From Polytrichum commune (Eukaryota > Streptophyta > Polytrichopsida > Polytrichales > Polytrichaceae): a stretch of DNA of 64,000 bases. Below the pieces are notes generated by a model, which saw nothing but the letters and a program-made list of their open reading frames with translations, was not told where the DNA came from and ran no database searches. Positions 1-64,000 of this stretch are shown here, piece by piece; the first letter of the stretch is position 1; each line of letters begins with the position of its first letter. The position numbers and the translations under genes were made by a program. Location of the stretch: the NCBI GenBank assembly GCA_950295325.1, contig OX485803.1, positions 50,421,554 to 50,485,553 on the forward strand, in the 5' to 3' direction.

Positions 1-10
1 AAACCCACTG

Positions 11-545
11 TGCCATACTTGAGGGTTTAAGAGGGCAAACTTCATGACTGCGTCTCCTTGGTCAACTTAACAATTCAGTTCTTTCTGAACGTGAATGCAC
101 TAACATCCATTCACGTGCCACTTCACAGAGCCCAATTACCAAGTATTATTGTCATCTACTGCTGAGTAGTATGAATGTAAGAATCGTGCTATAATTCTTT
201 CTAATAGATGTGCTCAAGGGTGAAGAGTGGTTCTCTGTTTTCATATACTCTGACTCCAGTGAAGGATAAATCTAGAATTAAAAGAATTCGCTATCTAGAG
301 ACACTTTGAAATGATCATCCACAGGATGGTCTGAAATCTGCGCTGCCATACTTGAGGGTTTAAGAGGTCGAACTTCATGAGGGCGTCTCCTTGGTCAAAT
401 TCAGTTTGTGTTCATTAACTTCCATTCATGTGCCTCTTCACTGAGCCCAACTGCCAGATATCATTGTCATCTATTACTCATATTATAAATGTAACGATTA
501 CGCGAAACCTAACCTCAAGGATGAGAGTGATCCTCTGTTTCCACA
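11..545. repeat. Diverged direct tandem duplication, period about 332 bp
   Basis: Two copies begin with the same words (TGCCATACTTGAGGGTTTAA at 11 and at 343). They stay alignable for about 200-240 bases with substitutions and small indels; shared blocks include GCGTCTCCTTGGTCAA and ATTGTCATCTA. On the minus strand the best-kept block can be read in both copies as a short peptide, DQGDA-[VL]-MKF-[AD]-LLNPQVW, so the unit may contain a duplicated exon of the same minus-strand gene as the 696-929 frame. That reading is speculative, because no flanking splice sites are convincing. The window begins inside or just before the first copy. Confidence 0.75.
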
Positions 546-695
546 TGCACAGTATGTCTCCCGCAATGACATATTTTTATACGGAGATATATACATATCC
601 TACAGCATATTGTAGAGTAAGACTCGAAATCATCACAGTTCAGAAATAATGCTCTGAGCAAGAAAATTGGAGTCAGAATTCAGAAATTCAGAAAT

Positions 696-929
696 TCAAT
701 TTACCTCTTTAGGCGGGATGGCATACCGATGGCTCGAATGTCTTGCGGATTCAAGTGCATCTTGCAGGTCACGGAATGCAAAGCGAGAGTCCTTATTGAT
801 GGTGTCTGTGAGTAGACGCCCTGCCACTTCGATGTCGGCCACCACATCTTCATCTTCCTTTACCATTATTCTCCCAAGCTTGTTACAAATCTGAATAACG
901 TAAGAGGCCAAATTTCCTGCGCAGCTCAC
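696..929 (-). CDS. Exon-like open frame of an unrecognised protein (partial)
   Basis: The minus-strand frame reads about 77 codons of balanced, charged, helix-like sequence, with elements such as GNLASYVIQICNKLGRI and AFRDLQDALESARHSSHRYA. It has no in-frame ATG near its start: the first codon of the track is GTG, and the frame stays open upstream into a purine-rich tract (about 930-1000), so it looks like an internal exon. After PPKE the minus strand reads GAG|GTAAAT, a good splice donor, just before the frame ends in a stop. A possible acceptor (CTGCGCAG) lies near 916 but lacks a pyrimidine tract. Composition differs from the AT-rich surroundings. I do not recognise the family. It could be one exon of a gene running left out of the window, or a captured gene fragment. 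Confidence 0.35.
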   Translation of the reverse strand: MSCAGNLASYVIQICNKLGRIMVKEDEDVVADIEVAGRLLTDTINKDSRFAFRDLQDALESARHSSHRYAIPPKEVN

Positions 930-1555
930 ATGCCCATTCCCATCGAGCCCTTTCTCTCTTTTCTCTTCTTTTATTTCCTTCTTTCTTTCTTTTGTCCAAC
1001 CCTACCCTGGCAACATTAACCTCATCAATATTATGCAACACTAAATGCACATCTCAGTCTCTGCATTCCCCTCATCTCCTCACAATCTTCCACACATGCA
1101 GCTACATGGAAATCACATCCTGGTTGAAACATGTGAGCATCCGCATTGCCTTCCCATTTGTTGATTCACACATAAATGGAGCCTCACAAGACGATGATGA
1201 TGCTGGGGTCAATTCTGAACCATATTTTGCAAGAATCGACTTGAAAACCTCGTAAATTTTCAAGGAATGCTACTGAGCGATGATTGGCATGGCGTTAGCG
1301 AGCAATGGATACGGAATTGGGATTCAAGCGATCGTAGCAATGGCCAGCCTCTCTTCCTGCCGGCGTCCGTTCCCTTCCCCCCGCCCCTCTCTCAAATCCA
1401 TGGTAGGTCTACATATGGGAGCCTCTCCCCTTCACACATCTAGAATCTACAGAAAGGGAAGATTTTCTGGCTTTCCTCTCTCTTGAAAGTTTCTGTAGCA
1501 TAATGATAGGTAGCGCGCGGGAAGAACTCCGGGCAGGCCATTGCGGGCAGAAATT
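930..1555. other. Intergenic or intronic stretch with one exon-like start on the plus strand
   Basis: The stretch holds a pyrimidine-rich tract (about 940-1000) and a GC-richer patch at 1280-1410. That patch has ATG at 1280 and reads a Ser/Arg/Pro-rich peptide (CRRPFPSPRPSLKSM) ending at ATG|GTAGGT, a donor-like site. This would suit a first exon with an organelle-targeting leader, but no second exon is visible, so I do not call a gene. Confidence 0.2.
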
Positions 1556-1915
1556 ACGCTAAAATATTGTATTTACAGTAGTGTCATATGGCAGTTCATG
1601 TCAATGTGGTAACTTTTCTAATGACATTTCTTTAGAATAAATTAATGAATATCGTCATCTCCACTTACTTTTGGTTCATCCACTTTTGGTACATTCTGCA
1701 TTCTAATTTATTTGATAAAAATATTGGTTGAAAAATCACTTCATAAGTGACAATAATTGTAATATTGTAAATCTATAATGCCCAATTTTTTTAACAAGCA
1801 ATAACAAATAATGTTAGGTTCACATTTAGTGTCGGTGACACTACACATGCATTTAAAATTATTATTGAGCAACACAAATACAATTGGTAACACCAAATAC
1901 AATTTTTAGTGTAGT
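1556..1915. mobile_element. Probable MITE of the CTACAC...TTTAGTGT family (diverged)
   Basis: The left end reads CTAAAATATTGTATTTACAG followed by TAGTGTCA. The reverse complement of the right end reads CTACACTAAAAATTGTATTT followed by GGTGTTACC. These diverged inverted ends resemble those of the clearer elements at 24.8, 31.2, 40.2 and 45.6 kb. The interior is AT-rich and non-coding. No target duplication is clear. Confidence 0.45.
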
Positions 1916-2803
1916 TCTTCATGTCTGCCTTAACAAAAGCTACACCATATAGTCCTAATATCAATGTGGATTACCAATTACATCTACATGTTGCTATAAA
2001 TTTTGATACAGATTTATCATTTTTTTTTCACTCAAATAAGATACACAAGTAATATGCATGTCAAGGAACATGAACTAACTTAGAGCCAATTCACACAAGT
2101 CCCAAATCCTAAGTTCTTGTTCACTTGGGGTCAATTCTTCATACCACATTTGAACTAAGGTGAGTGTATGAAGGGGTTTATTTGAGGCATTAGCATACGC
2201 AATATAAGGGAGAGGTATAATTTTTCCTCAGTGTGTACACCTAAAAAGATTATTAATCTTTTTGAAGTAAAGTTAGATGTACAAGAGGAGGCCCTACGAT
2301 TTAGAGATTAAAATTGACGATAGATGTGTTAGTTTCATCCACTTCCCGTTTTCACATGGTCATAGTCCTCAATGGCTACCATGCATGTTCTTGTTAGGGT
2401 TTGCATTTGGGTGTTAGGTTTTTACAAACTAGAGGCTCTTGGAGCTCTCATGGGCTTTCTTTAGTTTTGCTCTCTAGATCGTCACAAAGTTATTATGCTC
2501 TTGTCTTTATTTGTTTAATACAATTGTTGACTTACATGCTATGGATGAAATAATGTTCAATGACTTCTCATTGGAAAGTGGAACTAGATGTTATATGTAA
2601 TAGAGGTATAAGCCCAAAATGGTCGCTCATATTTTATTTATGTTTAGTATTTATTTAGAATTGCATTTGGAGTGTTATTGAAACAATCAAAAATATAAAA
2701 AGAGTGAGACTTGGTGTGGTTTATGTTTTAGGCCTTAAGCCTATTTTGTGTGGTTAATTAGAAGCTTAGTGATATTAGGGAGTGTTTTGGTTAAGTGTGT
2801 AGT
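1916..2803. other. AT-rich non-coding stretch
   Basis: No long open frame, RNA gene or repeat structure is recognisable here. It lies between two MITE-like elements. Confidence 0.5.
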
Positions 2804-3059
2804 ATCACTATATTCGTTAATTTGAGACTTTCTCTTGTCTCAAATTAATATATGAACCACAACAACATGGTCTAATGTTTGGGTCGTCCTACCTAAACCA
2901 TCTTGATATGAGTTCTTAATTGGGTTCTTGATATGAACACCCGCTTCAAAGAATTTGCATCTTACAACATTCTCCAATATATGTGTGATTTTATCCATGT
3001 TCTTATATTTGTAACTGTCTCAAAATGCTGAAAAGTCCCAAATTAACGAATATAGTGAT
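2804..3059. mobile_element. MITE with ends ACTATATTCGTTAATTTG, copy 1
   Basis: This is an element of about 255 bp with near-perfect terminal inverted repeats (ACTATATTCGTTAATTTG against the reverse complement of the right end at 3035-3056). Just inside the left end is a perfect hairpin: TTAATTTGAGAC, an 8-nt loop, GTCTCAAATTAA. The whole element is present again in the opposite orientation at 48813-49063 with very high similarity, and its hairpin end again at 57919. There is no coding capacity. The ends resemble those of Tc1/mariner-pogo MITEs, but the target duplication is not resolved. Confidence 0.85.
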
Positions 3060-3394
3060 TAGTGTTTGATGAAGCAAGGGGAAGGGCCTTAGATTTAAAT
3101 GTTTGATTTAGAACATGTTCTTGTTGGTTTTGGGGGTGAGGGTTTAGTGGATAGGATAAGGTCCTACTAAGTAGGAGAAGGTTAAGGGGTTTGTGGTTTG
3201 GGTGCACTCTTCTCTTCTCTTCTCTTCTCTTCTCTCTCTCTTCTTGAGGATCTAGAGCTCTTAGAGCTAGAAAAAAAATGTGTGAATTAGGTAAGGAGGT
3301 TTGAGGGGAATTAGTGAAATTAAGTAGGGAAATTAGGTAGGGGGTTTGGAAAAATTAGTGGAATTAGGTAGGGCTTAGTGGGATTAATTAGGAA
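3060..3394 (-). repeat. Distal part of core-repeat family copy A, with a (TCTTC)n microsatellite
   Basis: This is purine-rich DNA on the plus strand with repeated words such as GAATTAGGTAGGG. It includes a (TCTTC)n tract at about 3208-3240. It probably belongs to the same large repeat as the minisatellite and conserved core to the right, read on the minus strand. It has no coding signal. Confidence 0.35.
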
Positions 3395-3870
3395 TCTGGT
3401 TGAAGGGCAGCTGCCGAAGGCTCAAAGGCAATTCTGGTTGAAGGGTAGCTGCCGAAGGCTCAAAGGCGATTCTGGTTGAGGGCAGCTGCCGAAGGCTCAA
3501 AGGCAATTCTGGTTGAGGGCAGCTACCGAAGGCTCAAGGGCAATTCTGGTTGAGAGCAACTGCCGAAGGCTCAAAGGCAATTTTGGTTGAAGGGTAGCTA
3601 CCGAAGGCTCAAAGGCGATTCTGGTTGAGGGCAGCTGCCGAAGGCTCAAAGGCAATTCTGGTTGAGGGCAGCTGCCGAAGGCTCAAAGGGAATTCTGGTT
3701 AAAGGGCAGCTGCCGAAGGCTCAAAGGGAATTATGGTTAGAGGGCAGCTGCCGAAGGCTCAAAGGGAATTCTGGTTGAGGGCAGTTGCCGAAGGCTCAAA
3801 GGCGACTCTGGTTGAAAGGCAGTTGCCGAGGGCTCAAAGGGAATTTTGGTTTGAAGGGTAGCTGTTTGAA
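3395..3870. repeat. Minisatellite, about 12.5 copies of a 37-38-bp unit
   Basis: The unit starts TCTGGTTGAGGGCAGCTGCC and continues GAAGGCTCAAAGGCAAT. About twelve full copies and a degenerate last copy are visible, with 0-5 changes each. Unit length alternates between 37 and 38 bp, so a reading frame is not maintained and the array is unlikely to code. It lies inside repeat copy A, 330 bp from that copy's conserved core, which sits at 4197-4254. Confidence 0.95.
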
Positions 3871-4260
3871 GGACCGAGGTGATATAAGGGGAGGAGCCGT
3901 AGAGTTACACTAGACTAGGTGCTAGTTGGTTAAGTAGGTTGTGACCTAATAGTAATTAGATAATTAGTTCATTAGCAAGCTAGGTGACTACAAGGCATTA
4001 GTAGGTGGAATTAGGGGGTGGATTTGTGGTTGAGTTGTGTGGGATTGTAATTAGGGACGCTAATAGTGCCATTACGGAGAAGAGTGTTTCTTAACACTTG
4101 TAACCTTGTTATGGAATGAATTGGGGTGCCAAACATTGATGTGAAATGCAATGGAAATTAATGACATTGGAATGATTTAGCTAGGTTAGTCTGACTATGA
4201 TCCCCACTCCCTCACCCGGACTAGGACGCTTAAGGGTGTGTGGTTTGGCCTCACAAGAGG
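3871..4260 (-). repeat. Core-repeat family, copy A (proximal part and conserved core, minus strand)
   Basis: Read on the minus strand, 4254-4197 carries the conserved core (GTGAGGCC, then CACCC, TTAAGCGTCCTAGTCC, GGGTG, then the far arm). It is followed at about 4140-4080 by words shared with the copies at 62.5 and 63.5 kb (ATTCATTCCATAACAAGG, then a GTACAAG-like word and a TTGAAAAATG-like word in diverged form). The copy runs leftward through pyrimidine-rich DNA into the minisatellite. No protein is encoded. Confidence 0.7.
4197..4254 (-). other. Conserved foldable core, copy A
   Basis: The inner stem is CACCC/GGGTG (plus-strand 4213-4217 and 4234-4238) around a 16-nt loop. The outer arms are GTGAGGCC (4247-4254, minus strand) and a weaker partner at 4197-4205 (GGGGATCAT on the minus strand), which pairs at the ends but has two mismatches. 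Confidence 0.6.
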
Positions 4261-6090
4261 CCTATATTAATTCATGGTAGTGGAGGCATTTATCACATTA
4301 AATTGAAAAGCTTAATATAAATACATGAGTCCATTTTCTAGCATACCATTAGTATGTAAACATATGTTTTTTGTCTCTATAAACTTCTCGTATATATAGG
4401 GGTTTAATTTCATAGTGACCCACACACGTCATTTGGGATTCCAATGAAGAGAGTACCCCCCCCCCTTTGTCAATTTGTGTAATCTCAATTGTTAAGAGCA
4501 TAGAAATTGACACTTACCATTTCACACGGGTCTCAAGCTCTAAGTCCCAAGTATGACACAGATGCCTACATGGCAACACCTTTTAGAGATGAGGCTCGGG
4601 ACTAGTGTTAAGAATTGTGTCTAGCAAAAAGCTAGACCCAACTCACAACATAAGTCCCATAAAACCCATACTTTAATGAGCTATTGAGGCTCAAAAGTTG
4701 GGACTTTGCCTCCGTGTTGGGACTTGTTGACATGAGTGGGATTTGAAACTTGGGACCCCACGTGAACCAACGTTTACTTGGGGGGGGGGGGGAAATGATA
4801 TTCTAGATATAGAGTTATACATGTGTGTAACTCCAAATAGTCATTCACACTAATTTAGGACTAATCGGCAGTGCCGTAATCCCATGTAAAGACTTGACAA
4901 CTTTCTTGCATTGGAATGATAGGTGCTCTCTTAACCGTGACTTAATATGTCTTAAGAGAGCACATTGCATGTTTCCAAAAAAAATTATGGAAATCATATA
5001 TAATCATAATTCTTCTTCAATAGCATATTTGACATCTAAATCAACTTCAAAGACCTTGTATCGTTGTTGTTGAAATGACAGTTTTAATGAATTTTAGAGA
5101 TTTGTTTAACCTAAAAAACTTGTCATCAAATTGATCATTTTTGTTTAAAATATATTGACTATTGGACAATAGTTTGACTAAACGTCCTTAGGACTATAAA
5201 TTGTTTGCTGCTCGTCTAGTGAGACCTTCTTGAAATGACTCATGCCTTAAATGCCTATATGTTGGCCACCCCATAATGGTCTTGAAGGATTTTTGAGAAT
5301 TTTTATCTCCACATCCAATGAGTGAATGCCAAATCCAACCATATAGATGGTTTCCAAATGTTTAGAGCGTATGCTTAGGTGAGGAGTGTCTTAGAAGTTC
5401 TCAAGCATTCTAAGTATCTCCATCTTGGATATTATAAGGTTTATGTGACAAGGTGTACAAATAATGGGAAATATTTCACCCTAAGTTCTTATCATACTTT
5501 GTTTGGGTGTATTAAATTTGATAATTTAACATCAAAAAGTGACTTCAAATACCAACTACATGCAACTTACAAATCCCACAAATACAACAATTTGAATTTG
5601 TGAGCATGGCCCTTGCTATGAAAATTGGACATTCTTAGATCAAATCTCAATCTTTTGATGAATGTGCATGTAGACCTTAAACTCTAAATCCCAACAATAT
5701 ATGTCATAAGACTATATGAGAATTTCAAAAAACATCATTGCATGATTCCAAAATTAGAGAGAGATACAACCTCAACAACCAACATAACAAATATCAAGCA
5801 TGAGTGTGGTATGCTTACATTGGTGGGCCAGGAAGCCCAAATATCCCCAACTGGTATGGACTTTAGAAATTCTAGAGAACTTCTATCTAGCCCGATTTGT
5901 AGGGGTTTTTTTCACTTATGGATTCCAAATGAGCACCCAACATATTAAAGAAGAAGAAGATGATTCTTGATCAAATTTAAATACCTAGAACCACAAAAAG
6001 ACATGCATTTTGGTACATTAATTGGGTTTCTTAGGAATTTAAGAGTTGACCACAAACCCATCACAAATTAATATAGCGATATAGTTTTAG
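4261..6090. other. AT-rich non-coding stretch with two G/C homopolymers
   Basis: The stretch contains a C run at about 4456-4465 and a G run at about 4780-4792. The reading frames present (for example near 5379-5603 and 5742-5948) show no codon bias or recognisable motif. I see no gene. Confidence 0.5.
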
Positions 6091-6093
6091 TTT

Positions 6094-6124
6094 GGATGGA
6101 TGAGAGGTATGTTTGCTTACAGTT
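6094..6124 (+). repeat. Solitary end-like sequence of the GAGAGGTATGCTT family
   Basis: GGATGGATGAGAGGTATGTT matches the arms of the inverted-repeat elements at 41.3 and 50.1 kb and the solitary arm at 46.7 kb. No partner arm is visible within 500 bp. Confidence 0.4.
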
Positions 6125-6128
6125 GTTG

Positions 6129-6455
6129 TGGTTGCGATAGGAATCCATTATATCCATATTGTATTGGATATCAATAGGACTAGAGATAAGATTATACAAG
6201 CATATAGACATACACAAAGGCATATGAACAGTGCTTGGAGTGAGATGATCTCAAGCTCTCCTTGCTTTGCCTTTTATTGTTTTTTTATTCTTTTCATTGG
6301 TTCATACAAACAATATGGGATAACTCTTATCCTCTTTGGACTAGCACTATAGCCTTATTGTAACCTTATCTCATGTTTTTTCCATTACATTTCTATCAAC
6401 TACAAGCAATCTAATGCTCTACCTTCTACACTCTCACTTTGTTAGTCAAAAACTT
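6129..6455 (-). mobile_element. Copia 3' LTR, degenerate (minus strand)
   Basis: Directly after the RNase H reading frame, the minus strand reads GTGTAGAAGGTAGAGCATTA and continues with blocks that recur after the second copia copy at 24530-24780. Shared blocks include GAAGGTAGAGCAT, GCTAGTCCAAAGA-like, AGAGTTATCCCATATTGTTT and the CTTTGTGTA...TATGCTTGT...ATCTCTAGTC words. This pattern, common to two independent pol copies just downstream of RNase H, marks the LTR start. The far boundary is not visible. Confidence 0.65.
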
Positions 6456-7729
6456 CTAAACCCATTGCCTTTGTTAATGCTTGGTGCCTATCCTTTGCAA
6501 GTGGTTTGGTTAGCACGTCTGCTATCATATCCTCCGTTAGACAATACTTCAAACATATCTCATGGTTTTCTAGTTTATCTCTAATAAAGTGATGTTGTAA
6601 TTCGATATATTTGGTGGGAGAATGGTGTTTGGGATTCTTTGCAAGTGCTATGCATCCTTCATTGTCGCACATGATGGATGTCAATCATTTTTACATGTAT
6701 CCCACATCCATAAAAAGTTGCCTAAACCAAACCACTTCCTTCGTGCAATGGTTAGTGGCCATGTACTCCACCTCCGTCGTAGATAATGCAAAGTTTGGTT
6801 TTTTTTTGCATTTCCACGAAATGACTCCAACACCAACAAAAAATACACATCCCGTGGCAGTTCGTCGGTCTTTTACATTCCCGTCCAATCCGCATCACAA
6901 AATCCTTTCAAGGCAATATCCTTGCCTCTGAGATATAATTTGAAGTCCAAAGTGTCTTTCAATGCAGTAGACCGGCCTTTGACATGAATTGACTCACTAT
7001 ACTCACCGCAAATGTAATATCGGCCCTCGTGGCCACCATTGTACACATGAGATATCCTTACCCGACCCTGTATAGAACACCTTCCATTCCCCTTTGCACA
7101 TTCCCAAATTCTTCATCCGAAAGTTTTAATAATTTTGAATTCACATCGAACAGAGTTCCAACCGGTTTGCATTTTTCCATGTTGAAACGCTTTAGGACCT
7201 CCTTCATGTAACTCCTTTGGTTCATGGTGATGGTATGGGCTTCTCTATTCCTCTTAAATTCCACTCCTAAGCAATAATGTAATTAACTGAGATTGCTCAT
7301 CTTCAATTCCTTCTCGAGCTTCATTTTGAGCCACTTCAATTGGATTACATTACTTGCAAATATGATCAAAACATCCACGTAGATAATTGCCACAAATATA
7401 TACTCATCCGTTTGTTTGACGTACAACGAATGATCCGCTTGGCTTTCACAAAAGCCCTCATTAATGAAAAACGAGTTGATACAGTGGTACCATGTCCTCG
7501 GCGATTGCTTGAGCCCGTACAAACTTTCTTAAATTTGCACATAAGGTGTTTTTTTCCCCTCTTGTACGAAACCCTCCGGTTGATCCATGTAAATCTTCAC
7601 CTTCAATACTCCATTCAAAAATGTAGTATTTATGTCCATTTGGTGGATCTCCCAATCTATGGCCGCTCTTAACGTGATAATGCATCTCTCAACCGTTATG
7701 GGATAACTGGCTTCTTGTTCCTCCACAGC
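6442..7729 (-). pseudogene. Ty1/copia pol remnant: reverse transcriptase and RNase H
   Basis: The minus-strand frames give, in order, RT pieces (AAIDWEIHQMDINTTFLNG, MDQPEGFVQEGKK, MYGLKQSPRTWYHCINSFF, the catalytic region, GTLFDVNSKLLKLSDEEFG) and RNase H pieces (DRRTATGCVFFVGVGVISW, LSTTEVEYMA, MCDNEGCIALAKNP, EDMIADVLTKPLAKDRHQAL). This is the standard copia order, ending at RNase H as expected. The catalytic YVDD box reads YVDV near 7375, which would inactivate the enzyme. Frames shift several times and stops interrupt them. The RT start (the block before RCIITL, including ETFAPVAKF) is missing at the right edge near 7700, where unrelated sequence joins. Gag, protease and integrase are absent. 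The family is the same as the copy at 23.0-24.5 kb. It is a dead copy. Confidence 0.93.
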
Positions 7730-9221
7730 TGCTTCGTCAACCTCGCCACCTTTTCTGCTCCTGTTGACAACTTTCCCATTTTACTCTGCCCCATTGAGGT
7801 GTTCCCGTAAATGAATTCTTCGTCCACGCAATTGTTGAGGCAGATTTCTTGGTAACACTTTTACGAGGACCTGCTCACCAATATCAACTAGATGCAAGTC
7901 TTCACAAATCAGCTCTGATTGCTAGATTGAAGACTGACAGACGGGGAAAGACATCATTCTCGGCGAGATAGAACACAAATTATACATAATAATTCCCCTT
8001 CTGTTATTATCTCGAGAATCCTGCTACGCTCGGGAGATCGAAGCACCTTCTCCCATGGACTCTACTTAGATAAGCTCTCTTTGTGTTAACACATCTGCTT
8101 CATTATAGAGGTAATTTCTGATTATGTTTCCAAGAGTAGTTGACTCCAACTCGGAGATCAATCGCAGATAAATTCTTTTCTTTCTTTACTCAACTCCTTG
8201 AACTGAAGAGATGATTTTGAGAACTTAACATATTAATCAAACTCCTCCTGATATGATTCCACTCCATTCACTCCCAGTTTGTTGATTAATTAACTCATAC
8301 AACCAACTATTACTTCTGGGAAGACAATTCTTTCAATCACTTCAACTTAGACAGAAGAGTATTGTGGCATAATTGTATCCAAAGAACGTAGTTTCACATC
8401 TGATTTCAGACACGTCAACACCTCAAAGTGCATTCAGTGGATTGAATTAAGCCCGGATAGTCATACTTGATTCATACTAGTGACACTTCCGTCTCAATTA
8501 ATTGAAAGTTTCACACTCTCAAGACATACATTCTTATCGTTAGTAATTCAACTGACGGTTTCTTTATTTGTTTGAAGTTGTTTTGTTGAACTCAATGTGA
8601 GTGAATCAAACACTCATCTTACATAAAAACTTCTCACTCAGAGAAGAAGATCAGTAAGGAATTAGACTACCATTCCTCACACATATTGAAGTGCACCGCT
8701 CATACTGTATTTGAAGTATGTAACATTCTCATATAAAATGGAGTTAAGTGCGGTGAGGATATGAGGCAACTGGATCGTAGCCCAACGTGTGTCCAGAAGA
8801 GCATACACAATTGGATTCAAGGGCTTCACACCCTGAACTTCCTCTTTTGAAAGCACAACCTTAAAAATACTATCAAAGAGACTCGGAACTTATTCTACAA
8901 ACACGAGTCCCTCATTCCTCTAAGCAAGAGTGTCACACTCCCGACTTGAATTCTAATCAAATCACAAGACTATCAATTCCAACATATGAGACCACGCTTG
9001 TACAAAGATAGGTGATTGAAACGCATATTGATATATTTCAAAATATGGATTACAAAAGAATTAAGGGTTTCACACCCAATTACTTCTGGGAATCAGAGGA
9101 GATGACAAACAAATTTTGTAGAAAATCTACTCTCTTCACGAGAGGAAGCTAAAAATTGATTCCCCCTTTGTTTTCTCCCTACTCCTTCTTATCTTCCTCC
9201 ACCGAAAGGTTGTGTCTGACC
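7730..9221 (-). mobile_element. Non-coding internal region of a second LTR-type element (putative)
   Basis: This 1.5-kb stretch lies between the truncated pol and a primer-binding motif at its right end. It has no open frame of note but repeats short phrases (TTACTTCTGGGAA near 8313 and 9078; GGGTTTCACACCCA near 9063 and GGGCTTCACACCCT near 8820). That fits a large non-coding leader of a retrotransposon, or a non-autonomous LARD-like element that ends at 7730. The left boundary is uncertain. Confidence 0.35.
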
Positions 9222-9241
9222 ATAGCTCTGATACCAAAATG
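9222..9241 (-). other. tRNA-iMet-type primer-binding site next to an LTR end
   Basis: The minus strand reads CA-TTTTGGTATCAGAGCTAT. GGTATCAGAGC is the standard plant copia primer-binding site, complementary to the 3' end of initiator tRNA-Met, and the preceding CA is the expected LTR terminus. The 5' LTR should therefore lie to the right of 9241 and the internal region to the left. No second LTR was found to measure its length. Confidence 0.7.
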
Positions 9242-10020
9242 CTTCATCTAATTATCACATGTCAATTTCATGACTCATGATATCTTCTATACTACGGTCA
9301 GCATGGAGATTCATATCCCACTTGCTTGTTTCCCTTCCTAAGTTACTAATTGCCTATTTCTTCATTGTTTTGAGAGTCTTGAGTATAATTTGTCATTCAT
9401 CTGTTCTTCAAGACCAAAAACTACGCTTTCTATCCAAAAAATGGTATCACAGTTTCTCTCAATCATTTTGTATTATTTGTGAACCTCCGATGTGTGCAAC
9501 AATTTGGATCAAGCATTTAGGGATTGCAATTGTTGCAAGTTCTAAGGGTTGCAAGTTCTAGGAGCAAGCATGGAGATTGGTTTATGTTGTTATTAAAAAA
9601 GAACCAATAATAAGTGGACTTACAATCTTATGGATCATTTGATGTAGATTTGGAAATAATAATTGCTTTAGCTTCTATGACATGTATTTCAAGACTTAGA
9701 TGCTTAGGACTTACATCTAGGGGATGAAAAGTCTTTAACAACATTATTAATGAATGCTAGGATTTTCCAGTACACATATGACAAAGGTTCATTAGTATTC
9801 TAAAATATATTTGTATATTTATGTTAATAAATGTATTTTTTTTACTTAGACATATTGTCACTTGTATTTTTATCATTAAAATTGTGTATGTATTTTTTTA
9901 TTTTACCAAAATAACTTGTATATAGGGTATTTTAGAGTATGTTGCAAGCGCACGTGGTTCTTGGTTTTTAATGAAAGGTGCACCCCTTGGGAATAAAAAA
10001 TATATATAGTTGAGAATGAT
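9242..10020. other. AT-rich stretch, possible LTR remains, no gene
   Basis: The sequence after the primer-binding motif should be LTR on the minus strand. A second weaker motif (ATGGTATCACAGTT, plus strand, about 9451-9464) follows TCCAAAAA and resembles a mutated primer-binding site of another element. The duplicated phrase GTTGCAAGTTCTA occurs at about 9532-9560. Confidence 0.3.
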
Positions 10021-10340
10021 TTGCCTTACGAGAATTACAACGAGACTCTTGCAACTGTTGACAAAGCATTGCAAGAGCTTTCTTTGAAGACGGCAAGAGG
10101 ATGGATGAGCGCACCATATAGGACCTCCAAAAAAAGGTCGGTTGAAGTTCGTATTGAGAAAGAACATGCTATTAATCAGTCAAGTGTTTGGGAGAGGAGA
10201 TTCAACAAACTTTGAAGAAAACACTTGGAGAGGATTAACATATACCAAAACATGGCTATTAAGTTCATCAAATTGCAACTTAGAGTGACCAAGTTGGAGA
10301 GGCAACTTTAGTGAAAGAACGACTAATTTCGTTTTCGAAT
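10021..10340 (+). other. Open frame fragment, function not recognised
   Basis: A plus-strand frame of about 64 codons, broken by a stop and then reading on (KHLERINIYQNMAIKF, LQLRVTKLERQL), has the look of a charged coiled-coil protein fragment. It shows no domain motif. It may be a decayed TE or gene piece. Confidence 0.2.
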
Positions 10341-10690
10341 CTTGCACATCGTTTTTTTTTTTGTCAGCTCCTAGGTCAAAATGTATGTACAAGATGGAAC
10401 CTTGTTCGAATCCAACTATACCAATCTATTCTTCAGGTCAACATGAGGGAGGGTGTAATCACCCTCCTCATTTTGAGCTTAAGGAATATTGCTGCAAGGG
10501 TTTTGCATTTTACGCATGAACTATGGGATCAAATCGATTTGTTATGGCTGCACATTCGTAAATGTTTACTTTTATAACTTTGAACACGGAGTTGGTGTGC
10601 CACATAGTTTCTTATATGTGGTGGTGCTATATATGTGCATCCGACATAACATGCACAATTCTACAACACTAGTTATTATATTGAGTGCCT
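10341..10690. other. Non-coding stretch, nothing recognised
   Basis: It contains a T run (about 10350-10361) and the phrase TTGTTCGAATCC (about 10403-10414), which resembles a tRNA B box. No A box or cloverleaf can be placed upstream. Confidence 0.4.
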
Positions 10691-11340
10691 ACAACGAGTG
10701 TTTCTCACTTCCTCAATAATTTATTGCAAACCGCCTGTCATCAACAATAAAGGCGAGTATTGGCCGTCCAGCCATGCTGGAGATTTGGAGGAGAGGGATT
10801 TTCTTATTGGTGGGGTGGGTGGGGGAATACTTTACATGCATGCGGGGGAATTTGGCCTTTTGACAAGTGGTAGGCGCCTGTTTGGGGAAGGCGGCAAGAG
10901 GCACCGGCGGCACAATGTCTGCAACTCAGGAACAAGTTATCTTATATATTATGGGCTCTGTTTTGTTGTGCTCTTGGTGTCTGACAAATTTATTTTAAAA
11001 TGGCGCAAGCCCGAGTCCCGAGTGAAGTGTGTAGCTTGAGTTTGTCAGAGTAACTTACACGCGCTTCAGCCTGTCTGTGGTAGTGTTTGGTGCAACATTC
11101 TTTAAACTTTGGCCTTTTTGAACGGGCCTGCATGTGCGCATTCTCTCGGAGTACAGATGTTGTTCAGGCGCAACAACAAGGCTTCACACGGCTTTGGGTT
11201 TGGGAAGAAACAGACAGACAAAGACATTCAAGACAAGATTGGGAGGGAAGTGAAGTTTGTGGTGGAAACATCTGCAACTTTGGCTTCATAGCTAAACTTT
11301 TGGGTTCTGATCAGGGTTATGGGTTCACATTTTGAGACAG
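10691..11340. other. GC-richer island without a recognised gene
   Basis: Base composition is clearly less AT-rich than the flanks. Overlapping frames of 60-113 codons occur on the plus strand (10698-11039, 11087-11335, 11109-11291), but none shows a motif I recognise and they conflict with each other. It could be a decayed gene or TE fragment. Confidence 0.25.
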
Positions 11341-14240
11341 TTTGTGGCGATACTTTTATTGGTGTCCGCCACAACTCTTGAATTACTCTTTTGGTATGAT
11401 GATTTCAAGCTAGTTCCAAGCTAGTTCATGAACTTTCCAACCAATGTTATCAGTGTTCTACCAATTTTTTGAACTTCTAAAATTAGTTCATGATTTCTCT
11501 ATACCAACTTGACATGTGGCACACCTCGATTTCATGATAGTGGACCTTTATGTCTAGCAACTTCATGAATCTTTCAAACCAATTTCATAAATCTTTTCGC
11601 ATTATGTGGTTTTCGTATTCTCATTGTCTCAACTTCTTGCCTCCTCGTTTCGCATTCTTTGCCTTCTTGTTGTTCAATGGTTCATTTTTGTTTTGTGTGT
11701 ACTTGGAAACCTCTAGTATTGACATCAATTTTTCTTTGGTATTCCATACAATACCTCAAAGCTGGAAGCAAGTAGTGTCGTTTCTTCTATGGTCTTTAAT
11801 TTCTGTACATCGAAGCAAACAATGCAAACCCAATGTAGTTGGAGTATGCAATCTCGTGGATTTGAGAGTGTAGCGTGGATGAGGGACTTGATTGTGGGCA
11901 AAGTGTTGGCCCACATATGAGCAAATTGCACAACGTATATTAAGGGTAGTGTCTATTTGTGCGGCATTTGGTTGTTGGTGAGAGCATCCAAACATTTGTC
12001 GTCGTACTAGGTCTGACACTAGAATCTATTTGGAAGCAATTCATACAATGATAAAGCTAGTTGTGGGGAGTGATTAGGAGAATCTTATACACGATATATC
12101 ATTCTTTATGAAATAAAGTTATATAGTTCATGAAATTGATTTTGTGAAGTTGTGAATATGGGTACCAAATCGTGAAATTGTTCACAACATGTTGTGAAAT
12201 TAGTTGTCTATATAGTGACTTTGATTTATGATTTTAATAAAATTGGTAGAACCTATTGCTAAATCGGTTTATAAAATCATGGATTTGAGTTTGCACTTGT
12301 GCGAATTCATTTTACCAAAGGAGTATTTGTCAACAAGTGGAGTTCTTCCTCAATTTTATAATGATGTGTGCTTGTTTCTGCTTGGCGCCAAAGTTCTCTT
12401 ACATTCTCAAATAAGTTTGTTTTCATATTCCACTTAGAAGCTTACAATACGATAGTACATAATGAGTTTATAAAACCCCAAATGTAGTTTTTTTTTCCTT
12501 CTATACTACACCTTATACATGTGTAAGATGATGTGTCATTTTCCGGTCTCACCTTTATTGGAATTTTTTTTGGCAGGATGTCTTAGATTAATACGGTAAT
12601 ACGGACCTGAATAAGTGGGATCATTCTTAATTCGGAATTCCTTTCATTAAGTGATTTTCCATCCAAATCTGAAGTTGGCCATCTTGCCTGCTCCAAAACT
12701 CACCATGTACACAAACCTACTACTACATTTAACCAAACAAACAATTAGGGTTGATCATGAACAAATACAACTATACTCACGCCACTTTGCAAAAATTGGA
12801 TTCAAAATCGGACCTCTTCTAAATTAGTTTTAGTTATTAGAAGTGCATGTTTATTTGTTTCTTAATTGAATTTATATATGTCCTATCTATTGAGTGTAGA
12901 GTACTTAATAATATTTCAAGATGTAGTCCAATCTCTCTTAAAAATGTGTTTTTATGATGTAGTTCTTTCCTCTTCACCCTTAATTGTTTGTTACGGTACT
13001 TATTTTTAGGTTCAATGACATGATTGTGTTTAAGTGTGCAAAGTATAATGCTTTAATTTTAGGAAACTCCCCATATCTATATGTGTGACCTCCTACTCCA
13101 CTAAGCATCGCCAACATCTTTGGATGCCCAAGTTCAATTCTTCCTGCCTCACGCACTGGTGTCCATAGTCAGCTATGTAGAGAAGTTTGGCGTGCCATGT
13201 TGAGGTGGTGTCCTCATGTGTTCACATCATTACAGTTCTCCCAACTCTCAATTTCTAGTTTTGACAACCATGTTCCTACAATTATAATGCATAGTTCATA
13301 AGTATTAAATCAATCGAAATTATATATAGTACAAAGGTTATCCCAATTAGTGGAGAAGGCTAATATTGAGTGTGGAAATTAATGAAGGTGATACTAAATT
13401 TCTTTATGCTATAAAATTAGTTCTACCAAAAGATGTAGGAAGAATTGTTCATCCTGACATTATTCACTAAAATTCTTCATAGCAACATCCCGGCACTTGG
13501 TAGTAAGAAGTCTTCACTGAAAGTATCAACACTTGGCACTATTCATTAACAAACATGTGTTTCTATATAAATGTTTGTTTTGGTCACTCTACAAACACCT
13601 TAGAGCATCCACCAATTTTCTTAAAATCTATTGTAAATGAGCATGTATTCATGAACTTCGTGACATTATTTACCCAAATCTCAAAGTTTTTGAGGCCTAA
13701 ATAGTGTGTGCTTTGGGGATTAGTACCACCCTCACTAATTGGTATAACTAGCATAGTCATGGAATAATTGTATATTTGGGTGTTGTTAAACTCTTAATCA
13801 CATCCCCCTTGTGATGTCCCTCGCAATGCGTGTTTCATTCAGTTTGCATCAACAACCAACTCAAACTAACTATGCATAGAGTTTGAACATTGTGTAGGGT
13901 TCACACTTGAAAACACCGGTCCATTACTCAAAACTCTACACATAGTTTAAAGTTTTGCATTGAATATCGTTGTGGATGAGTGGAGTAGGGAATTATCCAT
14001 TGCATGTTTGGATTTTATTTCAATGGTAATCCTGCTTGTTATTTGGAAGAATATTCCAATTCCAAACCCTTAGGTCATTCAAAATTATTGGGAACCCCAT
14101 ACATACATAATCAATTGGGTACATTTTCAGGCAACCATAAATATATTGGGCACATGCCAAAAAAAATTGTTTGTAAAAAGCGTGACATGTCCAATAAAAC
14201 ATAATGCAATCAAAGGGTATCCTATAGCTACGGTCATAGG
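11341..14240. other. AT-rich non-coding stretch
   Basis: I find no gene, array or well-formed TE. CTACACCTTATACATGTGTA (about 12506-12525) faintly resembles one end of the CTACAC MITE family, but no partner end was found. The frames of about 60-110 codons lack motifs and overlap one another on both strands. Confidence 0.4.
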
Positions 14241-14250
14241 ATTCATGTTT

Positions 14251-14280
14251 CATGAACATGCTCCCATGAGCTTGTTCATG
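14251..14280. repeat. Near-perfect hairpin
   Basis: CATGAACATGCTC and GAGCTTGTTCATG are complementary except for one T-T pair and are separated by CCAT. The context is AT-rich intergenic DNA and no element boundary is evident. Confidence 0.7.
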
Positions 14281-15459
14281 TTTTATATTTTTCTCAAAGA
14301 TTTTGTTATACTAGTAGAAAAGTTGTAACTAAACAATAGGTTCCAAACAACATGTTTGCGATAGATCTAAGGTAGAAGGTGCTAAAACCAACACTCCACT
14401 TAAAAACAACAATTATAAACGTCTCCCAGTCATCAACATTCTACTACCTTGAACCATTTTCCATAGAAAACAAATGCCCGGGTTCACATAGTGATGGGTT
14501 GAGGTGCCATTAGTTGCGCCACCATATACCAGTCTCCACTACCTTCATATTGGGTGGGTAACATGCTTCATTCTATCATGAGTTGGTTCAAGAAAAAATT
14601 AGGTTGGTTTGTCAATGCCTATTCTAGCAATTCTAACAGATCAAAGATTTTAAACTACTCACTAATAGTCTAAGAATTTTTGTTATTTTTCATCTATTCA
14701 AGATGTTATAGTATTCAAGTGTCTTCTAGAAGTTAATTACCTACTAACAACTCAAGAATATGGGTTACAAGTCAAATAAACACAAAATAAAGAACAACTC
14801 AAGAATATGTGTTTTTTTTAATTTAATTCTTTTAATAATTTCAATAAGAGAGAAAGTCTATTTTGTCATTTTCTATAATATTAAAGTATGAGTCAATTGC
14901 CTCATACCAATTAATTTTAAGTAATCTACCACTCAATAATATGATAATACTCTAAAGAAACTAATCATTACGTCCTTCACTTAAGTGAAAGTAAACCGGA
15001 AGCAAGAGGAGGGTTGAAAGAAAAAAGAAGATAAAGGAGCTAGCCTTTGGAGGTCTGAACCTTCCAAAAAACGAAGTTGGATGAGGTAAACAATAAGTGA
15101 TATAAAAAAAATGATGTTGAAGTCTGGTTGGACTTGAAGTTGAACCTTCTTTTTAAAGGGCTGCTTCAATGGGGTGGAGGTGAGCCTCTTCATTGGCTTG
15201 GGCCTCGGTTGATTTGGTGGAGAGTTGCCCACTGTCCATTTGCTTAGAATTTGATTATCGAAGTCTTAGATTCTCGGACTTTTATATGATTAATTTTCAT
15301 CCATATGTTGACTTATTAGTGTTGAAAGATATTTGTCAATAGAATTTTTTATCATCGAAAAGATTTATATTAAGTCAAGATAAAAATCTAACTACATATA
15401 TTAAAGTTAACTTGCCACATGTTTCGTCTAATCACCATAGATACCTCTCCTCGGATCTG
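14281..15459. other. AT-rich non-coding stretch
   Basis: No gene or repeat structure is recognisable. A minus-strand frame at about 14981-15232 is low in complexity and has no motif. Confidence 0.4.
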
Positions 15460-15602
15460 TAGAATATAGAGCGTTAGATTGCTCGTAGTTAATAAAGATA
15501 TAATAAAAGAGGCATGAGAAACAATAATGTTAGAATAAGGTCACAATGCTAGTTCAAAGAGGTATGAAAATTATCCTTTATTGTTTGTATGAACCAATAG
15601 GT
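15460..15602 (+). mobile_element. Copia LTR fragment
   Basis: TAGATTGCTCGTAGTTAATA and the following 120 bp match the LTR start after RNase H at 24533-24650 and, inverted, at 6420-6300. Shared blocks are GGCATGAGAAACAATAA-like, ACAATGCTAGTTCAAAGA and TTGTTTGTATGAACCAA. Similarity ends abruptly at about 15600. It could be the 5' LTR remnant of the element whose gag lies at 16.5 kb. Confidence 0.6.
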
Positions 15603-15769
15603 TATGGGCCTACCATGCAATTGGAGTGCCTAGAGATTTGATTGTTTTAAGGTTGCGGAGTGGATTTTAAGGGGTTGGCACTTTAGGGCTTCAAAGCTTT
15701 AGAGGTGTCCGAGGGTGCATTTGATTGTTGTAAGTGATTCTTTGTCTTTTGCATTTGCTTGAATATACA

Positions 15770-16380
15770 TTTGTTATAAGAGCATGTGACTTGAGTGTTT
15801 TGAGTTTTGAGGGGTTTATTTGAGAGTTATGAGGTGGTTTAGACTTCAAAAACATGTAACTTGACAGTTTTGAGTGTTTAAGGGTTTATTCAAGAGCTTT
15901 GAAAGTGTTCAAACCCTAAAAACATCTAACTTGAGAGGCTTATTAGAGAGGTTTGGAGGTGTTTAGAATTTAAAAGCATTTGATTTGAGTGTTTTAAATG
16001 GTTGAAGATTTATTTGTAGGGATTGAGTGTTGTAATATTTGTTTTGAAAATATCAAAGTGTTTTAAGTTGAAAGAAATATTGTTGAATGTCTTGAGGTGT
16101 AGAAGATTTGACTTGAGGTATTTGAGAATGTAAGGTACATTTGAGGTTAAAAAAAAATCTTATTTGAATGATTTGAGTGTCTTAAGACCTCTCTTGAGGT
16201 GCACAAGATCTAACTTGAAATATTTGAGAATGTAAGACATATTTGAGGTGAAAGAGATGTTGTTGGAGTGATTAGAATGGTTTATGATGGAAAATGAACA
16301 TTTTAGAGACCAAAAGGGCCATTTGAGAGCATATGGGCATGTTTCCACTATATTAAGATGCAAACGCATATTTTGAGTGT
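15770..16380. repeat. Degenerate tandem repeats rich in TTGAG words
   Basis: The region repeats phrases such as ACTTGAGNGTTTTGAGTG and GTTTATTNGAGAG at spacings of about 70-75 bp. It then repeats a block of about 100 bp: GAGGTGTAGAAGATTTGACT at about 16093 and GAGGTGCACAAGATCTAACT at about 16195, each followed by TATTTGAGAATGTAAG. It sits between an LTR fragment and the gag remnant. Confidence 0.6.
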
Positions 16381-16489
16381 AAGAGGTTATTTTTTAGTTT
16401 GAATTGGGTTGATTGTAGGCAAGGAAATACTAGTTTGGATGTTTTGGAAATATATCTAAGCGTACAATAATATCAATTGAAAGTAAGGT

Positions 16490-16958
16490 TGCTAAAGTTA
16501 TTAACAAATTCAATGAAGGGGTTTTCAATTTCTAGATGTTCAAAATCAAAATGTGTTGGAATCTAAGGATCTTAAAGACATCGTGAACATATTCAACGAA
16601 GCTTCCATTTTCAATGCTGATCCCAAAGTGTTAAAGGAGTACCAAAAACATCTTAAGAAGGCCATGTTCATTATCGGCCTCAACTTGGCAGATAACCAAT
16701 TTGCGCACATCAAGAGTTGTAAAAGACCCGTGGATGTGTCGAAAACCTTTTGTAAAATTCACGAGACGAAAAAGTAATCCAACATTCTTTTCGTTCGCTT
16801 CAAGTTTTTCACATACAAGATGCAAGAAAACGATTATTTATTAGACCACGTCAGCAAGGTCAAGGCGTTCGCAGATCAGCTTTCTTGTTTGGAGGTTTCC
16901 GCGAGAGACAAAAAAATCATTATTATTTTGCTCGAGAGCTTGCCAATTGTGAGGTAAC
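16490..16958 (+). pseudogene. Ty1/copia gag remnant (UBN2-type capsid region)
   Basis: The plus strand reads a start resembling KVINKFNEG-FNF, then LESKDLKDIVNIFNEASIFN, ADPKVLKEYQKHLKKAM, IIGLNLADNQFAHIKSCK, and after a stop or frameshift near 16775 NILFVRFKFFTYKMQEND-LLDHVSKVKAFADQLSCLE, then LLESLP. This matches the conserved capsid part of plant copia gag (the UBN2 / gag-polypeptide families, known for the IHET, FFTYKM and LLESLP phrases). The frame breaks at least twice and ends at LLESLPIVR-stop. Nucleocapsid, protease and integrase do not follow. It is probably a fragment of the same copia family as the two pol copies. Confidence 0.85.
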
Positions 16959-18130
16959 GTAGGCAACCCTTGGTTTCTAAGCCAAAGGGTTGAATCGTGC
17001 TTACCCTTAGTTCACAAATAACATTTTCTAAGGTTCAAAAGTCTTATGAATGAAAAAGTTGTAGTTAGCATTTTAGGCATCTAATTAGCCTAATATAAGC
17101 TTAATTACCTTAGAATCGGCAACCTAAACCCTTATAATGTAGTTCAACTACTAAAATTCATTCCAAAAGGGACCAAACACTAATATAATATTTTAGAACT
17201 TCTAACTATTTGAGAAGGAATATGAAGAAATGATGTTTATCTGAGCTGCTTCACAGAAATGCTTATAATTTTTAGTTAGAATTTTAGATTTGAAGGAAAT
17301 TGAGAGATAACCTTAAGACTTGTCTAGATATATAAAAATGATTGAGAACAGATTCTCTAGCTAGCCGGGATGAAGCTACAAAGTTAGCAGTATCACAACA
17401 GAAGCTGTCTCACGGAAACACTCATAACTTCTAGATTTAATTTTAGATTTCAATGAAATTACTTTTGCTGTAAAAAAAACTTTAACATCTATCTATGCAA
17501 ATAAAATACGTTGGAATTAGACTCAAAAGTAAGACGTGACAAACTTTTAAAGTACGTTGTCTCGTTTTGGTTCAAAATTACTAACTAACATGATATTCTA
17601 TATGAACTAATTTTTCTCCACTAATAAGAAAATAGACATTTTGATGTAACTTGAATACAAAAATGAAGACTAATTAAACTATAGGAAAATAATTTATTTG
17701 AATAATAAGTTCAACCTACTCCTTCTTAAGAAACACAAACACTCAAACTATTAAATACTAATAACGAGTCCTTCGATCAAGGGTTGATCGAAGTCGGACA
17801 TGCTTAGGTTGGAGAAGAAAATAACTATGCTTGGAGGGCGTTAGGTCTCTAAAGGCCCGAGACCGAAGAAAAACTCCAAAATGAAAGAATGGTTATGTTG
17901 AAGGAAACTTCGACGCCCCTTAAATATGGTTGTCTGACGCGGTGAAGTTGAACATTTCCGTGGTATTTTACCTTGCCACGTTCACCTTTGCATTGGAGTC
18001 TCTTAGCCACCATTGATTCTTTGTATTCAAAAGACTTCATCCCATTTTGACCTATTACCGTAAATGCATGGCCAGTTCAGTAGAAAATAAATCATTTTGT
18101 GAGGTGCCGAAATATATGATAAATACAAGG
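16959..18130. other. AT-rich non-coding stretch
   Basis: I find no recognisable gene between the gag remnant and the exon-like patch at 18.2 kb. Two passages repeat loosely (GAAGCTGTCTCACGGAAACA near 17400 and GAGCTGCTTCACAGAAATGC near 17240, each followed by TCATAACTTCTAGATT-like or TATAATTTTTAGTTAG-like words), suggesting an old duplication of about 160 bp. Confidence 0.4.
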
Positions 18131-18178
18131 CCTTACTGCCCAAAGTTGATGAAATTCATAGATGAATTGCCGAAATAG

Positions 18179-18382
18179 ATGAAATCAGCACGCAACGCGC
18201 AGACGATGTTCTGGCTTAGCTTGTCTCTGCTCTCCCTTTTATTTGGCGGTGCGAAGATCTTAGGGTTTGTGTCGCGGGCGCTGCAGAGGACAGTCGCAAC
18301 CTCGGTGCAGAGCCGGGCTGTGGCTTTCGCTTTCGCACCCAAAGCCAGAACGTTTCCAAACACTCCATCGGCGTTTGGTAGG
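18179..18382 (+). CDS. Candidate first exon with a hydrophobic, basic leader (unrecognised)
   Basis: ATG at 18179 (second ATG at 18206) opens a frame with a strongly hydrophobic stretch (FWLSLSLLSLLFGG), then an Arg/Ala/Ser-rich, acid-free stretch (SRALQRTVATSVQSRAVAFA). This is the composition of an organelle-targeting or secretory leader. The frame runs into GCGTTTG|GTAGGC at about 18376, a possible splice donor followed by T-rich sequence. The patch is much GC-richer than its flanks. No continuation exon was identified within the next kilobase, which is occupied by a transposase pseudogene on the other strand. It may be a stranded exon or a captured fragment. I do not recognise the protein. 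Confidence 0.25.
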
Positions 18383-18389
18383 CTTTTTA

Positions 18390-18980
18390 TTCTCTCGTGA
18401 TGTTGGCTCTGGTTTTTCTTTGGGACCTCTTGCCGATCTGTACTTTCTGTACCTAAATATGGCTTGACTACCATAGTTTCTTCTCGAGATGATTGCAACT
18501 CGCTCACGCCAATCTTTGTTATCAATGTGAATTAGGTGAAGTGTATTCTGAGGTTTGTTGACAAAATATGACTGCTAAGATGTTTGGAATGTGATAGCAA
18601 GTGTGGATAGTATTTTATAGTGTCAGAATTTGGGAATCCAGCTTTGATAAACCGTATCAAGATTTGCAGAACAGAGGTTGTGTCACCAATCTGAGGGCCA
18701 CATTGGTTTTGTTAGGGTCCAACATAATTCTGACATTGTGTGACAACATCTGCACAATAAATACAAATTGATTTTAAGAATGTCCACCACCTTAACATCA
18801 GCCTCCCGGAATTTAGGATAATTCCCAACAACCATTAATTTCATGTTCTCATTATAATTCCTAATTTGACACCTAATTGCAACCACATTTAGATTGAACT
18901 ATTGCTTGGATGGAGTAGTTGCCTACAATACCGATGTAGATGGTTCCTCTGAAGCAGCGACAACTGATTTTGCTCCATTG
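18390..18980. other. Non-coding stretch
   Basis: No recognisable motif is seen here. It may be the 3' flank of the DDE transposase remnant on the minus strand. Confidence 0.35.
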
Positions 18981-19104
18981 TTGTGTTGATGTGTTGTCGC
19001 AGGCGTGGCTTGTATCAACTTGCCACTCTCAAGAATCTCAGCTCTGATCGCATCCATGTTCACATTCTCTGGCAGCCTCAATTTCTTATGCACTTGAACG
19101 TTGC

Positions 19105-19185
19105 TAAGAGAAGCTAGGTTTAAGTTCCCTCTACATCAATTGCAGAAGCTAAGTCTAAGTTTCCTCCACATCAACTGCAAGACAC
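19105..19185. repeat. Short direct duplication, unit about 40 bp
   Basis: AGAAGCTAGGTTTAAGTTCC and AGAAGCTAAGTCTAAGTTTC are adjacent copies, each followed by CTC(T/C)ACATCAA(T/C)TGC. They lie near the 3' end of the transposase remnant. Confidence 0.7.
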
Positions 19186-20880
19186 TCACTAACAATGTTG
19201 TTAAGTGGTATTGTAGGATCTGAGATGTTATCTTCTTCAATGTTTTCTTCAATTTCTGGAGTCACTTTGAAGAGTGGAGATTTAGCATTTGCTACCATAG
19301 CCTTGAGTTAAAATTCATGTATGAATGCCTTGTCTATCCCACACTTGTTCCAACCCTTGATAATCATGACTTGCATGTTCTTGACTTGTGTCCATGCATT
19401 GTGAAGTCATTCACAAATTAGTGGCTTCAAATTGCTCATCCTCAAGTCTACATCTCCTTCTATGCCACCCTCAATTTGAGTTCTAACTTGTGATGTGGTC
19501 CATTTGTGAAACTAAAACTTAAATGCATGTTTCAAAGGCCTTTGGAGAATCACATCAGCAGGCTGCAACTTTGAGGTACAATTGGCTGGAACAAATAGAA
19601 CTAGGACATTGGTATGCTCACTCTTGATCCAATTTAAAAATTCAGAACTCTTATGTACTGACTATGAGTCTATTAACCAAACAAGTTTTTGATTATTTGG
19701 CAAATTGTGCAAGTTGATCATAGAGGCTAAGTAAGGTTTAAGAACCTTCTCAACGAATTGCTTTGAAGTCTCCAATGTGCTCCAATGATTAGCTGAAAAT
19801 GCAAGATGCCAACTTTCTTCTAAACACCTTGCTTTTGCTTCAGTGTACTTTGGGAAACACCGATTAGTAGTACTTGTAAAAATTAGTTGAGGAGGTAAAA
19901 ACTCTCCTGATGCATTAGAGAAAACAACGCATGTTATTTGTCTATTGTCTTCTAAACCTAGGATTTTGTCATCCTTGACTCCTTTGACATCCCAGGTTCT
20001 TTTTCCTGTTCATGGTACTAAATGAATACCGGTTTGGTCTGAGTTTATCACCAAGCATGGAGGAATATTGTACACTTTTACAAGATAAGTTATTCTGTAA
20101 TTCATATTCAATTTTTGTTCCATCCAATCAGTAAAAACTTTGTTTGCAGCTGTAGTTCATTTACGAAATGTCCAATTCATATAGAATTTAACAAATTCTC
20201 TTGTCCATCTCATTGACACAAAGAAGCCCCCAAGAGTGTCATCTATTAATTCAGGTGCTACAGCTTCAATCATGCCTCTCAAGATTGGTTGGACAATGCT
20301 AAATGAAAGAGTGTGACCCCCTTTCCTCAATTTTTCAAGTTTAGACACCAATTGATCTCTCACATGAGGATGATTATCTAGGACATGAAGATTTTGCTTT
20401 TGATGTTTCACATGATGTCCGAGCTTTGATGCTTCTTTGAAATTAGGTCTTAGATCACCTTTGTCATCAAACCAATTCCATAGACTTGCTCTACTTAACT
20501 TCTTTTAAGGACTTGAAGCGTGAGGAGTTTTGAATGCTAGTTTCAAGTAATTATCAACATCAGTATTTCTCCCATATTTTTTGACAACCCTCTCAATAGG
20601 AAGGAATAACTCTTTTGTGAATCATTTATTGTATGGTCATTTTTTCCTCTTATGTTGATTGCCTCCTTTGTGCTCTTCATCACCTTCCTTCTCTTTCTTG
20701 ATTTGTTGAGGTTGAAGTAGAATTGAAGACTTTCTAGGATGATCTATTAGACGTTTTTCTGGGCTCTCTCTTTCCAAACTTTTATGAATTTCAGCTGCCT
20801 CATTCAAAACTTCAATTTCTTTTGCAAGAACTACTTCTCTCTCTCTTCTTGTGTGATTGTTTTGAATATAAAACTGAACA
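19180..20880 (-). pseudogene. Pogo/CENP-B-like DDE transposase, degenerate
   Basis: Minus-strand reading, with stops and shifts, gives an N-terminal charged part (EIEVLNEAAEIHKSLERESP). Then come a helical DNA-binding-like part (NYLKLAFKTPHASS, HVRDQLVSKLEKLRKGGH, FVSMRWTREFVKFYMNWTFRK) and a DDE core. The core has the first acidic residue in CLVINSDQTGIHLVP (about 20040), the second in KLVWLIDS (about 19672) and the third in ANCTSKLQPADVILQRPLKH (about 19553). N-x-DxTG, LIDxxxxH and the SxLQPxD ending are the signature of the DDE_1 / CENP-B-jerky-pogo superfamily. Stops lie inside the core (after LVP, after LIDS, and others), so the copy is dead. The longest intact piece is about 84 codons at 20157-20411. 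No TIRs were recognised around it. Confidence 0.72.
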
Positions 20881-21603
20881 TTGTTTGTTTCTACTCACTG
20901 TAAAATGCCATTGTAATCTAGGAAACCTCTCACTATCACACTATTCTACACATATAAACATCTATACTAAATCTTTGCATCAAAATTGTTCATACATACA
21001 ACCCCATCCTCAGACTGTGAACTATTTTATGAAAATATATTGTCTACAAAAACCACAGTATTTTTGAGCTTAAAGCGTTGAGAGGAGGGATGAATGTAAC
21101 AGAAATAACAAACTACAGTTATAATGCCGAATTTTCCGTTAATACTGTTCATGGGTATCAAATAATGATTAAAATATTGTTGTAACTGCAGAATGACCTT
21201 GCAGTAATTAAAATAATTATTCGGCACTTAAGTGCTGAATTGGCCATGCAGGTACGGTAGTGTCAAAAGATACTTGTCAAATTGGATCTTCCCTCGTCGA
21301 GGCGAATCGGCTAAGTCAAAAGAGTATCATTACTAGTCAATGTCGTTTTACTCCAGTCATTTAATCATTTTGTCGCGTAGTTATTTTAAATTTGGAATAT
21401 CCTAAACCTTTAGTCTTACCAACCACTCGATTATTGCATTTAACTAAGTTAATTCCGAAATAATCTTATAATAATCCATTTCCGCTTATTTTATTAGGAT
21501 TTACTTACTAAGCTAATTTCTAACTCCCAATTTATCCAACCGACACAATATTTACTATCTATTTTCTATTACCACTAATACTATGCTAATTTGGTAAAAA
21601 AAA
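20881..21603. other. AT-rich intergenic stretch
   Basis: No gene is recognised. A 12-bp palindrome, GCACTTAAGTGC, lies at about 21224-21235. Confidence 0.4.
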
Positions 21604-22440
21604 TCAAATTAAACCTTCACAAGGGGCCTCCAAATACTCGAATGTGGACAAGTCCACATCCCTCCAGTTAGGTTCCCGGTTCGGGGACGCACCCTCTCTG
21701 GTCCGGGAGGTCGCCTTCTTCCTCGAATCGGAGGTGTTCGTGGCTAGTGGCAATTCCGGAGATGTAGGTTCACTCAGAGATTCCTCCATTCCGGCTTCCG
21801 TCGACTCAATCCTGGATGTCAACTTGTACGCTACTTCATCCACCGCAAATGTAAGAGCATCTTCTTCTTCCTCCTTGACACATCCGCTCTGCTGATAGAG
21901 GTGAAAGAGGTAAGGAGAGAGGGGCAAGGGTTTCCTCCTGATATGGGGAATCGACTTCTCTACTAACCCCTGAATGAGCCTCCCCCAGTTGACGGGCCTT
22001 GCTCCGGAGAAAGCTCCGAAGATCGTGTTGGCCATGGTGATGCTCAACCGCTTGGGCTTTTCCGGATAGAGGATGGGAAAGAAAAACTCAATCACTCTCC
22101 GCTCCCTAGAATTTTTACAATCTACTGGATAGAATCCGTCTTTTGGGTCGTTCTCTGCTTTAAACTTCCATAGGAAATATGTATCTTTCCGGCTCGCCCA
22201 TCCCTCTCCTTTCCTCGGCACAAAGCCATAGACATCTGCCCAGGCATTTGCGGTCCACTGTTCCGGATCCCTCCTTATCGTTCTCTTCCACTGATTCCCT
22301 CACTCAAACAAAAACTCTCTCAACATGGCCTCATTCCGCAGATTCCAAAGCTTCGTAAGAAGACCTTCACACCCCATCTGGGTGAGGTCCTCCACCAAGT
22401 CTCGCATCTCCGCCTCCCGCTTGGGAATTGCACATTCCTA
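21604..22440 (-). pseudogene. Plant TE-associated open frame (gag-like or mobile-domain-type protein), disrupted at its start
   Basis: A minus-strand frame of 205 codons is intact from 22221 to 21604, and the same frame reads further upstream to about 22440 through two stops (E-stop-GNQWKRT near 22303 and a TAG near 22440). Phrases include REAEMRDLVEDLTQMGCEGL, WTANAWADVYGFVPRKGEGW, FYPVDCKNSRERRVIEFFFP, KPKRLSITMANTIFGAFSGA, PVNWGRLIQGLVEKSIPHI and SPYLFHLYQQSGC. I recall similar proteins as repeated TE-linked frames in plant genomes (MANTIFGA...VNWG...LSPYLFHLY); no named function is assigned. The C-terminal third is acidic and low in complexity (EEEEDALTFAVDE, Ser/Thr/Glu-rich). A TATA-like box (CATATAAAGG, minus) lies at about 22471-22480. 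GC content is higher than the flanks. Function unknown. Confidence 0.6.
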
Positions 22441-23040
22441 AGCGGAATCGGAATGAGGTCCTCTTCCTCCTTTATATGCGGCATTACAAACTACTTTCCT
22501 ACCACAAACCCTATTCTCTCCTACCCTGGAATCTCAGCAATCCAATTGCTGATGATTCGACAACAAAGCAAATACCTCACCACTAATTCTCTCCGCAAAG
22601 CCGTCTAGGCAAAAATGAGCCTTTTAGGGTTTTGATTCCTTCAACAATATATATATATATATATATTTTCACTTCTCAGTCTGACCTGGTGGCCGTTGGC
22701 GGTAACCGTTTGTCCTCCGTACAACTGTCCTCATCCCTGTCGTAGATCTTACTATTATTCCGGGAGGCTGGCGGTTATCCTAATGGTTGCTCTTACCCAA
22801 TTACTTGGACAGTTATTCCAACGGTTACTCCAATCCGGTTTTGGCTTTTGAGAAAGTTCTGGAATAATTGTTTTATCGCCTTAGACGGATGCACAAGAGA
22901 TTATTTTCTAAAATGTTAAATACTTCTAGTTTTCTTATTTTAACCCAAATTTTCTTTTCTAATCTCTTACTTCTGGTTTAAGCTCTAATCCAAATTTATC
23001 CAAACTTGGATGGTCCACAACATGAGAAGTACGGCTCACT
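22441..23040. other. Upstream region with an (AT)n microsatellite
   Basis: The stretch holds a TATA-like box for the minus-strand frame, an (AT)10-11 tract at about 22647-22667 and short repeats of GCGGTTA/CGGTTAC type at 22690-22830. No gene is recognised. Confidence 0.5.
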
Positions 23041-24545
23041 CATGACCAATGGTACGTGAGAATTGACCAATCTTTCAAATGATCGCAAGAATGTAGGGTG
23101 GAAATGGGTATTCTGCATTGAGAGGGATGCATTGGGTGAAATTGTGAGGTATAGGGTATGTTTAGAAAAAGTGATATTTTTAAGAGACCAGAGTGGATTT
23201 TAACGAGACCTTTGCCCCGGTGGCTAAGTTCATCACCATTAGATGTATTCTCGTATTTTGAGCAGCCATGGATTGGGAGATCTATCAAATGAACATAAAA
23301 ACATCGTTTTTTGAATGGAATATTGAAGGTGGAGATCTATATGGATCTACTGGAAGGGTTCATACAAGAGGGGAATGAACACCTTGTGTGTAAATTCAAT
23401 AAAATTTTGTACTGGCTCAAGCAATCGCCAAGGGCATGATACCACTGTATTGACTCGTTCTTCATTAACAAAGGTTTTTGTAAGAGCCAAGCGGATCATT
23501 TGTCATATGTCAAATAAACATGTACGTATTTGTTGGTGAAAATCCTCCATGTGGATAATTTGATCATATTGGCAAGCTATGTAATCCAATTGAAGTGACT
23601 CAAATTGGAGCTTGAAAAAGAGTTCGAGATGAACGATCTTGAAAAATTGTGTTATTGCATAGGAGTGGAATTTGAGAGAATGAGAGAAGCTTGTACCATC
23701 ATCATGAACCAAAGGAACTACATCAAAAAGGTCCTCAAACATTTCAACATAGAAAAATAGAAATCGGTCAGAGCTTTGTTCAATGCGAATTCAAAAATGT
23801 TAAAACTTTCGGATGAAGAATTTGGGAATGTGCAAAAGGAAATGGAAAGTGTTACATATAGGGCCAGGTAAGGATAACTCATGTATGCAATAGTGGGTAC
23901 AAGGGCCGATTTTACATTTGGTGTGAGTACTGTGAGCCAATTCATGTGGAAGGCCGATCCACTACATTGGATGACCGTGGAACGCATCATGAAGTATTTG
24001 AAGGGCACTTTGGACTTCAAAGTATGCCTCGTAGGCAAGGATATTTTCTTGAGAGGATATTGAGATGCGGATTGGGCATGAGATACAAACGACCGGCGAT
24101 CCGCCAATGGATACGTGTTTTTTTGTTGGTGTTGGAGTCATTTCATGAAAATGCAAGAAACAACCAACCATGCATTATCTACGATGGAGGCGGAGTACAT
24201 GAGCACTACCCACTGCACGAAGAAAGTGGTTTGGCTTGAACAACTTTTGGTGGATGTGGGATATGTGTAAGAAGGACCAACATCTATCATGTGTGACAAT
24301 CAAGGATGTATAGCACTTGCAAAGAATTCCACACACCGATCGCGGTCAACATCCCTTTATTAGAGAGAAACTAGAAAATCAAGAGATATATTTGAAGTAT
24401 TATCCAACGGAGGATATGATAGCATATGTACTAATTAAATCACTTACAAAGGATAGGCATCAAGCATTAACAAAGACAATTGGTTTAGAGGTCTTTGACT
24501 ACTCGCAAAGTGAGAGTGTAGAAGGTAGAGCATGGATTGCTCGTA
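23041..24545 (+). pseudogene. Ty1/copia pol remnant: reverse transcriptase and RNase H, second copy
   Basis: Plus-strand frames read ELTNLSNDRKNVGWKWVF, IERDALGEIVRYR, ETFAPVAKFITIRCILVF, AAMDWEIYQMNIKTSFFEWN, the catalytic segment, GVEFERMREACTIIMNQRNY, ANSKMLKLSDEEFGNVQKEM, MYAIVGTRADFTFGVSTVSQ, RIMKYLKGTLDFKVCLVGKD and then RNase H to EDMIAYVLIKSLTKDRHQAL. This is the copia RVT_2 to RNase H order, from the true RT start. The catalytic YVDD reads HVDN near 23551-23562. Many stops and shifts break it. Compared with the 6.4-7.7 kb copy it keeps the RT start but is more degraded in the middle. Integrase and gag are not upstream: the 21.6 kb frame is unrelated. Confidence 0.93.
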
Positions 24546-24800
24546 GTCAACAAAAATGTACTGGAAGAGGCATGATAAATAATAAGGCTACAATGCTAGT
24601 CTAAAGAAGGATAAGAGTTATCCCATATTGTTTGTATGAACCAAAGAAATAAAAAAAGCAATAAAAAGCAAAGCAGGGAGAACATGAGACCATTTCACAC
24701 CAAACGTTGTTTATATACCTTTGTGTAAGTGTATATGCTTGTGCATCTCATCTCTAGTCTTATTGACTTCCAATAAGGTCATCATACATGGGGCCTAGGA
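24530..24800 (+). mobile_element. Copia 3' LTR start
   Basis: GTAGAAGGTAGAGCATGGAT and the downstream 250 bp parallel the minus-strand LTR at 6455-6129. A TATA-like GTTTATATACC lies at about 24709. The match fades near 24780, and a TIR element starts at 24815, perhaps inserted into the LTR. Confidence 0.65.
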
Positions 24801-24814
24801 TTGGTTTAAGGAAG

Positions 24815-25358
24815 CTACACTGTTTATGGAATTTAGTGTCATGTACATTATTTGTGAAGGGCCTAAACTAGATGCCTAGAGGTCTCAAAGTGTCATGCTT
24901 GCTAATTGCCAATTTGATTCCATTTGTCAACATTAAAAACCTCTTTAAGTGAAAACATATCTACATTATGACATTGAGAGTAGCACATTGGGATACATTA
25001 GATTATAGTCTTGCGTTTTAGTATGCAAAAGGACGATATTTCAGAGAGTACTAATGGCAAGTATCATGTGTTGACATTTTAATATGCATGAAGAAGATAT
25101 TCTCGAGTACTAATGGCAAGTGTCATTTGTGTACATTGTAGTCAACTAGAAGACCATTGTGTAACGTAGGCATGTACCTCATAACATTATTGAACACACT
25201 CATGCCAAGATATTTGTAAGCACACTTGAGCACCAAGTGTCATGAGGTGACACTTATAGTGGAGTTGTTAATCACCACTAGTGACACCTAATAGATGCCT
25301 CGAAATAGGGTAAGTGACACTATTACACATGTGACACTAAATACCATAAACAATGTAG
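24815..25358. mobile_element. TIR element, CTACAC family, long copy (about 544 bp)
   Basis: The left end is CTACACTGTTTATGGAATTT then AGTGTCA. The reverse complement of the right end is CTACATTGTTTATGGTATTT then AGTGTCA. The interior has two tandem copies of a block of about 62 bp (AGTACTAATGGCAAGTATCA near 25049 and AGTACTAATGGCAAGTGTCA near 25105). It is non-coding. The ends match the shorter element at 31.2 kb. Confidence 0.8.
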
Positions 25359-25796
25359 TAGTCTTGACTTTGATTATTCATCAAATATTCAATTGAGGCT
25401 ATTCTTTCTTCTTCTTTATACCTATGTTTAGCCCAAAGGCTACTATGAATATATATTTTTAATATCAACCACATAGCCAAATGTATGTGCAATAGCTTAA
25501 AGTGTTCATTCACGCACCCTCTGGGCCTCTACCTTATGAGAAGTCAAGATTTGCCATGCCTTTCTACTAGGGTTCAGTCTCCTCTGCAACACTCTACCCA
25601 ATGAATTAGGTCAACCATTGTAGGCCATCCCTCTACTTATTGTGAGTAGTACTTGTTCAACCTACCTGTTGTAGGCCTGCAGCTTTTGTCTTGCTTTAAT
25701 ACAATTCCAGAGTTAGGCTTCTGGAGTATTGTAGCTTGCAGAAATTCACTTGCAACCGAAGCTGATCAAATGGCAACTCACTCTTTGCAACAAACA
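25359..25796. other. Non-coding stretch
   Basis: No gene is recognised. GCAACTCACTCTTTGCAAC-like words just before 25797 may belong to an incomplete fourth unit of the following repeat. Confidence 0.35.
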
Positions 25797-26575
25797 ATTA
25801 GTATGATCAAACTTCAGCTTTTGACAGAGCGAATTTGAGAGTTTCTGTTTTTTTGGCTCAAAAATAATAATTAAATTACAATGTGGCAGCGAGAGTACGC
25901 CTAGACTGAGGTTCTAGAATAAATGTGTGATGTATAGATCATTCAAGGGTGCTAACGGTGCAGAGGAAGCTTACATACATAGCCCACCTTCATTACGGTT
26001 TTCAGATGCAGACCCATCCTTGCACCATTCAAGTGATGCAATCATGCTGATTTGTTACTCAGGTAACGATCACAGCTAGATTTATTAGCATGATCAAACA
26101 TCAGCAGATCCTGACAAGCCGGATTTCTGATTTTAGATGACATGGCAGCAAGAGTACTACCTAGAACGAGCTTATAAATTGTGTGATGTTTGGTTAATTC
26201 AAAGGTATTTAGATTGTTGCAGAACCTACATATATACATACATAGCCTACCTTCATTAAAGTTTTCTGATGAAGAACTATCCTCACATCATTCATGTGCA
26301 ATCATGTTGATGAGGTACCCTGGTAAATAAGCAATCACTGCTCAATTAGTATGATCAAACTTCAGATTCTGATCCTGACAAGCCGAATTTCTGTTTTTGG
26401 ATCACATGGCAGCGAGAGAACTAGAGCGAGCTTATAAATTGTGTGATGTTTGGATCATTCCAGGTGTTCATATGTTGCAGAGGAGGAAGCTTGCATACAT
26501 AGCTCACCTTGCGTCATTTATGTGCCATCGTGTTGATTAGTTACCCAAGTAATTACTCATTTGTCACTGCCTACC
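25797..26575. repeat. Three diverged tandem copies of a 260-287-bp unit
   Basis: Units start at 25797, 26084 and 26345 with ATTAGTATGATCAAACTTCA (ATTAGCATGATCAAACATCA in unit 2). Each contains, in the same order, a TGACA(GA/AGC) block, CATGGCAGC(G/A)AGAG or GTGGCAGCGAGAG, GTGTGATGT(TTGG/ATAG)ATCATTC-like, GAAGCTTACATACATAGCCC-like and ATCATGTTGAT-like words. The copies differ by roughly a quarter, so the duplication is old. No frame is conserved across units. Confidence 0.85.
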
Positions 26576-28260
26576 GTGTTCAGGTGGGAGATATTTACAG
26601 TACTGATCGAAAAGGGGGGGGGGGGGGGGGTGGCGACAAACTTCATAGCTAACTTCCTTGACATGCAATTCCTTTGGGCTCTGCAGGCAGGCCGTTCCGA
26701 CCCGATCGGAGGAAGTACTCTGCTGTAGTCCATTTGTCACTGCAGCCTGCATTTGATGGATAAACGAGGATTAGCAGTTTCAAGTGAGCTGCTGGAACAT
26801 ATATCTTCAAATTTCAATGAAATAATTTTTTTAGAATTCCCGTATAATTTTTTTAGAAATCTTACAGGTAGGTGAGGCCGGCCAAATGTATCTAGACCTG
26901 CCGGTGCAGTGGTACGCTTTTGTTGCCGGAAGGAAACGGAAAAGCTGGGGAGGGAAAAGAGGAATCTTAGAGTACTGTCATTCACTACTTGAATGCGCTC
27001 ATCAAGTGCACACTGCAGATCGACCAGGCTGCCGGGATGACGTGAGGTTGTCGTGTCGAAATGCAATCCTGCACTGACAATATAATATTTCTACGGAGCA
27101 ACAACTATGAGATCCTGAAGTCGAACCAGCCAGATGCATGGATGGAATAAGCTACTCGAATTATTAGTCCATCGATCTTAACCTAAACCTTAACCCTAAA
27201 CCCCTTATATCTTTAACAACCTCTCAATCAATTGGTGGCATGTATTTCAGCCTGTAGCTACATAAGTCTCTTAATCCAAGCTTGACATGCCAAAGCTGGA
27301 ATAGTAGTTCGATCTTGCCGTCGACAATGAATGAAACCTGATGTGCAAGGAGCGAGAAATGCCTCCCCTCCTCGCATGCATGTCGCCCCAGTGCTGGCTT
27401 CACATGCGGGAAGATGGGCGGGTGGCGTCCTTGATCCGTCAGATCCAAAATACACCATATTTATGAGCCCTGCCGAATTCTCTACGGCTGTGTCTCACGT
27501 GTGGCCCATGTCTGGATCTCCCCTGGGAAATTGGAATTACCTCATCAGATATGCAGGGAATAGCTTACTTACTTATTACATGGTTACGGGTGTCCACCAT
27601 TCGCTGTACCCTTATCCACTTAGTTTATGGCCCTGGGTCAGGGTTTCCCTCCTGCACAGGTGAATAGTTAATCTTGCAATCTGCTCAAAGGTCTCGAGGA
27701 CACAAGCCACGTCGTAACAATGCGAGAAGGTCGACTTTGTACCCGCCCTGCTGCCTGTCCACCCTCTGTAGTTGCACTTCGGAACCACTTCTTGTCGTCC
27801 TCTTGAGTCTTTCCATTTTTCCTTTTATCATCACACGACACGACTATGCGCCCCCCCCCCCCCCCCCCTCTGGAGGTTAGGCCATGTATCTGCACATGAA
27901 TTCTCTCTCTCTCGCCCCTGCACTTATAACTTATAGTCTGCTTCTGCTGCGTCTGCATATACACAGGAAGTAGCTGTCCTGGGGAGGTCATAATTCTGTG
28001 TCATGATTGTCGCATCACTTCTGGGCTCTCTCTGGCCTCCCTTATATTTTTACAAAGTTCACAAAGTACTTACACACACCACACCAGCTTGCATCGAAGA
28101 CTTTTCGAAATTGGCTTGACCAAAACATTGCAACTGAGCAGCAGGCTGGGAACTCGTGTGTTGACCTCTTCATCATCCCGATGATCTGCGCAAATTTGCT
28201 AATTGTAAGTTGTCTTTTCAAAGCTTATTTCAAAGCTTGAACTTCCTCTTTTCAGAAGGC
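26576..28260. other. Mixed-composition intergenic stretch with G/C homopolymers and a telomere-like tract
   Basis: It contains a G run at about 26614-26630 and a C run at about 27851-27868. A short interstitial telomere-like tract (CCTAAACCTTAACCCTAAAC) lies at about 27182-27201. GC content is higher than in the copia region. Frames of up to 110 codons on both strands overlap each other and show no motif. Confidence 0.4.
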
Positions 28261-30320
28261 AGATCTTTCAACTTCTTCATTGTAAAACAAGGGAGGGTGG
28301 GTGTGGGCATTCTCTAGACACACATCAACTCAATATTTATAACCTTTTCAGTTTCCTGAATCTCTTTTCTTTGTAATTTCTATGTGTAAACATAAGGAAA
28401 AGGAAATGCAAATCTGATTTGTATGCAAATGCTATGCAAAATCAATGGTTCTGCAAATCTAAGCAATTTGCAAGAATTATTTAAGTTTGTTTTATGCAAG
28501 TATGACCCCATTGCATTTTACATGATTGTTTGAGTATATTTAAATTTGTTTCTTTGCAACTAGTATTGAACTTTTTAAGAAATTGGTAGCATCCTTGCTC
28601 ACATACTCTATCTACATGCTAAACTTATGGAAATATGATTTGTTGGTACCATATCATGTGTGGGCATATCTAGACTTGTGATTAAATTGATTTGCTTCTT
28701 TTTCAAACGATGACATTTGACTTTGTGCAAATGTGGTTTGCTACTAGATTATAGTGACATGTAGACTTAGTGTATTGGTAATATAACTTGATTGCTATAC
28801 AATGACTAGTATGTTTCAAGGTATAAAAGAACTATGTTGAGAGAAGTCAAACCAATACTATCAGGTTATATTTGTTTGTGAATTGCTTTGCAAGCCTATA
28901 AAGATTGCAATGTTTTTATAATACAATGGTAACTAGTAATGACAAGTTTGAGTGGAACTTCTCATATATTGTAGTTGTGCAAATGAGACACATGTCTCAA
29001 CTAATTAAAAACAATTTAATATCCTTTCCGTCATTATGAAGGTGTATACGAGGGTAAGTTCCTCTTAGTAAAAATCATAGTACACATATCATGAAGTATA
29101 AAATACTATTGTCTATATTGAAAGTGTGAAACGTATTTCTCACCTACACCCCTAAGACCTAACATCATTTTAAGGAGGTTACTTTTGGCATGCGAGGTGA
29201 ATAATAAGCTTTTGCAGCATCCAATTGTCATCCGTGTCACACACCCACATCATCTTATAAGTTTTATTGTCATATTTCAAATTCCATTCAAAGCTCATTG
29301 CAAGAAAACAATTATGAGCATTCAAACATGTTCATTAGCCATGTTGAGCTCCCTGTAGTTGACTAATGCTCTTGTCAATTTACCTCCTAGCAAGTATAAA
29401 GAATGTGAGTAGTGTCTCTTACTCACATAAAGAGTAGCCTAAACATACTTGCTTCATTAGAGTTCAGGGCTTATATTGGAATGCATAGGTAACACAAGTT
29501 CCTAGAACCCTAATACGTTAACCCTACTTTAGAAACACAATTATTCTTCTAATCATGGTTAATTTCCCAACTTGTTTATATTATTATCATGCTCTATGAC
29601 ATGGTGAATAAATTAATTACCATGATGTCTGGATTTGTGACATAGTAGCATTTCATCTTCAAATTTAAAGATATAGGCTTGGTAACTTATTTTTAAAGTT
29701 TACATGCTTTATTAAAGCTCATGGCATGAAAAAAAACTAGAAGGGAGGAGGAGAGAGGAGGCACGGAACACATGAATAAGTAAATCGTCGGCGCCGGAAT
29801 TTTGTGTGCTGAGATGTTGTCAGTGTGGCAAGTACTAAATCGTCGTTTGTAATAACTTAACCTCCAAATTGATCTCTGAAACACCATGAATAAAATGCAA
29901 ATCATTGGAGCTCAGTGTCCACCATCATCATAATGGCCGGCCAATGGATCTTGTGCTTGAGTACGCATTTATCAATACTGGTGGATAATAGCAGCATCGA
30001 TCCTGGAACAACGTTTTCTTCTCCCCGACGATGTAGGTACTGGATTACAGTGCAGTTTCCTGCAGAAGCGCTTCTGTTTAAGATCGTAGGGGCTCATGTA
30101 GTGTGGATTAATAATGAGCTGTGATCAGCGGAAGGCGAAGCAGGTGTCATGTGGGCCTTTTTGATGTAAGCTTTTCATCTCTGGGACCACAACCTTACAT
30201 CTGATCGTCGCTGGCTACTGATTTTAAAGGGAGAATGATGTTTCAAAGCTGTAGATCATCATCGTTCTCTACTCTTACATGACACCATGTAAGTTACACT
30301 TGTATTGCAAGTAACTTGTA
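28261..30320. other. AT-rich non-coding stretch
   Basis: The words ATGCAAAT/TGCAAAT recur densely at about 28400-28500. No gene or element boundary was recognised. Confidence 0.4.
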
Positions 30321-30486
30321 CTCATGACCAGCTTATACTGACCAGACAGACATGTGTGAGAATTGCAGTGACTACTGTCTCACAAATCTGAGTGGACATT
30401 CCATATTTGATATTTTTTGACACGAAGTAAGCTCTCTTTACCTGGACGGTTCTTATTGGTGTAAGCCATGAATTGATTGAATTCGA

Positions 30487-31075
30487 TTGACTATCAATCA
30501 CTCTGATACCAACACCCCTAATCCAGCAGATAGAAGATGACATGGCCGGAACTAGGACTGAGAAGTATAGATGGTCATCAAAGAAAGAATTTATTTTGGT
30601 TGGTTTTGCCCAATAATGTCTTCTTTTCTTTTCAAATTGGATTAAAGCCTTTGCCATGGCCCATATTCCATGGGGGAGGGGGATGTTTGGCAGCCAGAGA
30701 TTTCCGAAATTTGGAGCATTATGAAGAATTAGCCTCCTAAGTTACAAAACGGTTGCCATATCAGAATCATTGGCTGAAGTTGGGCCAACGGGAAAAGGCC
30801 AACAAGTTATGATGTCACCTTAACCTTGTTACAAATATTACCACACCCAAATTATCACTGAGTTACGAATTCCTTTTACCACATAGTTAGTTGAGAATTA
30901 CCTCAATTTATTATGCGAGCTGTGCATTTATCACATCAGCAAGGTCAATTTCTGACGGCTCAACACTTGCACAATTTACTAAAAAGAAACACATGATCAA
31001 CTACTTTCTCTCTAGAGCCAGTAAACTTACTACAATCACTCTGACCCAAGCTTTTGAAGTTCAGCAGATAGAAAG
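30487..31075 (-). other. Pair of primer-binding-like motifs in homologous contexts
   Basis: On the minus strand, CTATCTGCTG is followed 13-14 nt later by TTGGTATCAGAGTGATTG (30497-30514 region). The same CTATCTGCTG is followed by TTGGGTCAGAGTGATTG at about 31033-31049. GGTATCAGAG resembles the tRNA-Met primer-binding site of plant copia elements. The spacing (about 545 bp) and shared flanks suggest a duplicated LTR/leader junction of a decayed element. No gag or pol follows. Confidence 0.4.
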
Positions 31076-31174
31076 ATAAGCATTGAGTTCTTGTATATAC
31101 TGTAAATCAATGAGGAACCTTCAGTAAGGTATATCTTCTTTATACACTTCTTTTACATTCTTAGTAAAGAGCCT

Positions 31175-31398
31175 ACTACACCATTTATGGTATTTAGTGT
31201 CACTTACAATTCGGGGTTTCGCAATGCTATAACTATTTATTGAGAATGTAAAATTTTACTAAGCAAAGTCATTTATGTTTATAATGTCCAAAAAACCTAT
31301 TCAACTTTCATTAGTGAAAATTGAAGTCATGAGTAAGAAGTTATTGCATTGCATAATTCCAACTAGTAAGTGACACTAAATACCATAAACGGTGTAGT
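31175..31398. mobile_element. TIR element, CTACAC family, short complete copy (about 224 bp)
   Basis: Left end ACTACACCATTTATGGTATT then TAGTGTCACTTAC; reverse complement of the right end ACTACACCGTTTATGGTATT then TAGTGTCACTTAC. The inverted repeats span about 33 bp with one mismatch. The interior is AT-rich and shares TTTATAATGTCCAAA with the copy at 40.2 kb. No target duplication is obvious. Confidence 0.9.
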
Positions 31399-34300
31399 GT
31401 TATTCAACAAACCTCAGGGAGGTAATCTACTATTCCATGAGGAGCCAGATAGTAAAAGTCAGCTCAGCAAACCAAATACGGCAGGCTTGTCAGTGAAAAG
31501 CAGCTCTGTCGCTGTATAGTATATGCAGTATTACCCCCAGGGCTTACATACAATTAATATTCATTCATAGCTGCATAATGAACACCTGGGATGAAGACAA
31601 AGATTTAGTACCATGGTTTCTTCCAAACTCTTCAAAATGGTGCATTGGTACATCATACTTACAGGGGCTCTACCATGACTAATTACCAGCACAACTGCAA
31701 CAACAACTTCCACCTTTTTCGGATCTGCATGCGCTTGGTAGCTAGGAGACATGTGCAACACTGTCTGCAGGTAACCAATCCATTTAGACAAGAATTTTTA
31801 AACTAGGATATGTACTACAAATCCCAAATACTAGAAACCTTGAACTTGGACAGACATATAAAGCAACATTAAAGCAATAGTAGGGGTCGATTAGGAGGTT
31901 GTGATGATATTACGGGCAATAATAGCCTTGTACAAGGTAGTAAGCTGATTTTGCACTACTAGCTAGAGTCATCTCATGACCAATTTCCTTGGACTTACAT
32001 CAGACAGAGGAAGATTCCACACTTTGTGAAGACGTAGGATCATTAGCGGAGTGCTGCTGATGATCATAATATGGGCTGGCAGGGCTAGCGTTACCCTAGC
32101 GCTAAAGCGTTACAGAATGTCTAGAAAGTGGACAATCTGTTGCTCTAAACCCATTAGTGCCTGCAGGCCCGGATGACCCAATTAGTCTAATCACCATAGA
32201 TTTCTCTGGTGCGCTTCTAATCTGCGCATAAAATTGGTACGTAGACCTCATGACCACTGTCAGGTAGACTCAATATTGCACCGGAGGTGGGCTATCGTGC
32301 ATCAAGGCCCCCTTTTTTTTTACTATCTAGCCTGCAACCCATGATTCAAGATCAGTGGAAACGTATATATTGAAAAGAGGCAGATTTTAACGAGCAAAGC
32401 TTCGCCATACAGGAATGTGGAGAATTAATCATTTAACTGCCGAGGAGAATTGTATTACCAGGCAGGAGCTGATCATCCACTATTGACTATAGAGAATGAG
32501 GAATTTTGAGCACAAGGGAGGAATACTATGGCTGCACCTGCACTGACGAATATATGTCCCGCACCTTTACCTAATGTGGTGGTTTAAAGAAGTAGATGCC
32601 AAGCAATGCAGTCGACAGTACAATGATTCGACGAAGTTGCTGGGTTAGTGCGTGATGTTGACTGTAGTTACGTTACCATGGCGCTCTCTTTATGAGATGG
32701 AAGTCATGAGAATGTTGACAGCAGTTAATGCGCTAGCTGCACCAGTTGGGCCTGGCCTGTCTAGCTCCACCAGTTGGGCTGGACTGGCTGGGCTGGGCTA
32801 GGCGGGGGAGGGGAGGGAAATGGCAGGGGATCCGGGCATTAATGACCCAAGGAGGCAGGGCTAAGTCTGTTGTTTCCCGGCCTGTCACCTGCACTGGCCG
32901 CCTCGCAGCACAGGTTGAGAACCCTCTGGGATGGAGATCCTTCTTTGCCTTGCTCTCCCTCCTAACTCTCCTTTGAAACTGTAAGTAAGGAACGCATGGG
33001 GCAAGCATCCAGCTTCACCTGTCGAACTGAGCTACCGCCTGTGAGCTGCAGCCTTTCAACGACATCATGTCGCCTGGTCGATAATAACCCAGCTCCTTCT
33101 GCTTATAATTAATTACTACTGATCTGCAGATTACATATCTTTGCAGTATCAGGACCCCATCAGGACCACATTTAATTAAGGCCCAGGTTCTATCTTGTGC
33201 AGCATGCTACGGCCGGCGCTGTTGATGTCATGCTGCCGAATATGGGTGTGTTATGGGCTATATAGTGATCCAGACTCCAGAACTGAGCATGCCGCACAGG
33301 ACTCCATACGGATGACGTTTGGTTCAGGCAAGCAGCTAGAAGAAGCTGGCTATGGATTAGAGTCTTTCCTGAAACTTCATGCAAAGATGAAGGCCATATC
33401 CTACTTTCCTGAATAGTTTAGGCACTTTATTCGCCTTGTCTTGAGATCCATTCTGTCCACCGTCGACATAACCACAATATCTTTAGTATCAACAAACCTT
33501 TGGAAAGATACGATCAGAAGCCAATTTCCATCTAAGCAAATGTAGTGTATATATTGGACAACCGGTTTGTAGCTGGTTTGGGAACTTCAGTGACGAACTT
33601 GACCCTTGCTGTTACAAACGCAAAAGTGGTTAATGGTAGTGTATCGTGTGACATTAGTTTGTATAAGATCATGCATTGACTGAGGAAAGGGTGAGCAGGA
33701 ATGGACGTGCACTCGTAGGCCAGTATTAAAACTAGACTGGATGCTAGACAGGGCCGAAGGGATTGCTGAAGTTATATGCATGGGCAGGTGATAATCAGAA
33801 TACTTTAGAAGATGTAACTAGTACAGATCATTCAGAAGCACAACATCTAGCTCTATGAATACCGCCACCTGTTCTACCTTGTGTACAGACGAAAGTAGTC
33901 ACCGCAACCAAATGAAAGAATGTTAAGAGTACTTAATTTTGCCTTTGAAATCCATCGCACTCCAGGACATAGTAGGTATTAGTGGCTACTGAGCTGTTTA
34001 CAAGTCATGAACTTCACATACCTGGACAACATCGAGATATTGTGTTGAAGCAGCTGGCTCTACTGTAATAAGACTCAAAAGACTTACACCACAGAAATGC
34101 CAACATTGCACATCGCAGCCGTTGCACAAGAAAAGTTCAACAAGTTAATGATTTCAGCAGTCACACCTGGGGCACAGGTGATATATTAGGGCCACAAAAG
34201 TATATATATTTTTAGACACATGATGTTGAGAAAAGGAGAGAGTCACGAATGCAAGAAGCTCATTAAACTGAAAGAAGACCAGCTGAATGATGATCTGAAG

Positions 34301-34405
34301 TTAGTATTTCAGCAAGTTCGAAGGCCGGTCGACCGGACTTTTGCTGGAGCTGGTAACAACAGATGAGCAGGGAGAATGCCCTTCGACGGAATGAAGTGAT
34401 TTAAA
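31399..34405. other. Intergenic stretch, no recognised gene
   Basis: Moderate GC, with a GC-rich patch at 32730-33000 whose frames on both strands are shadows of composition. TAGCGTTACCCTAGCGCTAA (about 32088-32107) is a short imperfect palindrome. I see nothing else. Confidence 0.4.
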
Positions 34406-34846
34406 ATGATTCTATTGATGACATCAGCTTTATTCCCTATCAAAGCTGCACATAATGACGCAGCTTGCAATAAGCAGGCCTATTGTAAGAAAGAGATACT
34501 TGTAGTCATCGTCACGTTCAAAGTGGACAGATTGGAACAAAAGATGTCCACAGACCATGAAGGAAGCTATCGAAGAGCTGCAAGAGACCAGCAGGCTGTA
34601 AACAGACTCGCAGCTCACATAAAAGTTTCTCAACCTGGTCAAGTAACAGATCATATGCGGTCCACAACATTCGTGAGACTTCAAAAGAGACAATCTCGTG
34701 ACAATGTATGCCCCTCTCAAACTGCACTTCAGGATGTGTCAAGGTATCCATATTTCCTTACAAATGGTAATGATCATGTTAGCCTAAGAGTCACAAGAAT
34801 GGCTGCAACTGTGATAAACAGCCACAGTTTCTTGAAGCGAACATGA
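34406..34846 (+). other. 146-codon open frame of uncertain reality
   Basis: An ATG-initiated frame without recognised motif. It has a basic, Gln/Arg-rich middle (RRAARDQQAVNRLAAHIKVS) and a hydrophobic start. Two long frames oppose it on the minus strand (34430-34720, 34518-34751), which argues for chance openness. It lies 1.4 kb beyond the 3' end of the DREB gene. Confidence 0.15.
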
Positions 34847-36284
34847 AGACCTCCTACAACAACAGACGCCTTGTTCACAGTTCCTCAGGCAGAAGCCAAG
34901 CGTCGAGTGCTGCCCTCGGTTGATTCAGGTACTGGTGAAACATCCATACCTACATTGAACCACATACTTTTACATGATTTCTACATAGAGAAGTACTTCA
35001 TGACATAGATGCAGTATGATCTTGCGGATTCCCGTTGAAGACATTGTTCTCAGTTGTCATATTGATACATCTGACTAAGATAGACAGTTAACAAAGAAGA
35101 AACATCTAAGGGTTAGAGGACAATAAAGATATCTGAGTAACCGGATTTCTGGAAGATTGATAGATGGCCACCAGTGGAGACATGATGTATACACCTGCTG
35201 AAATTTTCAAAATTGGTCTGAGCTTGCCGTTGCAAATGCACGAGCAATCTTGATACAGCAATCACCCAGCTGGGTCAAAAGCCCCAACACCAAAGGTATG
35301 CAGACATAAAGTTTTTGTCAATCAATCATGAACACTGAACTAAGAATTAGTATGCAGCGCCATTTCAATCATCAACATACAGTGCCCAATCAGATGCTTC
35401 AGCACAACAAAGGGTTCCAGTAGCTCCTGCCTTTGGTAAGCTGTAGTTCTGTAAAGAGATCTCCTGCTTGAAACAATGTATTTGTTTAAAGTGAAAGAAC
35501 GTCGACAATATCCCTACATACACCATATTCCTTATTGAGTCTTGGAGAAATCTACTGATGGGCACATCCACCAAGTCGAAGGATGTCTCAATGAATTTTC
35601 AGGATCGGCAAAAGTACATTGTTTGGAATTGTACGTTACATATTGGATACCTTTCAGGACTACAAACAAAGATATAACCTTACCTATAGAGGTTCATATT
35701 ACAGACACTGGTTTCTGATGTAGTAGCCTCTTCATGCATGCCCATTTCTAATACAGGTAAAATATACCAGTTACAATAATCGTCACCTGTACAGGTACTC
35801 TACTGGTCAAAGGTTAATCACATTCGAGTGTAAAAATGCGCATGAGTTAAGTTGATGCTTCAACCTGGAGCTGGATGCAGAAGGCTTCTCAGTCCAAAAT
35901 TCGCCTTCCTGACTCTCGAAAAATCATCAGAAGCTGTGCATGGGCCCGTGGACCTGGCCATCCTGAGTGAAGAAACTGTGCTCTCTTTTGATTGCGACAG
36001 GAAACTTGTTGCAGTTCACTCCAATAAACTGGTTCATCATGTTGTTCGTGGTCGCATCAAAGCATTGGACTAGTCATGATGCAGCATCGGCAAGGGGGCG
36101 CTCCGAAGCTGTATGGAGGTTATGTCGGAGGAAATGTCAGAGAAATAGGAATCAATCTCGTTTCGGAAGTCTGCATGAAATCTATGCCTGCAAACGTTGA
36201 GAACAATTATCCACGAGCCTTTGAAACAACTCATTCTGCAGCAGCAGCAGCACTGTGAAGAAATTGTTAGCAGTGACGGAGCTG
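34847..36284. other. 3' flank of the DREB gene
   Basis: No other gene is recognised. A (CAG)5 tract lies at about 36236-36252, about 35 bases past the stop codon on the gene's 3' side. No strong polyadenylation motif was identified on the minus strand close to the stop. Confidence 0.35.
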
Positions 36285-38051
36285 TTAGAAGCTCCACAGA
36301 TGCGGCTCCCAGCCAGTCATCCCATCGTCGCCATCTATGGCAGAATCAGGATCCGCGACCATAGACATCGGAGGAGGTGTGAGGCACATCCCGTCATACA
36401 TGCTGGTCAACACGTTCGGTAAATTGAAGATCAGATCCTCCTCCACGTACATAGCGGAATTCCGTTGCGATGATGTGGGTCCTGATCTATCTGCTGCTGC
36501 GAAGTTATCTGCAGGTCCAGCACCTGATGTTCCCTGCAACTGCTCCCTTGTGGGGATGAGCTCAAACGATGCCCTGCCTTCCAGAAATCTGTCCAGCACG
36601 TCTGGACATGACAATGGTCTTGTCTCAACCTCAATCTCCTCCACGCTAACACCCGAGCTGAATTCGGAGCCAATGTCACTCATTAATAAGGGTGGAGCAG
36701 ATTTCGTGGAAGAAGGGCTATCAGCAACGTCTGTGTGAGTCGACATCTGCAATCTATACTGTTGCTCATCCACACTGCTGCTAATAATTGCTTCCGGCAC
36801 TCTCTGCACCTGAGCTCCACGCAGATGAATATGGCGATGTTGTTGATGATGATGATCACTGGAGCTTGCAGTGGACGTCGAAGTAGTGCTCCGGGGTGAG
36901 CTTGGCACAGCCCACTGATCGGACAAAAAGGCTGACTCACCTAACCCCAAATCCTGCTGCTCAGTTTTGCAAGGGTTGAACACTGTTCGACTTCGGCTGA
37001 TGGCCTGAAGATGGTGATGATGATCACTAGTCGGCGAAAACTCGGAGGACTCATACGTTTGGTCATGATGATGAGTGAGAATAGTCGGAGCAGAAGAAGT
37101 CATCCGTGAGACTTCGGCAGCTGATGATGCTTCCTGATGCATTGAGTTATTATAGCTGCTTCGGTGCAACTTAACCCCTCGGGATGAGAATCGGCTGTTT
37201 GCAGCTAAAGTGGCAGCTGCTTGGATGGATTTGTCGGACAGGTCCTGGGGTTGAGGGAGAGACTCTGAAAGCTTCGGGAAGTTGAGCAATGCGCTCCCAC
37301 CTCGCAACGCAAGTGCTGCTGCATCGTAGGCTCGTGCAGCCATCTCTGGTGTCGCGAACGAGCCCAGCCAGATCCTCGATTTCTTCTTCGGTCTTCGAAT
37401 TTCTGTCACCCAGATGCCCCAGGGCCGCTTCCTTACACCCCGGTATAGCGGATGGCGAGTGTCACCCTCCACACCGAGCTTCGCCTTCTTCCGCACCATT
37501 GGCTCCGCAGGTTGCTGATGTTGCTGATGCTGTTCTTCTTGCTTCATCGAGGCTTTCGTTGAGCTTGAGGAGTTCCTCCGGTGCACCTGCGGAACCTCCT
37601 GCTCGGGTAAGTGGTCGGTGCAGAGTTCCATTTTCGGGGATTGGTCGAAGGTGTTGAGGATCTCTGCTTCAGGTGGTGTTTGGCCAGAAATGTTATGATC
37701 GATATAACCCTTGTTGTCGCCTGCCAGGAGGTTAGGATTCATATTGGAGCGATTACTGCTGCTTCTGCTACAGTTGCTGAGGAACGCCTTCGTATGGAGT
37801 ATGGAATCAGGTCGAGAGGATCCACATGGATTCTGATTATCCGGGAACTGCGAGGTGGTGGTAGTGGCGGTGGTGCGTGACGGCTGGGTCTCTAAAAAGG
37901 GCATTTTCGAAGGCGGGGAGAAAATCGGCATGGAGAGAGAATTGGAGGGAGCAGCACGGAGAAGTTTGAGAAGGTTGGAGGTGCTCTTGACTGAGTTTAG
38001 TGAAGAGGATTTTTCCACCATGATCACTACCCGGTATGTGATTCCCTTCAT
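36285..38051 (-). CDS. AP2/ERF transcription factor, DREB subfamily (A-4-like), long form
   Basis: A sequence-specific nuclear activator/repressor family; DREBs bind DRE/CRT sites (core CCGAC). The frame is uninterrupted for 588 codons from ATG at 38051; an in-frame stop lies upstream at 38091-38093. ATG at 38021 (578 codons) has the better context (A at -3, G at +4) and may be the true start. Counting from the upstream TTG at 38087 as residue 1, the single AP2 domain is at about 214-271: [49 protein letters not shown]. Domain position 14 is Val, as in DREBs; position 19 is Arg instead of the usual Glu. A basic RKKAK (199-203) is a likely nuclear signal. [10 protein letters not shown] (288-297), [19 protein letters not shown] (549-567) and the C-terminal HLWSF match motifs of the A-4 group, the last resembling LWSY. 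The rest is Ser/His/Gln-rich and disordered. Intronless, as usual for DREBs. Angiosperm A-4 proteins are typically less than half this length. Confidence 0.93.
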
Positions 38052-38916
38052 GCAACTCAATTTTGGTCCAACAGGAATCAGGATCAACCGCTAGACTCTA
38101 AGAAACTTTGTGCTCAGCACCAGCTATCTCCTTTCAACAATTTCCTCCCTCCCTCATAGCGCAGTAGGAACTTAATGTTTGCTTCAACCTCCTATGCTGT
38201 CTTTCTCCCACAAAGTTGAAATTTTACCACCGAAATATAATGTTAATAGTCTCAATCTTTAGGTTAAAAATTGGACGAGCTTCAAAGATATTCTGAAATC
38301 TCCTGAAGCTCGCATTCTCTAATAGTTGACTTAATGTGAAATTTGCCCTTTTTCTGAAAATTTGGCAAACGGTTGTTAAATCGGAGTCAGTCCCTCTTGC
38401 AAGAAGATCACCTACCAACACTCAATATTATTTTACACAGTTGACTAGCTCAGGAGTGACAGCGGTGGCAAGTAGGAAAAGTTGGCAACACTACCCGAAT
38501 AGCTGTTAGTTCGGAACACCGTGACTTGCATTCGGCCAGTCAATTTGGAGCAGCCTCTCGTGGTCGTGGGAACCATTTCGGTATCTGCTGATGCTAATTC
38601 TCAAGTTTCAATCCTGATGCAATTAATCGAATACTGCAGTGCGCTGACTACAGCTCAAGGAACCCATTTCGGTGTCTGCTGATGCCTATTCTCAAGTTTG
38701 AACCCGCCCCAAACTCTGAAACTCCTCTATGTCATCACCTGCTCATCTACTGCAAAAACAGGTGGATGTGACCGATGGTTCTCCCTAGTACGTATCTCTC
38801 AGTTCACAATGCAGGTGGCTGTCTGGACGGTCAGCATCTGGTGCATCACTAGTAGAGAAATCTCTTATCCCAACCTGGATAATTAGCTGTCTGACCTTGA
38901 ACCCTTAAATATATGA
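38052..38916 (-). promoter_or_regulatory. Probable 5' leader/proximal promoter of the DREB gene
   Basis: A TATA-like ATATATTTAAG (minus strand) lies at 38904-38914, which would give a leader of about 830 nt. Nearby is a loosely duplicated passage: CGGTATCTGCTGATGC at about 38579-38594 and CGGTGTCTGCTGATGC at about 38669-38684, both followed by TATTCTCAAGTTT-like words (90-bp direct repeat). The start site cannot be fixed from sequence. Confidence 0.35.
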
Positions 38917-40189
38917 TGAAGGTGATCCCTCAACCAGCTTAATCTTCATCCCTGATATTTCAATCGGCAACTTTCAACAGACTAATAGCTGATTCAGAGA
39001 TGTACAGCACGGAACCAGCCGGCTCTATAAGAGCTTGCCTACTACTTCATGCTTCCTCCTCCTTGGCTGCAAATGCGGCGATCACCATTTACGATTTTTT
39101 GCCCACCTTAATCCTTCCCGTCACCGCATCTTCTTCCTCCTGCTCCCCGTGACGAGTCAAGCCAGTTTGGCTGAATTTAATGCTGCAGCTTTCTGTGTTT
39201 CTCTTTACCTCGTTGTCCAGCTCTCGATAGTGATGTGGTGGGTTGTTCATCTCTTTCCTCCGTATTCCCCTCTAAATATGTGTCTCTCTCTTCTCTCTCT
39301 CTAACCCCCTCCCTCTCTGTCAAGTCTCTGCCAAGTGTCTCCCCTGAATCTCGCTCCCCCTTCCCTGCTCCTCTAGTCCAACTTAAGCCTCACCGCACTT
39401 GGTGCCTCAAGTTTTGCTAGTCCTCCATCTTCCTGGTTACGAAGGTCTCGTCTCCCGCCCATACCACAACGCCGTTCACCGCCCCGCTTACTAGAAGAAG
39501 AAGAAGAAGAAGAAGAAGAAGAAGAAGGAGGCCAGTACTCTGGGATGATGATGATGTTGCATCCAGGACTTCAAGTAACTCTACACAATTCCCAAGCAAC
39601 CTTCACATAGGAGTAGCTTAGCTATCTCTTCCTCTCTCTCCAGGCTCTCCCTTTCTCCCTCTCTCTAGCTCAAAATCCTAGCGTGGGAGAGATGAACCTG
39701 TTTGTCCTCCCTCCTCCCTCTTTGTTCTGCAGGTTGGCCTTTTTCTCCTTCTCCTCCTGCTCCTGCTACCGCTGCCACCTCCTGTTGCATGGCTTTATGG
39801 TGTGGGGCCAGTGCTACAGATGCTCGATGATTCCCATCGCTCTCGGTCCAGCACAGGATTGCGGACAATCCACGAGTCTTCACCACTCCTGCTGCTGCTC
39901 TTGCTCCTGCTCCTCCTAGTCCCAGCCCCACCCCCTTCCCCTACTCTTTCTCTTTCTCTTTCTGCTCCTCTTCTTCCGCCTTGTGTCGATGATGATGATG
40001 CTGCTAGTGCCACTGCTGCTGCCATAGCACACGACTAAGCTTGACTTACATGTGGTAGAAAGGTAGAAGCTCCCATGTCCCGTGCTGCCCTGCGTGCGTC
40101 TGTGTATGATGATGGGCTCCGAGCTTTCCTTCAGACATCGTGGGCCCTGCCAGACCTCCTTCCCCAAAACTCCTGCTTTCTAACTTAGA
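38917..40189. other. Pyrimidine-rich (plus strand) upstream region with CT and AAG microsatellites
   Basis: CT-rich tracts lie at about 39278-39320 and 39627-39665, and an (AGA)n/(GAA)n run at about 39494-39527. Many long but low-complexity frames on both strands (poly-Leu, poly-Ser) are products of these tracts and are not called. On the DREB strand the tracts read GA-rich, as often seen in plant promoters and leaders. A divergent plus-strand transcript cannot be excluded. Confidence 0.45.
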
Positions 40190-40417
40190 CCACACCGAAT
40201 ATGATATTTAGTGTGACTACCTATTTGGATTTACATGGTGCTATATTTTTTTACTATTGAAATAACTTTCAACCAAGTGAAGTCGTCAATGTTTTATAAT
40301 GTCCAAACTAACCAATTTAACATTTGTTAGTAAAATATGAGATGTATAGTAAATAGATATACTCTAGCATCGCGTAATTCCAAATAGTGAGTCATGCTAA
40401 ATATCATATTTAGTGTA
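40190..40417. mobile_element. TIR element, CTACAC family, diverged copy
   Basis: Left end CCACACCGAATATGATATTT then AGTGTGAC; reverse complement of the right end AGTACACTAAATATGATATT then TAGCATGAC. The interior shares ATAATGTCCAAA and GCATCGCGTAATTCCAA-like words with the 31.2 kb copy (GCATTGCATAATTCCAA). Non-coding. Confidence 0.75.
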
Positions 40418-41333
40418 CTGCACCCACTGCCTCGACTCCAACAGAAGCCCAACTTCCTTGAAGTTCCCTCTGCCCCTCGCCATCCCCCCCGGGCTCCCCT
40501 CCTTGCTCTCCTCCACTTATATGTGCAATTAGGTTGCCTCTTTACTCATGCAAATTACTTTGATCAAAATTGGATTACAAAATAATATAACTTTGTTTAT
40601 TCATTTGTATGGAAACCATAGTAAATATATTCACTTTGGTAAACAAATAATTAAATAGTGTGGATTCAGGGGTGTTGTGAGGCCTAGGCCCATGTAGGCC
40701 GGGCCTACCCTAGGCTAGAGTGGCCCATCTGAAGCTTAGGCTCAGGAGAGACTTGAATTCCTTTGAAATACAATATACTCCCAAAAACATGTTTAGCAAG
40801 ATGCCTTACGTCCTAATAAGTGCACTCGAAATAATGGAATTTATCAGAGGAAATATGCATGGGATAAAATGACATTTTTCCTAAAAAAATATGCACTGGA
40901 TAAAATTGATTTCCCAAGCGGGCCTACCTTGAAAATCAAGGCTGCCAATGCCCCTCTGTGGATTGTTAATATATTGGTGTGGGGCAACCTAATAACACAT
41001 ATCAATGTATATAAGTGTGGACCTTGTTCAGTTACTCATCATATTTGGTCACTCATCCAAGTCGAGGTTACCTCCAACAACTCTCTTGTATTTCTATCCA
41101 CGCATACAAAATTTCATCTAGTAACCCGTAGTTTATATCCATGACCACACCGATTATGGCCAATAACCAACTTGAGGAGGTGGATGATTCACCGCTTCCG
41201 TGGCTCCTCATCCAAGTCCCTCCTCTCGATGGTTGTCTAGTTCTTAAATGAATAGGTGTATTTGAGTGTTGTGTGGTTGGGTTTAGATCTAAGAAAGGAT
41301 TTTAGATGGTTGTTGGCAACTTGGCACATAGAA
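40418..41333. other. AT-rich non-coding stretch
   Basis: A palindrome-rich GGCCTAGGCC...TAGGCCGGGCCTACC passage lies at about 40680-40712. GTATTTGAGTGTTGTGTGGTT at about 41259 starts a dispersed repeat shared with 43.2, 45.1 and 57.2 kb. No gene. Confidence 0.4.
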
Positions 41334-41570
41334 GAGGAGGGAATTTTGCATACAAGCGTACCTCTCATCCACCAATAAAAAAACTTGAATATAGGTTTGT
41401 GGCTAATTCATCTCAAATGACTTAGACTAGACTATTTTGGGGTCTTTATAACTAATTACAATGTCAAATAAACTAAAAAATGTGCCCCCAAAATATTGAT
41501 GTCAAGTGTGCATAATAATTTAGGGTTTTTATGTTGGATGAATGAAAGGTACACTAACTCCTCTCTCCCC
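41334..41570. mobile_element. Inverted-repeat element, GAGGTATGC family, copy 1
   Basis: The left arm (GAGGGAATTTTGCATACAAG then CGTACCTCTCATCCACCAATAA) and the right arm (TTATGTTGGATGAATGAAAG then GTACACTAACTCCTC) are inverted relative to each other around an AT-rich centre. The same arrangement recurs at 50061-50276. Arms of about 50 bp match at roughly three quarters of positions. It is a plausible MITE. No target duplication was resolved. Confidence 0.6.
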
Positions 41571-44500
41571 TTAAAGACATCACGTGGTTCAAAGAGAGTG
41601 GACTTCTCAATAGTCAACATTTTGAGGGAGACCTATGTAATCATTTAATAAGAAAGACAACAATCTTCACTTTGATAATGAATATGATACCCATATTATG
41701 ATATCCATGTGAGCTCCAAGAATATAAAGAAAATGGCTTTGGCCTCAATCATCTTGCACCAATCGCAGTGTGCTTCATATTATCCTTGAGGAAGTGGGCA
41801 CACATCTTAGAGTATTTGTTTAGTAATAGGCTAGGTGTTTACCAAAAAAAATGAAGGTGAGTATTGCACCTATCATGAACCATGACCTATAACATATCAT
41901 AATGTATAGGTACATATTCAAGTTTGACATGTACATATCTGGGAAAGAAGCCCATTATAGGTCATCTATGATTTTGAATTCAAGGATTGAAATCTAACAT
42001 CAAAATTTATTCATCTTGACTCCAAAAATAACAACCTCATTCATATTTAATGCTCATGTGTAATTTTTACTGTGTTATCAAATCTTTACATATGTTGAAA
42101 TCCAAAAAAGTGTTTGGCATAATCCCGACATACTAGGTGCCTTCACATCCTAAATGCTTGTGCTTTGTTAGATTCCCCCAATCACCTCTATTCCTAAAGT
42201 GTGCCACTTCTATGAAGTAATTTACATGGGGAATACATTATGCTCTCGAGTTTCCTAGAAGTATCTTAGGGTGGATCATGCAATCAAACACATCCAACTC
42301 ACTCAAAACACATCATATGGTCCAATGTTTTTTTTACAATTACTTCTTCAATGACGTGCATAATAATCTCTTCTTGATGAAAATTACCTCAAATTATGGT
42401 GGGTGGACATAGCTCATGGCTTTGCTACATCCACCAATGACCATAATACAATGCATGATTTCCATCAAAGAGAGATTATGATGTCCTCCATAAAGTTCTT
42501 ATAATGAACCACACATTAATTCATTCACATCCACCTCACTTTTAAGAAATGATGTCATATATTATCCAACAAACTTTCTATAAGGTGAATCTAGAAGTTG
42601 TGCATTACTGTGTAGAGAACAGGGCACATGTGCCACTAACAATTTGAAAACTTTGAAATTTTTTTTTGGATATATAATACAGTGTCTAGTCCCTATAAAA
42701 GGTGAAGTAGCTCTACACATAAAGCAATTTCCCCCCCCCCCCCCCGTGGACATGGCCATGGATGTTTTACAAACAAACATTTTATTCACTCCACCCCCCT
42801 AATGGAAACATGAATTCTTCTTCTTCTTGATTGTTTTGGTTACAAATCAACATTGCATGCTAGATACCTCCAGACTATATGAATTGATCAGGAACTATAC
42901 ACTTGGTAGAATATTTAATGGCCTTGAAGTGCTTCATAAGTGCAAATATTAGCAATGGTGTTGTTTGTTTTAATGTGGGGAATGCCATAGGGCTTGAAGT
43001 AGTTCTCTATGAAGAATTGTGTTCGAAGCACTCTAAACCACCATCGCATGGGAGCTTGGTTCAGATGCTTGTGGTCTCCAGATGTAGTGAGTGATACCCT
43101 TTCCAATCTCTAGATACTATGGTGACGAAAACCACCTATAACTATAAGACAAGTGGGCCTTATTTGGTTAATTTTCTTAAAAGGACACCCAAATTTGAGT
43201 GGGATGAGTTAGATGTTGGTCTAACAACGGACACTGGAAGAAAAAAAAAATCACGAAAATTAGCCTACGTACTCAAATTATGTTAAACATTATGGCTCAG
43301 TAGTCAGCATAAATGGGGAGGCCTCTATGATCATTTGCAAATAGAGTGGATCTTCAATTTGATTCAACAGATAAGATATTCATAATATGAGCTCCAAATA
43401 ACATCAGGGAATGGTTGCTTCTGTGATTTGGATAATTTGCCTTGTCGTCAAACTCGCACTAATCAAGCATTTCATATCTTAGGAGAAGTGGATACAAAGT
43501 GGAAAGTGTCAATTTTATCCCGACTTACATTGGCTGATAAAAATCCAATACTAACGAAGTGCCTCATAATATTATCCAGCCTATAAAATCAAAATTTTGA
43601 CAAGTCATATGACCGCGCAACGTGTCCATATGTCGTTTTAACAAACTACATATTGATTTAACAATTCTATGTTTATATTTTTTTAAAGCACCCTTGATTG
43701 AGTTCACTTTCATCTCAGTTTATAGATGGTTGATGACTCATGTGGTATACACGAGTGGGAATTATAAATGAATGAATTCCTATCACACTTTTCAGTTTAT
43801 TCTTTGCACACAACTTCTTCGAAGTTATTGATGTAGGTATGACATTTAAACCTATCATGAAGTCTACTTTGACCCAGGTCAAGGCTCCTTTAGAATTAGA
43901 ACCCACGACATGATATGACAACTCAATGTACAATAAGTGACCAACTTTATGCTTATAGACCTAAATTGCTTGCCACACTTCTCAATATATGTGATGCACC
44001 ATTCTAAATCTCAAGTGCTTTCATGTATGTGACACTTCCTATAAATCTCTAAGCTACACTCAAGCCTTTCTCACATAACAACCCCCATTGTTCACTTGCT
44101 ATAAAACAAATGTTGGAAAGTTAGAATATTTATTATTCAATAAGAAAATGCAGGATTGTTGTCAATGTCAATTTGAAGATCACATGTCTATAAATGATCT
44201 CCTAATAACTTGGTAAACTTCATGTCACAATCAAGCATATTATTTAATAAACTCATCACCAATGTAGAATATATACGTTCCACGTGAAAAACAGTTAGGT
44301 GTGATAAGCACATGTAGATTTATGATGTTTCAAGAGACACTAGTAAACAAGGAGTATTTGTGGGCAATATGCATAGAAAATTATGGATGAAATAAAAATT
44401 GATCTGAAATCAAAGCATTTGTGAGTCAATTTGACTTTTGCGCACAGAATGATAAGCAAGACCTACTTGTCATGTTTCGTACAATTATGATGTAATGTGC

Positions 44501-45630
44501 ATTTTCTTGTAAATCATAAACATTGATATCAATTTTGACGCATCGTAAGGTCCAAGCCATGTATTTAAGTGCATGAATGTCCTTTATGAAAGCTCACCAT
44601 AAGAATTTGTCTTTTGGGAAATGACCCTTAGAAGTCATTCTTTTCCAAACTTGAAACTACCGATTTCATATCACCTTTCGACATATTATATGTGCACTCT
44701 TTTGAGTGCGTTAGAGAATGGAGCAAAACTGGTCCAGATCCAAAACTTGTCAAGACCATTCGATTACAAGTTGATCATTTTTTTCCTGTTTGTAATTCTA
44801 AAATTAAAATATTCAACATATTTCTCTAAAATGGTTGACTATATGAAGAATTCAGTAATATTTCTCAAACTCAACCAACTCATATGTAGCAAGCCCCGCC
44901 ATATCTCCTTATTTGCAGGATTGTAATAATGAAGACAACCTTTGAAATCCAAATGATGTAGATAAATACTGTGGACATTAATGACACAATTCACAGTTAT
45001 GTTTGAGTCAGAGAGGCTAATAATTGATTATTGCACACCCAAACTCAAGGTAAGTGATGCTAGAACCACCACCTCAAAATCTTGCACAATAGATATATAG
45101 AACCAATCATGCTTAAACTGGTTGCATATCTTAAATGGACACCCATATTTGAGTGGTAAGGTGCGTATTTAAGCACAAACACCAAAAGGAATTGTGTTGA
45201 AAAAGAAGAAGATTGAACTATGTGCTCAAACTTTGTTTATCATTCTAACATAAGTTTTTTTTGCAGGGGAGGGGGCAGTGTCATGTTTCACCTATGTAAT
45301 CAAATTACAGTTCCTTGGGTTTCACCTTTGAGAACCCATATCGATTCAATATGGGTTTCAAATTTCTATACGATTGACCATGGCTTCTCAATCCACAATA
45401 ATTCTGGATCAATCAAAATGTAGTGCTCACAAAATGGAGTTGTGCTTAATAGCAAATAGATAAAAGTGACCACTTAGAGGCCCAAGTCTACCTTATTGAT
45501 CATGAGAATGTCCAATACCTTAACATCATGTTCTCATGTTGGTTTTGAGTCATCTACTAATAAAACTATGAGCCCTTCTAGCTTTTGCATGTGGAATCCA
45601 AACAAGACATAGTTTGGTGCGTAGGAATCC
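41571..45630. repeat. Mosaic of old dispersed repeats, no intact gene
   Basis: Shared blocks include the ACCCATATTTGAGTGTTATGT type (43185, 45144; also 41259, 57170), each followed about 60-90 bp later by a GTGCTCAAACT-like word. A block at 42800-42600 (minus) matches 54496-54620 (ATGAATA-A-TGTTTGTTTGTAA, CATCC, ATGTCC, GTAGA-CTACTT). A block at 43586-43670 matches 46480-46560 (TTTTAACAAACTAC, GATTTAACA). A C run lies at 42731-42745. Frames of up to 101 codons show no motif. Confidence 0.55.
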
Positions 45631-45846
45631 TACACCACTTAATGTTGTATTTAGTGTCACTTCCTATTTGGAGTTGTGTATTTCAACAGAAGTTGATGAC
45701 AAGAGAAGGTAGGGTTTAGGCCGATGGATGAACTCATCCGTCGCCCATGACAATATTTGTGCACTCATTCATAAGAAGTGTCATCCGAAAAGCTACCATA
45801 GTGACATTAAAATACCACATAACACCAAACATCATATTTTGTGTAC
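45631..45846. mobile_element. TIR element, CTACAC family, diverged copy
   Basis: Left end CTACACCACTTAATGTTGTA then TTTAGTGTCACTT (from 45630); the right end reads GTGACATTAAAATACCACAT then further to TTTTGTGTAC. Weaker than the copies at 31.2 and 24.8 kb. Confidence 0.55.
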
Positions 45847-46699
45847 TTGAATCTAGTTATTATAGTATGCTACATACTTAAAGTGTCAGTCTAAGTTCTA
45901 ACGCCCATCGACCTTAATTAAGTTAGTGGTGTAACTCACAATCCCACAGACACAATTCAAGTGCTTACGAAGACTATTGTCAGTTCCGTATAATCTAACC
46001 CGCAAATAATTCTGCAAGAGGTGTGTCAAAGTCAGGGCTTCCTCCTTTTTCATGATTCATTATATTCGCCTGCCAACTTACGGTGACAGCCAGTCCCAGG
46101 GAAATATCAAGTCCAATGCCTCCATCACCGGCTGGCTCCCACTTTTCTCATCACATTCCAAGTGAAGTGAACCGACACACCCAGCCCAGCCCAGGCCCCC
46201 TGTATAAAACCTCAGGAATTTGCTTAACCCTAGAATATTACCTGGAAAAGCACAAAAACACCGAGGAGAGGAGTAGAGGAGTAGAGGAGTCAGCACTGGT
46301 TTCAAACTCAATGATACGTTATCGATGATGATGATGAATGTCAATAGGTGTTATATCGACCACATACACGCATATAGGATCGTTCGTCAAGTTGTATAAT
46401 TCTTCTAGTTGGTCAAGTTTATTAGTTCTAACACAAAGTTGAAATCTTGCCCCTCTTCATGTGTGCGATGAAAAATCAAGATTTTTGACAGGGTATACGA
46501 CTGCACGACGTGTTTTTGTGGTTGTTTTAACAAACTACGTGGTCGATTTAACAGTCCTCAATAAGCATTGGGAGACTTGATACAACCATGCTTTTGCACG
46601 GTGAGAGCGAATATTCGTGTATGAAGTTCATTTTGCTGCATATGAGTGTTCAAATTCATCTTCGAATATTCGAGTATTTTCTAGGTTGTTGATATTCAG
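45847..46699. other. Non-coding stretch
   Basis: It holds the 46480-46560 block shared with 43.6 kb and short runs of GAGGAGTAGA at about 46265-46290. No gene. Confidence 0.4.
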
Positions 46700-46760
46700 G
46701 GATTTATATTGGGTGAATGAGAGGTATGCTTGTGTGCAGTAGTTCCCTCTCGCCCCTCCG
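46700..46760 (+). repeat. Solitary arm of the GAGGTATGC family
   Basis: TTATATTGGGTGAATGAGAG then GTATGCTTGTGTGCAGTAGTTCCCTC is the best-preserved right arm in the window. No inverted partner was found within about 500 bp. Confidence 0.5.
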
Positions 46761-48812
46761 CACCATGCCAAGTTGAAAACATTGGGAAGTCTTCATTTGG
46801 ACTATGTGATTTCGGGTATAGCATCAAAGACGGTTCCAAATTTAACCATTGATTTATAATAGAAAAATGTATTTTGGACTCCGGGACATTTGTACCATGA
46901 ATCTTGAAACCAATTGGTGATTGATTTTCAGTCACCTACCAATAGAACTTGAAACTCTTATAACTTTTGCATATGGAATTCAAGTAAGAAGGGAAAGAGG
47001 GGGGGAAGGGTTAGTAATTAAAAAGAAATGAAGGGAGCACAGCTAACACAGGCTAGTGCATATGTTTAGAGTAGGGGTGTCAAAGTTGATGGAGAAAGCG
47101 GGACAGAGCCAGTAGTGATTAATGGATTCGATATGAATTGGGGCCGGGCTGTCACATTGCATGCAGCGAATATGAATCATGAGAGAGGAAGGACTTCGAC
47201 GAAGCCTCTTAGAGATGACTATGAGTGACACGTATATTGTTAATTGGGCCACCAGCTCAACAACAGGGAATACGGTTTTGATGGACCTTGATGAAGCTGA
47301 TGTCTACACCTGTGAAAGTATTGTGTGAACCTCAACTTTCCAGTACAGCCTCATGAATTTAGCTTGTCGGGCTTCATACATTCACCTTGTAGGTTAGGAC
47401 TTCCAGTCAGCTGAGGTAAGACGCGGTGTTAAAACCGTCATTTTAAGCGTTGAGTGTATATATACTATTATTGGATGTCAAAAATCTAAGTGTCTCTTGT
47501 TAGCAATTGAAAGCGGATACTTGCGCACCAAAGTATACCTTTTTTGGATTATGTATGCAAAAGTTATAGAGGTTCAAAGTTTGATTGGTAGATTTTTCAA
47601 AATCGTGAAGGCAGTTTGGTGTTGATCAAGCGATGAGTATACTCATAATCAATATGTATTTATTTTGCAAGTTTAAGGGTGTTGGTTTTGGGTGGAGTAT
47701 TCTCATAATCAATATGTATTTATTTTTGGTGCATTTTAACACTAGTAAAGATATACTAGTAGTGCATCCTCTTTGATAAATCAACATCTGACAAGCTCAA
47801 AATTTACCCAAAGTTACATTCATCTTAACCCTTAGCCCTTAACTTCCCAAGCCCATAATAGGGTTGTTTTGAGTGCATTTCACTCAACGTTAGTTGTGGA
47901 ATTTTCATGGACAAAGTTTTGAGGTTAAAGTGGGATTTTTCTATAGGATCTTGAAACATGGGAGATGAGCTATTTCGAGAGGGAAAATGGGCACCAAAAA
48001 AACCCTGGATATTTTTAGTTTATAACAAGAGGAGGAAGTGATGCACAAGAAAATGCCATACTTTATCCTTTGAAATAGACCTTTGACAAATCGAATTCAC
48101 TTGGGAAATAGCAAAAGGCTTGTGTGATCCACTAGATGGGAACAACTCAATAGTTGAGCATCTCCCCAAATTCTCATGCCGAAATGCGCAATTCACAATA
48201 GGCTAGTCACGTTGCATTTGGAATATGTAAACAATTCTATATTCCTAACCACATTTATGCAAATAATTCCTTTAACATTTGAGAGTGTCCAAATGTTAAA
48301 CTAAACAATCAATGTGAGCACAAAGGCCATTTCTACATGAACATATAAAAAAAACATTCCACTTTGCCAAAATAAACATATTTGATGTTGTAAAGTTTGC
48401 ATTGAACTGGCAACTATCAATTGGAGGCAACACCCTCACATGAGCTCCCTACACAACAATTGTCATGTATGCAACAATGGTAATAAAGTATATATGGCAT
48501 ATATTCATATTCATGTCATTTGTAGGAGCCCTAACATCCCAATATTTAGTTTACATATATCTATACTACAAAAATGCAATTGATAGATAGGTTCACAAGT
48601 GCAAACATGGTAAAGTGGGCAGCTCCCGGGGGAGGGGGGGGGGGTCACTCCTGTATTTTAGAAAACTACATGAGAACATATATAGGGTCCACTTTAAAGT
48701 CATGAGCTACAAATCATTAAAACATGTACTTGTAACAAAGCTTGAATTATCTATTGAACTCCATGGTGTAAGTAAATTGGAATGTTTATAAGTTGATCAT
48801 GCTAAAAAAATT
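46761..48812. other. AT-rich non-coding stretch
   Basis: CTCATAATCAATATGTATTT is present twice (about 47643 and 47702). A G-rich run lies at about 48628-48644. No gene. Confidence 0.45.
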
Positions 48813-49063
48813 ACTATATTCGTTAATTTGGGACTTTTTCGGCATTTTTAGACAATTACAAATATAAGAACATGGATAAATTCACACAAATATTGGAGAA
48901 TGTTGTAAGATGCAAATACTTTGAAGCGGGTGTTCATATCAAGAACCCAATTAAGAACTCATATCAAGATGATTTAAGTAGGACGACCCAAACATTAGAC
49001 CATGTTGTTGTGGTCCATATATTAATTTGAGACAAGAGAAAGTCTCAAATTAACGAATTTAGT
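48813..49063. mobile_element. MITE with ends ACTATATTCGTTAATTTG, copy 2 (inverted relative to copy 1)
   Basis: Full length, reverse orientation of 2804-3059. It carries the TTTTTCGGCA-like subterminal word at its left and the perfect GTCTCAAATTAA hairpin at its right end. Differences from copy 1 are few over 250 bp, so it is the youngest-looking element family in the window. Confidence 0.87.
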
Positions 49064-50060
49064 GATAAAAGTCTTAAAACTAACATACCATGGGCTTCGG
49101 TAGGGTGGGGAGTTAAAGTAATATAATATATTAGGAGCCCACACTATGGATGAGAACCATTGGATGACATCTCATGGATGTCTCTCATTAGTTGAATGTC
49201 ATCTGCCGGGTTAGATGCAAGAAGGGCTTCCGACGGGTTTGTGCATTTTGCTTGGCTTTGTGAGTTCCCCATTAGGAATTGCGGGATCTCTTTGAAGTTC
49301 TTATGTTTGTGCAAACTCCCACCACCTTGCAAATTTGGTGAATGATGGTTGATTGGTGAAGGTTGGATAGTAGGCACACGTGGATAGTTTTGCTCCTTAG
49401 GTGTGCCCATCCCAAGCTTCAATTTTCCTACTTTCGGATTTTTTGCTCACTTGTAGGGTTTTGAGTTCTTCTTGTGATTTCTCACAATTTTCCGGGAGCA
49501 TTGTTGAGGTAGAGGAAGGGGGCGACATCAACATGAGGTGTTCGTATGAGTGGTACCAACTGCAACTCGGTTCTAGTGAGGTTGTTGGTCACAAACTAGG
49601 TTTGCAACGTCTTTGAAGTTGAAATATTTGTCCCTTGATGATGCCTATGCTAGTCCAAAACTTATTGGATTTGCTAGGGCGACACATATGCAAAACTTAA
49701 ACTACTACTTGAGGGTGATCATATTGTAGATTGGCCCTTTTAATTCTTTGATAATGAGAGTAGATGCATGATTGATTGCAAGCTTGAGGGGGTCAAGCTT
49801 GGTCTAGAACTCCATATTTGGTAACTGAGAGGAGGAGGTTAGTAGGTGGGCCTCAATTTGAGAAAATGGGAGTAGCTAGTTGGCTCATACGAACCCTATC
49901 CCATCAGATTTCCTCTACATTTGGTAGGTTTGTCCATATTCACACTAGAATTTGGTGGGCGAGCGGCCTACATGGAAACTCACCCTAATTAAGTTTGGCT
50001 CTTAATGACCAATATTTGATTCCAACATTCCAATATTGAAAATGAGTACTTTCAAGATGG
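49064..50060. other. Stretch with a decayed open frame on the minus strand
   Basis: A minus-strand frame at 49144-49422 (92 codons) reads Pro/Asn/Ser-rich sequence (VPTIQPSPINHHSPNLQGGG, CTNPSEALLASNPADDIQLM) with a protein-like look, and fragments continue to about 49650. It may be a remnant of a TE protein. I cannot name it. Confidence 0.25.
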
Positions 50061-50276
50061 AGATAGGGAATTACTGCATACGAACATACCTCTTCTTCAT
50101 CCATTATAAAGGCCCTAAGATGATATGCAACCCGGATGTTGCTACTTTTAGTGTAGTTAAGGACTTTTGAATAATCTAGTCAAAGCCATTTAAGATGAAT
50201 CAGCAACAAACCTATAGGGGGTCAAATTTTTATGTTGGGTGGATGGGAGGTATGCTAATTCCCTCTCTCTCCTTTC
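50061..50276. mobile_element. Inverted-repeat element, GAGGTATGC family, copy 2
   Basis: Left arm GATAGGGAATTACTGCATAC then GAACATACCTCTTCTTCATCC; right arm TTATGTTGGGTGGATGGGAG then GTATGCTAATTCCCTCTC. The two arms are inverted, with about 100 bp between them, the same layout as 41334-41570. Confidence 0.65.
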
Positions 50277-52185
50277 AAGACTGCAATCTTTTGTTTCTTT
50301 TTGCACCATGTGAATGAAAATTTCTCCAATAATGTAATGGAGGGAAGGAGCCAAACAACTGCAGAAGGCTCCCAATTTCATCTTTACGTGTCCCGGAATG
50401 TAGTTTCCATGTGGGATGCAAGTGGGTCATGGCAAATGTGAGCATGACACATGGCAAATTTTGAAGGGAAAATTATTATTTTGTGTCGAACTAGAAAGCC
50501 CTCTACGGTATGTCTTTCTTGTGCAGACCATTCACCATACTCTTAAGTTACTATGCCATCTTGTCTTGTTATCTTCATTGAGAGCTTGTGGTTGTTCAAG
50601 CTCAGTGTGAGTTACAACCAGTGAAAAATGGGCTCAAGTGGAGCTCAAATGAAAAATCTACATTTGATGTGAACGTAAGCGTGAATTTTAAATTTTTGTT
50701 CTAAGTTTTGAAATTGAAGTTTAGATCCATATACAGTGACACCATTGGTACAAATCAGATCAAAAAAATTGTACAAGTGCACTTGTTGGTAACTAAAATA
50801 ATACAAATCTTGGGTTTGATCAGATGATTGTTCAATATAGATTCCTTCTTGTTACTCATGAGTTATCTACAATATTGAGAGCTTTAACTTTGCACTTCAA
50901 TATAAAGCTAAACTATCGATTTGACCTTGTCCAATGTGATCGAGTTTTCAACTGGGTTGACCTCAAATTTGTTTTCTTTAATGTTCAGATCATATTAGAG
51001 TCCAAAATTAACTGATTGTGATATCACAGAAAACAAAGGTTCTATCAAGGTTTTGGTGTTGTTGATAAGTTAGTTTGCATTTCATACGATTGACCTAAGT
51101 TCCTTGATTCATCAAGATCAAGTTGCAAACATGGATGGTCTCAAAGCTTCAATTTTAAAACAAGTTGGACGATATACTGACCCGAATAATCAACACCCAA
51201 ATTATTAATTATTCCCAATTTTGTACACCCTAATTTCATGGGTTTCATTTTTATTTAATTTGTGATTATTAACATGAAAATGATCCAATAAAATGCTTAA
51301 AATAGAGACAAAGTCTCATCACTAAATTTCTTTAATACTGAAAATTAATGTTGTGTCAAATGTGTTGCTCCACTCAAGATATTCAAAGTAGTCTGGAATG
51401 CCGACAAATTAGCCTGGGTCAACCTGATTGCACATATGAGTGTATCTATCTAATAGATCCAAACTGCAAACTATACCATTTGATGGTATTCTTATCAAAG
51501 GTCACACAAGTGTTTCAAAGCTTATTTTGATCGATGGGTCATCAACTGATTCCTGGATGATAATTGTGTATGTTTCTAATGTGGAGATGATATTTTGAGT
51601 CATTACCAAGGGGCGATCATGTGCATGTATCATGTTTGGCATCCCCCTTCATGTGTGCCAGTGAGTTGCAATTGGTTTGGGAGACGCAAGGATTTCACCT
51701 CTCATGCATGCATCCATCCATCCAAGGAAATTACCCCTGATAGTCAATTTGTGGCGCTCAATTCAACAAGAGCAAAACCCTCCATCATCAAACAGAAACA
51801 GAATTTAGAAAATATGCATAATTTTACCAATTGGACCATGAGATCTGAGCTCATAACAAAGAATCCGGATTCAATGAACTGTCATGAGACTGTCTGCGCA
51901 CCTGTGAAGACTCAGTTGCTTAAACATTAAGCCTCAAAAGTACAGCCTGAATCAGCCTGTCGATGTTTACACACACACACGAGTATTCTCTTGGGTAGGA
52001 ATTCATCCAACATGTGACTAGTTCAAATTTTTTTTACCCGGATCCATATATTCATCGTAAGTCACATAATATGTACCCAGCAGCAAGAGGGAATTTATTA
52101 CATGCAGCTGGTGCACCCCTCATCGCAGAGGCCTTTCAAACGGTACCAAGCACGCCTGTGAAGGAGGGTCTAGGGTTCATGAGAT
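50277..52185. other. AT-rich non-coding stretch
   Basis: Frames of up to 111 codons (for example at 51595-51930, starting from TTG) show no motif. (AC)n of six units lies at about 51968-51979. No gene. Confidence 0.4.
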
Positions 52186-52555
52186 GTACACGTGACAAAT
52201 ATGTGATCGAACAAAGCAGGCAATCTATTGAATTTCATATGTTGTGTCCATCTATTTTTACAGGCGAGCTTCAGTCGTTTGTTTGACTGGTGGACTACAT
52301 GTTTGTCTCATTTAGATCTCATGGACCCCATAAGCTACATGGGCATGATTGGAGCCATTATAAAGCCCTCAACGTGACAAACGTATCATCAAACAATCAC
52401 ATAACTAGTAGATTTCGTATATGGGGTACGTCTACTTTTTTATTAAGACGTCCCCCGTACTTTGTTTGAGTGTTTGATAATATGCCGTATCATATTTATT
52501 TCTCATGAAGTCCAGACTTTACAAGGGCGTCATTGGTACTGTTACAAAGCCCTCG
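52186..52555. repeat. Diverged tandem duplication, period about 183 bp
   Basis: Unit 1 starts ACGTGACAAATATGTGATCG (about 52189) and unit 2 AACGTGACAAACGTATCATC (about 52371). Both run through TTGAATTTCATAT/GTAGATTTCGTAT, GT(CC/AC)(A/G)TCTA-TTTTT, GTTTGA, CTCATG, a CAAG/CATGGGC(A/G)T block and end TTACAAAGCCCTC / TATAAAGCCCTC. Confidence 0.75.
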
Positions 52556-53415
52556 GCAACAAGGGGCACACTAACTGGTTTTTTTTTTATTTCAAGCAGT
52601 AATTGCCATAAATAAAATTCTCCAAAAGATAGAAGAATAAGTCTTCTTTGAAGGGGTCATGTTTGAATTGAGCATGATTGGATTTTAACAACTATATTCC
52701 AAGAAAAGAAAAGAAAAAATCCAACTTTTTTTCTTTTGAGATGGTGATTCTTTGAAATTTTATGATTGAATGGGGTTCAATCATTTCTTGTGAAGATGGT
52801 GTGCTTATGTGTCCCCTAGAACACACCAAAATTTCAAGATGAAACTATTCAATGAACTAGAAATTCAATGGCCATTCCCATTTTATATGCAGGGGTCTTT
52901 GGAATCATAAGGCAAATGAGGATTTCTCTTGTAATTTTATAACATTCGGTATGAAAATAATTGTGGGCTCAAGATACTAGGTTATTGTTGAATAATTTTG
53001 GAAACAATTTAAAAAAATTAATCGATAAGTTTTACATATAAAAATTTCTAAATATGCTCAAAATATAGATTTTCTTATAAATTTAAAATTTAAAAGTGGG
53101 AATGCTTGCTCCTTCAAGAGCCAACGTTTTTATCTATATATCTGAATATCTAATGTACTATCTAACTTATCTCAAAATCTAGTATCCAATGTCTTACTCT
53201 GAATTAATATCTGGCATCCTAGGTGCTTTGAATCTTAGATTCCAATATTGAGATCATTTCCGAATATAAACTTCTACCGCAAAATGTGGTTTTCCTTTTT
53301 GTTTTTCAGCATTTTCCATACAAACATTTTTTGGATATAATTTTTTTTTAAATTGGTGATTTATGGAACACTTTAATTTCTATCAAAGGCAACTAGGTGG
53401 AATTGACGAGCTTCT
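52556..53415. other. AT-rich non-coding stretch
   Basis: No gene or repeat structure is recognised before the Tigger-like element. Confidence 0.45.
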
Positions 53416-53417
53416 TA

Positions 53418-53975
53418 CAGTAATCTCCCGCTTAAGTACGCACTTGTTACAGTACGCATCCAAGTTAAGTGCGCAAATGTTTTGACAAAAATCGGGGTTC
53501 ATATTTTATTGTATGAACATGTCATGCAAAGTTATTTGCCGCGAATGCATGAATTCTTTACACTTTGATACTCAATGTTAGTTTTTTAACTTTTCGCTGA
53601 AACGTCTCAAACGATTGTCGCAATTCATCATACATGTGTTCAACTTCCGTTCAGGGTTTCGGCATCATTAGACATTAGTGCCGTTCGTTGCAATATGTTC
53701 TCCCGATTGTCCCAAACTTTCCAGATGGTGTCTTCACTAACTTCATACTCCTGCCCCAGCGCTTGCTTGCTCAACGCGTTCAGCTTGCTCAAATTTGTAA
53801 TGATTTCACATTGTTGGGATTTGGTCACGCGGGTTGCCTCAGGTTTCATCCGTTTCCCCTTGCGATTCATTGAATCAGAGGGTCTAGAAAGCGATATGAG
53901 TAAAGTACGCATCTACCAATTAAATGTGCACCAACAGCTCCAGTTCAAAGTGTGTACTTAAGCAAGAGATTACTG
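53418..53975 (-). mobile_element. Deleted pogo/Tigger-type element with TA target duplication
   Basis: The ends are CAGTAATCTCCCGCTTAAGT then ACGCACTT (left) and, reverse-complemented, CAGTAATCTCTTGCTTAAGT then ACACACTT (right). TA flanks both ends (53416-53417 and 53976-53977), the expected Tc1/mariner-pogo target duplication. Subterminal AGTACGCATC words occur inside both ends, likely transposase-binding sites. The element is about 558 bp and keeps only the first transposase exon part on the minus strand, so it is non-autonomous. Confidence 0.88.
53640..53885 (-). pseudogene. Truncated pogo transposase: CENP-B/psq-type helix-turn-helix
   Basis: The minus-strand frame reads MNRKGKRMKPEATRVTKSQQ (ATG near 53870), then CEIITNLSKLNALSKQALGQ and EYEVSEDTIWKVWDNRENIL, and stops after NDAETLNGS. 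The pattern (basic start, CEII...L, ALGQEYEVS-DTIWKV-DNRENIL) is the N-terminal psq/CENP-B-N DNA-binding domain of pogo/Tigger transposases, which binds the element's ends. The second HTH and the whole DDE domain are missing. Lying inside intact TIRs, it explains how the element could once have been moved in trans; the truncated protein could in principle still bind its own ends. Confidence 0.75.
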
Positions 53976-53977
53976 TA

Positions 53978-55683
53978 CTTGAACTCCATGTTGACAATTT
54001 AAATCGAAAATGTTACTGTTAAACCAATATTGCTTATTATATTCCTCACTTCTTAACCAAAAAAATAATGTTTCCATAAACATAACATCATTTAATTGCT
54101 ATCAACCATGCCATTATAATAACATTAAGTGATAATGCTTCACCCGAATAACTCATGGTTTATCAAGTTGAACCTACTTAGACAAGCATTCATAAGGTAT
54201 GATTTCAGCACCTTACATGACATTCATGGCCTCATCCAACCTCGTCACTCAATTGCATAGTGTTATGAACATGCTAAGGGTCATTGGCAACTTCGTGGCT
54301 CACATGGTAGCCCATCTAACATGCTTTCCAGCTGAGGCCACTAAAAACCACATTTTCATTCTTCCAAAAGCTAAATTGGGTGCAAACTTTGTACCCACAC
54401 TTGTAAAAGGTGCAAAATCTAGAGTCGAACATTTAAGAGGCCTAAATAGTTGTAAAAATACGGAAGAAGAAGAACTCCGGTCTTCGGGGGAGGCTAGAAT
54501 GAATAGAGTGTTTGTTTGTAAGGCATCCTTGGGCATGTCCTAAAGGACAATGGCATTAGATGTAGAACTACTTTAGCCTTTGCCCGGAGTATACACTATA
54601 TTACTAACCGGTACATATTAACAAGAATCAATAGCTTGTAGCCATGTATATTGGATGTTGTCCGAGAATATAATATCTTTAGAACGTAGGATATAAGAGT
54701 ATGTATTTGGTGATGAATGGGCACCAAGCCATTAGCTTCATGTTCGTTGATAATAAGTGTGAGTTCCATATTATTTGATCTGAGTTCAATCCCTATGAAG
54801 CTTATTTGAAATGGATGTGGTTATAAATGACATGGTGCTACTATCTGAATGCAAGTAGGATATATAGTTTCAACCCAACATCCTATCCTTGAACAATTAT
54901 TAATTGAACTAAAACATACACTTCAATACACATCAACATGTTACCATCTTTTGTAATGTCCATTAAATGGCCATGACAATATACTCAATAACTCCACATC
55001 AAAACATATAAACACACTACTTACTGATGTAAACTCACCTCAATATCAAAATAATTTATTATGCAACATGAAGGTGATATAGCGATTATACTATTCCTAA
55101 ATTGCAGTTATGATAAGCTTTATACCATCATAACATGGCTTTCCTTTTACATGCTATAAAACATTATAGCTTTTTTATTTGTGTGTGTTGAGTCACCGGC
55201 TTTCCTTGAATTGAAATGCACTTTATGTGTGAGTTGTTCCGACATTGCAAGGATAATTAAAGATAGCATTGTATGTCATCAATTTATTGGTCAAGTGACT
55301 TTGCCAATGCATTTCTAGCATCAAAGAAGCTCCCCACCACAACTACCACATTCAAAGGTCAAGATACAAATTTCCATCTTCTTGAACTGAGGCACAAGCC
55401 CCCCGGGACATAGGAATTTTTGGATTCTATTGTACTTTAACTCAAAAGCGTCCATCATTTATGCAGAGTTTGCCCAAAAAAAATTGAAGTAGGATCTCCA
55501 CCCACATGTTATCTCCCAACTCTAATGAAAGATGGTATTCGAGTTATTTGTGAAGTCTTGGCATTAACCTCTTGTTAAGTTGGCTAAAATGCGAGTTTGA
55601 GAGCTTTTATGCATAAAGCCATCTGAGTTTTCTTAATGCTTAAGTATCAAACTCATAAAGTGGGGTCAAGCTATGGAATACTA
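53978..55683. other. AT-rich stretch with a dispersed repeat
   Basis: Nucleotides 54496-54620 share a block with 42800-42600 (minus). A frame at 54199-54543 (114 codons) ends within that block and may be a decayed TE frame (NHIFILPKAKLGANFVPTLV), but it is not recognised. No gene. Confidence 0.4.
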
Positions 55684-56417
55684 GTTTTATAGCTTGTCAG
55701 ACTAGGATGGGTGGGGTGAGCTAGCATTGCATAGACTGATTAGGGATTCTAAATGATGGGTCCCATGGGTGTACCCTATTTTTAGATCTCAAAAATTCTC
55801 TCAAAGTTTTTGGGATGGCAAGAGGAGGTCCAAGAAGTTTCACCTAACTTACAAAATAGGCTCCAACCCACAATGAGCTAACAAGCTCCAAGTAGAATTT
55901 TTTCTCAAAGAAGGATCAAACCCATTGTGTCATCCCTCATTGAGGTTTGAGGTTTGAGGTTTGAGGGACTTTACGGATAACTCTAATAGAGTAAATAGTA
56001 GGGTAAAGCAAATGAAACCACGGTTTTAGTCCTAAACCATGAGTTTATGAGGATTAACACAAAGCCGCCCAAATTTTGTTAATGCTTTGAGCTACTATAC
56101 ATCATGAGCAGTGTAGGGCTATTAAAATTGGCTTTCTAGCTTTGTCCTACTAGGATGAGAGGGCCAAGCTAGCCTTGCATAAGCCGATCTAGGATAAAGG
56201 ACATCGGGTCCCATGCACATACTATATTTTACATCCTAAAATTCTCTCAAAATTTTGAGAGGTGAAAAAAGGAGGTCCGAAAAGTTTTGCCCAACTTTTA
56301 GGATATGATGATAGGCCCTAATATATGATGAGCTAATGAGTTCTTAACATGGAGTTTTCTCAAAGAAGGAACCCACAGTTTCATCCTCTTTGAGGGACTT
56401 TACGGATAACTCTAATA
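55684..56417. repeat. Diverged direct tandem duplication, period about 430 bp
   Basis: Copy 1 (about 55684-55990) and copy 2 (about 56125-56417) share, in order, TAGCTTTGTC/TAGCTTGTCAGACTAGGATG, GCTAGC(A/C)TTGCATA, GGGTCCCATG, AAAATTCTCTCAAA, AGGAGGTCC, ATGAGCTAA, TTTTCTCAAAGAAGGA and GAGGGACTTTACGGATAACT. Copy 1 also carries three GAGGTTT units near 55941-55966. Confidence 0.85.
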
Positions 56418-57918
56418 TCATGGGAAATTGAGCCCGTAGTTACTTGATTGGCAAGTGACAAGCTTTGGGCTTATAATTGACTTTTGAGTGTATTTGGACA
56501 ACCCACTTGTCCAAGAACAATAAGGGATGTGCACTTGTGTGGACAAAAACATCAAATGACAACAACAAAAGTAACACCACAACAACCACAACTTCAAATG
56601 CTTGTATTCCATGTTTGCCAACCACCATATTGCGATCTAGTGTACATCATATTGGTGGTTGGTATTGTACAAAATTCTTGCATAAATTCCAAATAAACTT
56701 TAATCCTAGTTTTATGAATGATAAGGATCTAGTCAATCATGCATTATACATTTGAACTATTCCATGAGTAAATAGGGTGGACCATAGCCACACTTCAACC
56801 ATCATCCATGCATAAGGTAGACGTGCCTAAATCAAACATAACAATAATATTGGCATTTGTATTTGGACTACTTGCTAAAATATGTCAAGCATTCTAGGCT
56901 ATGTATGAGCTTTGCCACCTCAAATCCCAAATTGATCTTTGCAAGGCTAGGTTGGCCCACCCCTCCTTGTAGGAAAAACTAGAGATTTGTCATTGAATAG
57001 CCCGAGATCACTCTTTGAGTAACTGATATAAGCCTTAAGAAAACTTTAGTAACTTTATGGATATGTCTCAAACTCACGTTTTAGCTAACTCAATGGGAGT
57101 TTGATCCCAATACTTTATGCATAACTCTTATCAACATAGATGTACCTAGTTTTGTTACCTATCTTAACTAGATGCCTATATTTGAGTGTTATGTGGTTAG
57201 GTGTGGCTTCAAGAAGGGTCACCAGAAACTTCACATTTTTTCAAAAAGGTGAGTAAACTACATGCTCAAAATTACTGCTAACCATTTTGTTCTAATCATG
57301 TGTTTTATATTCAAGGAGAAGTGGAGTACCTAGTTAGAAAGAGTAACCATAGAGGACCATTTGCATTATTAAATATTTACCCAATCAATTTATTGTGTGT
57401 ACCTATAAATGAATGAATAAATAGACATTGGCATTCTACTAAGATGAAATTTGAGCTTGTTAGTGCACCCTCTTCAAGAGTTCTCTTCTTACAAAGGCAG
57501 GGTAAACTACTTATCCTTGCGGTAGGTGGGCTTAGTTTGGATACATAGGTACACTAAATAGTCCTCTTACTCTGGGTCATAGTAATTTTCTAGAGCTCAC
57601 TCTAATTCTCATAACAAGTTCTCATGTGGGTCACATTAATTTTCAGCCCATATTAGATTTCTAGTAGAAATTTAGTGTGGATCACATACATAAATTCTCT
57701 GGAAAATTAGTGTAGTTGATTATTTTGTTATTTGTTACTTTTGTCATAGAAGTAGTATTCAATGTGTTGGTTGGAAGCCTTTGTGAAGACTTAGGGGAAG
57801 ACCCGAGGTCTTGGACCCATGTTAATTTCACCTCAACTAGAAAATTAGTGTGGCTCACGTTGATTATTTCCACATTAATTTTCCACCCACGTTAATAGGA
57901 AATTTAGTGTTATTTAAC
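56418..57918. other. AT-rich stretch with dispersed repeats
   Basis: The ATGCCTATATTTGAGTGTTA block at about 57171 is shared with 41-45 kb. At 57600-57910, AATTTTC and GAAAATTAGTGTGG words recur in both orientations, suggesting a decayed inverted-repeat element. No gene. Confidence 0.4.
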
Positions 57919-57981
57919 ACTATATTCATTAATTTGAGACTTTCTCTTGTCTCAAATTAATATATGGACCACAACAACATG
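57919..57981. mobile_element. MITE with ends ACTATATTCGTTAATTTG, copy 3 (truncated end)
   Basis: ACTATATTCATTAATTTGAG, the perfect subterminal hairpin and ATATATGGACCACAACAACATG are present. Similarity stops at about 57981 and the other end is missing. Confidence 0.8.
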
Positions 57982-58870
57982 AATTCGCACGAAATTATAT
58001 TGTCACCAATCTCAAATATATTATCAGTTTAATATCCCAAAATCAGTGGTTGGCCGATATAAGCACATTGGGTAGAACACTTGAAACGAACCTCATGAAA
58101 GAAATCATTTAGAATGTGGCTATTATTAGCATGTGAAGTAAAATATAGATACTACGACCTTGGAAGCGTCATGCAGAAAATGCATATTCATTCAACCCAA
58201 CGATTTAGTCCCAAACAAAATAATGTCCATGTCTTCAAAGTAGGAATCACCTCTTCCACTAAATCCCTCCATTGCGCCTACACACATGCACATGAAACCT
58301 CAACAAAGATGGACACAATTTAAGGGTCCAAAAGAATAAAATATTGGAAATGCATGACATCATGATCATTGGGGACATTCAGGCCCAAGACATGTCCAAC
58401 ACGACTACAATGTGGGAAAAAGTTTGGGTCGACCGACCCAAACCCACCGCCAAATCCGCCAAATATTGCGGTGGAAATTGTGAGGTGGGTTGAATTTGGG
58501 CTCATTGCGAAATTAACTATGGGGTTGCATGCTGTGGATAGCTGCTCATGAACGGTAGCGTGCGCGAACCTTGAAGTACAGCTCCGACTGAGAGTGCTCC
58601 CTATGATTTCAGGAGTGGGAGAAGAGCAAAAATGACCAACTTTTGGGGGGTGCGCCCCTTTATATTATTCACCTCCGCTTCCCCGACTTCCCCATTGGAT
58701 GCCTTTCCCGCCTAGTTCTCATGCGGAGGTTATTTCAAACCTCTTGACAGAATTCCCTGCTTTTTATTATTTATAGAAAATGCGTATCTAACCTGGCTCT
58801 TCGATACCCCAACCGTCATCCGACTTAATGTGTATTGAAAGTAATTTGGATATTTAATCCATTTTATTAT
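57982..58870. other. Non-coding stretch with a palindrome
   Basis: GTTTGGGTCG-AC-CGACCCAAAC (58422-58443) is a perfect 10-bp inverted repeat, recurring in diverged form at 62 kb. The direct repeat CCAAATCCGCCAAAT lies just after. No gene. Confidence 0.45.
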
Positions 58871-58879
58871 TATTTTGTG

Positions 58880-60470
58880 TGGATATGACATGCACCATTG
58901 GGAGGAAGGGTGGCGGCCTGTGAGCCCTAAACCCCCACCCTTGTGCGTCGTAGTCCGGGTGAGAGCTCATGGCTCACATGCGTTTTCCTTACCACACATC
59001 AACTTTGGGATTCACTTCCCCACCATCCCACAAGGCCACTGTTTAACACACAAATCTTTATTTATGCCTAAACATGGATTTAGGCATTAAGAAATACCAT
59101 GTTCCCTTGTGGTCCCACATTCCGGGTCATTCAATTAAATCCACTCCTAACCTTAACAATTGCCATGATTACGTCTAATCAACTAATACTAACCCTATTT
59201 TCTTAAGGTGTTTAGGCTACCACAACCCCGGCCACTTAGTCCTCCTTAACAGCTCGGGTCCCTACCTCCTCGAGTCTCAGTCACCCCTGTCACCTCCTGT
59301 TACCCCTTGTAGCCGTGGCCTTCACCCCAGTTCGGTTCCCCTTTAATCACCGCCTCTGTGCTCACTACATTCAGCTCCCAGCTTGGCCCTCACAGACCTC
59401 CTAGTCGTCCTTGCGTTGCAGCGTGGCTGCCCCTGGAATTGCCTGGCTCGTTGATACACCAACCGCCACTTCGATCTGAGTTGGCTCACACTTGTAATTC
59501 CCTTCATCCACCTGACGCCACCCAAGCACCCTCGGCCGACCCCTGCACTCAAAAAATGAGCTGAGGACTTGCAACCCTTCTGCCTCTCGGAAAGATCACC
59601 CTGGTCGCACAACCTATTATGAATGTCCACCTCCTGGTCAATCAACCGCAAGGTTATTACGTCCTCACCCTTTGAATTATAAAATCCTCACATTTTGCAT
59701 TGAACCGCACTAGCGCATGAATCAATTCCGTATGCTCCAGAATCACAGCTGCAGAACAGAGCGCATTTAGCGTCGGCAGCAGTTGTGGCCCGGCTCCGGT
59801 GCCTATCCCACTTCCTTCCCCTTCTCGCATTCCTCTTGTCTGCTCAACTCCAGCGGCATTCCCAGGCCCTGTCGCCAAATCCCAACCCCACCAGGATCCA
59901 CATCTAGCCAGCCAACACCCACATCCAACCCGAATACACCCTGGTGCGACCTGGTGAAAAAAAATTGATCCTACTCCCGCTAGCTCATGGGCTCTCGCCG
60001 CAATCTGGTGCACCAGCTAACTTCGTTGGAGTGAATCCTCAGCTCAAACAGCAATGTTGTTGACCTTAAGCCCTTGCCTTCGAACATTCGACAGGGTCTC
60101 CCCCTCGCCGCCCTCTTCCTGGCCAACTTCTGATAGAGAGAGTTTCAACCTCTGCTGCCTTCCTCGACTGCCTTCGGTTGATCCGAGAATTCTGGGCCTG
60201 ATCCATTTGAAAGGAACCCCCCTTCCTCTAAACAACACGACACTATCCTAAAATGAACAATTAATTCTAGCCTAGGACCCTACAAGTGCTAACCTCATTT
60301 CAGGCCTCCCGCCACCCTAAGGGTTTCCGACCTTGATTAATTCCCAACTAATTCTCCCACCCTTAACACAAAGTCACCCTCACACAATTCTAATAAATGT
60401 CACTCATGTTTATGTCTTTAAGAGTTTAATAAAAACCCAAAGCATAGATTTTCCTAAATTCAAGGTTTAA
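58880..60470 (+). repeat. Core-repeat family, copy C
   Basis: It starts with the conserved core (58919-58978), continues with a GCATTAAGAAAT-like word near 59084, then C/T-rich, GC-richer DNA to about 60240. The right boundary is uncertain. Frames on the minus strand at 59343-59651 and 59657-60013 arise from low-complexity GC-rich DNA and are not called as genes. Confidence 0.55.
58919..58978 (+). other. Conserved foldable core, copy C
   Basis: The outer stem TGTGAGCC / GGCTCACA (58919-58926 and 58971-58978) is perfect over 8 bp. The inner stem CACCC / GGGTG (58936-58940 and 58957-58961) encloses TTGTGCGTCGTAGTCC. It is the best-folding copy. Confidence 0.7.
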
Positions 60471-61538
60471 GAACCTGTGGGAGCACGCATTTTGGGCTCA
60501 CACGACCACATGTATTTTTTCAAGTGTAATGAGGAGAAAAGGTACGTGATAAGTGATTCAGAACAACAACTTCTACAATGTAACTCTGAAGCATCATATA
60601 CATATGAAATCATGATATTACTCTACTTGAACTCAAACATTACGGTATATTTTAACCAATATGTAGACAAAAGGAGTGACAACATTGTGTAACGCCATAT
60701 GGTAAGAGTCACTAAATACAATAGTTAAATTAGTTATTAAGATCTTCGCATGAGGAATTATATAATATTGAAAACAAATGATGTCATGACAAAGTTGATT
60801 TATTGTTCCAAATCTCAATTTGCGAGAAACCAATGACTTCAACTTGTTTGGAAAATTTAGGGTATGGTGTCATATAAGTAAGGGTTAAGTATTAGTCTTA
60901 GCATAAAGTTTTGCTGTAAAAATGCATTAGTTGTATAAATGATTAGTTTTGTAGAATACTGCATTTGATGTAGCACCTTAGGGTACTCCAGAGTGTCTTG
61001 AAAAAACCAATACCCGCTAAGGGTTTAGAGTTAGGTTTTAGGATTTAAGGTTCCCTGTAACCCTATTTCTGTGGGTACCCTAATGTTGTGGGCTCCCTAA
61101 TCGTTCAGTTGGGGGCTTGTTCCCGAGGTAAACAAAACCCCAACTGTCACAATTTTTTCATTCGTTCTCTTCTCTGCCAAGCATTTGCTCCGCGCTTCTC
61201 CTGAAGCGTTGCGGCGATTTAGGGTAGCGTTTTGTTTTCTTCACATTCTCCCGCCTACTGTTTCTTCTCCTTCCCTCCATTCTCTTGCTCTAGCGTAGGA
61301 TTGCACTTATGCAATCTTAGGTGTTAGAAAGTGTTTTCATTAGAACAGAAACATACGGAGAAAGGGTTTAGTGCTTGAGGGTGAAGGAAGTGAGTAGAAG
61401 AGTGTTGATGTGGTTTTAGTACATTGTGTAAAAGTTTTAGCTTGTGTTTGCGAGGTTCAGGTGTTTGTAGATTGAAATTGTTTGTGCCATTCACCTGGAC
61501 TTGGCGGGTTTGGGAGTTTGTATTGTTTGGAGTGCTTG
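60471..61538. other. Intergenic stretch with leader-like composition at its end
   Basis: AT-rich to about 61000. Then come telomere-like words (GGGTTTAGAGTTAGGTTTTA at about 61020) and a pyrimidine-rich GC-balanced patch (61140-61320) that resembles a transcript leader. No open frame follows that I recognise. Confidence 0.35.
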
Positions 61539-61698
61539 TGAGATTCAGGAGTTCTTTAAGAGTATCAGGAGTTGTTTGAGAGATTTAGAAGTCGTTTGAA
61601 AGATTCAGTAGTTGTTTGAGAGATTCAAAAGTTGGTTGAGAGATTCAAAAGTTGTTTGAAAGATTCAGTAGTTGTTTGGGAGTTTCAGAGCCTGTGTG
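61539..61698. repeat. Minisatellite, about eight copies of a 20-bp unit
   Basis: The consensus is GAGATTCAGAAGTTGTTTGA; units are in step with few indels (AAGATTCAGTAGTTGTTTGA, GAGATTCAAAAGTTGGTTGA and so on). The first unit contains a small insertion. A 20-bp period does not maintain a reading frame. Confidence 0.92.
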
Positions 61699-61955
61699 AA
61701 ATTTAGACTTTTTATAATACTCATAGTACGAAATACATGCAGCTGTTTGTGTGATAATGAGAGTGTTTGGAAGAACAACAACTGCTCTACTCCAAAGTGT
61801 TTGCAACAACAACTTTTAAAGGCAATGTGTTTTATTATACCTAACATGTTTTAGTTAATTCATGGTGTTGTAGTATACACAACGCATAAGCATTGTATAT
61901 GTTACGTGCCAACTTTTAAAAGCTATATTAAAATAGAACAGTTTCGGGAGACGAC

Positions 61956-62090
61956 CCAAACATAGCCTCTTGGTTGGGTCGGTCAACCCAAACACAACAC
62001 ACAACATTTTGTTTGAGTCGGTCGATCCAAACATAGCACACAACATCTTGTTTGAGTCGGTCGACCGAAACACAACCTCTAACTTCTAAA
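61956..62090. repeat. Three tandem copies of a 39-bp unit carrying a palindrome
   Basis: Units centre on TTTGAGTCGGTCGA(T/C)C and start at about 61972, 62011 and 62050, with exact 39-bp spacing. On the minus strand the array keeps an open frame with a 13-residue repeat (FGSTDSNKMLC-VM type), but the flanking frame ends quickly, so coding is unlikely. Confidence 0.9.
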
Positions 62091-62400
62091 CTTACCAGCA
62101 TATCCATGATGTTGCAAAAAATATAAAATGCAAATCCAACCAAAAATATCAAAACACCATATCAAAATATAAATGATGTTGACATATAACAATACACAAT
62201 CCACCAAAACAGATGTGCCAAGCCTTGTGTGATTTGTGCTTGGGTCGATCAAACAAAACTTGGCAATCAGTGCACCCATTATATTTCCATTACATCACAT
62301 GACATCTAATTCATTTTGAAGAAGTTTGGGTCGATTGATAGAACTAACATTGTTGTTGTTTTCCTTGCAGATGGCCCCAAAGAAAAGACCCAGAGAGAGT
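62091..62400. other. AT-rich stretch before copy D
   Basis: Two more half-sites (CTTGGGTCGATCAAAC at about 62239, GTTTGGGTCGATTGAT at 62323) extend the palindrome series. TTTTCCTTGCAG|ATGGCCCCAA at 62371 looks like a splice acceptor followed by an ATG, and the frame after it reads a basic MAPKKRPRESVSHKPPPLKR into the repeat core. I treat this as probably fortuitous. Confidence 0.4.
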
Positions 62401-62459
62401 GTCAGCCACAAACCCCCACCTCTTAAGCGTCGTAGTCCGGGTGTGAGTATGAGGCTGAC
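62401..62459 (+). other. Conserved foldable core, copy D
   Basis: The outer stem GTCAGCC / GGCTGAC (62401-62407 and 62453-62459) is perfect over 7 bp. Compared with copy C (GTGAGCC / GGCTCAC), both partners of one base pair changed together (G-C to C-G). The inner stem is CACC / GGTG (62417-62420, 62439-62442). Confidence 0.7.
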
Positions 62460-63427
62460 ATCCTAAGCTTAGTTCATTCTTGCCTTCCAACAATGTGCAG
62501 ACCCCTACAATGCTAATATCCAACGAACCAGTTTATTTCATAATGTAGGTACAAGCATTGAAAAATGTTTTTTCTCCTCTCTCCTTCCTCCCAATCTCTC
62601 ACAAATCCACGCTCACATCCTACCTCTAGATCTCACCTCTACCTCATGGCCATGCCCATAATGGCTCATGAAATCATTAAAAAAATCTACTTCCCTAGCC
62701 TAATCGTTGCTATTCACTACCTTCATTCGCCCAACTCATGGGAAGGCCGCCTCATTATGTGCCCAGACCCTTCCTTCCTTCCCCGGCTCAGTTCCCGAGA
62801 CAACAATCTGAGCTGTTCATTGTGGCTGCCTTACCCGTCAACGCCCTTCAACCCCTTAACGCTGCCAGGTCAGCTGGTTACAATGGCCAACTGGCGCTCC
62901 GAGTTGGCAGTTCTTCTTGCCACCTCCCTACTGCAACCTACCCCTTGCGACCTCCTCCTGCGACCTTCTCATGCCAGCTTCCTCACCCCTTGAAATTCCA
63001 TAGCTCAATCTGAATGAATTCCACTTCTGCACGTGCCCTGGAGTAGAGCCGCACTGCGCTTTCCAATCCCTGAATTAACTTGCCCTTCTCAGCTGGGAGG
63101 GTGAATTCCCAAGTGCGCAATTCATCCCATGACTGGAGGATTGATTCATCAAAATTCAATCTGGTGTGTTGATTGAATCCCCTTCCAAGAATTTCCCAGG
63201 TCCTATCACACGAATGCGGCCATTATGTATTGAATTCAATCCTCCCCTACCTGTCTTGACCGGCATTTACCCTTCTCCAGCCATTCCAGAGTTCGAAGCG
63301 AACCTCCCTAGCTAACTCTCTCATCTTCTACTCTTCATCCTCCCTGTGATTCTTGTTGGCAACCGCCTGGCATTCTCTCCCTTAGGTAGCCATCACTCAA
63401 CATCGCCCCTGTCTCAAGCAACTACCT
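62401..63427 (+). repeat. Core-repeat family, copy D
   Basis: The core at 62401-62459 is followed at about 62530-62568 by GTTTATTTCATAATGTAGGT then ACAAGCATTGAAAAATG, both shared with copy E. C/T-rich DNA then runs to the start of copy E. The frames at 62565-62993 and 62738-63013 are products of the pyrimidine-rich tract. Confidence 0.7.
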
Positions 63428-63485
63428 GTGAGGCCAAACCGCCCACCCTTAAGCGTCCTAGTCCGGGTGAGGGCATGGGTATCAC
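63428..63485 (+). other. Conserved foldable core, copy E
   Basis: Outer arms GTGAGGCC (63428-63435) and GGTATCAC (63478-63485) pair except for one G-A mismatch and one G-U. The inner stem CACCC / GGGTG is at 63444-63448 and 63465-63469. The loop TTAAGCGTCCTAGTCC is identical to copy A. Confidence 0.65.
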
Positions 63486-63734
63486 ATTCATGTTCACATA
63501 ACTCCCTTTTACCAACTTCGTAAAAATCCATTTCATTTCCCATCAACTCTTGCACACCAATTTATTCCATAATAAGAGTACAAGCATTGAAAAATGGTCT
63601 TCTCTATTTATCCCCTTCTCCCTACACTAATTTACACACCAACCCTCAACTCACTACCCAAAAGCTCATTCCCCCTAGGCCACCCTCTAATTGTGGACCC
63701 AAATCCCCTAATGCCCTTGGCCCTACCCGGCTTA

Positions 63735-63790
63735 TACCCGGTATTCTACCTGGTTCCATAACCGGTCTTCTACCTGGTTCCATCACCGGG
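63735..63790. repeat. Short tandem repeat, 24-27-bp unit
   Basis: CCGGTATTCTACCTGGTTCC, CCGGTCTTCTACCTGGTTCC and CCGGGTCTTC follow one another, separated by ATAA/ATCA. Confidence 0.8.
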
Positions 63791-64000
63791 TCTTCGGCCC
63801 AGCAGCTTCAGATAGCCGAACTCAGTAGCAATCTCAACCAAGGCCTTCGGCCTAGCAAATCAGTAGCTTCAACTCGCCGAACTCTGTAGCAATCTCAGCT
63901 AAGGCCTTGGCCCAGCAAATCAGTAGCTTCAACTCGCCGAACTCTGTAGCAATCTCAACTAAGGCCTTCGGCCCAACAATCAGTAGCTTCAACTCGCCAA
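63790..64000. repeat. Tandem repeat, about 60-bp unit, truncated by the window end
   Basis: Units run CCTTCGGCCCAGCAAATCAG, TAGCTTCAACTCGCCGAACT, CTGTAGCAATCTCAACTAAG. Nearly identical later units (from about 63842, 63902 and 63961) follow a shorter first unit, and the array continues past 64000. Confidence 0.92.

Follow-up and report, generated by a model that had tools for sequence, protein, structure and literature searches.

For yeast and retroviral elements, the way in which a primer tRNA is chosen and opened has been worked out in detail. In HIV-1, the primer activation signal sits in U5 and pairs with the T arm, and palindromic starts are found in the LTRs of plant Ty3/gypsy elements; to our knowledge, no retroviral or plant LTR-end stem-loop presents the complement of the 5' end of the primer tRNA. 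In the excerpts available from PMC5371799, a divided PBS is described as holding the primer tRNA in both Ty3 and Ty1, with the acceptor stem and T arm of the Ty3 primer hybridising to parts of the PBS and the D arm contacting U3 RNA, and the HIV-1 primer activation signal is described as viral RNA beyond the PBS that base-pairs with the primer tRNA and aids initiation. A U5-IR loop at the 5' end of retroviruses is mentioned in an excerpt from PMC3601003, and the portion of PMC7215508 that was available describes Cassandra TRIM elements with a conserved RNA-derived LTR sequence, lying 8 nt from the PBS in ferns.

The present analysis concerns a repeat that occurs four times in the window, i.e., the whole stretch of 64,000 nt of Polytrichum commune contig OX485803.1 that was analysed. 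A search with a 20-nt core returned four matches in the window at ≤3 mismatches (mean 0 and maximum 0 in 100 dinucleotide shuffles). Across the 408-Mb genome, the core is present 2,226 times. An earlier note on this DNA had reported four core copies, and its limits for them were correct to 1-2 bases; the nested arms that it described are also present, as is a base pair flipped on both sides between GTGAGCC/GGCTCAC at 58919 (copy B) and GTCAGCC/GGCTGAC at 62400 (copy C), these copies having been lettered otherwise in that note. Each of the four copies in the window resembles a solo LTR flanked by a 5-bp target duplication. Copy D is nested in copy C and interrupts its LTR, and the outer ends of both were seen in an extended locus (L029) that reaches beyond the window. 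The features are as follows:

2602..2606, no strand: copy A, target-site duplication on one side
2607..4255, sense +: copy A, complete solo LTR, flanked at either end by target duplication AGAGG (minus strand: CCTCT)
4195..4255, sense +: copy A, U5-end hairpin of the LTR (core search and alignment)
4256..4260, no strand: copy A, target-site duplication on the other side
58919..58979, sense -: copy B, U5-end hairpin (core search and fold)
58919..60502, -: copy B, complete solo LTR; its target duplication, CGGCC / CGACC, has one mismatch
62400..62461, -: copy C, U5-end hairpin carrying the flipped pair (core search and fold)
62400..64000, continuing to 65187 outside the window, -: copy C, solo LTR, with GAGAG target duplication on both sides
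63427..63487, -: copy D, U5-end hairpin (core search and fold)
63427..64000, continuing to ~64689 outside the window, -: copy D, solo LTR in copy C, with CTACC duplication on both sides

The repeat core is the U5 end (last ~62 nt) of the LTR of a Ty3/gypsy retrotransposon family. Its edge is sharp, with identity across 36 copies of 0.84, 0.89 and 0.73 in the first three 20-nt blocks, 0.35-0.58 deeper inside the LTR and 0.26 outside. Among 31 copies showing both LTR ends, 18 have perfect 5-bp target duplications, 7 match at 4 of 5 positions and 3 have none; 3 of the 31 adjoin a PBS. The LTR ends are TG...CA, or TA...CA (sense) in some copies. The PBS junction consists of U5, then TAAA or TAAT, then the 18-nt TGGTGCGTCCGCCGGGAG, and it was seen at ≤2 mismatches in 22 in all 20 junctions fetched from 41 listed places with a query that itself included the PBS; a PBS also stands beside U5 at three loci that were recruited without asking for one. 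Assignment to Ty3/gypsy was made because gag-PR-RT-RH-INT stands behind the PBS in one locus, L071, where the coding order is Retrotrans_gag, Asp_protease_2, RVT_1, RT_RNaseH, Integrase_H2C2 and rve (one copy); in a second copy, L050, the protease was detected below Pfam cut-offs only and gag by eye only. Since the PBS turned up on the other strand, the sense strand is reversed with respect to the first assumption. A reading of copy C as coding sequence, made by eye, was dropped after the LTR boundary was found, and a literature search with the core words gave no match. The earlier description of a non-coding piece of a mobile repeat agrees with a U5 end of an LTR; its suggestion of a replication element came near the answer, but the word belongs to the U5 end of a Ty3/gypsy LTR, read on the opposite strand, and not to a stand-alone element.

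The sense RNA folds at best into a 21-pair helix of 8 outer and 13 inner pairs that closes a loop of ~16 nt. The sense fold of copy B reaches -35.0 kcal/mol (z -6.4) vs. -21.2 kcal/mol (z -2.6) on the opposite strand, and the same direction is seen for copy C (-25.8 vs. -22.1 kcal/mol) and copy D (-25.0 kcal/mol, z -2.2, vs. -21.1 kcal/mol). For copy A, the values are -15.7 (z +0.4) for sense and -18.4 (z -0.5) for the opposite strand, and its hairpin alone is not more stable than shuffles on either strand. The reverse complement of the strand on which the core had originally been described is thus the better-folding one for copies B, C and D, and the described strand for copy A. Copy B additionally scored 89 bits in sense vs. 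32 in antisense orientation against a model built from the sense alignment.

Pairing at the flipped position was assessed in several sets of copies. On the strand of the earlier note it is C-C in 24 of 53 copies (a count that leaves out two shorter matches of the 55), and 24 of the 49 distinct rows in the 55-copy alignment leave it unpaired. The first view, that compensation is not supported (24/53 C-C), was revised because the position is paired in all 16 copies that were not recruited by similarity to copy B, with five pair types; we infer that copies retaining the partner base of copy B are over-represented among its top matches. Across the helix of the 16 copies, 86.3% of cells pair vs. 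40.0-52.3% for slid partners, and 17 cells are changed on both sides vs. 8.2 +/- 2.2 in shuffles, a value reached by 0 of 500, which supports the earlier proposal that folding is under selection. Counting pairs instead of cells is less favourable: 5 pairs have both sides changed vs. 3.8 +/- 0.9 in shuffles, and 109 of 500 reach that number. The arms are not lost in most copies: the 16 non-recruited copies retain the helix, and inspection by eye of 20 core-pattern copies found that all 20 retain the inner stem and, with one mismatch in L110, the outer five pairs, the outer arm there being shorter than the 7-8 pairs that had been claimed.

The PBS is the exact complement (18/18) of the 3' end of tRNA-Gly(UCC), encoded at genome locus L075. 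A tRNA-Gly 5' pattern had 18 matches in the genome, compared with 0 for the control, and all five of those fetched were tRNA-Gly(tcc). The conserved hairpin loop, GGACUA(C)(G)GACGC, complements nt 1-13 of the same tRNA, which comprise the 5' acceptor strand, U8-A9 and the 5' strand of the D-stem; the comparison covers elements with tRNA-Gly(UCC) as primer tRNA. At all 20 PBS loci the complementarity is 13/13, or 12/13 with one deletion. The full 13-nt complement is found in one lineage and is exact in L063, L064, L069 and L009_5692, the main other lineages having 12 with one deletion, and 16 of 55 aligned copies depart from the 13-mer otherwise, by one to three edits.

Because the match to nt 1-13 was noticed before testing and the two main lineages are each one nucleotide short, the shuffle figures for the loop do not amount to a clean test: 7 of 50,000 shuffles produced an exact match of 13 nt at any place in the tRNA; for the two 12/13 loop types, any tRNA 13-mer was within one edit in 8 and 4 of 2,000, and nt 1-13 itself in 0 of 2,000 each; and for the copy B loop, nt 1-13 was within one edit in 7 of 20,000. 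The longest unbroken matches of the two 12/13 types (6 and 8 nt) are unremarkable, being equalled in 26,840 and 2,135 of 50,000 shuffles, and the local-alignment score of loop against tRNA was significant for none of the three types once the search was allowed for (525, 1,793 and 1,495 of 20,000). RNAcofold left the loop outside the tRNA duplex and preferred the hairpin plus the PBS duplex; the loop-tRNA pairing is pseudoknot-like and lies beyond the model of that program.

Judged from sequence complementarity, the loop and the PBS probably form a two-part grip on the primer tRNA-Gly(UCC) that would bind it and help priming. The U5 hairpin in the genomic RNA would display the loop, with the PBS beginning 4 nt past the hairpin; the loop would touch the 5' side of the tRNA first and the PBS would take the 3' side, so that the acceptor stem would be pulled open, the correct tRNA would be chosen and held, and minus-strand synthesis would then start. 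A duplex of 12-13 bp within a 16-nt loop would be strained, which would require a shorter kiss or the opening of the inner stem. Under this proposal, the loop would be conserved because the tRNA is conserved, and the stems could vary yet keep pairing because their only job would be to present the loop. As in Ty3 and Ty1, a second RNA segment besides the PBS appears to fit the same tRNA, here by complementarity; in contrast to those elements, the segment is formed by the loop of a hairpin in U5 immediately ahead of the PBS, and the tRNA is not the initiator Met tRNA but tRNA-Gly(UCC), matched along its 5' acceptor strand and the 5' strand of its D-stem. The match to tRNA nt 1-13 also differs from the HIV-1 primer activation signal, and the likeness to retroviral U5-IR and LTR-terminal stem-loops lies in the presence of a stem-loop at the LTR end. 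For plants, no comparable hairpin directed at a tRNA 5' side appeared among the literature matches listed, as represented by their titles and abstract starts.

Complementarity between the loop and the PBS within the same RNA (GGACGC or GACGC with GCGUCC) is present in all 20 U5-PBS junctions read. The GGACGC part of the loop necessarily complements the PBS too, because the strands of the tRNA acceptor stem complement each other, and the loop could mask the primer site until a tRNA or protein opens it. This is unlikely: the loop half GGACUA has no PBS partner and is still kept, every letter apart from the C (T in some) being invariant or conserved to at least 90% across the 55 copies, and it fits tRNA nt 8-13. 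Somewhat less probable still is that the LTR end is kept mainly as DNA, as a palindromic terminus for integrase, with a coincidental loop match. LTR termini are integrase signals according to the excerpt from PMC3601003, the opposite LTR end, TGTGAGCCCAA...GTGCCCACA, also resembles a short hairpin and shares the terminal word, and the sense fold of copy A is no better than its antisense fold; however, copies B, C and D pair better as sense RNA, their G-U pairs being mismatches on the other strand, and conservation of the LTR end peaks at nt 21-40 from the end and not at the tip.

A self-cleaving ribozyme or the packaging hairpin of a stand-alone non-coding element would likewise place a conserved loop within a conserved stem at a sharp boundary, and packaging may be an additional role of the hairpin. 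As an explanation of the repeat this is very improbable, since the boundary is an LTR end flanked by target duplications and the Rfam self-cleaving ribozyme models had no match at gathering score anywhere in the window. The ribozyme-like element envisaged in the earlier note thus found no counterpart, as no Rfam family reached gathering score within the window, and the four sub-threshold matches in 62300-64000 (E up to 5) belong to two snoRNA families, a lncRNA and a riboswitch, none of them a ribozyme. Like Cassandra, the family is one of plant LTR elements whose LTR carries a conserved, RNA-derived sequence, and TTAAGCG is similar to part of the 5S box A, RGTTAAGYRHGY, given in the available portion of PMC7215508. 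A 5S-like polymerase III promoter of the Cassandra type is nevertheless the least credible of these readings and was rejected as contradicted by the PBS and the coding region: Cassandra has 5S rRNA sequence, a TGGTATCAGAGC PBS and no coding region, whereas the family here has a different PBS and carries gag-pol, and 5S box C is not recognisable by eye, nor was there an Rfam 5S match.

At the other inner junction of the element, no polypurine tract precedes the 3' LTR in L071 or in any of 12 fetched 3' junctions, for which the search pattern fixed CCAWTTA before the LTR and would miss polypurine copies; the stretches for four more copies that carry the PBS (L049 with L009, L072, L073 and L074), and that for L050 with L015, end before the 3' LTR. 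CCCCCGATGGTCGCCA and ATTA stand ahead of the 3' LTR in the copies seen. CCCCCGATGGTCGCCA could be read as a T-stem (5), acceptor (7), discriminator (1) and CCA, and ATTA mirrors the TAAT spacer at the PBS. Among 100 listed of 375 3' junctions, all read CCAATTA. A rule of inverse complementarity between the inner LTR junctions (CCAATTA / TAATTGG) was rejected, as the TAAA lineages do not follow it while the 3' junctions listed are all CCAATTA. Because CCCCCGATGGTCGCCA and ATTA precede the 3' LTR in the copies seen, it was considered that a second CCA-ended primer (tRNA or tRNA-like) might start the plus strand, the family gripping one tRNA on both sides and having given up the polypurine tract; this is highly doubtful, and a gene with that 3' end and the GGTTCNANN T loop was not found in the genome within one mismatch. 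How the plus strand is primed is a separate question posed by the polypurine tract that is apparently lacking.

Overall, the primer grip proposed for tRNA-Gly(UCC) would add a new variant to the extended primer interactions known from Ty1, Ty3 and HIV-1. The hairpin suggests a testable rule, namely that the loop should track the primer tRNA, and the U5 hairpin provides a marker for an abundant family.

The core word described in the earlier note as repeated in the window does recur there, with 4 occurrences against 0 in 100 shuffles. Across the 408-Mb genome, the core with up to 2 mismatches was found at 2,226 places, compared with 0 for the reversed control pattern; this count is a lower bound because copies like copy B carry 3 mismatches. 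Aligned copies share a start at TGTSAG and are preceded by unrelated sequence; with copy B as the genome query (1,391 candidates, 40 scored matches), the start fell within 4 bases of the same query base in 34 of the 40. Modelling the two termini places the unit at one end of an element measuring about 0.8-3 kb, nested inserts apart, and 36 copies were located in the window and 20 fetched 9-kb loci. Both termini could be seen for 31 of these copies, and for the other 5 no second end was in view. Among the 31, target duplications read by eye were perfect 5-bp repeats in 18, carried one mismatch in 7 and were absent in 3, and in the remaining 3 the hairpin was read as adjoining the primer-binding site (PBS). 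Each of the four copies in the window is a solo LTR.

Features of the window
2607-4255, copy A, solo LTR, by models of both element ends
58919-60502, copy B, solo LTR, by models of both element ends
62400-65187, past the window end, copy C, solo LTR containing copy D
63427 to about 64689, past the window end, copy D, solo LTR nested in copy C
36285-38090, minus strand, open frame of 601 aa carrying an AP2 domain; an ordinary gene for a plant transcription factor

Copy A encloses a 37-bp tandem repeat of 12.5 copies (3395-3864) and an element of about 250 bp with inverted ends (CACTATATTCGTTAATTTG...; 2791-3050), which looks like a miniature inverted-repeat transposon; an inverted copy lies at 48836-49067 (96% complementary over 232 nt), and 57903-57981 is also related to it. 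Copy D carries a 60-bp tandem repeat (63800-63998). Elsewhere in the window, two inverted arms of about 1.4 kb (6274-7687 and 23241-24667), separated by about 15.5 kb and with a piecewise similarity of 77-92%, frame minus-strand reading frames at 18133-22299.

The sequence CTCCCGGCGGACGCACCATTTA adjoins the hairpin in 3 loci, with one base different in the fetched locus L027, and its other strand reads TAAA followed by TGGTGCGTCCGCCGGGAG, a PBS. Because this PBS stands next to the hairpin, the motif is therefore the 3' (U5) end of an LTR. A U5-PBS-leader query was matched at 41 genome places, and hairpin, TAAA or TAAT spacer and 18-nt site (up to 2 mismatches in 22) were present in 20/20 of those fetched, which measures constancy and not independent discovery, as the query itself held all three. 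Locus L071 spans the internal region plus a single LTR, behind which another PBS follows; its open frame, searched in four pieces, matches Retrotrans_gag, Asp_protease_2, RVT_1, RT_RNaseH, Integrase_H2C2 and rve in the Ty3/gypsy order. At a second locus the frames behind the PBS were gag-like by eye, with protease-family matches below cut-offs. Behind the PBS leader of L009_2561, a copy within locus L009, frames at the expected gag place (L009:412-1412, minus strand) resembled a hAT-type transposase by eye, and a Pfam search of them returned no match.

At the opposite end of the internal region, CCCCCGATGGTCGCCAATTA stands directly before the 3' LTR, with no polypurine tract (PPT), in L071 (7290-7360) and in 12/12 fetched junctions (L080-L091); these 12 were drawn from 375 genome places (control 0) found with a search pattern in which CCAWTTA ahead of the LTR was obligatory, so PPT-bearing copies would be missed. 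The segment ends in CCA and is laid out like the 3' end of a tRNA, and the spacer at this junction mirrors the PBS spacer; a search of this genome for a tRNA gene with a matching 3' end found none. The U3 LTR end also resembles a short hairpin (TGTGAGCCCAA...GTGCCCACA; e.g., L017:6062-6085 and L071:7350-7380), sharing a terminal word with the U5 hairpin.

The sense-strand alignment comprised 55 copies (49 distinct), 39 recruited by similarity to copy B and 16 otherwise; these 16 are the 4 copies of the window plus 12 bystander copies from the fetched loci, located with a profile built from those 4. In the full set, a 21-pair helix was paired in 92.5% of cells vs. 45.6-51.2% for slid partners, with 19 cells changed on both sides vs. 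6.5 +/- 1.9 in shuffles (reached in 0/500) and 5 such pairs vs. 3.0 +/- 0.9 (19/500). For the 16 non-recruited copies, 86.3% of cells were paired vs. 40.0-52.3%, with 17 both-sided cells vs. 8.2 +/- 2.2 (0/500), a covariation score of 0.265 vs. 0.173 +/- 0.015 (0/500), and only 5 both-sided pairs vs. 3.8 +/- 0.9 (109/500). The outer-arm pair that the earlier note saw flipped on both sides between two window copies was kept in 16/16 non-recruited copies (GC in 12, otherwise AU, CG, GU or UA), whereas across the whole set 24 of the 49 distinct rows leave it unpaired, which we infer to reflect recruitment by copy B's partner base. Additionally, 20 copies selected by the core alone, taken from 100 listed of the 2,226 core places and all on one chromosome, keep by eye the inner stem and the outer 5 pairs, L110 having one mismatch in the latter. 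For copies B, C and D, the sense strand gives the better fold; for copy A the antisense strand is slightly ahead, with excess stability on neither strand. The covariation evidence is good but not final because relatedness stays in the shuffle controls.

The tRNA predicted from the PBS ends in CTCCCGGCGGACGCA-CCA. A search word for the 5' terminus of tRNA-Gly(UCC) of plants was found at 18 genome places (11 GCGTCCG and 7 GCGTCTG; control 0), and tRNA-Gly(tcc) was called in 5/5 of those fetched. The PBS is the exact complement of the 3' end of one of them, L075, plus CCA; relative to L075, L076 and L077 carry one changed T-arm base each, and a GCGTCTG-type tRNA fits the PBS at 17/18. In PMC5411081, the GCGTCTG form also appears as a wheat small RNA. 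On the strand read in the earlier note, the hairpin loop is GCGTC(C)(G)TAGTCC, corresponding to nt 1-13 of tRNA-Gly(UCC), a match noticed before testing and for which chance figures run both for and against. L009_5692, another copy within L009, and 3/20 PBS loci carry the complete 13-mer, and in the other 17 loci it has one base deleted; in the 55-copy set, 28 copies carry one single-base deletion, 10 the other and 1 the complete word, and the remaining 16 show other differences of 1-3 edits. Duplexes of the three loop types with tRNA nt 1-20 have energies of -28.4, -22.1 and -21.8 kcal/mol.

The main rival explanation is that the loop pairs with the PBS within the same RNA, but such pairing accounts for only half of the conserved loop. 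Extended primer-tRNA interactions are described for Ty1, Ty3, HIV-1, FIV and RSV (PMC5371799), and the U5-loop geometry of this element was not met in the literature consulted. From the sequence, the U5 loop and PBS are read together as a putative two-part grip on the primer tRNA: the PBS would engage the tRNA on the side of its 3' acceptor and T arm, the U5 loop would engage it on the side of its D stem and 5' acceptor strand, and the inner stem pairs may open, making room for a loop-tRNA duplex of 12-13 bp.
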